A DNA stretch of 64,000 bases from Bolinopsis microptera (Eukaryota; Ctenophora; Tentaculata; Lobata; Bolinopsidae): assembly GCF_026151205.1 (NCBI RefSeq), contig NC_087072.1:2251375-2315374 (forward strand). The letters run 5' to 3'. A model generated the notes under the pieces. It had not been told where the DNA came from. It saw only the letters and a program-made list of their open reading frames with translations, and searched no databases. Positions 1-64,000 of this stretch are shown in pieces. How positions within the stretch are numbered: the first letter of the stretch is position 1; each line of letters begins with the position of its first letter. Made by a program: the position numbers and the translations under genes.

Positions 1-891
1 TCATTTTGCATTTGAAAACGGTCAATCAAATTAATATCATTTCCTTTTGTTTGGGAAAGAGAGACACTGGCAGCGGTCCACTCTACCCATGATTATGGGT
101 TTTGGTCAAATATCATCGCTTTTTGATTAATGTCAGGGTACTTTATAAAGTCGAAATATAAACTGATATCTTCATTAATAAGGAGGAAGTTTCAACGATT
201 TCGAAATTTTTCCTTTGAAAACATTTCCTTGTGTTTGGGTAAGCATATCGGTCGATCACTGACTGAATTTACCACTTTATACTAATTCAAGTTGGCATTA
301 AATTTATATATAATGACATTGAACTGTCGTGGTAAAGCAGAATTTGTTCGAAATCACGAATGAGCAAAATTATCACCTTTCGCACGTGCAAACTATGAGC
401 GGACGTTGCGTGCGCATCCAATATTGAATCGCCGTAAATTTTTGCGTGTTGGTGTTTTATATATAGTTTGATAAGCATGCAAAGTTTCAAAGTATTTCAA
501 GAAGAACTGTAATCACAACGCGACGGCACACCAGCGTTTACAGAAAATGGTAAAAACAGCAATTTTCAGTGATTTTAGCAATTTTTAATCAATTTGGGCG
601 TGTCCCCACGTGTGCAACTTTTCGATTTTTAACTTTAAAACTAGCCTAATACACAATTTATACCTATAGGAAGCAGAACTGAGCTCCACAACCCAAGGGA
701 TAGCCCAACACCAGAGAATACTAAATCGCAAAATTGACGTTTTTATAAAATAATTCTTCAAAAAAGCACTAACTTCAATGGCAAATATCTTTATGAAGGA
801 GCAAGGTAGGGAAACTTTCCGGTAGATTTTCAGAATGCTTGAACAATTATTTAGTATGAAAATGTCCTCAGATTTTGAATAAAATTACTCC
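1..891 (+). repeat. Left arm (outer part) of a long foldback element
   Basis: This stretch is the reverse complement of about 8780-9662, with small differences. For example, the segment reading GGCAGCGGTCCACTCTACCC near 70-90 reappears inverted near 9573-9593. The outermost end lies off the window, because the right arm continues about 50 bases past the mirror of base 1. Short open frames inside (for instance 287-490 minus) are the same in both arms and look like chance frames, not genes. No transposase is visible, so this is a non-autonomous foldback or MITE-like element. The arm is interrupted after base 891 by the LINE at 892-7799 and resumes at 7800. Confidence 0.85.
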
Positions 892-1012
892 TTTTTTTTT
901 TTTTTTTTATTTTTTTTTTTTTTTTTAATAACAAAAAACCATTTGTGTAAATATTACATTTTATTAACTTTATCCCTTGAACTAAATGTTTAAGATTAGA
1001 ATTTCGAGTTCT

Positions 1013-1056
<44 letters not shown>

Positions 1057-1074
1057 TTTATTTTTTTTTTTTTT
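892..1074 (-). other. Double poly(A) tail with an 88-bp intervening segment
   Basis: Read on the minus strand, the LINE 3' UTR ends in a long A tract (plus-strand T run at 1015-1074). An 88-base unique segment follows (1014-927), then a second A tract (926-892), then the target-site duplication. The unique segment contains AATAAA (plus-strand TTTATT at 960-965) about 34 bases before the second tail. This arrangement is what 3' transduction by a LINE leaves: read-through of the first signal into the old flank, then polyadenylation there. Confidence 0.75.
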
Positions 1075-1583
1075 AATTTTAAATGAGGAACCTGCCAAAC
1101 CCCAGGACACCAGGAGGATACCACCGGCAAAGCGGCTAATAGTACCCTCCGGTCTGTGTTGTACCGAAGAAGCTGAGTTAATCGATCAAGACTCGGCTTA
1201 CCAGCCAAGAGGCAAAATCTGAGCGGCACCAAGGGTTCAGAGAGTGTCATTTCAGCTTCTCCGGTGCTGGATGCCCTGGGGTTTCACATGCGCCGTAGCA
1301 AAATAAATATAAAAACACACGCACACAATTTTTTTTATTCTTTTAGATAATACGTCGAATAAAGTCAGTGGATATAGAGTAATAAAATGCACATAAGATG
1401 GAGAGAAAAAGGAGAGATACTACTGGTTTTAAATATGACTCTATATCAATACTAGTAGTGGAGATAACTCCACTGGCTACAACTTGTGAAATAAAGGGTA
1501 AAGGTAAGGCACGGCTGTAATTTCGAGAGAATAAATAAACAAGAGTGTATAGTGGATCCAGAACTTTGGGTATAAAATGGTCA

Positions 1584-4500
1584 TCAAGGTATAACGTCTT
1601 TAAGGCACCGTATAATATCCGGTTTTTCACCTAATAAGAAAAGCTTAAGATGTTTAAGATATCGCTCCCAGAATAGGGGTTCCTTGTTCTGGAAACTCCT
1701 TCCAATAAACCAACAGCAAACCGAATTTATGAAGTTTTTTTTATCTCTGTGATTTAAGCAAATCAAATAGTGGCGATATGGGTCGTCATAATTTGCGTCA
1801 ATATTCGATCTAATAAACAGATTTACTCCCTGTAGGAAAGAGCTTGTGGCTGGACAGTCAATAAATATGTGAGAGATAGTTTCGAGGTTGTGATTACATA
1901 ACGAGCAATTTGGACTATCTTTTTCAATCTTCATTTTATATCTCATGTACCGACAAGTACTAATCCGGTGAAGGAGCTTATATTGGTACTGAATAAGTTT
2001 GAAGTTATTTGAGAAAGAAGTAAAAATATCCGTAAAAATACTAATCCAATCAATATCCGTTAAGGAGAGGTTAGCACTCCAGTTCCTCATTGGAGGAAGG
2101 GTGCTGGGATCTAAACGCTTAGACATGGTATCTCTAATGTTTCTACCTTTGATAGTGAGAGGAGTATCTCTAGAGTTGGGGGTATTCCTACCTCCCCAAA
2201 AGCGAAGTGAAAGTTGGGTATCGATAAATGTAATGTTACTTGTAAACGTATCGGTATTATTAAATCGACGTATTCCCAATTTTATACTCGCATATTGAGT
2301 CGAAGAGATTATACTACTTGTTTGGCCCCACTTTCTCAGAAATTGCTGAAAACTTAAGAGGTTACCTTCCTCTGAAACGAAATCAGAAAGATAGATGATA
2401 TTTCTATCAATAAGAATATCGTTCCAGAGCTTGGAGCCAATGTCCGTTATTACGTCGCTTCCCCACACACAGTGGTTGACTGTACTCTTACTTGACTGTG
2501 AAGAAATAGACTTCCAAAGCTTATAATGGCGAAGAAGGTTAAAGGTAAAACCAGTATTCTTTAATGTGAGACAGTTTTCTATACACACAGTTGGTATATT
2601 TGGGTGTAAAAGCTGATTGATGATAATATTTTTCCAGGCATGTTGGAAATTAGGATCGATAACTTTTCCTATAAGTGACACTTTTAAACCTATAATAAAA
2701 TCGTTAGTATAGAAGAGACCTAGACCCCCACATTCACGAGGAGAAGTAACAATATCACGTTTCAACTTATCCCTCTTACAACCCCACAAGAAGTGAAATA
2801 TCATAGTGTCTATTTTACTGATGGTGTTAGTATCAGGGGTTTCTAGTGGTATGATAAGGTAAGTGAACTGGGAAAGAATAAGAGATTTAATAATTGTACA
2901 CTTTCCTATCAGAGTTAAGTCTCTCTTACTCCAGGTGTTGATAGCGGTGCTGGCGTTACTAAGTTTACTGTGGTAGTTCATTTTGCAGAGATCAGCTCCA
3001 CTAGACGTGTTGTCGAACTTGACTCCTAATGCTGTAAACTCGTTAGCTACCATGTCTTCCCCGTATGTACTGGTAAGGTAATTTCGAAGACTAGTGTTGT
3101 CTCTGGTAGCTCCTAAAGGTATGCACTTAGTTTTACTGATGTTGGGCTTACAGCCTGAGTGCTGACCGAACAGGTTGAGCTCTAGGATAACTGCATCTAC
3201 GCAAGCCTGGGAGGGATCCAGGTACAGATCCGTGTCATCAGCAAACAGACTCATGAGTATGTCGATACCATTAATGCTGAGGCCTTTAATATAAGGGTTA
3301 TACTGTAGCTTATTACTAAGTACCTGGGACACTAGGAGGAAAAGAATTGGGGAAAGGGGGCTCCCCTGATGGACGCCACGAAGTATGTGAACAGGGCTGC
3401 TAAGGTGTCCGTTAACGTTAGCGTAACTCATACCAGCGTGAAATGCCACTCTCACCAAGTTGATTAAATAATTTCCAAACCCCATACCTTCCAAGACACT
3501 GAAAAGAAACTTATGTTCGACCGAGTCGAAAGCCCGTTGGAGGTCGACCTGCATAATCATACCAGTATCCTCTTGGTTCTCATGGTAATGTTCTAAGGTT
3601 AGATACATTAAGATCAGATTATCGCTGGTACTCTTCCCTTTTTGAAACCCGGATTGGGCTGTACTAATAAGTGTTGGAAGTGAACTTAAGATCCTATTTT
3701 TTATAATATGAGTGAATATCTTATAGTCTACATTCAAAAGGGTGATTGGTCGCCAGTTCTTTATATAGTTTAACTCAATGGGGGTTTTAGGTTTCGGGAT
3801 AAGTGTTATAATTCCTAGACGTTGTGAAGGTGACATAACCCCATTATCAACCGACTCTAAAAAGGAGTTAAATAGGATATTCTTAATGTCCTCCCAGAAT
3901 ACTTTGTAGAATTCAGCAGTGAGGCCGTCCCACCCTGGAGATTTATTTTTCTTAAATTTACTGATAATACTATCCATCTCCAGGAGGGAAATTGGCCTAT
4001 CTAACCTATCAGCGTTCTCCTGATCAATAGTATCTAGGTTACTGGAATTAATATAATCGGTTATTTCATGCTCGTTTGGATTCGTAGAGCTAAAGATGTC
4101 CTGATAAAAGTTAACTACGTGCTCAGAAATATCCTGCTGTGTGCGTAGTACACTCTGATCGCTGTTAATAAGTTTGGTGATAGACTTTTTTTTAGCTCTA
4201 CTTTTCTCCAGCCCGAAGAAATATTTGGTGGACCTTTCACCCTCCTCTGTCCACTGAATCCTAGACCTGGTCATGGCCCCGTTAACCTCAGCTTTAATGA
4301 TACCATCAAGCTGGGATTCCAAGTCATACAATTTTTTGCGCAGATCATCTTTCTGCATAAAATCAGTTATCTTTTTAACCTCTTCAATATCAGAGGATAT
4401 TTTTTTCTTTTTTGCAACTTTTTCTTTCTTTTCTTTTTTTCCGAATCTGATCGCAAAATCTTTAATTTTCATTTTAATCACGTCCCAGAGTCCCGAGTAC

Positions 4501-5363
4501 GAATCAAAATTACTGTCAGCAGTTTCATTGATAATCTCCCGTACATTACTCAAAAACGACTCATTATTTAGATGGCTATTATTAAGTTTCCAATATCCTA
4601 TTCCACGTTTAATGGGGGAACCCTGTAGAGATAATGAAATGTAGCTGTGATCAGATCGAAAACCATGACTAATATCTGCGTTACAGACCGGATAATTAAC
4701 CAGACTATCATCTATAAGGAAGAAATCTAGGCGTGTTTGGGTTTTGTGCTGTTTATTTACGTGAGTATAAACACGCTCATTACCCCTACTAAGACGGAAG
4801 ATATCACTGATGCCATGATCAGCGGTCACCTGGTTCAAATATTGCTGACGCTTAGTATTACTGTGGGAACTATTACCACCATATTTATCAAGATTATTAT
4901 TTAAGATAGTATTCCAGTCCCCAGCCAAGATACGATAATCATCCCTTGTACGTCCTAGAGTTTCCAGGAACAAGTTCTCTACAACATAAGTATCATTGCT
5001 ATTAGGACAATAGACGTTTACCAAGCAATACTTGATGGAATCCTTCTCAATTTCTAACAGTGATACACGTCCCTGTGTGATGATCCTGTGACTGCAAATT
5101 TTAATATTAGAATTGGGTTTGACCAGGAATGTAACCCCAGTGGACTTAGAGGTACCATGATTGAAATAAATATCTCCCCCCCAGATTGTCCTCCAGAAGT
5201 CTTCCGTTTCAACTACAGAGTGAGATTCTTGTACCATAATAATATCTTCTGGTTTAGCTAGTAGCCAACCAAGAACCGATCTACGTTTCTCGGGCTTTCC
5301 GAGGCCATTGCAATTGAAAGAACCTACCCTAAGACTGGCTCCTACACTGTCATTTTCTGACAT
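1584..5363 (-). CDS. LINE-A ORF2: APE endonuclease and reverse transcriptase
   Basis: The open frame runs from 5528, but I prefer the ATG at 5363 because the endonuclease core follows directly (SFNCNGLGK). In that numbering the protein has 1259 residues. An APE-type endonuclease comes first, with catalytic-site motifs FNCNG, QES, GDWN and RSDHS. A basic lysine-rich linker follows. The reverse transcriptase carries DLQRAFDSV, HQGSPLSP and the active-site FADDT near residue 708. A cysteine-histidine knuckle (C-x2-C-x7-H-x4-C, in CSLCNHNLETISHIFIDC) sits near the C terminus. The enzyme would nick target DNA and copy its own RNA at the nick. There is no internal stop or frameshift. Its low-coordinate neighbour is the 3' UTR, and ORF1 lies upstream. 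Assignment to the L1/Tx1 group is by eye. Confidence 0.9.
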   Translation of the reverse strand: MSENDSVGASLRVGSFNCNGLGKPEKRRSVLGWLLAKPEDIIMVQESHSVVETEDFWRTIWGGDIYFNHGTSKSTGVTFLVKPNSNIKICSHRIITQGRVSLLEIEKDSIKYCLVNVYCPNSNDTYVVENLFLETLGRTRDDYRILAGDWNTILNNNLDKYGGNSSHSNTKRQQYLNQVTADHGISDIFRLSRGNERVYTHVNKQHKTQTRLDFFLIDDSLVNYPVCNADISHGFRSDHSYISLSLQGSPIKRGIGYWKLNNSHLNNESFLSNVREIINETADSNFDSYSGLWDVIKMKIKDFAIRFGKKEKKEKVAKKKKISSDIEEVKKITDFMQKDDLRKKLYDLESQLDGIIKAEVNGAMTRSRIQWTEEGERSTKYFFGLEKSRAKKKSITKLINSDQSVLRTQQDISEHVVNFYQDIFSSTNPNEHEITDYINSSNLDTIDQENADRLDRPISLLEMDSIISKFKKNKSPGWDGLTAEFYKVFWEDIKNILFNSFLESVDNGVMSPSQRLGIITLIPKPKTPIELNYIKNWRPITLLNVDYKIFTHIIKNRILSSLPTLISTAQSGFQKGKSTSDNLILMYLTLEHYHENQEDTGMIMQVDLQRAFDSVEHKFLFSVLEGMGFGNYLINLVRVAFHAGMSYANVNGHLSSPVHILRGVHQGSPLSPILFLLVSQVLSNKLQYNPYIKGLSINGIDILMSLFADDTDLYLDPSQACVDAVILELNLFGQHSGCKPNISKTKCIPLGATRDNTSLRNYLTSTYGEDMVANEFTALGVKFDNTSSGADLCKMNYHSKLSNASTAINTWSKRDLTLIGKCTIIKSLILSQFTYLIIPLETPDTNTISKIDTMIFHFLWGCKRDKLKRDIVTSPRECGGLGLFYTNDFIIGLKVSLIGKVIDPNFQHAWKNIIINQLLHPNIPTVCIENCLTLKNTGFTFNLLRHYKLWKSISSQSSKSTVNHCVWGSDVITDIGSKLWNDILIDRNIIYLSDFVSEEGNLLSFQQFLRKWGQTSSIISSTQYASIKLGIRRFNNTDTFTSNITFIDTQLSLRFWGGRNTPNSRDTPLTIKGRNIRDTMSKRLDPSTLPPMRNWSANLSLTDIDWISIFTDIFTSFSNNFKLIQYQYKLLHRISTCRYMRYKMKIEKDSPNCSLCNHNLETISHIFIDCPATSSFLQGVNLFIRSNIDANYDDPYRHYLICLNHRDKKNFINSVCCWFIGRSFQNKEPLFWERYLKHLKLFLLGEKPDIIRCLKDVIP

Positions 5364-6281
5364 TGTAAATTCTGAAATTAGCCGCCGCTCTAAAGTTATT
5401 TTCACTAAGTTCGTGACGAGTAAAGCTAGTATTGAGTCTAGTACCGTTTCTCCCAATATTGCAAAGAATGACGTAGTATTTATTGTACAATGACAAAAAA
5501 ACAAAATGATAAAAACACACGCAATCACACATCTTATTACTAGTAGATGTATGAATCATTAAACAAGAAATTGCTGAAATAACGCTGCTATAGCCCATAT
5601 AGTAAATGTATTTTATACGCTTAAACAAGTCCTAGAAATCCCGTGATGGGGCGTCCCCCTAATACTATAAGCTTCTAAGCTGATACTCTCCAATATAGAA
5701 GTCAGAGGGAAATCAATCTGGCTAGAAAGGCTCAAGTGGCTGGATGTGAGAGGTGAAAGGTGAACCTGACCTCGCCACCACCTGGCCCAAGCCCACACAC
5801 CATCACCCAACAACAAACCCCCCCATCAACCAACACCACACCGCCTGACCAGCCCGGCCCAACCCCTGAACCTGGTGCCTGCTGTGAATGAACCCGGACA
5901 TGGTGACGAGTGTATGAGCCGGCAAGATGGTGCAGGGAAGCTGCTAAGAGAAGAGGTTTGTGAGCGGGCAAGATAAACCCTGATAAAGGTGGGTAATGTG
6001 TCGTACGACATGATGAAAAAACTAATAAATGGCACATTGTAAACTGCTATGAAGTTATTAGATTTGGAAATATACCGAACAGTCGATGAGTAGTATAATA
6101 CTAGGTAGTCACGAGATATCGCAAAAATTGTGGGGGGACAGAAGCTCCTAAATTAAGTAAGAATTATAACGTTATACTGCGTACTAGGAAAAGGAAGATG
6201 CTACTCAGAATTAAGCTTTGTAAAGTGGTTTATAATTTAGAACACAACACTCTGACCGTGGGATAGAGTGAGATATACCGT
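5364..6281 (-). other. Long spacer between LINE-A ORF1 and ORF2
   Basis: About 0.9 kb separates the ORF1 stop from the chosen ORF2 ATG. The ORF2 frame stays open back to 5528. A proline- and serine-rich frame (6037-5732 minus) and other overlapping frames resemble nothing I know. The part around 5760-5960 is more GC-rich than its surroundings. It could be a 5' extension, an older nested insertion or a translation-control region. Confidence 0.4.
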
Positions 6282-7553
6282 TCATCCTCTTCCTCTGTTG
6301 GAGTTCCGTCCTCTGCGAGTTCCACCTCCCCGTCCTCTGTGGTAGCTATTTCCACCTCTGTCATTCTGAGATCCTTGTTCAGCATCCATCTGCTCTTCTC
6401 CTCCTGCTCTAATCCTGGGTCTAGGGCTCGTGTTACTTTTCACTCTCCTGGAATTTGGGAGGTCATGACGGGCACGTAAAGCATACTTTATTCTACTAAA
6501 ATACAACTTTAAACCACTGGTATTTAGATGAAGAGGGTCTTCAGTACCCATTGCAAGTCCAGTTTTCAGAGATCCATCATTTGCCATAAAGACTTTGGTA
6601 TCAATGTAGGTTAATCGAATGTGGGAGTTACACATAGTCTTGATAAAATGATTATATAACTTAACTTTTGAGTTAGTCTCACTACCAGGCGTGCAGATAG
6701 GAAGGACTCCAGGGAGGAGGACGTGAATCTCGGGGCGTTTCTTCAGCAGAGCTGCAACGTAGGTGAAGGTGTTCTCCACCAGCTCCTCGGGTTTGCTGCC
6801 TTGCTGTCTGAGGTCGTTTGTCCCTACTGCAATCACGACATCTGAAACGTTCTCGAACTCTTGGGAATCTGGGTTAGTGAGGTTGGAGAGTGTTGGGCAG
6901 TGAACACTGGACCCTGGAAGTGCGGGACCGAGTGTTCCTTTGCCGTCCCCAAACTTGATCTTACCTGAGGAGTTGGAATCACCTAAAAGTTTTACGGAAA
7001 CTCGGTCAGATCCTGTGGGACTCCACTTCCACTCCTCTCGATCCTCTCTACCCTCACTCCCAACTGACTCAAGCTCTCTGACTCTCTGTTCAAGGTTCGA
7101 CTCGCTCTGCTCGATCTGCACTACACGCTCTCTAAGTTGAGTTACAGAACTAATATTCGTATTGGAATGCTCTTCAAGAGCTGATAAACGTTTATTAATA
7201 TCTTGAAGTTGAGGATTAATCTCACTTAGATGTTGATCAAATTTACTGTGCAAGCTAACAATAAGAGATTTTAAATCCGTAAGTTCGGACGGGTTATCAC
7301 TTGCTTTATCAACATCAAAACGAATACTGGACTGAAAGTTGTGAGTAACTGGCATTTTAGCCGGAGGTTCTTTGCCAGATTCACTAGTTATACTATCAGA
7401 ACTATTTGCACTTGAATTTAGTGCACGTTTAATAGATTCACTTTGAGAGAAAGCACTGTCAGAAGAAAAGTAAGAATCAATACGAGGAGTATCGTCAATT
7501 TTAGAAAATGTGAATATCGATTTTGAACCCATCAGATAACAGATAAATCTCAA
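6282..7553 (-). CDS. LINE-A ORF1: coiled coil plus SGNH/GDSL-type hydrolase domain
   Basis: This is a 423-residue protein. A serine-rich, low-complexity N terminus is followed by a stretch with coiled-coil character (about 95-165, LKSLIVSLHSKFDQHL through SNLEQRVRELESV). The SGNH-like domain starts at SVKLLGDSNSSGK (block I, GDS) and includes VVIAVGTNDLRQQG (block III, GTND). A likely block V histidine lies in EDPLHLNTSG. The C terminus is rich in Arg and Gly (RGRGGGTRRGRN), which suggests nucleic-acid binding. Esterase-type ORF1 proteins are known from CR1/L2-group LINEs, where they are thought to help form the RNA-protein particle. The first ATG is at 7553, about 246 bases from the element's 5' end. 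The catalytic residues appear present, so it may be enzymatically competent. Confidence 0.8.
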   Translation of the reverse strand: MRFICYLMGSKSIFTFSKIDDTPRIDSYFSSDSAFSQSESIKRALNSSANSSDSITSESGKEPPAKMPVTHNFQSSIRFDVDKASDNPSELTDLKSLIVSLHSKFDQHLSEINPQLQDINKRLSALEEHSNTNISSVTQLRERVVQIEQSESNLEQRVRELESVGSEGREDREEWKWSPTGSDRVSVKLLGDSNSSGKIKFGDGKGTLGPALPGSSVHCPTLSNLTNPDSQEFENVSDVVIAVGTNDLRQQGSKPEELVENTFTYVAALLKKRPEIHVLLPGVLPICTPGSETNSKVKLYNHFIKTMCNSHIRLTYIDTKVFMANDGSLKTGLAMGTEDPLHLNTSGLKLYFSRIKYALRARHDLPNSRRVKSNTSPRPRIRAGGEEQMDAEQGSQNDRGGNSYHRGRGGGTRRGRNSNRGRG

Positions 7554-7799
7554 ATGTGACAGTTAAATTGACTAATTAATGGAATGTCAAAACAGGTAAC
7601 CGTTGATAGATCGTAGATTAATAGCAAGGTTGATAGAAGCACTATTAAGAATATGTAACACTAATGTACGGGATGTACGGAATATTCCAGAAAATGTATA
7701 GCTATATGGTAAAGGTGGCTTGAGCAGCGCAATTCTATAAGTTAGCTAATCTAAGAGATAAGAAAAGACCAACATATAGATAATTGTAAATCAGCACTC
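7554..7799 (-). promoter_or_regulatory. 5' UTR and presumed internal promoter of LINE-A
   Basis: These 246 bases lie between the element's 5' boundary (set by the target-site duplication) and the ORF1 ATG. LINEs carry their promoter inside the 5' UTR, so transcription should start near 7799. I see no clear promoter motif in it. Confidence 0.4.
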
Positions 7800-8090
7800 A
7801 AATTACTCCTTAATGGTGTAAAATCAGTTTGAAAAGTTGTTATTTTGTCAAAAATCAAGTTTTAAAAACATTTAATTTGATGACGTCATCAAGTGGTGAT
7901 GATGACGTTAAATTATTTTTTGATATAATTAAAACTGAAGTGTAAACAATTATCTTTAAGACCTGTGGTCGGAATATGCTGTATCTTTTATACTTTTGAA
8001 TCTCCGGACACTTAAATTCAGGCTACAATTGACTACATTTGACTGGCAAAGCGTCTATCCCTGAATATATGTATCACGACAATCTATCGT
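7800..8090 (+). repeat. Left arm (inner part) of the foldback element
   Basis: This is the continuation of the arm begun at 1-891, and it is inverted relative to about 8517-8790. Both arms carry the palindrome TGATGACGTCATCA (7879-7892, mirrored near 8693-8706), which contains a CRE-like TGACGTCA. The first ten bases are the duplicated LINE-A target site. Confidence 0.8.
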
Positions 8091-8516
8091 AAAACAGGGA
8101 TTCCAGAAAACCCATTTCCCGATACTCCTGAAACACGAAATTTTTTTTACAGTCGATTTGGTCAACGTCTAGACGTCCTGCAAAGTTTCAGATCTCTAAC
8201 TCAATTTTAACATGGTTTTTAAGGCACCTGAATATGGCAATTTTGGGTTTTTTACCGAATTTCGTATAACATGCTGGCGCGTATTTTGCGCAAATTTCTT
8301 AAAAACCTCCACATAACTATTTCTTGTTCCTGTCATCCTTAACATTGAATTAGAATGATTTGAACTTAAATATACCTGCTGAACTACTTTCGATGAGTCT
8401 TAATGCCCGAAAAACAATAAAGGGTTATAAAAGTAAAGGGGGTAAATAGTAAAGGGGGTAAATAGTAAAGGGGGTAAATAGTATTGTGAATATAAGAGGC
8501 ACGGTCATGCTTGCCA
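8091..8516. other. Loop of the foldback element with a 16-bp triplet repeat
   Basis: This is single-copy DNA between the two arms. It contains three exact copies of AAAGGGGGTAAATAGT at 8435-8482. No coding potential is seen. Confidence 0.65.
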
Positions 8517-9712
8517 GCATTGTGATATTCAGGGATAGACGCTTTGCCAGTCAATTGTAGCCTGTATTTAAGTGTCCATAGATTCAAAAGTATAAAAGAT
8601 ACAGCCATTTCCGACCACAGGTCTTGCAAATAATTGTTTACACTTTAGTTTACATTGTATACAAAAATTATTTGGCGTCATAAACACCCCTTGATGACGT
8701 CATCAAGTTAACCGTTTTTAAAACTTGATTTTTGACAAAGTAATAACTTTTAAAATTAATTTTAAACCATTAAGAAGTAATTTTATTCAAAATCTGAGGA
8801 AATTTTTATCTTAGATAATTGTTCAAGCATTCTGAAAATCTACCGGAAAGTTTTTCTAGCTTGCTCCTTCATAAAGATATTCGTCATTGAAGTTTGTGCT
8901 TTTTTGAAGAATTATTTTATAAAAACGTCAATTTTGCGATTTAGTATTCTCTGGTGTTGGGCCATGCCTTGGGTTGTGGAGCTCAGTTCTGCTTTCTATA
9001 GGTATAAATTGTGCATTAGGCTAGTTTTAAAGTTGAAAATCGAAAAGTTGCACACGTGGGGACACGCCCAAATTGATAGAAAATTACTAAAATCACTGAA
9101 AATTGCTGTTTTCGTCATTTTCTGTCAACTTTAGAGTGCCGTTGTGATTACAGTTCTTTTTGAAATACTTTGAAACTTTGCATGCTTATCAAACTATATA
9201 TAAAACAATTACATGCAAAATTTTACAGCGATTTAGTATTGGATGCGCACGCAACGTCCGCTCAAAGTTTGCACGTGCGAAAGGTGAGAATTTTGCTCAT
9301 TCATGATTTCCAACAAATTCTGCTTTGCCACGACAGTTTAATGTCATTATATATGAATTTAATGCCAACTTGAATGAGTATTAAGTGGCATATTCAGTCA
9401 GTGATCGACCGATATGCTTCCCTAAACACAAGGAAATGTTTTTAAAGGAAAAATTTCGAAATCGTTGAAACTTCCTCCTTATTAATGAAGATATCAGTTT
9501 ATATTTCGACTTTATAAAGTACCCTGACATTATAATCAAAAAGAAATGATATTTTACCAAAACCCATAATCATGGGTAGAGTGGACCGCTGCCAGTGTCT
9601 CTCTTTCCCAAATAAAAAGGAAATGATATTAATTTGATTGACCGTTCTCAAATGCAAAATGATACCGAGAATGAAATCGGTCGCTCGCTTTTCCCATTCA
9701 TTTACAATTGTA
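8517..9712 (-). repeat. Right arm of the foldback element
   Basis: This is the inverted counterpart of 1-891 plus 7800-8090, and here it is uninterrupted. It proves where LINE-A entered the left arm. The outer end (about 9664-9712, containing CGGTCGCTCGCTTTTCCCAT) is inverted again at 9910-9960. Frames at 8904-9134 and 9170-9373 are not convincing genes. Confidence 0.85.
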
Positions 9713-9892
9713 TAATAGATTAAGAAGAACTACCCAAAGGCAGCTGTACTCGGCAATGAAGATTCAATAAACTTCAACTTGTTCAATAAGTAATAACTAC
9801 CACCCTTGTCCCTTTCCCCGAAATACTAGGTATCGACCCGAACGCAACCCAAAGAGATTTTTACAGCATCTGATTGATGTAATCAATCGAAA

Positions 9893-10079
9893 CTTATTTA
9901 TACAATTCGTAAGCCGTGAATGAATGGGAAAAGCGAGCGACCGATTTCATTCTCGGTATCATTTTGCATTTGAGAACGGTCAATCAAATTAATATCATTT
10001 CCTTTTTATTTGGGAAAGAGAGACACTGGCAGCGGTCCACTCTACCCATGATTATGGGTTTTGGTAAAATATCAGTATA
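9893..10079 (+). repeat. Partial copy of the foldback outer end
   Basis: This repeats the outer end and the first 110 or so bases of the left arm in direct orientation, then breaks off after AAAATATCA. Together with the end of the right arm it forms a second inverted repeat around a spacer of about 180 bases (9713-9892), which holds no gene. Confidence 0.8.
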
Positions 10080-10344
10080 TGAATATCTGTATATATAGTC
10101 CTAGTCCTACAGACTGGTAATCTAATTGTCCAGGAAACACAAATTCCAACTGCTCTGATCTACTTGATAAAAAAACGTACTAGTACTACAATTCGGACTC
10201 CAACTGCTGATGATTCTTTAAAAGAAATTTCTAATAAAACAGTAAACTCAGTGCCAACAATTTAAAATGAAATTAAATAAATCGCGTTACGACATTTGAT
10301 TGTTAAATTTCCCGAGAAATCGATTGGGTATTTGATCAAAACAC

Positions 10345-10456
10345 AGCGACCGATTTCATTTTCGGTAACATTTTGCATTTGCGGACGGTTATTCAAATTA
10401 ATATCATTTCCTTTTGTTTGGGAAAGAGAGACACTGGCAGCGGTCCACTCTACCCA
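10345..10456 (+). repeat. Second partial copy of the foldback outer end
   Basis: This is a shorter and more diverged direct copy, from GCGACCGATTTCATT to CTCTACCC, ending next to a T run and unrelated DNA. The 10080-10344 gap before it has no recognisable feature. Confidence 0.75.
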
Positions 10457-12924
10457 TTTTTTTTTGGTGCAACACTTGCTGACTTGACTTTTGCGAGCAT
10501 GGCAGTTGGGTCGGGGGCGCCCCTCCTAAGAGTAAGAATGACTGTCGAGGATCCCGGGGATTGCATACTTATAGTTATATTTGATATGCGTTTATACTCA
10601 CTCCTTGCTAAGCCATTAATCTTACACACAACCACAAGTCGATGCCGAGGAGTTAATGTTTTGGTGTATTTAGTGTAACTGGTATATATTGGTGACGTGC
10701 ACAAGGCTTAGTAAGGTATTTGCTCGTCTTATAGTTATCGGATGTAACGGCAATGTGTACACGTTATTATAACTAGCAGGAACCCGTCAAACCTTTAAGA
10801 CTGGTGTCAAGGCTCTTTGGTGGCCGGATCAGTTTCCTACCCTAAAGTCTCCCAGTAAAAATAATTATTATCTATTTAATTCGCGTTTTTGACACCACTT
10901 GGGGCTCCAAATTTTGGGTACTAAAATTCTTATTCCTTGGCCGATTTTCGATTTTTTCATGCTTATTTGAAGGCCATTAAAGCATTTGAATCAGTTAAAA
11001 AAGTTTCAGTTTTATATCTTGTACGGTTTTTTGCGGAAACCCGTGTTAAAGTTGATGCCGTGGTGTCAGTAAAATGGTGCGGATAAATAAATATATATAT
11101 ATATATATATATCGTCTCGCTTTATATATAGTAAGATTATATATATTGTGTGTATTGTGTGTTTGTTGCAATTGGGGTACGTTAATTGGAAGCGTCGTCA
11201 CGCTTTCATACACCCGCCTCCGACAGAATTGTTCTCAGAACTAAGTGTAGTTTTCGATTTGTTGTAATTGGTGTGGTTTACTTTGCTGTTTCCACACACT
11301 CACAGCAGGGGGGGGGGGGGGGGGGGTGGGATTAATGATGCAGTGCTCGAACCAGCGATCTAACGATTGTGGATTGCTGGCCGCGCTGCCCGACACTACA
11401 CCACCAAGCCCAAGGCTAGTGGCAGAGTCGGGAATCGAACCTGGCACCCCAAGCAATGCTTATAGGCTTACGTTGATGTAAGAAAACCATCTCATTATTA
11501 GAATTATGTTTCGAATAAAAAACAAATTTACACAACAATACTAATTATAGATGTGATTAGCTATATAAATATTTGCTAGCGAGCAACAATGAGACTCATT
11601 AGGCGGTAACGAGCATGTTGATGGATGACGATCTGATCACTTTTGACTTTGAGTGAATACTGATAGCTTCGGCCGTTGCTGTCCTATAAGCAGTGGCCAA
11701 CCAATCAGGGCATTGATTGAGTGAAGACATCACTGATTAAGTGGCAGTGCTGGATCACGTTTCTGCAAGATCTTAAAATGCTCATAACTGAAACTCGGTT
11801 AAGTTGTGAACAACCAACTTGAAATCTTGGGAAAGTACTTCAAATTCAATTATCAAGCCAAATGTGTCTAGAAACTTTGAAGTTCCTAGCTGAAAGTGTT
11901 TTCACTTTATGGTGACAATAGTGAAAAAGAGGGAGTGGCGTGCCACACCCACTGTAATTAATTAAATTTGACGAAACTTTTAGGAAATCTAAGTTTGACC
12001 CATATCTATAATCTCTGAAATTTCTGTGCAATTCTAAGAATAATTACGTGAGTTATTATTAAGGGTTGCGTGTTGGCAGTTACTTTTGGGCCAACCTGTA
12101 TTAAAGTTAAACTGCTAACCAGAGCCCTCACGCTTGTGAACAACAACAAGCGTGCCCGCATCACGCATACAGCATAGCAGCGGCGTGAAAGCACATTACA
12201 TGGTTTAAGGAGAAGGGATGGGGGGGGGGGGGGGGGGGGTGCAGTATATGTGGCTAAAGTGTTCACTAGTTTAAGATCATTTAAGGAGTTAAAATGGGTT
12301 CTTAATGTAAGTCGTTATAGTTATACTTCCTACCGCATACCGATCGTGATAAGTATAGATGTTGATTGTTGAAATATTAGCAATAGATTGATTGTTGTTT
12401 AAAGCTGAGTTTTAGACCAAGATCAGTGATGTTTGTTCTTCCTATCCAGTTTAAGATAAACAGAACAGTGCATTGGTTTCTGACAGTAAAATTGGAGGAT
12501 CGAACAAGTTGCTCAAATATAACAATTCGCTCGACCAAAAAAAAACAAAAGGGTTTTACTTAAACCGTAATCCCAAACTACCAAAGCTATCCATAACTCT
12601 AACAGTAACCCGAGCCCTAAACAATCGAATTCGTGTTTTTAACTTAACTAACCTCTCGCTGTTGATAATACGTAATCAACATTTTATTTGTTACCCTCTA
12701 GAATAATAACGATTTGACAATATTTTAATTCAAATTCCACTAAATTTTACTCTGATGGTGATCGGGTATCCGGCTGCCAAAGTAAGTAGTTTGGAAGGTG
12801 CTTGTATTGGCCGGATATCATAACAATCGTTTCGGCAATTCCAATTCCACTGATAGTGATAAAATTTAGAAATTGATCGAATAACAATGACAAATGATTT
12901 TGGCTCATCATCATATACTTATAG
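10457..12924. other. Noncoding stretch with simple repeats
   Basis: No gene is recognised here. It contains an (AT)n run at 11091-11112, a 19-base G run at 11308-11326, the SINE at 11338-11441 and a 20-base G run at 12220-12239. Open frames here are short and cross the G runs or the SINE. Confidence 0.6.
11338..11441 (-). mobile_element. tRNA-derived SINE, possibly dimeric
   Basis: On the minus strand this reads as a tRNA-like body with an A box (TGGTGTAGTGTC, 11403-11392) and a B box (GGTTCGAGCAC, 11353-11343) about 40 bases apart, as in pol III promoters. Just upstream on the same strand is another B-box-like T arm (GGTTCGATTCC, 11441-11431), as if two tRNA heads were joined. A C-rich tract (plus-strand G run) follows the head. 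The full boundaries are not clear. Confidence 0.55.
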
Positions 12925-13308
12925 CATGATCAGGGTAGCATGAAACGTAGAAAAAGTGTTTTCTAGGAAAAAAGTCAAGGGGGAGGGGGGGGGTCAGGCC
13001 GTGATTACGTAATATTGCTGTCAGGAGGGGGGGGGGGGTTGGGTCTTGATAACGGTTGATTACGGAAGGGGGGTAAAAATTGCTAAAATATTGATTACGT
13101 AATATGTGAACGACCCCATATTATGATCAGGGTAGCATTTCATGAAACGTAGAGAAAAGAGTTTTCCATGGAAAAAAGTCAAAAAGCGGGGGGGTCAGGC
13201 CATGATTACGTAATTTTTGCTGTCAGGAGGGTGGTGGGACCGTGGGTTTTTATTACGGAGGAGGTAAAATTGCTATTAAATATTGATTGTAATATGTGAA
13301 CGACCCCA
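12925..13308 (+). repeat. Tandem pair of about 190-bp repeats with ATTACGTAAT
   Basis: Two diverged copies (about 12925-13118 and 13120-13308) both run from ATCAGGGTAGCAT through G-rich tracts and GGGGTCAGGCC to AATATGTGAACGACCCCATA. Each carries the palindrome ATTACGTAAT or a close variant. It looks like a MITE-type interspersed repeat inserted or duplicated in tandem. Confidence 0.7.
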
Positions 13309-16300
13309 TAACGTACGTACGTGCTGAATGACGCGCGCGCGCAATTGCGTTAACGAGAATGCTGAGAACAGTTTTAGAGCACCACAAAAATTGACCTAAT
13401 TTTGCTAGTTGCTAAGATTTGTTGTCATTTTGTCCCACTCAGAATATTTCGTTGTTCATTGTCCTGAAGAACAGACACCACCCATCAACGGAGACTCTTC
13501 ATATGACTATTTCAGACAGGCCAAAACTCAGAGTGACAATTTAGCTCTCGGTTACGTATGGCTGTGCCAGGATAGGAGCTAATGCAGCCAAATCAACCAA
13601 CTGTCTGTTTACTAGCGTCTAGCGTCTTATCTGCAGTGCATTTTGTCAGATTCACTTGCATACAATTAATTCCCCTGGGTACATATGTGTCGTCAGTATT
13701 CATCGAAGAGGACGATCATACAATCCCGTATCGCAGGAATCTGTCAGCGTAGAGACAAATAAAGACAGAGAAATCTCAGTTAATAATTCTACATTTAATA
13801 TGATTATGAAATTAGTCACACATTGAACACAAGACACTTAATACTAATAGTTATAGTAAATATCATGTTGGACAAAATATCATGAACCAAATAATTGTTG
13901 AAATAATAAAGCTGTTTATGATACAATTTTTAAGGGCCTGCTACCCCGGCGTAGATTACAAAAGATCTTACTTTAGGTTTTTGAATTTTAAAGTTTTAAA
14001 GCTACTCCAACTTTTTTAAACGTTAATGAGTCAGAACAATACGAAAATAAATCAATCTTTAAATTTAAACCATATTTTTAATGCTTCCAAAAATATTTAT
14101 GCCAAGTAGGAAAAGATTTAGGGCATGAAAAATTCGTTTAGGATTCGAAAATTAATCATCGTAATGTAGATAATACTAAAATCAAAACTGTTTACATCAT
14201 AATCTTTACTCGGTTTTTGAAACATAATTATTCGATATTTTCATGCAAAACTTTTTTAATAATAAAACGGATATTCCTAAGTCTAACAATTCTTAAAATT
14301 AAATCGAAAAAAGAAATTTTCTGAGGAAACTTCAACCTGAGTATACTCTATAATCTTGAGATTCAATAAAGGGTGAATCTCTCTTTAGACTCCGAAAATT
14401 GACAGTTATGATATCAAGATTTGAAAATGAAAGTCTGTAATGAGCAAATTCTGTCCCAGCTTCAAAGATACAATCCCGGCACACAAACCACACCACTCAC
14501 TTACATCTCCTCTTTACCACACACACAAGGAAATAATATTACTCAAATACTTTTAATAGGTCCAGCTGAGCTACTATGAAAAAGACCCAACCACGAAGCA
14601 ATTCGTAGTTGTGCTTTTGTGTAACACACACTTTCCTTTGTGAAGGAGCAACTCTCGAAACTAAATCCTTTGTAACCACGCAAGTATCGACGAGAACTGC
14701 TTGTAGAATTATATATGTTGAAAAACAATGGACAGATACGCATACATTGAACTTATCATTAACCCGACACATTACACATGTATTTAATGCACGAGTACAA
14801 AGTTACACAGTACACACCATTATTGTTAATACTAACACGACATAGTCTCTACTATAATACTATTAATGTTAAACTGTGTACTTTTCATACACACTTAATT
14901 ATATTATGTATATAATGGGCAGCTCGGTGCGAATACAAAAATAGCCGGTTATAATTGGTATAATAGGTTGAATGTTGAAGGCTGTAGGTTGTTGGTCGGT
15001 GGATGGTATTCCAGAAAGAAGACTAGATATATTTATATTCTACTGTTGTCGCCTGCTCCGCTCAATCCTGAAAATAATATCTTTCGTTAGTTTAACTAAA
15101 TTAATGTATAATACATTTTTAGTGAGTTTTACTACATTTTCGCTCTTTTAGATGATGGTAATTTTCCCGGCGAGGGAAGGATGTATTACAATGTAAATGT
15201 ATTACAATGTATTACATTTACAGTTCGCAAAGTTGTCTCAAGGCTCGGTTATAACTTTATGTAACCCGAGAAGGTCAGTAACGACTCAAAGTAAAGAGAT
15301 GGGGGTAAAAGCACACAATACAATATGTGTGTAATATTGTAAAGAGTAAACATACTAAGACAGGTTATTGAGACTATAGGTAGAAATGTTTACTACATAT
15401 TATACTGCATTCCAAATATTCTACACTCAGAAAGTAATTGGTAAACATTAACCTCCCTACAAATATTTCATCAGATGTTATATATCGATCATTACAGTGT
15501 GACCCGAGCCAGCCAATGAGCATCCTCCCCCGCACGACAATAACGATTACAGACGTGACAGTCTCAAACAGTAACTAGTTGGTGTGAGGGTGTTTTAAAC
15601 TGGACTATGTTGCGAGACAGAGAGAGAGAGAGAGAGAGAGATGTCAGACTCACTAAGTGATCAGGGAACTCTATTATAACTCTATTATATTTACAAAGTA
15701 GGGCTGGTTGGTTAAGTGATCCAAACTGATAATGTACTTGCTGAAGACAATCATGATTCGATACAGTGACCACCATCTCTCTTCCTTATGTATTGATCCG
15801 ATCTGTATAACAAGTGTACTAATAGATGACAAGGTCTCAGGTGCCTTTCGATCGCGAGATCTTATCTAACAAGCTTACGTGTTCACAAAGCGTGCCAAAA
15901 TTCATACGATTCACTGCTCCTCAAGCATCAAGATCCGACCCAAGGCTTTAGATCTTAGATCTCAACCATGGCAGGCCCTCCCAAAGCATCAGAAGACACG
16001 AGATCTGAGCCAAATAACCTGAGCCAAGTAATCTGAGTAACCTGAACCACTTTATTGGCTAGTTTTCGAAGTAGTCTTACCAACGAGGAGGATACTTTGA
16101 CTCCTTCAGTCCTTCTACCTTATTGTGACAGAAAAAGTGGATAGGTTCTCACTACCAAGGATTATCGCCTTCATACAACTATACAAGCAACAAAACGATT
16201 CACCAAATGCAGAGAAATCGAAGTTTAACGTTTTTCTCCACTTATTAATATTTTACCGGGGTAAGCATATTAATAAGTGGGCTCCAATGCTCTAAATTAC

Positions 16301-17211
16301 AGTGGTCATGATCTATCCTATAGAGCAATGAAAGGCATTAGTTTGGTCAAATCAAACAGAACATATGCTATCAGACTTTCAACTGACTAAGGTAGGGTTA
16401 AAACAGTTTCGACTGTGATAATGACCACAGTACCCTGCGGAGAAGGAGAACCTGAAAATCCGATCGTTGGGTTCAGTTGTCGTATTTCCTATTTCGGTGC
16501 AGTTGTGATATGACCTGGGTTCAGTTGTCGTTTTGGGATTTAAGCTGATTGGTCACCCAATTAAGCTGATTAGGTGCCTGTTATCTGCGTGGGAACTAGG
16601 TTTAATTGGGTTCAGTTGTCGGTCACCCACCTTGGCTGGTAATAATAATGTACAATGTACCTACCTAATGTACATGATGGAACATTAGAAGTTTAAGATG
16701 TGTAATGAAGATGGTAAGCACATTCATTACACGAACACAGCGAATAATAAAATGTCAGGGTACACAGATAATTTCTACAGAATATTTTCTACAGATAATT
16801 TCTACAGAAAATTTCTACAGATAATTTCTACAGAAAATCTATGTATATAGTTCATACAATGTGGATGTATGTTATTAACAACTCTACATTGGAATAAAAA
16901 CTCTATTATATTGGATGGATAACTCTTCATTGGATTAAAAAATCCACCTTAGCAGCTGTACCGGCACAGTTCAATGACCTAACCAACCACTATAGTAAAA
17001 TATATGTACTACAGAAATTAGAGAGGCTCTCTCTACTGAAAAGCAATTAAAATGATCCAATCAGAAGCGTTTATACAATCACCAGCTCTGACCTCAGTAA
17101 AACTGAACCATATTAACTACGACATTACATCATGCAGTGCCTGGAAGGAGTAAGGTAAGCTCCAGTAATTAGTTAGACTGAGTCTGACAGCTGAGTGTTA
17201 ATGTGGTCGCA

Positions 17212-17212
<1 letters not shown>
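13309..17212. other. Noncoding stretch, no gene recognised
   Basis: This is AT-rich DNA without a credible open frame. It contains a (GA)n run at about 15618-15641, the phrase GGGTTCAGTTGTCG three times between 16470 and 16622, and a small repeat of TTTCTACAGAWAA units at about 16766-16848. It may be intergenic or intronic. Confidence 0.55.
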
Positions 17213-17626
<414 letters not shown>

Positions 17627-20299
17627 AAGAGAGATAGCAGCTGTAAATGTACTTGTAAATAGTTGTTATACAGCTAGAGGTTTAAATACAGGTGGTGGAT
17701 AACGCGTAGTTTAACAGAATACAGCTGATGTGTTGTAAAGGATTACAGGGTGACAGTGTAATGTTGTCCAGCTGTTCCAAATAAAATTAGCCATGTGAAC
17801 CTCCGTATAATGGTTTCCATATAAGGTTAAATTGATCCAGCTTTTATTGTAGGTACGGTGTTTAATAAGCCTCCTCCATGCCGGTTAGAGGTGTAAATAT
17901 TAATTTAAACAAGTTTAAAGTAAAGAGAGTGTATGATTAATGAGGATAGTTTGCACTTTACTAGTGTCCAGTTTCTCCTTAACACCTGCTAATACACCTG
18001 TCATTGTCAATGTATTGTGGGTTCTTTTCTTTTCGTCACCTACAGAAAATCTACAGTGAGCAATACAGCAAATATCAGCTCAACCAGCACCGCCTGAGAT
18101 TTAGTGAGATTTAGAGAAACCCTTCATGGAAAGATAAATCACCGCCAGCAGCTGTACTAATTTTTGTGCAACATTTACGCTTTGGGAATTGTGTCTTTGC
18201 AAGAATAGCAGTGTTCATCAAGGTCGTAGTAAACCATGCACATGGAGAGAAATTGTAGAAGAAGTGTTAAGTAACACAAGAACAGAAGCACACTTCATTT
18301 ATACAGCCACATGAGTAAAGTCTTACTGAGGTCACTACTTAGGGGTGTACACACAGTTGCCGCTTCAGCACAGATTCATACTCCAAAACGTTGGCTGACG
18401 TGGCCAGTATTTCAATCTGTGACAGGTAGTGCGAGGCTGTGACTTTAGTCTGGCCTGACAGCTGCAGCTCAATAGTTGCAGGCAAAAGCAACAATTAGCC
18501 ATTACCATCACTGATTAGCACACAAAATCGGGCGTAACAGGCAATTAAACAATTATAAGAACTGCTACAATGAGCGTGTTGTTATCCGTTAGATATTACG
18601 AGATATGACGAGCCTGCAATTTGGACTCAACACTCTGGATATAACCTGCATTCAGTAGACATTTCCCACTCACATGGGTGCAGTGAAACCTTATGTGTTA
18701 CCGAACTGAGAACATATTTCTATTTAGTAGTGAATATATTTAGCGGGGCCGTACAAACAGCATACAAGTGAGTGCAGTTTTAAAGTGACTAGTATCACCA
18801 GACAACTAGTTATTGCAGACCGGCTGACATTAGCTATACCAATGCTAATTCTCTAATCTAGACACTGAGTTAGGCTCGTCAAAGTAAGTGCTCAGTGAAA
18901 ACAAATGGATACGTTTGAAATGGACAAAAAAAGTACGTCTTTGACTTGAAAATTAGCCACAGTAAAATTATAATTCATCATGGGATTTCTTATCCGAAGA
19001 ATTATAATAGTTATTATGCCTTACGTACAGGATAATAAACACTCTTGTGTACAGTACGTGTACAGTACGAACAATATCATGAATTATAGCGCTACAGACC
19101 TGTGCCACATGATATGACATTGTGACACACACTAACAACAATGTTGTTAGTGTCTGTTGTTACAACATATTCATAACTATCTGTTATTTAATCATTAAAA
19201 GTAACATGAGTGCGTCATGTGAATTGCGCAGTGATAAAATACAGTTTTTCTGTGTTTCTGAAGTTATGGTAGCAGAAAAAATACAGAAACTATACTATGA
19301 ACTAAAATATAAAGATTTTCTTACCCATTTCAGACAAGTACACATTTACTCTTATTACTTTTCCTAGACGGATGGTCGCTTGGTACCCCTGACAGGAATG
19401 GATCTCTACCCTGAGGATTTGAAAGGTTAAAACTAATAAAACAATTAATTCATACTTTATTATTCATATGTGTAACCACAATTTCTCATCTAACGTGATG
19501 TATTTTTGGAAGATTTGGGTCGGAGAGTGTAATAAAATAGAACAGATGTAAAACATACCTTGTTATCAATAGTATACTGAATTAGATCTGCAACCGCATT
19601 ACTGACAGTTATCCTTTCGATAGCTAGTTCCCGCTTTAGCTGTTCTATTTCTTTAGAATGCATGATTTATATTGAATAACCCTAGAAGGGATGATTGTTA
19701 GAATAAAAGCTTGTTACACAGTGCAAAGTCATGTATCCGATTTTCAAATAGGGATCATTTGCATAGTAACCAAAAAAAATTTGGGCCATTTCACACTCCC
19801 TTCAGCAATCATTTTTGCATATAACCATTACGTGACACTAGCAATTAGCATACATATAATTACAAAATAGAAATCGACTTTTCAGTTGTTTCTCATAGAT
19901 GGGAGCGATATCTATCAGCTATGTTTTGGTACCATCGAAAAATATTGTTCCTAGCCCAAGTAATTGCTGGTCAAAGCTCATCACTTATAATGCACAATTG
20001 CATTGGGTGAGCAAATTTTGCTGCATGCACTGGAAATCGAGTCTAAAAGTCTATCTTCTCCAACAGATTTTGAGCAACTATCCTGAAACTTTCAGGATGT
20101 GTTGTAGGGATAATTTAGAAGGGATCTGTCATACAAGATAATGAGATATGCCATTAAATCAAATCTAATCAAATCTATCTTTAAACATTTTGTATTCGAT
20201 TTTGAAAGCAAACATTCATCAAATAACGAGGTGAGGGAATAGAGTAATAATATAATAAATAATATCCATTCACAGCCAGACAATTTTTTTGGATCTATG
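17627..20299. other. Noncoding stretch, no gene recognised
   Basis: No convincing exon, RNA gene or transposon is seen. Frames at 19122-19367 and 19899-20141 have no recognisable domain. Confidence 0.5.
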
Positions 20300-23148
20300 T
20301 GAAGGTTGATGGTTAAATAATAAATAATAATTACAACATTTATAAACCGCCTTATAGCTAAATCATATAACTCGATATAATTTAATCCTGGAGATAAACT
20401 CCAGTGCTTTCTAAAGCGGCTCTTACATTAACTGAGCTTAGTTTAATTGAAAATTAGACATGACAAGTTCATTTTACCTATGTAAATGCAAAATCAATCA
20501 AATGCTAGAGAAAAGAAGTATGTTTTAAGTTTGGTCTTGAAAGATGTAACTGACTCAGCTGATCTTATGTCGTATGGCAAGGAATTAAATACTTTAACTG
20601 CACAGTGACTAAAAGCTTTCTCTGTGTTTACATAGTTAGGAGAGGGCGGAAAACTAAGGTAAAAATAATCATTATCAAGACGTACATTTTTAAAACTTTG
20701 CTGCCTAGGAGATATCAACTCTTTTAAGTAAGGAGGAGCTATATTATTTAAACACTTGTAGGCAAGTAGGGCAATCTTAAAATCTATTCTAAATCTAACT
20801 GGTAGAAAATGAACTTTCTTAAGTAGTGAAGTAGTGTGTGCCTTTCTTCCTCTCCCGAAAATAAATCTTACAGCAGAATTTTGCACCTTCTGTAAACGAC
20901 TTAAATCATAAGAGCTCAGTCCAAAATATACGCTATTGCAATAATCAATTCTAGAGAGTACTAGAGCATGAACAAGCTTAATCTTAAGGTTAAAAGACAG
21001 TTTTGATGCAATAAACCACAAATTTCTGATCTGAATATTACATGCTTGAACCACTGACGTAATCTGATCACTCATTGAAAGATAACTGTCCAAATACAGC
21101 CCAAGACTCTTCACAGTTCCACTAACAACATGTGGCTCTTGATCCTTAACAATCTGTAGAGAGGCTGGAATATTTGTTGAGTCAAATTTAGAGGATATAA
21201 CGATGACTTCAGTCTTAGAAGAATTCAGTTGAAGGAAATTGTTTGTCATCCATTTCTTGATATCAGACATACAGTGTTCCATATTGTGCTCTAGCTGTGA
21301 TGGGTCATCAGAATCAAGAGTGAAATACAGCTGGGTGTCATCAGCATACAAATGAATACAGCACCCATGCATACTTGCAATGTTCTCAAGATCTTTGGTG
21401 TACAATATGAATAGCAGGGGGCCAAGGATTGAACCTTGTGGCACACCTATCTCAAGAACAGTTGCTGAGGAAGACGAATCCTTGACTTTGACACAAAATG
21501 AACGGTTAGCCAAGTAGGACCTGATCCATGTAAGAGCAATGCCTGTAATGCCATAAGCAGATCTTAGCTTCTTGATTAATATTGGGTGATTGACAGTATC
21601 AAAGGCAGCACTCAAATCTAGAAGTAAAAGAACAACTTTAGTTTTCTTGTCAATAGTTATCAAGATGTCGTTATGGATTCTGGTTGTTGCAGTTTCACAG
21701 CTATGAAACTTCCTATAGCCGGACTGAACTTTAGAAATCAAGTTGTTATCCTCAAGATAACTGGTGAGCTGTATAGATACACACTTCTCAATGATTTTTG
21801 ACAAGAATGAGAGATTGCTAATAGGCCTATAGTTAGATAGAGATTCACCGTCAAGGCCACGTTTCTTCAAACTTGGACGAATGAGAGCCTCCTTAAGTTT
21901 TATAGGAAACTCACCTTTAACTAATGATTCATTGACTATAAATGAGATCAGAGGAAGGAGTTCTGGGAGACACTTGATGAGAATCTTTGTAGGTATGGGG
22001 TCAAGATCACAGAATTTGTTAGACATATTCTTTATGATGCTTACTAGTTCTTCATCAGACACATGACGGAATTGTACTATCTTTGGGCTATTAGAAAGAG
22101 GAACAAATTCATCTGAGTTAGGAGAATCTTGCGATTGTTGTTCTAAATAAATGTTGTTGTATATGTTGTCGACCTTTGATTTAAAGAACTGTGCAAAGTT
22201 GTTAGCACTCTCAAGATTTGAAGAGCAAGAAGGTGTAGTAGTACTAACTTTTTCTTTATTGAGCAACTTATTAACGATGGAATAAGTCTTTTTAGCATCA
22301 CCTGCACTATCTTGTAACCTTGTTTTGTAGAAGTGATCTCTTGTGGATACAATGACTGAGGATGCTCTCTCTGATGCTTTCCTGTACAGTCGTTTATAAT
22401 CTGGGCAATCATGATTCTTTTGATACAGTCTCTCAATCTTTCTTCTCATTGCTTTTGCTTGTTGACAGTGTGTAGACCACCATTCAGCGTTATGATCTTT
22501 TCTTGGGATGAAAGTTTTTTCTTTAGCATGCTTGTCCAAAATACTGCTCAACTCAGACTCATAGATATCAACTGCACTATCGAGGTCATTGAAGCAATCA
22601 GTGTCACATAGTTTTGACTTAAGAATATCCTCAACAAAAGCATCTAGGTCTATGCAAGCAATGTTTCTGTAAGTAATTGGTTCTAGAGTGCCTATGGGTG
22701 CTGGAGATACATTGCAATTGAAAGCAACAAAGTAGTGGTCAGACGATGTACCAGAATCAGTAATGACAGGATCTAGAACTTCAATGCAATCGTGAGTAAA
22801 AGAACCATCCCTGGTAATTACAAGATCTAATATGCCCCCATCTCTGTGTGTTGCAGCTGAAATTTGTTGCACCCACCCACAAGACTTAAGTAGTGAATTA
22901 AACCTTTGTGCAACTGAATCATTTTCGTCTTCAATGTGGATATTAAAGTCACCCATGATCAAGGGCTTTCCAGGTTTGTCTACTAAATCAACCAAGAGTT
23001 GCTCAAAGTCAGTTAGAAATTGGGGGATGTTAGCACTCTGAGATGTGGAGGTGCCAGAACGGTAAATTGAAACAATTCGTAGTATATCTCCAGAAGATGA
23101 TTTGAAGGTACATTCATTTAAATGAGGAGGGCGCTGCCAAAAGATCAA
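20300..23148 (-). mobile_element. 5'-truncated CR1/L2-like LINE (LINE-B)
   Basis: This minus-strand non-LTR element keeps most of ORF2 and a short 3' UTR. It ends at about 20300-20330 in an ATTATT-rich microsatellite after a conserved-looking GGCGGTTTATAAATG, the kind of tail L2/CR1 elements have instead of poly(A). The 5' end is cut inside the endonuclease near 23148. I could not find a target-site duplication. Confidence 0.85.
20494..23148 (-). CDS. LINE-B ORF2 (partial): endonuclease and reverse transcriptase
   Basis: The 884-residue frame starts inside the APE endonuclease. The early catalytic Asn and Glu segments are missing, but GDFNIH and TSSDHY remain. The reverse transcriptase has LIRPSLKKRG, NYRPISNLSFLSKIIEK, LLDLSAAFDTV, GVPQGSILGPLLF and the active-site LYADDTQLY near residue 600. 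The C-terminal part (SRIDYCNSVYFGLS, then QKVQNSAVRFIF) is typical of CR1/L2-group LINEs. The frame is open to its stop at 20494, so truncation happened at insertion and decay since then is slight. The given start is only the first Met after truncation and not a natural one. Confidence 0.9.
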   Translation of the reverse strand: MIFWQRPPHLNECTFKSSSGDILRIVSIYRSGTSTSQSANIPQFLTDFEQLLVDLVDKPGKPLIMGDFNIHIEDENDSVAQRFNSLLKSCGWVQQISAATHRDGGILDLVITRDGSFTHDCIEVLDPVITDSGTSSDHYFVAFNCNVSPAPIGTLEPITYRNIACIDLDAFVEDILKSKLCDTDCFNDLDSAVDIYESELSSILDKHAKEKTFIPRKDHNAEWWSTHCQQAKAMRRKIERLYQKNHDCPDYKRLYRKASERASSVIVSTRDHFYKTRLQDSAGDAKKTYSIVNKLLNKEKVSTTTPSCSSNLESANNFAQFFKSKVDNIYNNIYLEQQSQDSPNSDEFVPLSNSPKIVQFRHVSDEELVSIIKNMSNKFCDLDPIPTKILIKCLPELLPLISFIVNESLVKGEFPIKLKEALIRPSLKKRGLDGESLSNYRPISNLSFLSKIIEKCVSIQLTSYLEDNNLISKVQSGYRKFHSCETATTRIHNDILITIDKKTKVVLLLLDLSAAFDTVNHPILIKKLRSAYGITGIALTWIRSYLANRSFCVKVKDSSSSATVLEIGVPQGSILGPLLFILYTKDLENIASMHGCCIHLYADDTQLYFTLDSDDPSQLEHNMEHCMSDIKKWMTNNFLQLNSSKTEVIVISSKFDSTNIPASLQIVKDQEPHVVSGTVKSLGLYLDSYLSMSDQITSVVQACNIQIRNLWFIASKLSFNLKIKLVHALVLSRIDYCNSVYFGLSSYDLSRLQKVQNSAVRFIFGRGRKAHTTSLLKKVHFLPVRFRIDFKIALLAYKCLNNIAPPYLKELISPRQQSFKNVRLDNDYFYLSFPPSPNYVNTEKAFSHCAVKVFNSLPYDIRSAESVTSFKTKLKTYFFSLAFD

Positions 23149-23215
23149 TAATCAACACCTCATCAATACATCTACATAGTAGTGTACTGTAAACATAGTA
23201 CCATAACATTGCTAA
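23149..23215 (+). repeat. Fragment matching the tail of the SINE at 24075-24310
   Basis: The sequence ACCTCATCAATACATCTACATAG...GTACTGTAAACATAGTAC resembles 24255-24300 (ACTCATCGACATTGTAGTGTGCTGTAAAAGTAGTAC). LINE-B may have inserted into or next to an older SINE copy. Confidence 0.5.
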
Positions 23216-24074
23216 ATAGGCAAAAATACAGGCGATAGGAGGGGCCCTCGCCAAAATAGCTTCAATCTTGTAATCTTGGATCATTATCCCTTAAACACAT
23301 TATTATTATTAAATCTAAAATAGCTAATAATTTAATAAATTATTAACAGGCCCCTTAACGTGGGCAATAATATACGCTTTATAAATTATATAAACAAATT
23401 GAAGTCTATTTTTCCCAATGTTGTTAAGTGTCTCTTTAGATCTGTTTTGGTCTTTCGTGGGAGTTCCCACATTTGTTGGTTGAGAATGCTCAACATAACA
23501 TACATGATGCTTGACTGCTTTATTGACCCGGACAGGCACCGGGGGCAGACATCCCAACACCAGTGCGTTGGGACATAGTGTTGGTCTGCTTCAGGACGTG
23601 TTAGATCCTAGAGAAGCCGCCTTAAACACACGTGCACAATACAATAGAGGTGGCATTTTGGTTAGAACTTCCGACTTCTCAATAGAACAAGAAATTTTTA
23701 ATGAAACAAGAAATTTAACTTTTAGCACAATTTACAGAATTAACAAATTTACAAATAATTCACTTAAACATAATGCCCATTCAGTGTATGGCTTGTTGTC
23801 CTTGACTGCTAATTGTATTGTGAAAGGACATACAGCTGACGGCAAAGGAATGTGCGTGTGTGAAAGCTTTGGCACACACCGAAGCGCTAGTTTAGTATTT
23901 GAAGACAATGATCATATTCGGGACCAGATAACAATTGTTGGTGGAAATAATTCGAGGATATAAAATTCAACCTATAAGTGCATATCATTTACTCATTACT
24001 GGAGGGCTGGCGAAAGATTATAGGAAAAAAAGTTTTACCATTGATAAAAATGATATGGCATTTGTATCAATGGT
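23216..24074. other. Open frame of unknown meaning and a diverged repeat
   Basis: The longest frame (23511-23963, plus, 150 codons) has no domain I recognise, and its composition is not clearly coding. The part at about 23958-24080 (GGATATAAAATTCAACC onward) resembles 26094-26180, so it belongs to an old dispersed repeat. Confidence 0.4.
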
Positions 24075-24310
24075 TGTCATGTGCGTAAAGGTCATGAGTT
24101 CGAATCCCGGTGCACCTAGTCTAGTAGGTAGTACAAGGAGTGGATCTGTGCGATATTACGCATCTGTGTCTCTGTCGACTCAGCCAAATGATCGGAAACG
24201 TGATTGAGGGTTAAACGAAGGCCCTTCCCATAGGTCAGGATTCTTCTTAGGGTACTCATTCAACTCATCGACATTGTAGTGTGCTGTAAAAGTAGTACAA
24301 TACCATTAGA
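24075..24310 (+). mobile_element. tRNA-derived SINE fragment
   Basis: It contains the B-box-like GAGTTCGAATCCC near 24098 followed by GGTGCACC, as in a tRNA T arm and acceptor. A tRNA-unrelated body follows, and its tail is repeated at 23149-23215. A clear A box is not visible, so the head is probably decayed. Confidence 0.5.
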
Positions 24311-25148
24311 GCACTGTAAACTATATCGAGTTATTGTCTTCTGCAAACTTAAATCTCAGCAAGGTTTGCCAATTAGAAAATTGACAGTCCGGAGCATGCT
24401 AATCCAATGAGACAGCATGAAACAAATCCAATGTGATAGAAAACTATGGTGGTATAGCACCCAATCAGTTCAAGGTGAGTAGAACTCGGAAGACACCAAA
24501 ACTTGTTTTCCTTATCCAGATCAGTTGATTTAAAACCGTCGCACTTGCTTTAATCTGCATGTAAATAAAAAATGTGGTTGTAGCCACAGGCAACGTCGAT
24601 AGCATGTAAGAATTTGAGTCATGAGTTAAGAATTCGAATTCAACAACAAAATGACACCTTCACCGTGTCTATGTAGATACCTAAAAATATCTTAGAAAAG
24701 TTTGACAATATAAACATCTTCTAGCGCTCGATTTTATAAAATACATTTAACAACTTCATTTCTGAAGCGCGGCGTGCGTGGTGCGAATAAATTTAATTTC
24801 TTTGTACAATATCGTACAAAATTGTTTCCACGACTGACGAGCATTATAGATGCAAATGGATATTTTGACAATCCGTTTATAGTCAAACAGTTGAATAAAA
24901 TTGAAAAAGTTTCAAGTAAAGTTAAACCTGAAACCAAACTGTGACCTGTGACCCAAAAAAGGAAAAAAAAGGGGGGACCCCTGCAACCCATGTACAATGT
25001 AGCTGAGACACCTCACAGCAAGTAGACCAAAGTGACAGCTCTTGCTTGTGAAAGGTGTATCAACTATCTAATCCCCCTTGACGCGGATGTTACTCGTCTA
25101 AATTTCTTCGAAGTAGCGCGCGCCGCTTTCTTCTCGAAATGTTAAATG

Positions 25149-25190
25149 TGGCCCGATGGCAAGTGCTACGAAGTAGCGCGCGCCGGGCCA
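25149..25190. repeat. Nested stem-loop with GAA loop
   Basis: An outer perfect stem TGGCCCG/CGGGCCA (25149-25155 with 25184-25190) encloses an inner stem, 25163-25169 with 25173-25179, that has one G-T pair. The loop is GAA at 25170-25172. Confidence 0.65.
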
Positions 25191-25736
25191 AATCATTAAC
25201 AATGGTCAATAACTTCTTTCAAACTTCATGAATCGAGATAAATTATTTTTCAGTGTATACAGAGTTAATATATGCACTTATACAAATAACTTGGAATACT
25301 TTTGAAAGAGATTAACAAGCTCAAAAACGCTACTGACGTATTTCTCCATAAAAGCACAATAGCGAAGGAATCTTTTGTCGAGGTGCCTCGAAAGTAATAT
25401 TAAATGATTCCCCGTTCAATTTTGGTCGTGGAACGCCAACTTAGTGCATAATTTTTTCACAATAAATTATTTATAAAATTTACATAAACAAACTTAAAAG
25501 ACCTTATAGCTCGTCTTTACATTGCCATGTACGTATACGCGTACTGCGTGACGCGCTTGTTTCACAAGTACAATATACTCCTGTGCCGGCGGTCGCACGC
25601 TACTGCAAGTTATCGCGACTGGTTAAAGCAATAGCTCGTCTTTTGAGGTATTTTTCACATAGTGCGATGTGATGATATTTTGTAAACATGTATGATAATG
25701 TGATGCAGATGTCATTTGTCATACGTTGTATGACCC

Positions 25737-25783
25737 GCCGCGCACGAAGTGCGCGGCTCCCCCTGTAGCGTCGAAGACGCTAC
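25737..25783. repeat. Two adjacent perfect hairpins, each with a GAA loop
   Basis: Hairpin one has a 9-bp stem (25737-25745 with 25749-25757). Hairpin two has an 8-bp stem (25765-25772 with 25776-25783). Both loops are GAA, and seven bases separate the hairpins. The surrounding DNA is AT-rich, so these stand out. Confidence 0.75.
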
Positions 25784-27607
25784 CACATAGTGAAACGACC
25801 ACATAGTGAAACGACCGTGGGGGTCGCAACGTGATACAAGATGTCATAAATTTTATTTTACTTTACTTTATGAATTTATTATAATAAGTTTGAGCACTGA
25901 TTTAAAATAATTTTATATGTGAAATGAAATGATTGCGCCGCGCATTAAATAATGTTTTTTGCCACATCACACATGGCAAGAAACAGCGGCGAAAATTACG
26001 TTAAATGTTTCTGTCATGTATTGCATTCTTGTTTTGACAGAAATCCTACACCCTACACTATAATATGATTACATTTTTGTTATGTTATTTAAGGATATAA
26101 AATGCAACTTGAAAGTGGAAGCTATTTGTTAAAATACTGGCAAAAGATTATATGGCCTTCGTATCAATCATTATCTTAAGGCAAAAGCTATAGATATGCT
26201 AAAGTTAAACCTTACAGTGCTTATTACAAACGTTGCTAGGATACAAGGATACAAGGATACAAGGATACAAAAGTGATAATTATTTTATTGAATTCACAAT
26301 AGTTATAATTCTGAAATAATTTAAGGTTACACAATTCTAGTTATTTACAAATGTGTAGGGATAAAATAGAAATGTTTTATAATACTATTTTTGAGGTCCT
26401 ATAGCATTATGCATTGGCCAGTATTTGAGTGGAAATCTGGGCTCTTATAGTAGGCTGTAAAATTTTCGTTCACAGAGAGAATTGAATGGATTGCTCTTGC
26501 TGTGGCAGTAAATTTTGTAGGGTCTAGTGTTTTAATAAAACAAAAGTTAATAAAACAAAAGTTAAATTTATTACCAATTATTCAATCAATACATATCATA
26601 AATTCTAATATTGGAAACACAATGCAGAATGGATGTCTTAAACTATAATTTTGTTGTCACTAATAATCTATTTACTTTCAAAGTTGAAATTTAGTTAAGT
26701 ATGAAATGCCACCACATCATAGTTAGGGTAAAATATAATTCTTAAAAATTTTAAAATTGAGAAGATTGCTCTATGACTTAAAATTTAAAATTTAGCAAAA
26801 GATATCTAATTTTTAAATAGTTGGTTACAGTTTATGACAGTACTGGCATGATCAATTTGATTGTGGCTGGTAAAAGGACCCAGTTGCCTGTAAGGGCTTT
26901 ACCGAACCCCTGGGGACCACAATGTGATAGGATCAGGCCAAATGTTTCTATGTAGAGCAATTTATTTATTTCGGAGCTATGGTTACGTGGTATAGCTGGT
27001 GGTCATGTTTAAAGGTCAGTTTATCTTTGTGTGCTAATTATCCATCCAGATGCTTAGTGATGTGAGTAAGTCATGCCCTTCTACAATATATAACGTTTAA
27101 CTATAAATTTGTTTTTACCACAGAAACTGTGGCACTAAGGTCAAGAATTAAAAATTTGTACTCTCATTGATAGTTAAAGCGTTTTTTTCCCCAGCACTAC
27201 TACACAACAAAAACCTGTCGGCCCACCGAGGAAACACAGTCGCAGAACAAGGAACCCAATTGTGCTCCTCTATTCTGCGATCGTGTGTATTTACTATATA
27301 AACTAGCTAAATGCAGTTAGTAAAATTTTCTGGAATCATTTAAGTCGTTTGATTAGTTTATGTGTCAAAGTAATGTCCATGATAATCATATATTTGGATC
27401 CCCGGTGGGCAAACACTCGTCCCAAAGGCTAAGGCAAACCTTTCAATGTTTCACCATACGAAGTAAGGAGATTTGAACACATACTCAGCCTACAACTCCA
27501 CCCATGGGACGAGACGTCGTGAGCCTCAAAATATATAGCATATACCCAGTCAGCAAACACTATACACAACATACATACGATAACAAACAATGTATAATGC
27601 CATTACT

Positions 27608-30600
27608 TCATTTAGAAAGCCTTTCTATATTTTTATCGGATAGCAAACCGGCTAGGTCAGTAATATTTTCGGGATGGAAGTTAAATTTTTCTCTAATTGA
27701 GGAGTAGAGTAAACAGTCAGTTAGAACATGAATTTCGTCCTCAATAGGCTTAAGCCCCTTGCTGAAAAAGCAAAAAGTGCACCATCGATGTTCTCTTGGT
27801 ACTAGGGGGGTTTCGTAACGGCCCCTCTCAATGTAAAGATTGTGGCAGCTAATACGAAACCTTGTTATGCTTTTCCGAGCATCGGGGATCTTAACCACTC
27901 CTAAGTATGTTTCTGGTTCAAAATCATGTTTAATTTGATTGTAGAATTCTAATTTAGGTGAGGATGCCTTGGCAGATTTCCAGGTATCCACAAATTCTTC
28001 CCTCATGTTGTGACTGATTTGGGTAGAGAGCTTGGATTTTGAAGAGGATGAGTGGGGGAAGTTATATTTGGTGAGAAGATTAGAGATGTTGGTGTACCAA
28101 GGAAGGCCCAGCATAATCTGCTCGTGAAATGCAGCGGAGAGAAGTTCATTTTCAGTGCTTTCAAGGCGACTATAGAAATCTATTGCAAGTTTGCAGGCTT
28201 CAAAGAAGAGGGGGTGGCGCCCACTTTCGCCCCAGCAGCCTATATTTGATGCTTTTGAATGGACAGACAAGGACCACTTGATAAACTTAAGGTGGAATCT
28301 TTCATAGTGGTCTTGTGAGATGTACCTGAGAGTATGCTGGGGGTTGGCTTTGCTATCTGTTTCGGAGAGGTATCTCATGGTTTTTGAGTGAGGACATAAG
28401 ATTTGGCAGCCATAGAGCAGTATCAGTTTTATTAGAGAGTCAAATAGAATGTTTAGTGAACGGTGAGAGAGGGCATCTTTGACGATATTGCCTTTGAGGC
28501 CATAGAGAGCACGGAGAGCCTTGGCCCTCAGTTCAGTATTTGCTGCTGTAAAAGATCCATTTCTGTGGAATATAATGCCAAGATAGCAGTATTTTTCGGT
28601 GTGTTGGATGGGCTGGCCTCCCAAAATGAATGTTTCATAGGATTGTTTTCTTTTAGGAGGGCAGAATATGAGAATCTTGGTTTTTTTAATGTTTACTTCA
28701 AGGCCCATAGAGTTACAGAAGTCGAATAGGATGTTTATATTGTCTTGCAAGGCCTTGGGACTTAGGGCAAGTAGGACAAGATCGTCAGCCCAGAGCAGAT
28801 GTGATATTAGGACGTCAGCTAGAATAGGATAATCACCAACAGATTTCAGGAGAGATGACAAGTCGTTGATATAGATTTTAAAAAGGTCCGGTGATAGGGG
28901 GTGTCCCTGCTCTGTTCCTTTTCCAATGTCAATATTAGGGGACAAGAGTTTGGAGATTTTTATATGAGCTATTGAGTTTCTATACATATCACTTAGGCAA
29001 TTGAAGAAGTTTCCAGTTATTCCAAGGCATGTGATTTTGTGCAGAAGGAGGTCCCTACATACAGTGTCAAAGGCCTTTCTTAGATCAACAAAGCATGCAT
29101 AGAGGCGAGCTTTCTTAACCTTGGTATATTTGTCAATGACTGTCTTAAGGGTAAAAACGTGGTCATTTGTTTGAGCACCCTTCGAGAACCCTAGTTGTTC
29201 TTTTGGGTCAGGGCAGTAGAGCTTTTTGAAGTGCAGGAGACGCTCAAGTAAGATGCTAGAAAACAGTTTACCCATACAGCTACCAACAGCTATTGCTCTG
29301 TAGTTGTCCGGGCTGAAAGGGTTGCCAGACTTGTAAATAGGAGTAATGATGCTGGTGTGCCATGGATAGTAACCGGAGACCAGTGAGTGGTTGAAGTTTT
29401 TGAGGATGGCTTTGAGACAAAGCGGAGTCACGCTCTGAAGCATCTCGTTGGATATCAAGTCGTTTGAGCAACTTTTACCTTTTTTGAGATTTTTGATGGC
29501 AGAGGTCACTTCAGATTCTGACATGAGCTTATTTAGGATATCCAGATCTGGTGGTTCAGGGTAATGTTTGTGATTGTGGTGAGTGAGATCTGGCTCCTGG
29601 TCTGGTTTTTTATAAAGGGATGCAAAGAAGTCATGGAAGCTAGCTAAATCAAATTTGTCAAGTAAGGGGCTAGTGTCATGTTCTTGTTTGAGCCGTTTAA
29701 ATTTTTTCCAGTCGAGTATGTGACCTTCTTCTATAGCTTCATTTAGCTTCTTAAGGAAAGCTACTTTCTTACTGTTTACAAAATTGCTATGCTTGTTGCG
29801 TTGCTTAAAGTATTCTCGTCTGAGGATACTGTTACAGTGCTTACTACCAAGCCGATTTGCTAGCCTATTAAGGTTCCGCCGCGAGGAGTTGACTTGTGGG
29901 TCAAACCATTTTTTACGGGCAGAATTTTTGGGAGGCTTTTTCACTTTTAGGGCTATATCAGCAGCACTGTGGAGACATTTTATGACTGCATCGTTCAGTT
30001 CGTGATTGCCCTCCAGAGTACTGCTAAATTCATTTGTCACAATGCTTTCCAGATTGTTGATAATTTCGGGCGAGGTAAGGGCTTTTTTAAATAGTGAATG
30101 GGAGGTGTTGCTGTCCCACTTATAGCCACAAGGAAAGTTAGAAAAGTCTGGGAGCTGGAAGTTTGCGACAAATGGTTCAAATGTAGTGAGTTTCAAGACT
30201 AATGGACAATGATCAGAGTATGATGTAAACTCTTTTACTTGGAGAGAGTTTACATGATCTCTTGCCCATGAGGTGATTACAAAATAGTCAACCACACTGC
30301 TTCCATTGTATTTGTGACAGGTCATTTTTCCAGTGGTGTCCCCAAGGGTACGACCATTGAGAATTTTGAGTTGGTTATTTATAACCATGTCAAGGAAGTG
30401 TTGGCAGTGGGGTTCAGATATTGTAAGGTCAGAATTGTTTCTTGGTTCTTCTATGTCGTGCTCGAGTCCAATGTCGTTATAGATGTCATGGATGGCAGGT
30501 GCATTACAGGAAAGGATATAGTCTGGGAGTTTTCCAGTTCTTGCATTTGCATCGCCACACATAATAACTTCTCCCTTTTGACGTAGTCTGGTACAGATAG

Positions 30601-30987
30601 AGTCAAGAGCAGAGAAGGTATTAGCAGTATAATCTGGATTCTTCTTGACATAGGACGAGTATGCAGGGCTAATATAATAACATACCAAAAATAGGTCAAA
30701 ATCAAGTTTAAAAAAGTTCATGTCCAGTTTAACAACAATAATGTCATCAGATTCATTACAAAGCACACTAGAGACACCTTTTCTTAGGTCATTTTCAGCA
30801 AGAATGCAGACCCCCCTGAGCGTGAATTTTTGCGGTTGCTATTAAAAGAGAGGTATCCTTCAATCTTAACTTGCTTCTTTGTTTCTTGAAGACAAAGAAT
30901 GTTAGCTTGTTTGAGGATTGACAAAAATTCGCTATTTTCAAATTTGTTAGACCCGTCTCCTGTGCTGTCCTGGATGTTCCAGGACAT
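27608..30987 (-). pseudogene. LINE-C ORF2: endonuclease and reverse transcriptase, one frameshift
   Basis: The start is the ATG at 30987 (MSWNIQD), where the endonuclease begins. The reading frame shifts at a run of six C on the plus strand (30811-30816), and a one-base change there would join the two frames. Before the shift are MSWNIQ and LQETK. After it come GDANART and YSDHCPL of the APE endonuclease, then a reverse transcriptase with FVDLRKAFDTV, GTEQGHPLSPDLF and the active-site LWADDLVLL. A C-terminal CTFC...HVLTDC knuckle ends the protein. The long part from 30766 has 1052 residues. The shift may be a true mutation or an assembly error in the homopolymer. I cannot place the clade with confidence. 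Confidence 0.85.
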
Positions 30988-31039
30988 CACAGCGACTTGA
31001 TCTCGTGATACTTGTTTTTTCTTGAATTTTAGGGTTAAT

Positions 31040-31534
31040 CTAACGCTCTGTAGGGGGCTGCTTTCTATGGGATCTCATACCAAAGGCACGGTATAGGCCA
31101 AGTTTAATATTCAAACAAAGTTTTTTCAAACCATACTCTGAGACATGAAGTTGGTCCTCCTTCAACGGGTTAGGAGAGTCTTGGGATGACTCAGCAGCAG
31201 AGATGGCACGGGAGAAGTTCCCAGTATTGTTTACAGTATATAGGCGGCGGTAAAAGTCACTTAACCCTCTTTTAGCTGAGACAAATTGGGTTATTTCTGA
31301 GACAAATTGGTTGGTAAGTTCACTGATTAATCCAGGGGTTGGGGTGGGTAGGGAGATGACAACCTTTGCACTGGAGCTCGAGAGGAGTTTATCGATGACT
31401 GATTTTGCATCCTCAATCGCTTTATTAACAGAGCAGGTTCTGTATCTGTAGTCGTTGACTCCAAGCTGGAGAATGTAACAGTCGACCTCTGGCTGTTTAA
31501 TGACATCTCTCATACAGTGCTCTTTTATCATGTC
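31040..31534 (-). pseudogene. LINE-C ORF1, C-terminal piece (SGNH hydrolase-like)
   Basis: This piece encodes block III-like LQLGVNDYR, a middle part with SLPTPTPG and a C-terminal part with EDQLHVSEYGL, which likely holds the catalytic histidine. It lacks block I, which lies on the far side of the copia element. It stops at 31040, 53 bases before the ORF2 ATG. A fused GDSL-like ORF1 is a known arrangement in several LINE groups. Confidence 0.75.
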
Positions 31535-31539
31535 AGTAT
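31535..31539. repeat. Copia target-site duplication, left copy
   Basis: AGTAT here and at 36633-36637, directly outside the LTRs. Five bases is the usual size for Ty1/copia integrases. Confidence 0.95.
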
Positions 31540-31722
31540 TGTGAACTTGATATTCTCCTATTATATTTTATATGTTTGTATCTATATTTGAATGTGAGTT
31601 AACTCCCTATATTTCAGGAGTATGTTATATATATGATGTCTCTGTTAGCCGTGGGGTCTTTGTATATCTATTGACTTCTTTCCTGACTTATCAACGTGTG
31701 TCATTGCTTCTCTAATTTAACA
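31540..31722 (+). repeat. 5' LTR of the copia element
   Basis: It begins TGTGAAC and ends TTTAACA, the TG...CA termini of LTRs. A TATA-rich stretch at about 31561-31573 may serve as the promoter. The open gag-pol frame reaches back into its 3' end (31696), but the real start is later. Confidence 0.95.
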
Positions 31723-31723
31723 T

Positions 31724-31732
31724 TGGTAGCAG
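31724..31732 (+). promoter_or_regulatory. Primer binding site
   Basis: TGGTAGCAG, one base after the 5' LTR, is complementary to the 3' end (CTGCTACCA) of eukaryotic initiator methionine tRNA, a usual copia primer. The match becomes weaker after these nine bases. Confidence 0.7.
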
Positions 31733-31746
31733 GCAGCGGTTCAAAA

Positions 31747-34700
31747 ATGACAGGTGAAGATAAGGTGGTAGAAAGGAAAGCTGTTGGACCACAAAAGGCC
31801 CCACCGGCATACAAGGAAGGTCAGAATTATGAAGACTGGCGGTTGGATATTGACCTATGGAATACTTTCACATCCTACGAAAAGAAGCGTCGGGCAACTG
31901 CATTCCTTTTGGAATTGTCTGAGGGACCGGTGAAGAACCATGTGAGATCGTTAGGAATAGACGTCTTAACTGCTGATGACGGATTGGACAAAGTTATAAA
32001 ACGCCTGGACAGTATTATATACCAGGAGGACTCATCTCACATGGCATATCGAGCATATTGTCGATTTGAAAAGTTTGAACGTCAAGAGGGTATGAATCTT
32101 CAGGCATTTATTTCTGAATTCGCTAAGTTGTATGAAGACCTGAGGAAACACAAGATGGAACTGCCAGATGCAATACTAGCATATAGAGTTCTAAACAGTG
32201 CAAATCTGTCAAGTGAAAAAGTGGATCTTGCACTGGCAACGGTTAAAGAGTTTACATATGCAGAAATGATCTCAACGATATCAAAGATTTTTTCTGTACA
32301 TGTGAACAGATCAGGACTTGACCAAGTGACGGGGTCTTGTATCAAGACTGAACCAGAAGAGTCATGTAATTTTACCTCCCATGGTTACAGACGGAGTAGA
32401 GGACAAGATAGAGGAGGTCCCATGAGGAGTAGGGGAACTCTTAGAAATCAGGGGAATCCGTATGTGAGAGGTAAGAGGCCCAGATCTCAGATCAATTGCT
32501 TCAACTGTGGGAAGAATGGTCACTACTCAAGAGAGTGTACTAATCAAGCAGCACCAAACCCAAATTGGAGATCTGAACAAGGGACATCGAGAAATTTCTT
32601 GGTTCAAGGTCAACCTGCTGAGATGGAAGTAGATGACTCATTGTCACGTACATACATAACATTGCTTACTACAGTGACTGATCCAGAGTCTGTGCTTTAC
32701 CAGCAAAACAGTGAAGTGAATTCACTAGTTTTTGAGACTCTTTCTTGTGCAGTTATCGATTCAGGTTGTACAAAATCTGTCGTTGGCGAGAATTGGGTCA
32801 GCCAGTACATAGAAACACTTGATGATGCTGAGAGAGAGATCATGATGTCTTCAACTAGCTGCCAGACACCTTTCACGTTTGGAGATGGTAAGTCAGTTGT
32901 GTCAAATAAGCTCATTAAAATTCCTGGAAGAATCGGAAGCAAAAGAATCTTGATTGAGGCAAATGTTGTCAAATGTGATATTCCTCTTCTGCTGAGCAAG
33001 CCTGCATTAAAAAAGGTTGGTGCAATCCTTAACTTTCTTGAAGATACTCTCGAGTTCAATGGAGAGAAAATACCCCTTTTGGAGTGCAAATCTGGACACT
33101 ATTGTGTGCCTATCTGTAACAAAAAGAGGAGTCTTGTGGACTCCAGTGTGAAAGTATTTCTCACAGTTACAGATGAAACTTTTGGTGGGAACAACAAAAA
33201 GCTTATGGCGAAAAAGGCACTTAAACTCCACAGACAGTTTGCCCATGCACCGATGTACAAACTAAAGACCCTCCTAAAGAATGCAGGTTTTGACTCTAAA
33301 TTATTTCTTGAGGTACTAGAGGATGTATGCCAAAAGTGTGAAGTGTGTCAAAGATACTCTAAGCCAAAGCCCAGACCAGTTGTTGGTCTCCCACGAGGAA
33401 CAGTGTTTAATGATTGTGTAGCTATGGACTTGAAAACGGTCCAGGGAGAGGTAACATTTCTGCACATGATTGACTGTGCTACACGATATTCAGTTGCATT
33501 GTTGGTTCCAAATAAACGAAAAGAGACAATTGTAGAGGCAATCTGTTCTGGGTGGATAGCACAGTTCTGGCCTCCCCGCCGTTTTATGGCCGATAATGGA
33601 GGGGAGTTTTCTAATGCAGAATATGTAGAAATGTGTGAGAGATTCAATATCGAATCACAACAATCGGCAGCTGAAAGTCCTTTTAGCAATGGTATGGTTG
33701 AACGCCATCATCAAGTTCTAGCTGAAAGTATGATAAAGACAAAGCAAGATTCGAATTGTTCGTGGAAAACAGCTTTGAGCTGGGCACTTAGTGCTAAAAA
33801 CTCTTTACAAATGACGGGTGGGTATTCACCCATGCAGTTGGTTATGGGTAGAAATCCATCTTTCCCCAATGTGATAGACAGTAAGCTTCCTGCAATGGAA
33901 TCGAGTAGTAGTGTCTGTAGTGAAACTGTAGAGAATCATCTAAGAGCAATGAGGATTGCCAGAGAGGGGTTTATAAGAGCAGAGAATAGTTCCAAGATCA
34001 TGAGAGCTTTGAAAAGCCAGGTCAGAACATGTAATGATGTTCATCTCGATCCAGGGGAAAAGATTTTCTATAAAAGAAACAACAGTGACTCCTGGCATGG
34101 ACCAGGTGTTGTCATAGGTCGGGATGGTCAGACGTTTGTTGTAAAGCATGGATTTCAAATCATCAAGGTACATCCTTGTCACATTAAGCCAACATATGTC
34201 CCTGAATTAGAAGAAACTGGTAATTTGAAGGACAAAAGTGATCCCGTCAGTGTCAAAGCTCCTTCAGAATCGAACGATGATGAATTATCTGACTTTGAGA
34301 AAAATATGACAAGAACAGAAGAAAGAAATCAAGATGAAAATAACAGTTTGCCATTGGCTCAGGCGCAAATAACTGATGAAATAGATACTCCTTCTAGTGC
34401 TCCTGTAAGCACAGCCAGTGTTAATGGTAATGGAAATAAAAACCTGCCTAAGACGAAAACTTCTGTGATGTACAAACCCAAGTACCCTGAAGAGGGAGAA
34501 GAGGATGTCTGGGAGAAGGCTTACATCCTTAGTAGAGCAGGTAAGGCTGGAGGAAAATACAAAAACTGCCTGAACATTCAGCTTGATGGGGAGGAAGAAA
34601 CTCATTGTGTCGACTGGTTTGAGTTAACAGAGGAATGGCACGAAGATACAGAAGAGGAGCAGGAACATGAAGTTATGTTTACAAGCGTTACAGCTTCATG

Positions 34701-36183
34701 TGAACAAGCAATTGTTGATGCTAAGGAGGCAGAGCTTGAAAAGTTTTGTACCAATAAAGTCTATGAGGAAGTTCCTGATAAAGGTCAGAAAACGATTGGT
34801 GTGAGGTGGGTAATCACAAAGAAGATAAAGAATACCACGAATGTGTACAAGGCACGGTTAGTTGCTCTAGGCTATCAGGAGAAAAATCAAGCAATACGAT
34901 CAGATTCCCCAACATGCAGTAGGGACTCAATCAGATTGGCAATTACTCTTTTGCAAGCAGAGCATTGGAAACTGCAGCACATTGATGTACAGGCTGCTTT
35001 TCTACAGGGAAAAGATATCTCAAGAACAGTATACATTAAACCACCAAATGAAGCTAAGGTATCTGGAAAATTGTGGAAACTCCTCAAATGCATCTATGGC
35101 TTGGTCGATGGTCCAAGAATGTGGTATGTCGAACTAAGAGATACCCTAGTAGAGCTTGGTGTAACAGTGTCAGTGTACGATGAATCATTTTTCTTTTTAC
35201 AGAGAAATGATAAGCCGTGTGGGATCATAGTGATCCATGTTGATGATCTTATGTTTGGAGGACTGGAAATATTCATCAAAGAGGTCATTGGTGCCTTAAA
35301 AATGAAATACAAGCTCAGTATGGAAGTCGATACATCCTTTACGTACACTGGGCTCGATCTCAGTCAAAGTTACAGGGCAATCAAAATATCACAGCTGGGT
35401 TATGTAAATCAAGTGAGCAGAATCAAAATCGACCAGAACAAAGTAAAACTGAATGCATGTCCAATCAATGAGGCAGAAAGAAGTCAGTTGCGATCAGTAG
35501 CAGGACAGCTGCTCTGGGCAGCAACACAGTCACGACCAGATATTGCGTATGGCACATGCATTGCATCCAACTCCTATGCTTCGGGAACGATCAAAGATCT
35601 GAAACTGGTGAACAAGACAATTGTGTTTATGCAGAAAAACCCACTGTCAATCAGGTTTCCTTCACTTGACCTTCAACACACAACAATGGTTGTATTCAGT
35701 GATGCTTCCTTTGGTAACCTGGCTGATGGATCCTCACAAGGTGGGCATCTTGTATTGATGGTTGACCGATCTGGTCAGTGCTGTCCACTTACATGGCAGA
35801 GTAGAAAGATAAAGAAAGTATGTAAGAGCACATTAGCTGCTGAAAGTTGGGCATTAGTTGACGGCCTGGAGTCTGCAGAGCTGATTAAAGCGCAGTGGAA
35901 TGAAATTGTGAAAATAGATGTTCCTATAGTCTGTATAACGGATTGCAAGTCTCTCTTTGATGCTGTGAAAACAACAAACACCCTTGAAGACAAAGGGTTG
36001 AGGATTCCCATGGCTTGTCTAAGACAACGATTCAACAGAAATGAAGTACGTTATGTGTGGGTTCCAACAAATCTCCAGCTTGCAGACTGTTTGACAAAGG
36101 CTGGTGCATCTTCGTCTTTGTTGCGTGAGGTGTTAGAAAAAGGGACACTTCCTAGTGAACTGAGACAGTACTCTGTATTGTAA
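31747..36183 (+). CDS. Copia gag-pol polyprotein
   Basis: I take the ATG at 31747 (MTGEDK), just after the primer site. The upstream in-frame Met at 31696 lies inside the LTR. The protein has 1478 residues with no stop. In order it has: a UBN2-type gag with a CCHC knuckle (CFNCGKNGHYSREC, near 250); an aspartic protease (IDSGCTKSV, near 337); the integrase zinc site (H-x4-H...CQKCEVC); and the integrase core with catalytic acidic residues in AMDLK, ADNGGEF and GMVERHH (about 560, 615 and 651). A reverse transcriptase follows with DVQAAFLQG and IHVDDLMFGG near 1164. RNase H has FSDASF, AAES and TDCKS. IHVDDL replaces the usual YVDD box with a conservative change. It is probably translated as one frame and cut by its own protease. 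It may be active. Confidence 0.97.
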   Translation: MTGEDKVVERKAVGPQKAPPAYKEGQNYEDWRLDIDLWNTFTSYEKKRRATAFLLELSEGPVKNHVRSLGIDVLTADDGLDKVIKRLDSIIYQEDSSHMAYRAYCRFEKFERQEGMNLQAFISEFAKLYEDLRKHKMELPDAILAYRVLNSANLSSEKVDLALATVKEFTYAEMISTISKIFSVHVNRSGLDQVTGSCIKTEPEESCNFTSHGYRRSRGQDRGGPMRSRGTLRNQGNPYVRGKRPRSQINCFNCGKNGHYSRECTNQAAPNPNWRSEQGTSRNFLVQGQPAEMEVDDSLSRTYITLLTTVTDPESVLYQQNSEVNSLVFETLSCAVIDSGCTKSVVGENWVSQYIETLDDAEREIMMSSTSCQTPFTFGDGKSVVSNKLIKIPGRIGSKRILIEANVVKCDIPLLLSKPALKKVGAILNFLEDTLEFNGEKIPLLECKSGHYCVPICNKKRSLVDSSVKVFLTVTDETFGGNNKKLMAKKALKLHRQFAHAPMYKLKTLLKNAGFDSKLFLEVLEDVCQKCEVCQRYSKPKPRPVVGLPRGTVFNDCVAMDLKTVQGEVTFLHMIDCATRYSVALLVPNKRKETIVEAICSGWIAQFWPPRRFMADNGGEFSNAEYVEMCERFNIESQQSAAESPFSNGMVERHHQVLAESMIKTKQDSNCSWKTALSWALSAKNSLQMTGGYSPMQLVMGRNPSFPNVIDSKLPAMESSSSVCSETVENHLRAMRIAREGFIRAENSSKIMRALKSQVRTCNDVHLDPGEKIFYKRNNSDSWHGPGVVIGRDGQTFVVKHGFQIIKVHPCHIKPTYVPELEETGNLKDKSDPVSVKAPSESNDDELSDFEKNMTRTEERNQDENNSLPLAQAQITDEIDTPSSAPVSTASVNGNGNKNLPKTKTSVMYKPKYPEEGEEDVWEKAYILSRAGKAGGKYKNCLNIQLDGEEETHCVDWFELTEEWHEDTEEEQEHEVMFTSVTASCEQAIVDAKEAELEKFCTNKVYEEVPDKGQKTIGVRWVITKKIKNTTNVYKARLVALGYQEKNQAIRSDSPTCSRDSIRLAITLLQAEHWKLQHIDVQAAFLQGKDISRTVYIKPPNEAKVSGKLWKLLKCIYGLVDGPRMWYVELRDTLVELGVTVSVYDESFFFLQRNDKPCGIIVIHVDDLMFGGLEIFIKEVIGALKMKYKLSMEVDTSFTYTGLDLSQSYRAIKISQLGYVNQVSRIKIDQNKVKLNACPINEAERSQLRSVAGQLLWAATQSRPDIAYGTCIASNSYASGTIKDLKLVNKTIVFMQKNPLSIRFPSLDLQHTTMVVFSDASFGNLADGSSQGGHLVLMVDRSGQCCPLTWQSRKIKKVCKSTLAAESWALVDGLESAELIKAQWNEIVKIDVPIVCITDCKSLFDAVKTTNTLEDKGLRIPMACLRQRFNRNEVRYVWVPTNLQLADCLTKAGASSSLLREVLEKGTLPSELRQYSVL

Positions 36184-36429
36184 GCTCAGTAATTGATGTA
36201 ATGTGTAATGAACGTTAGAATTGAACTATTAAACTGTAATGTATAATGAAAGTTAGAACTGAACTTTTAAAATAAAAAGTGTGAATGAATGAGAATGAAT
36301 TATTTGATATAATTCTATTGTTTTGATTGAATTGACCCACGGCAGAATCTGTGTTTTAAAGGTAGCCCAGTTTGATACTTGGGTATGTTGTTTTTAGGGA
36401 TTTTTAATATTTAAACATTTTTAATATTT

Positions 36430-36449
36430 GAGAGAAAGTTTAGGGAGAT
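36430..36449 (+). promoter_or_regulatory. Polypurine tract
   Basis: A purine-rich stretch, GAGAGAAAGTTTAGGGAGAT, lies directly before the 3' LTR, where plus-strand priming would begin. It is broken by a short T run. Confidence 0.6.
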
Positions 36450-36632
36450 TGTGAACTTGATATTCTCCTATTATATTTTATATGTTTGTATCTATATTTG
36501 AATGTGAGTTAACTCCCTATATTTCAGGAGTATGTTATATATATGATGTCTCTGTTAGCCGTGGGGTCTTTGTATATCTATTGACTTCTTTCCTGACTTA
36601 TCAACGTGTGTCATTGCTTCTCTGATTTAACA
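36450..36632 (+). repeat. 3' LTR of the copia element
   Basis: It is identical to the 5' LTR except for G at 36624, where the other has A at 31714. It is followed by the second AGTAT at 36633-36637. Confidence 0.95.
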
Positions 36633-36637
36633 AGTAT

Positions 36638-36945
36638 AAGAGCCTACTTTCATTTTTTCCACCTTGAACCCAGAGGAAAATGACTCAGGTAGAAAGTTGT
36701 TCATCTGGGAGTCATGTAGGAGTAGAACCTTTTTTGGTTTTCGCGTTTGTCTACTAGGGCTGTGGGTTGGGTGGTTCTGGTTTTGAGGATGAGGTGATGG
36801 CTTTTTTCTGGATGGGGTGGTGCGGTCATTAAGCTGGAGAGACTGTAGGCAGGCCTTAGAGTCATCTACTTTGTTCTTGATTGCAGTGACATCTGCTTCG
36901 AAGGCTTTAAGGGAGGTAGCAGTTTCATGTTGTTTTTCGTTTGCT
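36638..36945 (-). pseudogene. LINE-C ORF1, N-terminal piece
   Basis: On the minus strand this frame reads a predicted coiled-coil stretch (KQHETATSLKAFEADVTAIK), a basic proline-rich linker and block I of an SGNH fold (VLLLHDSQMNNF, with HDS in place of the usual GDS). It runs in frame into the other ORF1 piece when the copia element and one AGTAT copy are left out, so the copia entered an open ORF1. The 5' end is truncated. Confidence 0.75.
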
Positions 36946-37561
36946 ATAATTCAATATCAAATTAAGTTTTAGAAAAAAACAAAAATGTAAATTGATTTTA
37001 CTAAATTACTTGGGAACTCGTATTTACTATATTTCTGGCTATGAGCCGTCTTAAAGTTCCTTGAAACATATAAATTCTCAATGGTAACTTCCTTTCTAAT
37101 TGTTTACACATTAGACTATTACTGGTCTTTAGGGGCCGTCTTTCCTAATCACTTTTCGCTTCTATACTAGAATGTAATCCCTCCTTTTTTGATGCTCTTG
37201 TCATCCTGAGCTGACTATTATGGTCCTCATGTAGCCTGCGACAAGAATCTATACATTTGCTTCACCACATCCCTAAACTTTCTCCTCGATCTGTACCATC
37301 GTCTCTAAGCATTCTTCAAACATAATGACTCTTCTGGTACTAATTTACCTTCACTGACTTGTTTATTACAATCCCATGCTCGTGTCTCAACCTCTTCACT
37401 GGTAGGCCTTCACTCCTACATGGCCGTAACAGAGTTTTCACTGATCCCATGAAGACCTTTTTTTTCGGCCTCCCTGAGATGTTTTCATTCACTCTGTCTC
37501 AGCGATTGAAGCGGCATGAAGTATTGACTAAGTAGTAAGCTTATTAGACATTTTCATGATA
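36946..37561. other. Noncoding stretch, nothing recognised
   Basis: No open frame, repeat or RNA gene that I can support is present between the truncated LINE-C and the small DNA-transposon remnants. Confidence 0.45.
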
Positions 37562-37641
37562 AAGTAAAACCTCTTTACCAGGCCTCTAGGGGAAAACGAT
37601 AAATGCTAGTATCAAGATAACCAAATAAAGAGACTTTCACA
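37562..37641. mobile_element. Possible Tigger/pogo-like MITE remnant
   Basis: GTAAAACCTCTTTACC at the left is inverted, imperfectly, as AATAAAGAGACTTTCAC at the right. Ends with AAACCTCTTT are known in the pogo/Tigger family. It is short and decayed. Confidence 0.3.
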
Positions 37642-37642
37642 T

Positions 37643-37903
37643 CAGTGGCGTAACATTGCCTGTCGCCCCCCCTCCTTGCTGAAAAAGTGCCCCTGTTGAC
37701 AACAAATTATGTGATTTTAGAATATCGCCAGTAAAATCTCTAAAAAAGTGTGTTTCTAAAGCAAAATGCACAGTTTTGCTAGTACACCAGTCACCAGTTA
37801 AGTAAAACAATTTTTTTTAGTAAAACAAAGTTAGTTAAGTTTTTCAAATTGTCCCACATTCAAACGCACAGCGAGATCGGCGGGGCCCTCCATTACGCCA
37901 CTA
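37643..37903. mobile_element. hAT-like MITE
   Basis: Terminal inverted repeats CAGTGGCGTAA (37643-37653) and TTACGCCACTA (37893-37903) enclose 261 bases rich in C/G runs near both ends. This terminus occurs widely in non-autonomous hAT elements. The flanking eight bases (TTTCACAT and GTTTGCAT) agree at only five positions, so it is an old copy or the boundaries are off. Confidence 0.6.
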
Positions 37904-37984
37904 GTTTGCATGTGTCTTATTGTGATATAGAACCATGAGAATATTCTTTTGTGTTGCAAAATGTTATAATTCAATTCATAAGTT

Positions 37985-38575
37985 AATAGTTTAAGGTATA
38001 CTGAAGTCACCCTGTATATTAAGGGGTACCAGTAACATCAATCTTTAGTCACAATCATCCTGGCGCCAGTAGGTTACTTTGGACCCTGTACTATTGCTGT
38101 GACGGCACAAGTTGACGTTCCGTCTAACAAATTTAGTAGTAAATTCGTTAAAGTTAAATAATTCAAACTCTTTCTTATCCTCTAAATACTGATGATTGAT
38201 GATACGTCTAGCTGTAATCTTGAATTCCATGATGCAATTCCTCTAAATTTAGTACCAAACTCCATCCATATAGATATCAAACTAAACCAATTAAGTTTGT
38301 AGTTTCATTATCCAAACAAAAATAATATTTAAGTGTTAAACATAATATTCAATATAAAAACAGAGCAGAGGGCCACATCCTATAATGAAGGTATACAAGC
38401 CACACTATATGATTGGGGACTCCAGTAACATCCATCATGGGTCACAATTGTTCTTGACTCTTACCCAAAAAGATATAATTAGGCTAACTGCGCAATTCTA
38501 CGTTCGCTCAAAATTCAAATTTATTTAATTGGTTAAATAGTTCGATGATCAATGATCTGTCTAGCATATTATATT
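37985..38575 (-). repeat. Two diverged copies of a segment with a short reading frame
   Basis: About 37985-38235 and 38385-38575 share a pattern from GGTATAC through CCAGTAACATC, GTCACAAT and a final GCTAGAC (minus strand). In the first copy the minus strand encodes a 61-residue frame from 38230 (MEFKITARRIINHQ, ending VTYWRQDDCD). In the second copy this frame is broken by stops. It could be the C-terminal end of a transposon protein or a duplicated exon. I do not recognise the family. Confidence 0.45.
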
Positions 38576-38932
38576 ACTATTATCATGATTATAATGCTGA
38601 TTATAATGCTACAATAAAAAGTTTGGTGATTTTTTAAAATTCTCCAAATTTTTGGAAAAAATTTCCTTTTCCCAAAAAGACAAAAGGAACTGTTTTCAAA
38701 GTCTTTCTGAAAACTACTTTCCCCTCATTACAAGCGATTTTTCAAGCGATTTTATGAGCGATTTTTACAATTTATGTTTGAAGGAATGTGAAAAACTTAT
38801 TGATTAAAAGTGTTTAGCAATACATTGAACAATATTGTCGCCATGATGCAACTAATTATGTAACTAATTATGTAACTAAGCTTCTAACGATTCTAAGGTA
38901 TATCTCATGTTCTATCATTGAGCAGAGGAGTG

Positions 38933-39032
38933 ATGCACTATGGTTACTCAGTTGACAATCATTCCTTGTCCGAGAGTTCTCTTCAGAATCTGGAGAAAGT
39001 CTATGAAAAGAACAAGATCAGACAGCTAAGAG
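38933..39032 (+). CDS. Candidate alternative first exon of the spectraplakin-like gene
   Basis: An open stretch starts at the ATG at 38933 (MHYGYSVDNHSLSESS) and ends at a GTAAAG donor at 39033. It has 100 bases, so it ends in phase 1, as do the three better-supported first exons, and would join the common exon at 60221 in frame. Charged residues at its end (LEKVYEKNKIRQLR) look protein-like. The intron would be 21 kb and would cross all the satellites. An AG acceptor-like site just upstream (GAGCAG, ending 38924) means it could instead be an internal exon of something else. Confidence 0.35.
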
Positions 39033-42000
39033 GTAAAGTTAAAATCTTCACTTCAAACTACCATCTCAAATTTCATGTCTGTGGGATGCATTCTTCGTTC
39101 TGAAGAACGTTTAATGCTAAACTGCTGGTTTATTTTAAAGCTGCTGCAATTGAGCCTGCAAAAATGTGGTCTTTAGTGTAATATGACAACCGTACAAGCA
39201 AGTTTAAATACATAATATGTCGTTCACTTGACAACATATAATATATAAATATGTAATATATGTTTTATCATGTAAACGTGGATTTGTAAATCAAGTTTTT
39301 GTTTACTTCTTAAATTTAATAATTTCTTTGTTTACATGGTAGTTTTCATGGTTTTCCATTTACAAACAACGCCGTATTTCCGGTTTGCAAAACCTCAAAC
39401 ACTACATTTACACACAAACAGCCTGTACTACAGTGTGTTGAACTTCATTCTGTCGTTTCAAGTCCCCAGGGAATAGTAACACGTGCTCCAGTACGGCTTC
39501 AGAGTGACACTACAGTAGTAAGTACAAGTATAGTGAGTGTAAGGGTGAGGATGTGAGCCTGCTCTCCCTTTCAGAGCCTTATTAATACGTCCTCTTCACG
39601 TGTACACCACCTAATAGCCCTGGAGCTTGTACTGTGTACTCCTATTGTACCAGATTGCCAGGGCCCCAATATTGTATACCTCATATACCCATATCATTAT
39701 CATGTACTTAACAGTCAACACCCTGATTACGAGGGAGTGAACGTGTTTAAACTTACACAACCAGACATTTGCATACTGCAATAGAGACTAGACTGTAGGC
39801 ACGCGGCATAGCAGGGTAACCTTTATGTGGAAGCTATTCAAGTTTGTGTTCTTCTTACCATGTGTACATGAATGTGGTGAAATCATCAAGCACGGGGCAA
39901 GATGGCATGCCACAGGTCTCAGAAAATTATTCATTAAACCTTGTCATGCTTTAGCTACATTTCTAAGAATAGGTACTGAGTACTTGAGGTAAGTACAGAG
40001 GATTTCTCCGTATTTTAGATACATCTAAAATGTTAACCATCGGCTGAGCAACCGATTTACAAAACAGTAATCGATTTTGTAAACATCAGCCTCACTGTAC
40101 ATGGGATGGAGCCAATAAGGGCTTGTGTACTACTAACCTATGCTATAATGTTTCATTACTGATGGTAATTACTTATTACTGGCTACTGCGTATAACTATA
40201 AGGTATCGACTATCCGGTACAAAGAGCACTAAGGTTTAGGTTCATCGTCCCTTCTCTTCTCGTTTCTTACAGGATAATAGTTTCTGAATCCCAATCAGGA
40301 CTACTAGTCATCAGCTTATTCAGTGTAAAACTGAAGTATTGTATGAAGTATTATATAAAGGGACTTTACGACTAGGGACAGGGACCCCTACAAATGTATT
40401 GCCTACATAAAATGGGACTGAACAGTGCACGGGTTTATCGTAATTACTGTTTAAAGCCAAAATTGCAATTATACATGTTCAACTTAACCATGCTGACTTT
40501 AATATAATTTGTCAACGTCAAGTACTCAGCCTATGATAACTATCAGAACAATTTAATATCATAAACGGAAGGTATGGTAAAACGTTTTTACAGTATATTA
40601 TGGTAATATGATTATAATAATAATATGCATGTTAACTACTTGATGTCGTATATAGTGGTCAGATCACTTGGCGACTCTAGGTCTGCTAGCTGGTAAAAAT
40701 AATATTACAATAGGCTAGTTTACCGATTAATTATCAATAATTATCAATCACCTTGTCCTTTGAGGTCTTTGTGGCCTTTAGTAAATGGAAGGGACAATAA
40801 AACAGTTTATCACTATGTAATATGCTAGTTGACCCATAATAATTTGATAATAGACCATATTATAACAAAACCGCAGTTGTAAAATTGTGAGAGAATAAGT
40901 CATTGTAAAATGTAAGGTTCTGCCTCTCATTACACATATGGTTTTCCGTGCATGTTTAGGATTGATCTTCTCTATCATGTTATTATCATCATGTTTTTAT
41001 TCCATTGACATTAGCAAACCATTTTTTTCTTCACTTGACTAAACGAGTAGACAATGATTGTCAAAACAAGCTTCTAACTGATGAATGCTGGTACACTCTT
41101 CAATATTTCATGGGGATCATTCAACGATAATAATAAAATAATGAACCGTTGCACTTTGTTTTGTATATTCTGTTTTGTTTTGCTGTATTACTATTGGCTC
41201 CTTTACAAGACACAACAATATTATCCAGTGTAAAACTGAATAACATTGAAAAGTATCATATAAAGGGACTATTTGAATACGGACACCTACATATGTATCA
41301 TGGCCTACGTAAAAAGGGACTGAACGGGTATATTGTGTTTGAAAGGCAATTATGCAAATTGAATACGCTGTATAGACGCAATGGTAACGCCGTGACAGCG
41401 GCAATGAAACAAAAAGGACATTATGTACTTTTTCAGTTCCATTTTGCGGAAATACTAACTCGTTGCACAGTGATCGCATCTATTAAACAGTTTTACAATG
41501 TTTATTATTCACGAAAGTGCTATGATGAGAAATTCTATGTTAATTACTAGGCTCTCTCTCTCTCTCTCTTTTTGTGTAGCTGTAAACAAATAAGAGCCTC
41601 TTGTAAATGTGAAATGGTTCAAGACAATTGTTTAGTAAAAGACAGTGTTATCGTATCGACTGTTTAGCTGTTTGTAGGTTTTTGAACGCTTGAGACACTT
41701 ATCTCATTTAAATAATGAATCAACAAGCTGGGTTCTTTTGTTTTGTTCTCATCGTGTCCTGCCTTATAATAATACGAACATGTTAATTACAATATAAGTA
41801 CATGCAAACTTCAAGGATCCGACCTGCAGAGTGTAGAGCAATGATATTTAATGGCTGTAATCAAGTAACCGTGTTATGTAACTGTGGGATGATCCAAGAT
41901 AATTATTGAACTTTACAAAGATATCGCAGATATAGATCGTATCATCAGCTTATAAACTTTAAAGATATAGTATCAGTACAGTTTGTAGGGTATAAATGAG

Positions 42001-42455
42001 ACGCCCGATAATTGATGCTGATTGTTGCGCCGTTTACCAAACTAGACTGGATTAGAGTTCCATGTAGAACTTGCAGTGGAGTAGCACCTTCCACCACCCT
42101 CTCCGTTCATATGTGTCTCTTTGTTGCAACCTTTATAGTGCTTGTTCAATCTTTAAAATTTACAAGGTGTCAGTTCATGAAGAATTGCAATAACTGCTGA
42201 CTGATAAAGTAATGTAACCAGACCTCGCTCCTGTGCTCCTTCCTGTCCAGTAATTATTCTAAAAAATCATGTGTCATTGAGTCTCATTGAGTGATGTCAG
42301 AAGAAGCAGGTGTAATCTATCTTGCAGCGTTACCGCTGTGTTACTACCATCTAACAGTGCCCACTGCCCATCTGTAGTCTGTGACTACACAGGCTAAGTG
42401 ACTTAAAACTAATCCGAGTGTGGTTGAAATCCGTTTTACGGTTTCATTCATTCAT
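39033..42455. other. Noncoding stretch with a diverged dispersed repeat
   Basis: About 40319-40495 and 41226-41380 are related (CAGTGTAAAACTGAA, ATATAAAGGGACT, GGGACTGAAC in the same order). Overlapping frames on both strands at 41117-41550 lie in this repeat and are not supported as genes. A short (CT)n run is at about 41551-41569. Nothing else is recognised. Confidence 0.5.
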
Positions 42456-42852
42456 AAATTACACGGACATGGATACCAGGAGGAACCCCGGTCACCTCCT
42501 GATGGATACTAACGCTCACGGTTTGTTGTGAAAACATGCATAGTAACCTAGTAACCTAGTAACCTTGTAACCTAGTAACCTAGTAACCTAGTAAATTACA
42601 CGGACATGGATACTAACGCTCACGGTTTGTTGTGAAAACATGCATAGTAACCTAGTAACCTAGTAACCTTGTAACCTAGTAACCTAGTAACCTAGTAAAT
42701 TACACGGACATGGATACTAACGCTCACGGTTTGTTGTGAAAACATGCATAGTAACCTAGTAACCTAGTAACCTTGTAACCTAGTAACCTAGTAACCTAGT
42801 AAATTACACGGACATGGATACTAACGCTCACGGTTTGTTGTGAAAACATGCA
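42456..42852 (+). repeat. 104-bp tandem array with octamer subrepeats
   Basis: The landmark AACGCTCACGG recurs at 42511, 42615, 42719 and 42823, exactly 104 bases apart. Each unit has a unique part and a run of the octamer TAGTAACC with one TTGTAACC variant. The copies are nearly identical, so the array is young. Confidence 0.95.
42477..42501. mobile_element. 25-bp hAT-like micro-insertion with 8-bp duplication
   Basis: The first unit of the 104-bp array has 25 extra bases with ends CAGGAGG and CCTCCTG. They are flanked by ATGGATAC at 42469-42476 and 42502-42509. The other units have one ATGGATAC at the same place. The eight-base duplication fits the hAT preference nTnnnnAn and the termini begin CA and end TG. 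Confidence 0.6.
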
Positions 42853-43253
42853 AATACTAGAGGGGCGAGTTACGTTGCGTGTCTGATTTCACATTTAACA
42901 CAGGGTTAACTAATGCGATAGCAGCAGTTACCAATTATCAAATTAACCTTAAGGATCACAGGGGCGTGATTAATTAGTACAGTTAATCATTGTTTAAAAG
43001 CTGGAATCCTCCCTTTTATGCTAGATACGGGAACAGTTCCCTTCTTGTGGAGCATGTTACCAGTAGTCAGTCTGCAGAATACTTTGTAGATAGTCACTGT
43101 GCACGTGGAAATGATATTTGATTGGATGGTGTTAGCTTTCTGCAGATTCTCAGTAGTAAAACTATTATTACTCTGTACAATCGTGTCTATGCTCTATCCA
43201 AGCGATGCCAACTATTCTGCCAACTATTCTGTTTAGTGTCTGTATAAGGGTAT
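42853..43253. other. Spacer, nothing recognised
   Basis: This is unique AT-rich DNA between the two arrays. The last 20 bases (43234-43253) are the first copy of a linker that recurs inside the next array. Confidence 0.5.
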
Positions 43254-44371
43254 AATTACCTGTTATCTCTCTGAAATCCCAATAATTACCTGTTATCTCT
43301 CTGAAATCCCAATAATTACCTGTTATCTCTCTGAAATCCCAATAGTGTCTGTATAAGGGTATAATTACCTGTTATCTCTCTGAAATCCCAATAATTACCT
43401 GTTATCTCTCTGAAATCCCAATAATTACCTGTTATCTCTCTGAAATCCCAATAATTACCTGTTATCTCTCTGAAATCCCAATAATTACCTGTTATCTCTC
43501 TGAAATCCCAATAATTACCTGTTATCTCTCTGAAATCCCAATAATTACCTGTTATCTCTCTGAAATCCCAATAATTACCTGTTATCTCTCTGAAATCCCA
43601 ATAATTACCTGTTATCTCTCTGAAATCCCAATAATTACCTGTTATCTCTCTGAAATCCCAATAATTACCTGTTATCTCTCTGAAATCCCAATAATTACCT
43701 GTTATCTCTCTGAAATCCCAATAATTACCTGTTATCTCTCTGAAATCCCAATAATTACCTGTTATCTCTCTGAAATCCCAATAGTGTCTGTATAAGGGTA
43801 TACTTACCTGTTATCTCTCTGAAATCCCAATAATTACCTGTTATCTCTCTGAAATCCCAATAATTACCTGTTATCTCTCTGAAATCCCAATAATTACCTG
43901 TTATCTCTCTGAAATCCCAATAATTACCTGTTATCTCTCTGAAATCCCAATAATTACCTGTTATCTCTCTGAAATCCCAATAATTACCTGTTATCTCTCT
44001 GAAATCCCAATAATTACCTGTTATCTCTCTGAAATCCCGATAGTGTCTGTATAAGGGTATAATTACCTGTTATCTCTCTGAAATCCCAATAATTACCTGT
44101 TATCTCTCTGAAATCCCAATAATTACCTGTTATCTCTCTGAAATCCCAATAGTGTCTGTATAAAATTACCTGTAATTACCTGTTATCTCTCTGAAATCCC
44201 AATAATCACCTGTTATCTCTCTGAAATCCCAATGAAGGGTATAATTACCTGTTATCTCTCTGAAATCCCAATAATTACCTGTTATCTCTCTGAAATCCCA
44301 ATAATCACCTGTTATCTCTCTGAAATCCCAATGAAGGGTATAATTACCTGTTATCTCTCTGAAATCCCAAT
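43254..44371 (+). repeat. 30-bp satellite, 34 copies in blocks
   Basis: The unit begins AATTACCTGTTATCTC and ends GAAATCCCAAT, with a period of exactly 30. I count blocks of 3, 14, 8 and 3 copies separated by a linker of about 20 bases (AGTGTCTGTATAAGGGTAT), then six copies with short variants (GAAGGGTAT, AATCACC). Most copies are identical. Confidence 0.95.
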
Positions 44372-45383
44372 GAGCCGCCTCATCATGGAACCACTACCGG
44401 AATGAGAATTATCAGCCGAATGTTTTGCGAGTGGTGTGCATTTGAGAGGTACTGTTGAATGTGCATGAGGTGTCAAACTCGGGACACATGACAATATGAC
44501 ATTCAGCTTAATGTTTTTCTCTGCGAGACTGGTCATGTTTACATACTGGAGCTCGTTGAGGAGTCGTTGCTTCTCTTTCTTTCTGAAAATAGTTTGTTGA
44601 TAGTCTGATCTATATAATTACTTGCTCTCTGTTGTTGATTTGGTTGTCTAGTGACGGGGGAGACCCCCTGTGTTCAACTCCAGACACCGTTTAAACCATT
44701 ATACCTTCACACAATCACACGGTTACAGGTTTACAGTCTGTATTTGATTTTCCAAATAAACCCGCTAATGGATGGTGGGGGTTGTTGAGCTCTAATATAG
44801 CCATGTTCCTGGGTCCATATGGGGTATAATCTGCTCCACAAATGTGGGAGAATATGGGGCAGAGCTGGAATATTGGGGGCAATTTCAGTGATGTCAGCAT
44901 ATGGGATTATGTGACATTGTGGTGACATACAGTTTGTTACACTTAGAGTGTAACAACTTGCTTGCTATATGTAGTGGTTTTGAGTATTGTAAGTAGTATG
45001 TAAAAGTGAACTGTATTTCGTTGTGTACAAATATGGTTAAATTGTTTTGAGTACAATGTATTTATACAGAATAAGTAAATCTGATTGTGAACTATTTTCT
45101 GAGTGTATCATAAAATGACCGAGTCATAAAATGTTTCAATGATGAACATTATGAACTATATAGTAACTCCTACAAAAGACTGACACGGCTACAATATAGA
45201 GAGTATTGAGACCATTACATCATGATACGCTTGTAGTCGTGTAAGTGCTGTTTTGACTGTATATTAAACCATCTGGCTACCTATAAAACGTTTAACAATA
45301 CAGTTCAGACATTAGATACGCTCAATCCCCAACACTACATGAAGAGTCTTACTTTACACTAGTTATCAGCCGGTAACACATCT
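44372..45383. other. Noncoding stretch, nothing recognised
   Basis: No exon or repeat can be supported between the 30-bp and 54-bp arrays. Minus-strand frames at 44351-44928 are short and uninformative. Confidence 0.45.
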
Positions 45384-45547
45384 TGTTCCCTCTGTGACGT
45401 TTATCAAACCACACACTAGATATACTTTGATAAGTGATGTTCCCTCTGTGACGTTTATCAAACCACACACTAGATATACTTTGATAAGTGATGTTCCCTC
45501 TGTGACGTTTATCAAACCACACACTAGATATACTTTGATAAGTGATG
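45384..45547 (+). repeat. 54-bp tandem repeat, three copies
   Basis: TTCCCTCTGTGACG begins at 45386, 45440 and 45494. The 54-bp period is a multiple of three, so frames stay open across it on both strands, which explains the repetitive short frames here. It is not evidence of a protein. Confidence 0.95.
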
Positions 45548-47865
45548 AACAAGTTTGTAGTACATCTTTTAGTACAAGGTGTGTGTAATGGTTTTGTACT
45601 GTAAATTGATATCACCCTCCCGAGACGTGTGTAGAGTAACAAATTACAATGCTATCCTGGCTATGTGTGATATGCGCTGTTCTGCCAGTTAAAGTTCCCA
45701 CATTTTAAAATACAGACGCCTGTAATTCTGTGATTCTTTGAATAATACAGTAATTTTCGACCCGTGCAATGTGTATTGTTAGGTATGCAGCGGATGCTGT
45801 GAATTTCCTGAATTTATGGTCTCAATTTATTGTAATCGAATTTCCAGCTTTGAATATCGTTCACACGGATTTAGTGTCAGTGGCATAATACAGCAGTAAA
45901 ACTATAGTAATAATTGATATCACACACTGTAAATTGTATTTCCGTCATGAGATCATATACTAATTTGGGTATTGGTTAACTATTCCCAACTATCGCAACT
46001 GGATGATTTTGACGGAGCTCAAATACCTCTTACGGCGGCCATATTGCTTTATTGGTGGAAATCACATCTTTCAATTTGTAATCTCATTTTTACGGGTGAA
46101 TGTGTTTAACATAAGATCAATGACACCTTATGGTTAATGCTTCTAATGATTGGGTACTTACAAAATAATATGCTTCATAAGATTATATGGCAATTTATCA
46201 ACTGATCACTCGTGAAAATTTAATTTCCAAACCCAAAACTATGTTTGGATGGCGCGGACGCCAAATATGTTTGAGCTACAAAAACCATCAAGCATGCCTT
46301 ATTTTCTTTGCGCGCGGCGGCAACAAATTTACGCATGATTTCTTTAGTTTTTGTTGACACAACACTTCGAACAATAACAGATCAGCGATTTACGCCTTTA
46401 AATGTTATTGCTAAGCTCATTTGATTTTCAAAGGCAAGCCAACTTTTAAGAACCTCCTCATTTATATCCGGAATGGAAAATTGTATTGAGATCAATGTGC
46501 AAAATGCAGTTGCCATAATTGAATGTCTCATGATAAATTGAACTCAAAATCCTAACTCAGATCCTCGATATGCTATGTTTTGGCCCGATGGTCAAATCTT
46601 GCGGACTTCTAAGGAATACAGACGGTAAGCAATCATGTTATAAATGAAGTTTTCGTGAAAGCTCAAAGCTGGGGAAAGCTATTCTTTGTAGATGACATGA
46701 GCTGAGATCCGATTATTTTATCGTGCGATTTGCGAGAGCCAGATTCAAGGTCAGGATGAGGATGGTTTGCATTGACAAGAGTTTACTTCTGTTTGAGATA
46801 ACATACTGAACCTTCAGTCTTGGATTGTGGTCAACAAATTCTGTTTGAATATTAGTTTCGGCTTAATTTCGACAGACAGACACTCATCAGAACCAGACAT
46901 AATCACAATCACCAAAATGTTCATATAAAATCTTTTATCTTTGTGTCTGTATACTAAGATGAGCTAAAATACTGATCATAGATCTTTCACCTTTTTCAAG
47001 TTTGTTTTTACTTGGATATGAGTAGCTCCTGCTGATGAGTACAGATCTTGGAACAATGCCAGCAAGTACATGGTTTGTTAGGTTTTGTAAGAAAATCTCA
47101 GGGGTATTTTACATGTAAATTGTAACTGGGCATAAACGTAAGGTCTAATTCGGAGAACGTTGTTCAACTTTTAAAGTAGACCAAGAGCATTAAAATAGTC
47201 TGACCAATCCACTTAGTGCTGTAACATTTAGCTCAACGTTAATTCACGCAGATCCGTCTTATCTTACGTCTTCCTCCTACCCTCAGCCACCACGTAATAT
47301 AACAACATGTAATAACCCCGAAACAACATAGCCACAAACTCTCCACCTCTCACTTGGACCTGGTTCAGGACAGTAACATTACCTTAAACACCCCCCATTA
47401 AACAGGGAGCATCCTGGAGTGGCAGCTAGATGTCAGACGCTTCTTATCCACTTACCAACTCCACCACCCTCAATATTAAGTTTGTGTCCATACTGGAGCT
47501 CTCTGTATTGGAGCATCGTATGCGCTCTGTTCAGTGCTACTCTCAAAATTGTAAATCTTGTAAAAAAGTGCTCTTATATTGTTTTAGCTGGAACTTGTTG
47601 TATTACCTTATTTAGCCTTACAAGGAGTGTGAACTGGGGGTTGTCTACGATCAAGTACACGATGTACAAACTGTCAAAAGATGTTTAAAAGCTTTGAAGT
47701 GGTTCCGTCATTTCTCGAAAGATTTTTACTAAATGTTTCAGTCTGTAGAATTTAATGAAGCCTCGTATATGTGTCGCAGATTTTGAACTTTCGATAAAAA
47801 ACAACTATAAATTAGGTATAATCTATCAAGCGCTTATTTGTAAGATCCGAGCTCTACAACTTGGT
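45548..47865. other. Noncoding stretch, nothing firm
   Basis: No transposon or conserved exon is recognised. A frame from the ATG at 47430 (MSDASYPLTNSTT) reaches possible weak donors (GTAAAT, GTAAAA) in phase 1 near 47550-47565, but I do not count it as an exon. Confidence 0.45.
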
Positions 47866-48674
47866 AGCTTAGTAGCTTAGTATCTTAGTAGCTTAGTATT
47901 TAGTAGCCTAGTAACTTAGTTGTAACCCAAGATCCGAGCTGCTACCCTTACTGCTTCTTCACACTACTACCCCCAGAGTACTTAGTTGCTTAGTATCTTA
48001 GTTGCTTAGCATTTAGTAGCTTAGTAACTTAGTTGCTTAGTATCTTAGTTGCTTAGCATTTAGTAGCTTAGTAACTTAGTTGCTTAGTATCTTAGTAGCG
48101 TAGCATTTAGTAGCTTAGTAACTTAGTTGCTTAGTATCTTAGTAGCTTAGCATTTAGTAGCTTAGTAACTTAGTTGCTTAGTATCTTAGTTGCTTAGCAT
48201 TTAGTAGCTTAGTAACTTAGTTGCTTAGTATCTTAGTTGCTTAGCATTTAGTAGCTTAGTAACTTAGTTGCTTAGTATCTTAGTAGCGTAGCATTTAGTA
48301 GCTTAGTAACTTAGTTGCTTAGTATCTTAGTAGCTTAGCATTTAGTAGCTTAGTAACTTAGTTGCTTAGTATCTTAGTTGCTTAGCATTTAGTAGCTTAG
48401 TAACTTAGTTGCTTAGTATCTTAGTAGCGTAGCATTTAGTAGCTTAGTAACTTAGTTGCTTAGTATCTTAGTTGCTTAGCATTTAGTAGCTTAGTAGCTT
48501 AGTAGCTTAGTAACTTAGTAGCTTAGCATTTAGTAGCTTAGTAACTTAGTTGCTTAGTATCTTAGTAGCTTAGCATTTAGTAGCTTAGTAACTTAGTAGC
48601 TTAGCATTTAGTAGCTTAGTAACTTAGCATTTAGTATCTTAGTAGCTTAGCATTTAGTAGCTTAGTAACTTAGT
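47866..48674 (+). repeat. 47-bp higher-order satellite of TAGTNNCT octamers
   Basis: The main unit of 47 bases is five octamers of the form TAGTNNCT (TAGTAGCT, TAGTAACT, TAGTTGCT, TAGTATCT, TAGTTGCT) plus a heptamer TAGCATT. It repeats through most of the interval with some short units near the right end. A non-repeat segment GTTGTAACCCAAGATCCGAG... interrupts it at about 47929-47978, and a near-identical copy follows the array at 48671-48720. Confidence 0.9.
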
Positions 48675-48731
48675 TGTAACCCAAGATCGGAGCTGCTACC
48701 CTTACTGCTTCTTCACACTACCTCCAGAGTT

Positions 48732-48841
48732 ACATGTTACTATTCCTCGTATTCCGGCTCTCTTATTGGGTGAAACCTGTCAGGTGACATGTTACTATTC
48801 CTCGTATTCCGGCTCTCTTATTGGGTGAAACCTGTCAGGTG
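48732..48841 (+). repeat. Exact 55-bp tandem duplication
   Basis: ACATGTTACTATTCCTCGTA... to ...CCTGTCAGGTG occurs twice in a row (48732-48786 and 48787-48841). Each copy holds an ATTGG motif, so the duplication also doubles a possible CCAAT box of the promoter that follows. Confidence 0.95.
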
Positions 48842-48889
48842 TCAGCTCTCCCTGGTTCTGATTGGGTGAAGATAAGGCGTGTATTTATA
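48775..48889 (+). promoter_or_regulatory. Putative promoter for first exon 1a
   Basis: Three inverted CCAAT boxes (ATTGG at 48775, 48820 and 48861) are followed by a TATA-like TATTTATA at 48882-48889. The exon 1a ATG lies 237 bases downstream. Motif presence only. Confidence 0.45.
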
Positions 48890-49125
48890 GTGATATACAC
48901 TCCGTACTGTACACAGCAGTGTACGCACAGTACATGTATATCATCATTGTAGGTCACACAACTGTATTTGTCATCGGGGTTTGTTTTAAAATACTCGTCT
49001 GCTCAAGGTTTGATTTTTCTGCACGTGCCCGATTCTTGACGCTCCCTGCAGTATCAGTTACGTTATTTTCCCTCTTGATAACGATGTAGATTAGTTGTTT
49101 GTGACGGTGTTTCTAGACGGGAGTG

Positions 49126-49204
49126 ATGTCGATGTTCGGCGCGGTCGAGGAGGCCATGTTCGACACCATGGTCGACAAACTCAACAGAAAAGTCAGACGA
49201 ATCT
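49126..49204 (+). CDS. Spectraplakin-like gene, alternative first exon 1a
   Basis: The ATG at 49126 is preceded by an in-frame TAG (TTC TAG ACG GGA GTG ATG). The exon encodes MSMFGAVEEAMFDTMVDKLN and a basic end (RKVRRI), and is followed by a perfect donor GTAAGT at 49205. It ends in phase 1, which fits the common exon at 60221, where the split codon would become TAT. The local GC content is higher than the flanks. In vertebrates plectin, MACF1 and dystonin use several first exons that direct the protein to different places. I infer the same role here from position, phase and splice site. No conserved N-terminal motif is seen. Confidence 0.6.
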
Positions 49205-50073
49205 GTAAGTAAAACCATTACAGCCGACAAGCCGAGATTGGCTTTTTTCCATATGATTTGTCGTGATTAAAACTTTGTTCTTCGAGTTGCTTGTATTGAT
49301 GGTTATTGATTCGTTGGTTTGAAGCATTGACTGACTCATATGGGAATAGTAGCTCTCGGATATAAAATTCCCCGAATTTGGTGTACAGATTTTTGTGACT
49401 TTGAATGTGCTAATATGCATCGTACTGTCGAAAATGCAAATTTTCATAAACAGAAAAGTTGGCTGTCGAACCTGTGAAACATCATGATGTTCTAGAATGA
49501 AAGGAAGATCCGGAAGTTTTGTTTAAAAACGAGTTGTTTAATTCCAAATATAGTCAGTCACATGGCCTGCATGTCTACTCGAGAACACCTCTACTCGATC
49601 ACTCATTACTACACAACTACTTAATGTGTACCTGGTTACTTGTTTTCTGTGGGGGATTTACCTCCATCTTATTTCCTGCACCACCGTTTACCGTCCTGAC
49701 AACATGAAGTTAGCTAAAGGTAGCCTCCCTCAAGTGTTTGATACTCGTTACTTTCTGGAAGACATTCTGAGAAGTTCAGCTTCCTCGAGGTTGTTGTATT
49801 ACCAGAAATCTTGATAAATCATGTATTTATTATCTTAGTCCTGCTTTTAAGAAAATTTCGCGCCTCTTTTATTAGAAATGAGAATTGCATTAGATCGAGC
49901 CTTAAAAGGATCGAGGATTTGATGCATAACAGTAATATGTCCATTTTGAATTGATTTTCAAGCATAGCATTAAAGATCCTTGATGTTAATGTTATTGCGC
50001 ATTTAGCGTTAACTTGAAGATGTGATATCTCTATTGAAGTTTATTGTATGTTGTACATGCCATGAAATCTCAA
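49205..50073. other. Intron or spacer between first exons
   Basis: No exon or repeat is recognised. Plus-strand frames at 49519-49814 lack any domain. Confidence 0.5.
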
Positions 50074-50146
50074 CCAATCACAGAACGAAATTGAAGATAA
50101 TTAGCCAATCAGCAGCCGAAGAGGTGTCACGTGGGTTGGAGCCAAT
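50074..50146 (+). promoter_or_regulatory. Putative promoter for first exon 1b
   Basis: CCAAT boxes at 50074, 50105 and 50142 and an E-box CACGTG at 50128-50133 lie within 73 bases, about 600 bases before the exon 1b ATG. No TATA box is obvious. Confidence 0.4.
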
Positions 50147-50761
50147 GTGCTTTGAAATCTTGCGACTTACAAAGCAGTAGAGTAGTAGTACTGTAGAAAT
50201 TTCTAATCAGCGTTATAACGCTCTCTCGTGTGTGTGGTAGTGGTAGTGGCTTCCAGGTGGTGTTCATATCTCCTACGAGCAGCAACTGTCTTATTCTCAG
50301 GCCTGTTTCGTGGCTTGTGCCTAGTTTGTCTTTGAGTGCCCTCTCTCTCTTTCCTGTATCTGATCTGATGGCTGGATTTGTTGTGATATGTTGGGTTGGT
50401 TTTTGGACGTTTTCCTATTTTAACTTTGCACGCTGTACGGGCATATTTTCACTGATATATCTGTCGTCTAATGTGATACTAATTAATTTATTGATATGTA
50501 TCACATCCCATGACCCATCACGTATTGTAAATCGACTAAATGTATGTTGAATATTTGGCATACTCCAACTATTGAACCAGGCTGGTAATTTGATCTGGGG
50601 ATCTCGTATTTAACATTGGATTTTGAGTACTGTCTCAAAAGCGCCCGCAAATAATGTATGTTGCCATGTTCGACCTTGCTTTAAGTTTTGTTGAAATTAA
50701 AGAATGGTGCCCTCCCGTCAGTAAACTGAGACATGGCCTGAACCGGTTCTCGTCCGTTGCC

Positions 50762-50858
50762 ATGGCGACCACCTCTCACCAAGAGGGCACCCCAAAGCTG
50801 GAGGATGTCGCAGATCAAGTCTCCAAGATCGGACAGTGGAAACTGAAGATAGTTCGAG
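50762..50858 (+). CDS. Spectraplakin-like gene, alternative first exon 1b
   Basis: The ATG at 50762 has a strong initiation context (GTTGCCATGG). The exon encodes MATTSHQEGTPKLEDVADQV followed by SKIGQWKLKIVR and ends at the donor GTGAGT (50859) in phase 1. The split codon joins the exon at 60221 as GAT. The frame is open upstream to a Met at 50654, so a longer N terminus is possible. I prefer 50762 for its context. The hydrophilic, mixed-charge sequence and the clean donor support a real exon. As with 1a, a separate promoter is likely, and the product would differ only in its N terminus. Confidence 0.65.
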
Positions 50859-53800
50859 GTGAGTGGGTCAGAGAGAGGTTGTACTTGAGGCACTATTTAG
50901 TATTTATGTAACAAATTTAGATACTTAATCATGTTAATAGTTTCAGATTAGTTTCAAAAGATTAATTATATTACTTCTGAGATCTGGCCAGAAAGTAATT
51001 AAAACTTCGCAAGCAAAAATCAATTTAAAAGCCTTTTGTAAGAGAGAGTGTAGCATGTTGTGTATTGGTAATGAAATCGTGCTGTTTATACTTCACATGT
51101 CAGTCTTAATGTTTCTCAACACTCAGCTCATGTTATTCACGAGAATAAGATCGTGGATATTCTCACATTTTCACTCTAGATGCTCACTGTGGGGCAGTGT
51201 GTAGTTTGTAACGTGTCAACTGTGTTGTCTCAACGTTTCACTCTCGTATCTTAAGAATGTGTTCCAGGGACAAAAGGATTTTGCGGTTATTTTGGCCAAA
51301 AATCGCGATACCGCGAATTACATTTCGCGTTATACTAAACTATACATAACATTTGTCGCAAATAATAAATGGGAAAAATCGTGATTCCTTACATGCCGCG
51401 ATTTCCTTTTGTCCCTGTTTCACTCTCGTGTTCTGATGTCGTTTATTGGTCGTGTTCTTGAAATTCGTAATTGATTATCCGATCAATGGATCAGTTTTTC
51501 AGCGAAAATGTGAAACTTAGAAAATGTTTTAATAATCAGCAAAAGATTTACATTGTGATCGACAGATTGAGTTTTTTTGGTTAGTGGTTGCAAACTCATG
51601 TATCAAAGAATTATCAACGAGATGACGGACACATAACCAACCATTGCAGCTTGAAGGTCGAACTTTATAAGAAGCGCTGAATGCATATTTTGTAAGGATC
51701 TAGGTTCATTCTTTCAGTTGGGTTTGGTCTGATGTAGAGTAAATAGTTCTACAAACACCAGCTCATGCTTGAGTTGTTCCAATTATCTACTGTTTAATTG
51801 TGCAACTTTCGATGATCGTTCTCATCAAAAATCATTTTACTTTTGGTCAAATGATTCCCTAATTAATGTCGAGTCCACGTCTTCCCCATTCGTCTGGTAG
51901 CGAACATTTCGTCTTATGTTCAGTTTGTATTGTCTTGAATTGAGTATGCAAAATATTTTTCACACCAAAATGCACTCTGAAACTGCGAGTATGGAACCTT
52001 AATACAGGATGTAAATTCACTATCTCATTCACACGTGAACCAGGTTTTTGTTGCCTAAGCAGGCAAGAAAGAGATAACGACTTATGTGAGTTAGTGTGGG
52101 CTGTATTCGGCGTGTCTTCATCCGCTACACTTTGTTAAATGTCAAACACAAGATAATATTGTGAAAAGCACAGGTTTTTCACAGAAATGTGAAATTGGTT
52201 ACATCATTAAACATTATGCTGGTTCACACCACGTGGAAGTTAACACACTGTTAACTTTACTACGTGATAATTGAAGTGAGCAGAGGTATCCGTATATGTT
52301 CCGGAGCTGATCAATATTTTAAATGCCATATAAGGAATAATTACAGATCAATGTACCATCTGTGTTGGATATAAGCTACAGCTGGGCGCTGGCCCCTGCC
52401 AACTTAAATGTATAAATGATAATTATAAACATGGTACTTTTGTATTCTTCTTGACTCTTTTTAGCTACTTTGTATTCTCAGACGACTGACAGTGGTCACT
52501 GGACAACTTTGTTACTATACAAAATTCAAAGTTTCATTTGTTATTTTTTATCAAATACTAGGCTATACTATCTACTAGGCTATACTATCCATGATCGGTC
52601 TTTATCCAGATAAACAGATCATAACAATCGATGTTTTATTTAGATGAAACTGGTATTTTCTTAATGAAGGGGAAAGCCAAAATATTCACAAAATTTCACA
52701 AGAATTAATTAACGACTTTCATCACTGTTTATCTGTTATCAGTAAACTTGGTGCACCACCACTTCCTTTCTCCAGAACACAGTACATTATCCTGATAACC
52801 GTAGTTTAGTATTCCCGTCAGTAGTAGAGCACCAATTTCCTTCTCCTGAGTAAGTAAGCAAATTATTGACCCGCCCTACAATATTTTCAATTAAGATGTA
52901 AACCATTTAGTTCCAAGGCCAGTGTTTTACCCGATCTGGGTAAAATAAAATTGGCCCAATTTTACGGCTCTCTCTTTCTCGATTTCACTCGATCATTTGA
53001 GTTAAAAAATCATAAACCGTTTAACATTTTTTCAGCCGAATAATCGGGTAGCTGCAGTCCTAATTGATACTGTAACTTAGCTTTGTCATGCAGGGCGAGG
53101 AATGCAGGGCGAGGAACGTGCAGGGCCAGGAACGTTTTTTCCAGCCTTTAGTGAGTTAGTGTTCCGTGTTTTTGGTTGAGCGTATGCTATCCTCACTATT
53201 TCTATACGGGTATCAATAACCTGGAGCTAAATTAATATTTCATGGAACAAGTTGACCCAATAAACAATCTTCTCAAAACAGTTTCCCAACTTCTTTACAA
53301 GATTAATTGTCTTTGTAACTATGACACCCAATAGACAGTTTTTGGGTTTTCCAAATAGTTTCTGATTATTCTGATTTGCGACAAATGATATTGCACTGTT
53401 AGGATAAACGACGTTTCAAAGTAACAACTTCTTATTCATGCTGACAAAATTGGTAAATATGTGAGAAAACTGTCTCATAAAATTTATTAAACAAAAATGG
53501 CTAAACGACAACAAATTGTTCAAATACTCGACTAAAATTTGACACCCAAGTTGAACCACGATTAACTGTGTACCCCACTTTACCTGGGCAGTGTGTTTTC
53601 CCTCCAAAACAACTCCGGTAAATCGTGGTTTACTTTCAGTTATAATTGTCATCAAATTAAAACACTTAACTGTCTTTATCTTTTTCGTGATCTGATTTTT
53701 TATGCTGGAAACCAGAGGATGATTCGATTTTATTTCAACGAAACAGAATCGCCTCGAATATTATCACTAACTTTTCACTTTGATTAGCGCAGTCAGGTAG

Positions 53801-54124
53801 CGATTAAGATAAATGAGAGATAAGGACATTTTACCAGTTACCACACAGAAATACGACCATATAAGCTTTTGTTTGAGCGCCTGCCTGTATTGTATACTAT
53901 GTGCTACAACAATACCCTTAAATTGCACCCTTTTGTGCTGTTTCGTTTTCGTCAGATAAATCTTTTAATTGTTTCAAAACTTACTGTGATTAACAAACTT
54001 ACCATCATTATGACCAGACCGCTGATATATCGAGTTCAGCACATCTTTATTATCACGCTTTATCAGCTATTTTATTCCTCATTATACTCCAAAATTCACA
54101 AATGTCCTCGTAAGATTTTTTTCT
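50859..54124. other. Intron, no exon recognised
   Basis: This is AT-rich DNA with no recognisable exon. A small GC-rich repeat of GCAGGGCGAGGAACG-like units lies at about 53091-53132. Frames at 53416-54135 have no domain. Confidence 0.5.
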
Positions 54125-54486
54125 ATGATGTGTAAATTTAGAAATTCATATATGTTGTACCTTTTTCGCAGTGATAACAACTCACCTGCACAGCTTGCAT
54201 TACACTTTGTAGTAGAGAGTCAGAGTACTAAAAAGGGTAGAGTAGGCAGACACCAGTCGAACTTGCTTAGGACTATTAAATTTGATTTAGGTAGTAGGAA
54301 CATTCCATTTGTAAATGCAGACGATTTGTACAATTTAAGACTTTTAGCCTCTGATAGAGCGGGATGGAAGATATTGTTATAGCTTGTGTATCAGTATTTC
54401 TTTTTTTTCTGGCTACTTATCAGATCTTTAAGATGTTCATTTATGTTCTATTTTTGATTTGAATAAAGTTATATAATATAATAATG
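54125..54486 (+). mobile_element. Probable 3' remnant of a LINE (C-terminal tail)
   Basis: The frame ending at 54382 encodes PAQLALHFV, a basic KKGRVGRHQSNLL segment and LRLLASDRAGWK. This pattern (GR-x-R...L-x-x-DR-x-x-W) is common at the C terminus of LINE ORF2 proteins. After the stop come AATAAA at 54462-54467 and an AT-rich microsatellite end at about 54486. No reverse transcriptase core remains. Confidence 0.45.
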
Positions 54487-55587
54487 TACCTTTTTCAAAT
54501 TCTTTTTGTAATTCTTTTTGTTGCAATTCTCTCTGATGCAATTGTCTTTGTGGCAATTATTTCAGAGACTTAAAAAATAATTAAGCATTGCCGCCATTTC
54601 GTTTTTAAGTTTATTTCCTCATTTTACCTCCACTATCCCACACAACTAGTAACTACACTCCACTCCAGTAAAATACACGTGCTTCACTCTAACTTTATAC
54701 AATACAATATACTGATGAACATGTTCTAAATTAGTGAAGCCTGGGACCAGCAGTATAAGTACTAGTGCAGGTTGATATTGAGAGAGGAGAAGGGGGGGGG
54801 GGGGGGGGGGCAGACCGGAAAAGAAGTCGTTTAACTGGCAATTATTGCATTACTTGATACAACCTATACTACCGGTCAGTATCTAAATATTGCATGTAGT
54901 TGTACTCTCTTTTTTTGGCCCGGGACTCGTTATATAGGATATGTTTATATCTCTGAGCGATCAATCGGGAGTTCCACTATTTACACTGTAGTTAACCTGT
55001 ACCTTGTGGTCGTGGTATAGCTGATTCGTGTATTTCAGGTTTTGTAACAGGACCTAAGGTTTGAGATAAGGACTGTAAATTTGACTGGCCGATGTTTAAT
55101 ACACGTTCTACCTTTACAACACCAGTTCATAACATTAACTTCCGTTCTGTGAAATACGTTCCATCCTTGTGTTCCTTTTCTCTCTTGGTTTTGCTAATCT
55201 ACTCAAGCTGTGCATAGCCGGAATGACTAGTTATCGGACCCGCAGCTAATAGCTATTCCGTTTCACCGGAATGACTCGTACTACATTCCGGTAATGCTTG
55301 CAGTAAGAATATTCCTAAGTTGAGTAAGTTTCTGAGAAAGGTATCTGGTATAGGTTGTGCAGGAGGAGGAGGAAGCTGCAAGTTTAGTTGGCTGGCTTAC
55401 TGCCACTGTTCCTTCTCCTCAGCTCCGTAATCAGTGTGATAATGTACTTCTTACCGTTTGGTGAACCAGTACATATTGTATCAGTATTATAGTCTATCAC
55501 CATTGTATTAGTATATTATGTACCTTTATTTTTGTATAATTATGTCTATCATTACATATTGTATGACATTTTATCAATAATTATTAT

Positions 55588-55863
55588 TATATGCCCATTG
55601 TGTCTATTGTTGATATCCCATTCATTCAGCTTGTAGTTTTGCCCTGTTCGCAATTGACCTCACCACGTTAAGTCAACCTTGACTGACTCTCAATCTGGTC
55701 CTCTATACGCATCATTATATGCCCATTATACGCACCATTGTTTCTATTGTTGATTGCCCAGTAAGCCCATCCATTCTGCTTTGCCCTGTTCGTAATAGAA
55801 TATCTCGCCACGTTAAGTCAACCTTGACTGACTCTCAATTTGGCCCTCTGGCCTCTCTACGCA
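55588..55863 (+). repeat. Direct duplication of about 130 bp
   Basis: Both copies carry ATGCCCATT, TCTATTGTTGAT, GCCCTGTTCG and the strong match CACGTTAAGTCAACCTTGAC followed by TGACTCTCAAT. They differ by small insertions, so the duplication is not recent. Confidence 0.8.
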
Positions 55864-57358
55864 CTATTTACGTTATGTATTCTCGTTAATTTGTAACCAC
55901 ATATTTTTACTGGCTTTTAAATTTGTAGGACAGGACACTACTCATTTACGCTGCTTGTTTTAACCGAAAGATGCTTGTGTGGCTTAAGCTTTAAGAGCAG
56001 ATGCTATTAGATGCTTCTTTAATCTGCATGAATATCATGAATGTCATGCTCTATTCTTTTACAATTTTATGATGCAGTAGAAATATTTTAAGTTCTCAAA
56101 TTTAAACGATTCTCGGGAATTCAAGCAATAGCCTCACCTATATTCCGTAAAATATGTATCATGTATTGTACATGTATTGGAGTAAGAAAATATTGGTGAT
56201 AGGGCGTTTGTAACAACAAGAACAGATTAGACGTACTCAGGCCATCATACTTGTTCTACTAGATCTATTGTAATCTTTCCAGCATCTTATTTATATTTGT
56301 GATATCGTGGAATTGGGTATTGGAGTTGGATTAATGTCGTTATGGATGAGAAGAAAAAAACAATGCATTTTTAATAATTTGATAAAAATGAAACAAGATG
56401 CTTGAATTAAAGCGTGAAATTAAAGCTGACGGAAGTATTATGTTCAGAATAATCAGTATTTCACAGTATATAAATATGTACTATATATATAAATATATAA
56501 ACGTATACGTATTAAACTTGATTCTTCACCTTCTTGCTTTGACTGGTGATGGTGAAGCTCGTTTCATAACACCGGGCCGTGACTATTTACTTGTAAAGCG
56601 AGTGAAATCACTCCAGTCCTTATAAGTTCAAGGAAACTTGCAAGGAAACTTGCAGTTTGATAAGCATGGTAAAGCTTGTACTCGATAGTATTTATGCACT
56701 TCGTGGCTTGGAACAGTCTTCGCTCCGACCTCCTAGTCAAGTCGAGGAGTAGTCAAGGAGTTTATCTTTTGTTTACTACGAGGCTACTGCGCCTATTGTT
56801 TTACTTGCATATCCCTGCTTTGTTTTCATCTAAAAAGCTCCCTTTGCGGCGCAATGAAGGCTATGATAAGCGTTATGATGCTAAGATGATTACTGTGGTT
56901 CATTGTCAGTTCATAACCACAACTATGCTCATTTCTCACTGAGCATGCAACTACTATGCCGACTACAAATCACAGCAAATCACAGCTATAAGAACATGTA
57001 GCAGGGATCACTGTTACAAGAATGCACGTTCCTACACTTGCTATGAAGATTTAGAGTGAGATGTGTCAGGACGTTTAATTTGTCTCTTAACCTTCAAATG
57101 ATACGCTGGTAATTCAAATAACCGTCCCTGCTAATCCTCATATTTAATCTTCACGGCGTGAACTAGGAATTTATCACATTGCACAGTCCTTATAAACTTC
57201 TGATCTGCATGAATTCGTCATTTAATCGAGCTGGCACTTCAGCCGCGGTCCATTTAATAAGAAGCGAGGTGGGTAATAAACATGGTGCTGTTAGGTCCAG
57301 TCTTGCCATGTGCACTCTATGTAGTTGTACTCATGTATTCTGCGAGGAGCTCAGTTTA

Positions 57359-57600
57359 ATCTCCGTGGAGAATGCAGGGAGTTACCGAACTACCGTGCTC
57401 CACTGCTCGTGCTCCGTGGAGAATGCAGGGAGTTAGCGAGCTACCGTGCTCCACTGCTCAGTTTAGTCTCCGTGGAGAATGCAGGGCTCCACTGCTCAGT
57501 TTAGTCTCCGTGGAGAATGCAGGGAGTTACCGAGCTACCGTGCTCCACTGCTCGTGCTCCACTACCCGTGCTCCACTGCTCGTGCTCCACTGGAGCTAAC
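57359..57600 (+). repeat. Irregular tandem block around CTCCGTGGAGAATGCAGGGAG
   Basis: The phrase CTCCGTGGAGAATGCAGGG occurs four times, mostly followed by GAGTTACCGAGCTACCGTGC and CTCCACTGCTC with varied spacing. The core CTCCGTGGAG is a near-palindrome. Several frames stay open across it, which is a repeat effect. Confidence 0.85.
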
Positions 57601-58935
57601 TAGTCACAGAGTGGTCGGTGCCGGGTTCAAGCAGTTGTCAGCTCTGAGCTACCTCACTCGCAGCTCAACTACAGCTCTGACTCGCGGCTCGGCCGCTCTC
57701 AAATGAGAGAGAAACTGCTTCCACAATTCACTACGTGTGATTCATTCTTGCTTTTCCTTACTAACCTGTGTTAATGGCGTTAGCTCTACCTACACTTACT
57801 ACTCGTGATGCCCATATAAGGAGTGTATACTGTATACTACACGTGATGTCCATATAAGGAGTGTACACCTGACTGCAGCCAGCTCATCAATTTCTCTACT
57901 TCTAGCTCGTACGATCCGTGCAACCTGCTATGTCAGGGCATTAAGGATTGGCATTAAGGATTGGCTCTTTTTAAAAGCTGTCCGAAACTGGACATAAGAT
58001 TATGTCAGGCCTTGTGAGGGGGTCACGTTTCCTAGGGTCGAAGTAGACGATGGTAGTTACCACAATATCCATCACTTGTCAGTGATTGTCACAGGTTCCC
58101 CCTCTAACCATTCGTCATATCACTCCTTCAGATATGTCACCTTCAGCAAATTGGCAGAGATTCACTGCTGTGGGGGAGGGGTCAGGTTACTTGTGAGCAG
58201 GGTGAGCGCTGATCTTAGTGAGCAGTGAGCTGTGATATCAGCTGCATGATCTCCTGCACCCCCACTTAAGTTAAAGTACCAGCACCCCACCCACACTACC
58301 AACTCACCTCCTCTTTCTAATTTAACTCTGATCACACTGTGGTTCTCCAACCTTCGGCACTAAATGTCCTGTCATGAATTAAGATCAATAAAGAAGTAAT
58401 GCGATGATTTAGGACAGGGACACCGCTCAGGGCACATCTAAATGGGGCAAATACGGTTAACTTTTTGGATACTTATCAAGTTCATGTGGTAACCAATGAC
58501 AGTACCAATGACTGGAACTACCAGTGCTCTGAACTAAACCACACTTCCTTCCTGCTGGTCAGCTAGCTTCTGTGCTCAGGGCACACGTTAATTACGGGAA
58601 ATTATGGTTGGAAACTTATCAAGGTGTCGTAATCAACAACAGTGCCAGTGAAACTACCAGTGCTTCTAAACCAACTCTTTCTGCCAGTCAGCTCGGCTCT
58701 ATATGGCGGAGATAACAAGCTACTGATTCACCAAACTGGCATATAATAATCACATAATACGTGAGCATAATATGGAAATATATAATATGAACATGGTTAT
58801 TGGTTATGTTAACAAGCCCCAAATTTACGGTTCACCAAGTCCGCATATAATCAGCATAATCCGCACATAATAACCATAATAATAATTACATATTATGAAC
58901 ATGTTTATTTTGCACCTTGTCACGTGATTGGAGCA

Positions 58936-58996
58936 GCGTTACCCTGGTTACCCCGGTTACCCCGGTTACCCCAGCTGCTACCCAGGTTAGCCCCGC
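58936..58996 (+). repeat. GTTACCCCG minisatellite
   Basis: Short units of the form GGTTACCCC recur about four times, then decay into GCTACCCAGGTTAGCCCCG. Confidence 0.75.
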
Positions 58997-59613
58997 TCCA
59001 TTGTGATCGTAGATATAGTCTGATATTGTATATCCGTCCCGAATGAACACGTACTTTCGTGTACTACCTTGTACACTACTATAACCAAGCTTTGGGACAC
59101 ACTTTTGACGGTCATTGCCACTGGTCAATCGAGTTTGTCGTCTTATCAAACGTGAACTGTAGGTCGCTAAAACCACATTAACATAGCCGGAAGCCAATAC
59201 CTACCGTTGCCATTCATATTACCAATCTCATGTCAAAAAATGCCGTAAACACTCACTCTATACTCACTCTAAATACTCACAGATTTATATTTTTGAGTCT
59301 ATTTTAGAATCTGCAGTATACATTTATCCTTTTTGCTTTTTCCCCTTGTTTTATCATTCTGCGTGTCTTTATGTTGTATTTCTCGCGCATGATCATGAGT
59401 AATATCAACAATTTCTGGCGAAAACATATTTGCGAAACATTTAAAAGTCACTTAAAATAATGATAATTTGACGGTAGTGGATTAAGAGGAACACAGTGTG
59501 TTGACTGTGTTCGACCACGTGTTCTGCTCATACTCGCCACAAAACACAACACTCTACTCTAGTTGGAGCTACCTGGAACTTGAATGTAAAGAACTCCAAG
59601 GTTGCTAGGAGAG

Positions 59614-59692
59614 ATGGAAACCTCTATGAACGGAGAGGCGCCTGGGTCGGGGGAAGCGCTGGACCTATTGAACAACCTCCGGAGTAAAATGA
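59614..59692 (+). CDS. Spectraplakin-like gene, alternative first exon 1c
   Basis: The ATG at 59614 begins METSMNGEAPGSGEALDLLN and ends NLRSKM before a donor GTACGT at 59693. It has 79 bases and ends in phase 1. The split codon with the exon at 60221 becomes AAT. The intron to that exon is only 528 bases, so this is the most proximal first exon. The rise in GC content over the coding part and its close spacing to the CH exons make it the best supported of the three. It gives a short, acidic and flexible N terminus before the actin-binding domain. Confidence 0.7.
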
Positions 59693-60220
59693 GTACGTGA
59701 TAAACTTGGAAATCTGCCAACTTAACCGTGTGAACTGTTTGGATTGCTTCGATTGATTGAGAGATTATGGATTGTTTCTTTGATGAAGAGTTTATACGCT
59801 TATCAGTTTGTTTGAGCTTGATATGATTTGGATACGATTGAGAATATAGCATGTGATCAGAGCTTGAAAATAACAGCAGCGCATGCACACTATGTAGCAC
59901 TCTATAACGCAGCTTTTCAAGCTCTCTCAATCTATTGTTTTATGTACTTTTAAACTTTTAACTGCAGCGATTTAAAGTTTTAACAGTGTTAATTTGGCAC
60001 TGAATGCCCTTTTAAATAACCTTGCCAAAGCACTTAGCATGAGCAGCAGCAGTTTTAAATCCCCATTGTTTTGAGCATGAAACCGGCGACTTTTTTTGGA
60101 GAGATTTGCTATAATCAATTAAACAATATCCCAATTCTGTGTTGTGAATAATATGGCTGAAGTTTGATCACATTACACAGGGGCTGTGCCTGAATACCAA
60201 TTAAACGTGACTTATTTCAG

Positions 60221-60282
60221 ATGACAGAAGTGCCATTCAGAAGAAAACGTTCACAAAATGGATCAACACATATCTTATTAAG
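60221..60282 (+). CDS. Spectraplakin-like gene, common exon 2 (start of CH1)
   Basis: Acceptor TTATTTCAG ends at 60220 and donor GTAAGA begins at 60283. The exon has 62 bases: two to complete the split codon, then 20 codons reading DRSAIQKKTFTKWINTYLIK. The QKKTFTKW motif marks the start of the first calponin-homology domain in spectrins, plectin, MACF1 and dystonin, where it helps form the first actin-binding surface. Phase 1 in and phase 0 out. All three first exons fit it in frame. Confidence 0.93.
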
Positions 60283-60448
60283 GTAAGACCGCAAGTCGTT
60301 CTCCAAGACCATAAAAAGTAAATAGGATGAGACGATCAGTGATATAGGATGTAGATTATTTTCCACAGATATTATCACACCTCTGTCGAACCACATCCGT
60401 TAAAATGCAGACAAATATCACAAATATCACACGGAACCCACCCCCCAG

Positions 60449-60783
60449 GTAGGACAAGCAGTAGACGATCTGTACGAAGACCTATCAGACGGGAACAAGC
60501 TGATAACCTTGCTGGAGATCTTGACCGGGGAGAGGCTCCCCCGGGAGCGAGGCAAGATGAGGTTCCACAACCTCCAGAACGTGGAAAACTCTCTTAACCT
60601 GCTGAAACGCAAGAAGATCAGGCTCGTTAACATCAGGAATGACGATATTGTGGATGGTAACCCTAAGCTGATTCTGGGGCTTATTTGGACCATCATTCTG
60701 AACTTTGAGATCTCGCATGATCCTGAGGGACAAGCCAGTGCTAAAGCTACACTTATTGACTGGGCTAAGCGGGCCACCAGAGG
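60449..60783 (+). CDS. Spectraplakin-like gene, exon 3 (most of CH1, start of CH2)
   Basis: Acceptor CCCCCCAG ends at 60448. The donor GTCAGT at 60784 is weaker than usual, but the frame requires it. The exon is in phase 0 and leaves phase 2. It encodes [19 protein letters not shown], then [48 protein letters not shown] and [13 protein letters not shown], and enters CH2 at [15 protein letters not shown]. The sequence [16 protein letters not shown] and VNIRNDDI is closer to plectin and spectraplakins than to beta-spectrin as I remember these families. The domain would bind F-actin. It is 111 codons plus two bases. Confidence 0.95.
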
Positions 60784-60890
60784 GTCAGTATTCTGTAATA
60801 AGTGATTTTAGATGTTTTTCGCTTTTTGAATTTGCGTTAGCACAAGTGATAACTAGTTTGTAAAGTTGTTCTAAAGGGGAAAAACCTCAG

Positions 60891-60993
60891 GTACAAGGGT
60901 GTGGACGTGAGGAACTTTACATCTAGTTTCAAAAATGGGATGGCATTCAACGCCATCATCCACAGATTTAGGCCAGATATCATTGATTACGAT
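60891..60993 (+). CDS. Spectraplakin-like gene, exon 4 (CH2)
   Basis: Acceptor AAACCTCAG ends at 60890 and donor GTAAGT begins at 60994. One base completes the codon split from exon 3 (GG+G), then 34 codons read [20 protein letters not shown] and [14 protein letters not shown]. The motif [21 protein letters not shown] is the signature of the second CH domain in the spectrin-plakin family. It ends in phase 0. The preceding intron is only 107 bases. Confidence 0.95.
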
Positions 60994-61287
60994 GTAAGTT
61001 TCTTAGTAATTTTATCCAGTCATTCTATAAATCGTTTGATAATTTACTAAATGTCTTATGTAATATGTTCGCACATTCAGCAAGCCCGAAATCATTCAAA
61101 CTGGAATATCAGTTGTCACAGCAATGTGACACAATGTGACACAAACGCAGCAGGGGAAACTTATGCCAATTACCCGATTAATTCTACGACAAAATATGAA
61201 CCATTCTACGCAATGTGTCGTGGGCCTTGCCCGCCTTTGCATTCCTTTGCATTCCTTTGCATTCTTTTGCTCACACCAAAATTTCAG

Positions 61288-61455
61288 GGATTGAAACCGG
61301 AAAACGCAGAGAAGAACCTGGAAAACGCGTTCAGCGTGGCGGAGGAGGAACTGGGAATACCCAGACTGCTGGACGTTGAGGACTTCATCCTGGATGAGCT
61401 GGACGAGAAAAGTATCATGACTTACCTTTCAGCTTTCAACCGCATGTACAGTAAG
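61288..61455 (+). CDS. Spectraplakin-like gene, exon 5 (end of CH2)
   Basis: Acceptor AAATTTCAG ends at 61287 and donor GTAAGG begins at 61456. The exon has exactly 56 codons, phase 0 in and out. It reads GLKPENAEKNLENAFSVAEE, then LGIPRLLDVEDFI and DEKSIMTYLSAFNRMYSK. The segment LENAF...VAEEELGIPRLLD and the DEKSIMTYLS motif end CH2 in this family. The expected next exon, leading to spectrin-like repeats of the rod, is not seen in the remaining 2.5 kb, so the window ends inside the next intron. In total the CH pair runs about 224 codons over four exons. Confidence 0.95.
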
Positions 61456-62543
61456 GTAAGGAGCAGCTTTAAACTAGCATTCATAAAGTTGGAGTGGTTT
61501 TTATTCCGTTATGCGAGGTAGGCACTAAGCCGTGATTGACCAAGGAGCTGTTATTTGACTTGGAACTTTAGTATGAAATGGGTGGAAAATATCCACTGAA
61601 ATATCATTTGTGACGATGAGAATAGAGGAAGGGGTTATCTCAAAAGATACAATTATTTTATTTTGAGAAAAGAAATAAGATTGACCGATCTCTATTTGAA
61701 AAAATCTCTAATTTTTCACGATACCCTTCGCGGTCCCGAACCATCAGTTACACTGAAAGTAGCATAAAATGTATTATGCAACCGTTCGCATAATGATTTA
61801 CGTCATATCATACGTACTTAGGCTTGGTTTTAATTTAATGCGACACAAATTAATCGGTAACATTAAAGTATTTCCAAATTTAGTATTCTCAATGATTGTC
61901 ATATGTCATATTAGAATATTTTATGCTTGTCGAAATGTCATGGCGATCCCAAATAGTTATTTGATGATTGACCCATAATGAGGATATTGTGGTGGCGTGA
62001 GAAAATAGCTACAAGGAAATAACATTAAGGAGATGGCTTATTTGATATGACGTCAAATTACTAAATCTAATTGTTAATTATCACTATCAAAATAAGACGT
62101 CACTTGTTTCATTGAAAGGAAGCTGTAGGGAATTTCAAAAGAATGGTTTGTACTTAATAAGTCACGAAACATTTGGGAAAAAGTGGGAAAAAAGGGGCAA
62201 GGAACTGGAAAATTGTAACAGCACGACTCTGTATCCACATAATATTTTGATCTATATCAACATTTCTCATGCATAAACACACCAAACAGTCTACCATATA
62301 GTGATTAGTGCCATATCGTGTTCAACATTACATTTCTTTACGCAATCCACAGGCTGTTCACGATCCATAAAGCTAAATATAGCTGATTTCTCCATAAAGA
62401 TTAACCTACAGATGTTTAAAACCGTATCAATGCATCGTGAACACCCTGTATTAGATCCTTATCTATTGGAACCTATTTCCGTCCATCTAAGCAAAGATGA
62501 AATGAGATAATGTATTATCTTGTCAAAACCCCTGACAAGTGTA
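61456..62543. other. Intron, no exon recognised
   Basis: AT-rich DNA follows exon 5. Frames at 61769-61978 and 62301-62510 have no recognisable domain and no good splice context. Confidence 0.5.
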
Positions 62544-62857
62544 CACGTGGTTATCTTGCCCCATGCTGATTGGCTGCATATTGTCACTCGCACTCTGTCA
62601 TTTTCTTATCTTGCTTGATGGTTATCGGTTTACTACAAAATGTTACCCTGTTATCACGATGATCAAGGGCCTTCAGGGCAGTCACGTGATCGAATATTGA
62701 ACCAATCATAACGTCCGTGGCAAATCGGTGAACCAATCAAAACATCGGATTATGATATGACGGTTTTTCCTTATTTTGCCCAATGCCGATGATCTATAGA
62801 TTAATACGCGATAAATACTGAATTTGTTGGTCGTGTTGCTATCCCCGCAATCACGTG
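62544..62857 (+). promoter_or_regulatory. CCAAT and CACGTG cluster, possible internal promoter
   Basis: Three CACGTG motifs (62544, 62683, 62852) and three CCAAT or ATTGG motifs (62569 inverted, 62702, 62733) lie within 314 bases. The composition resembles the promoter-like area before exon 1b. An internal promoter would give isoforms without the CH pair. This is motif evidence only. Confidence 0.35.
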
Positions 62858-62963
62858 ACTGGACTGCTAACTTATTAGAGGTAGAAACTGAATAGCTAGG
62901 ACCGGGGGGGTTGCAACGACCATTAATGTCAGTAGATGGAATTTTGTCAAAACTGACATTGTC

Positions 62964-63009
62964 ATTAATGGTCATTAATGGTCATTAATGGTCATTAATG
63001 GTCATTAAA
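62964..63009 (+). repeat. CATTAATGGT decamer repeat
   Basis: About four and a half direct copies of CATTAATGGT. An inverted match (CCATTAATGTCAG) lies just before at about 62919-62931, so the block can form a hairpin. Confidence 0.8.
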
Positions 63010-63091
63010 TAATTGAAATTCGTCGCACCAGATAGTGAAAGTGAAGACAAGGATCTTCATGACTTAGGTAGTTACTATAAAAAACAAGAAA

Positions 63092-63529
63092 ATGAACAAA
63101 AACACCTCTATTACGAAGTTCTGTAATTTTGGTAAGACGATATGTGGAAATAAAAGTCGGAGATCGAAATTTTTTGGTACCGGCTGTTTCGAGGGTTCTG
63201 TGCCATACCAACCGGGCTGCAAAAATTCTTCTAAGCCCTGTCAACGTCGAACAATTCGAAAGGGCGACTCATTAAGTGCTACCTTTGTTCCAAAAAAGGC
63301 TAAACGTCCCCTTCGTTGCCTCGGTACCATTTTATCAATGAGTGTCTCTGCTTCAAAAAAGGGCAACTGCAGATCTAGACGAATTCCTGCCGCATCAATT
63401 TGTCCCTATCATGATGACAGTGCTCGATTTTGGGTCAAAACTGCCGAAGGCAGAGTATTGAACTGTAAACGAATTGTTCTATCTAATCCTAGGAAAAGAT
63501 CAGCTTTTTTGTTGTCCGATTCAGACTGA
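63092..63529 (+). CDS. Unidentified open frame, 145 codons, basic and Cys-rich
   Basis: The frame opens with MNKNTSITKFCNFGKTICGN and has many Lys/Arg and about nine Cys, in a part named by KNSSKPCQRRTIRKG. I recognise no domain. It ends FLLSDSD. It is longer than most chance frames here and its GC content is higher than the flanks, which suits a coding remnant. A TATAAAAAA at 63076 is too close to the ATG to serve as its TATA box. An AATAAA at about 63840 lies downstream. It may be a piece of a mobile element or a small intronic gene. Confidence 0.25.
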   Translation: MNKNTSITKFCNFGKTICGNKSRRSKFFGTGCFEGSVPYQPGCKNSSKPCQRRTIRKGDSLSATFVPKKAKRPLRCLGTILSMSVSASKKGNCRSRRIPAASICPYHDDSARFWVKTAEGRVLNCKRIVLSNPRKRSAFLLSDSD

Positions 63530-64000
63530 TGACGATGTATTTCATGAAGTGCTAAAGTTGAATAAGTTCATCTACTGTGTAATTACTATATAATCGACTA
63601 GCATAATGATTTGGCCTAAATATAAATCTTGATATGATATAAGAACGGGAACGAAGTATTTAATTTTAATACCCGTGTTATTATTATTTTATTATTGATT
63701 GTTATTTTACTATTGATACGATCTGATACTCCTAAATTGCCCTTTGAATTATTATTATTGATAACTATAATAAGTCACCAACTGTTATCTGGTTTAAATC
63801 CCGTGGCCGAAAAATGTGTTCTTCATTACATTCGAACTTAATAAATGTAATCCCTAACTCACTCTGGAATCCACTCAAGTGATATTCTGGAAGGTTTGCC
63901 TAACCACGGAAGATTCTATTCTAAGTTTTCTCTTTCGAATCTCTAATTGTAAATGTAAAATAATAACATATACTTGTAGTTAGTTAACTTAAGGTAGGGT
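63530..64000. other. Window end, nothing recognised
   Basis: AT-rich DNA with TTATTATT runs. No exon or repeat family can be supported. Confidence 0.5.

Follow-up and report, generated by a model that had tools for sequence, protein, structure and literature searches.

The 5′ end of a spectraplakin gene in the ctenophore Bolinopsis microptera probably follows the plectin type, with at least two real short coding first exons joined to a single exon that opens the CH1 domain. Three candidate first exons were found. All three are compatible in phase with the common exon, and only one of them, the exon at 50762, is clear of chance. The first-exon set is less firm than the assignment of the gene and that of the organism, and the locus, judged from its nucleotide sequence, is a good lead and not a demonstrated isoform set. 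The stretch that was analysed, called here the window, consists of 64,000 nucleotides of contig NC_087072.1 (assembly GCF_026151205.1), and positions refer to it unless a contig is given.

Candidate first exons and the common CH1 exon

The initial annotation had described three exons that carry an ATG and end one base into a codon, all feeding the same CH-domain exon, and this description is accurate: the ATGs stand at 49126, 50762 and 59614, and every candidate leaves one base over (phase 1). The exon at 60221-60282 follows the acceptor TTATTTCAG|AT, and its CH sequence appears only when one base comes in. Since the first ATG in the frame of this exon lies well inside CH1, a phase-1 coding exon is needed upstream of 60221, and the reasoning of the initial annotation was sound in this respect. 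The predicted junction codons are TAT (Y) from 49126, GAT (D) from 50762, and AAT (N) from 59614, each followed by DRSAIQKKTFTKWINTYLIK, and the joined frames read M...VRRI-Y, M...KIVR-D, and M...RSKM-N, respectively. The aspartate supplied by the 50762 exon is also the residue of plectin and MACF1 at the same junction. Upstream of the ATG, the nearest in-frame stop is 4 codons away for 49126, 46 for 50762, and 9 for 59614. In a search of the genome each of the three exons matches only itself, and an origin from a transposon or a haplotype duplicate was rejected because each is single-copy. An Rfam search of the window, whose GC content is 38%, gave no match.

Table 1. Features at the 5′ end of the spectraplakin locus (window positions).
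Feature	Position	Strand	Remarks
Possible promoter of 49126 exon	48765..48889	+	ATTGG at 48765, 48820, 48861; TATTTATA (TATA-like) at 48882; weak
Candidate first exon a	49126..49204	+	MSMFGAVEEAMFDTMVDKLNRKVRRI + 1 base; donor TCT|GTAAGT; 79 bp
Possible promoter of 50762 exon	50074..50146	+	CCAAT at 50074, 50105, 50142; weak
Candidate first exon b	50762..50858	+	MATTSHQEGTPKLEDVADQVSKIGQWKLKIVR + 1 base; donor GAG|GTGAGT; 97 bp; Kozak GCCATGG; best supported
Candidate first exon c	59614..59692	+	METSMNGEAPGSGEALDLLNNLRSKM + 1 base; donor TGA|GTACGT (weak); 79 bp
Common exon, start of CH1 (DRSAIQKKTFTKWINTYLIK)	60221..60282	+	62 bp; phase 1 in, phase 0 out
Next exon, CH1 remainder and CH2 start	60449..60783	+	phase 0 in, phase 2 out; frame, splice sites and CH match
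CH2 exon	60891..60993	+	frame and splice sites
CH2 exon, end of actin-binding domain	61288..61455	+	frame and splice sites

In the arrangement proposed here, transcription would begin from separate promoters at about 48.9 and 50.2 kb and perhaps at 59.5 kb. Each first exon would contribute its ATG, a peptide of 26 to 32 residues, and the first base of the split junction codon, and would be spliced to the same 62-bp exon. The resulting isoforms would have the CH1-CH2 actin-binding domain and the remaining protein in common; only a short peptide at the N-terminus would vary among them, and this peptide may set location or actin-binding strength, as in plectin. Leaving aside one tandem repeat, the window has 8 places where three CCAAT or ATTGG boxes fall within 110 bp, the one before the 49126 exon among them, and such clusters are too common to be proof of promoters. 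Two strong CCAAT boxes, 31 bp apart and spaced as before 50762, are found about 0.35 kb before an open frame of 153 codons (63068-63529) in the intron after CH2; the frame is basic and contains cysteine.

The phase-1 boundary of the common exon is real and, on comparative grounds, ancient. Plectin chains diverge directly before the junction residue (IA|DERD in 3f7p and K|DERD in 4q57), that is, at the same place where the three candidate exons join the common exon. As for the 3′ side, one plectin structure has an insert exactly where the 62-bp exon ends, and the optional exon 2-alpha of plectin lies between exons 2 and 3 (PMC8468861); the insert may well be this exon. In the ctenophore genome itself, a second gene at C1:20455835 reads x|TA-QRDNIQKRTF after an acceptor with one incoming base, which is the same 5′ boundary and phase. 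A GT follows exactly 62 bp on, in a weak donor (GTATTT), and CH and GAS2 matches are present downstream on the same strand. Within C1:20455720-20571006, this CH1 exon of spectraplakin type is followed after about 115 kb by the genome's best GAS2 domain; the gene is probably a second ctenophore spectraplakin. A third CH exon, located on C6, has a different boundary.

Identity of the gene

The gene had been called spectraplakin-like and its host an early-branching animal from the letters alone. Both statements agree with what was found: the host is a ctenophore, the CH1-CH2 pair is closest to MACF1 and plectin, and spectrin repeats, EF-hands, and a MACF1-type GAR domain follow downstream on the same strand. 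The two CH domains (PF00307, E 1.6e-46) have as best PDB matches MACF1 (258.7 bits), plectin (258), and beta-spectrin (247.3). The downstream reading, which covered 200 kb, gave spectrin repeats (PF00435, E 8.7e-12 and 7.1e-7) at 160.9 and 163.4 kb of the region, and an EF-hand (PF00036, E 5.1e-14) and a GAS2/GAR domain (PF02187, E 3.4e-28) about 120 kb downstream, all on the strand of the CH exons. The best PDB match of the GAR domain is MACF1 with 90 bits, versus approximately 41 for GAS2 itself. The 49126 exon and the GAR domain lie about 133 kb apart, and strand and order suggest that the exons from CH through GAR belong to one transcript.

The plakin part is less distinct. One exon has an FDWS end as in plakin-domain repeats and matches plectin, desmoplakin, and BPAG1 weakly (E 0.12 to 0.35), with an unrelated coiled coil ahead of these matches (E 2.3e-5). 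The plakin SH3 domain (SH3_10) was not found at the locus by a search that would miss a domain split by an intron; elsewhere in the genome it has 5 matches at E <= 1. Plakin (plectin) repeats are absent from the Pfam matches of the ORFs that were searched. The origin of these repeats has been placed in early Bilateria (PMC9145010), so they are not required for the status of spectraplakin.

Splice signals, chance expectation, and alternative readings

Donors were scored with a metazoan consensus matrix (the frequencies of the donor and start matrices are provisional). The exon at 50762 scores 7.67, that at 49126 0.96, and that at 59614 -1.29, and four other donors of the same gene score 6.5, 2.88, 3.75, and 7.36. 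All three donors had been called good; this applies clearly to 50762, but the other two are weaker. The intron side of the 49126 donor is perfect, but a T occupies position -1. The agreement of the three exons in phase had been valued at 1 in 27, which is inflated, because the common exon forces at least one phase-1 first exon and the exons were also selected by reading; for the other two, agreement counts for 1 in 9 at most.

In a phase-blind scan, every ATG-ORF-GT locus between 36.3 and 60.2 kb was ranked under five scorings, with a coding term trained on giant ORFs from this same locus. In three of the five, the exons at 50762, 49126, and 59614 take ranks 1, 2, and 3, all in phase 1. When the coding term is omitted, they rank 1, 5, and 3 if only the intron side of the donor is scored and 1, 14, and 9 if the whole donor is scored. 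A null for ORF-plus-donor loci was obtained from 175 kb of DNA, and its rates are given per 11.1 kb. Under full scoring, 22 loci of the null (8 in phase 1) are at least as good as 49126, or 1.39 per 11.1 kb (0.51 in phase 1), and 33 (11 in phase 1) are at least as good as 59614, or 2.09 (0.70 in phase 1), while none in the 175 kb is as good as 50762. With the intron side of the donor only, the counts are 4 for 49126 (0.25 per 11.1 kb, 0.13 in phase 1), 13 for 59614 (0.82, and 0.38 in phase 1), and 0 for 50762. The latter exon beats all chance loci of the 175 kb in four of the five scorings, one locus lying above it in the fifth. The claim of three alternative first exons is thereby divided: 50762 stands on its own by strong signals, but 49126 and 59614 are no better than chance ORFs in the main scoring.

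The exon at 49126 also bears some likeness to a known first exon. Adding it to the query makes plectin 3f7p the top PDB hit (161.3 bits, versus 156.2 for plectin chain 4q57), with an alignment that extends into the plectin first exon (TMVDKLNRKVRRIYD versus SVLDPAERAVIRIAD). Of 20000 shuffles, 166 attain the raw gain of 12, as do 20 of 3005 genomic ORF ends (p ~0.008, uncorrected); the corresponding gain is 2 for 50762 and 0 for 59614. In all, the exon ends were compared with four known first-exon ends, three of them provisional sequences. Two of the 12 comparisons fell below 1 in 100, namely 49126 with the plectin end (24/3000) and 59614 with a provisional plectin 1f end (12/3000). The second likeness was not borne out by the related dystonin end, also provisional, which gave 3000/3000. 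The resemblance of 49126 to the plectin first exon is faint and may be taken as a lead only. It is highly doubtful that this exon is the ctenophore counterpart of the LDPAERAVIRI-ending plectin first exon and that a switchable spectraplakin N-terminus with its phase-1 junction already existed in the last common animal ancestor.

Alternatively, 50762 could be the sole first exon, with 49126 and 59614 being chance frames that reach a GT in phase 1. We regard this as rather unlikely, although it accords with 50762 alone being clear of the null, with the chance rates and weak donors of the other two, and with the finding that nothing else in the genome resembles them. Against it, 49126 and 59614 come directly after 50762 among the loci of 24 kb in the majority of the scorings, both in phase 1, and 49126 has a TATA-like site, ATTGG boxes, and the faint plectin-like end. 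A different possibility concerns where the transcripts begin: some or all of the candidates might be internal or 5′-untranslated exons of longer N-termini whose true starts lie farther upstream. Weak acceptor-like sites are present before 49126 and 50762, the frame of 50762 is open for 46 codons upstream, and plectin 1c has three non-coding 5′ exons (PMC8468861). The true acceptors of this gene score from -3.57 to 2.26 and are indistinguishable from background, so acceptor scoring is uninformative and leaves room for internal exons. In-frame stops close to 49126 and 59614 nevertheless speak against longer N-termini, and so does a scan of 56 kb upstream of 36.3 kb (minimum 12 codons), in which the top candidates are mostly within transposon ORFs. 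One locus in that scan, at 34306, exceeds 50762; it lies within the long transposon-like ORF at 31687-36183, which indicates that the score picks up any coding DNA. Such longer N-termini are judged unlikely, and the same low likelihood is given to their consequence that exon choice would contribute as much as promoters to isoform differences.

The identity of the gene can be disputed as well, since the CH domains of beta-spectrin trail by only about 11 bits and the plakin SH3 was not found at the locus; the gene could then be beta-spectrin or GAS2-like, with the CH exons and the EF-GAR exons coming from different genes. This is very improbable given a GAR domain that is MACF1-type by about 50 bits, spectrin repeats lying on the same strand between the CH and EF-GAR exons, and the exon with the FDWS end, even if its plakin matches are weak. 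A spectraplakin with at least two plectin-type coding first exons therefore remains the preferred reading.

As for the composition of the window, long ORFs are found at 1584-5555, 20494-23151, 27608-30838, and 31687-36183, which we take to be LINE and Copia-type retrotransposons by their appearance, and the first half of the window consists mostly of retrotransposon-like elements. Tandem arrays with a 30-bp unit (ATAATTACCTGTTATCTCTCTGAAATCCCA) and a 47-bp unit occupy 43252-44332 and 47980-48665, the second array lying directly before the 49126 exon.

Relation to known spectraplakins

In plectin, twelve first exons feed exon 2 (PMC8468861). The ctenophore locus is similar in that short coding first exons would all join a single exon with which CH1 begins, with divergence at the same codon. 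It differs in that the twelve plectin exons are supported by transcripts, whereas one strong and two weak candidates are predicted here, and the peptides are not recognisably alike save for the faint match of 49126. Dystonin isoforms 1-3 have tissue-dependent first exons (PMC9365387). The gene shares with dystonin and MACF1 the CH1-CH2 pair, spectrin repeats, EF-hands, and GAR; it differs in that the plakin SH3 was not found at the locus and in having filamin repeats inside the locus on the same strand. The Drosophila spectraplakin Shot has start sites A-D (PMC9320987), and the ctenophore gene would likewise be an invertebrate spectraplakin with several starts. Unlike some Shot starts, which drop CH1, the three candidates would all keep both CH domains. 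For genes of this group, shot and vab-10 included, alternative splicing together with different promoters has been described (PMC8012552).

Among early animals, a protein of the cnidarian Stylophora pistillata has been called a true spectraplakin with CH, plakin domain, and GAS2, while sponge and placozoan homologues are without some parts, and an ancestral CH-SR-EF-GAS2 protein has been proposed (PMC9145010). The ctenophore gene resembles the Stylophora pistillata spectraplakin as an early-animal member with CH and GAS2; no first exons are described for the latter in the relevant parts of that paper, the main text of which does not contain ctenophor-, Mnemiopsis, or Pleurobrachia. A literature search joining spectraplakin with the spelling "ctenophore" (Ctenophora not being used) found nothing.

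The initial annotation had dated the arrangement to before vertebrates. A ctenophore case would indeed be older, but alternative starts have been reported for Drosophila Shot and, more generally, for shot and vab-10, so that a pre-vertebrate origin is not new. For the ctenophore case to move the date back further, the exons would have to be real and to share their ancestry with the others instead of having been invented separately. If transcripts agree, promoter-driven choice of the N-terminus in a giant cytoskeletal linker would reach back to the split between ctenophores and other animals. This choice would then predate the plakin repeats that bind intermediate filaments. A protein with CH, spectrin repeat, EF, and GAS2, the architecture proposed as ancestral (PMC9145010), would also be present in a lineage that the main text of that paper leaves unnamed.

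The middle of the locus is peculiar. Giant ORFs with filamin repeats lie inside it on the same strand (E 1.2e-31, 2.9e-33, and 1.9e-15). They are found at C1 ~2372300-2401500 (120.9-150 kb from the window start) and are followed by long GPDGxPI-type repeats, which are without any Pfam family. The filamin/GPDG block sits between the plakin-like and the spectrin-repeat exons, a place taken by plakin repeats in flies and vertebrates. If the block is in the same transcript, the middle of this spectraplakin would be of filamin type. Further giant ORFs that contain filamin repeats occur at C8:5736919-5755453, C7:12341908-12360404, and C12:5692116-5813507. On C8 these ORFs include GPDG repeats as well, and the CH search gave no match in their neighbourhood, so the block is also found outside a spectraplakin. 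The GPDG array at C1 ~2399000-2401500 falls into shifted frames, and the unplaced contig C56 contains nine GPDG copies with 93% identity to the query; the assembly has probably collapsed or broken the tandem array.
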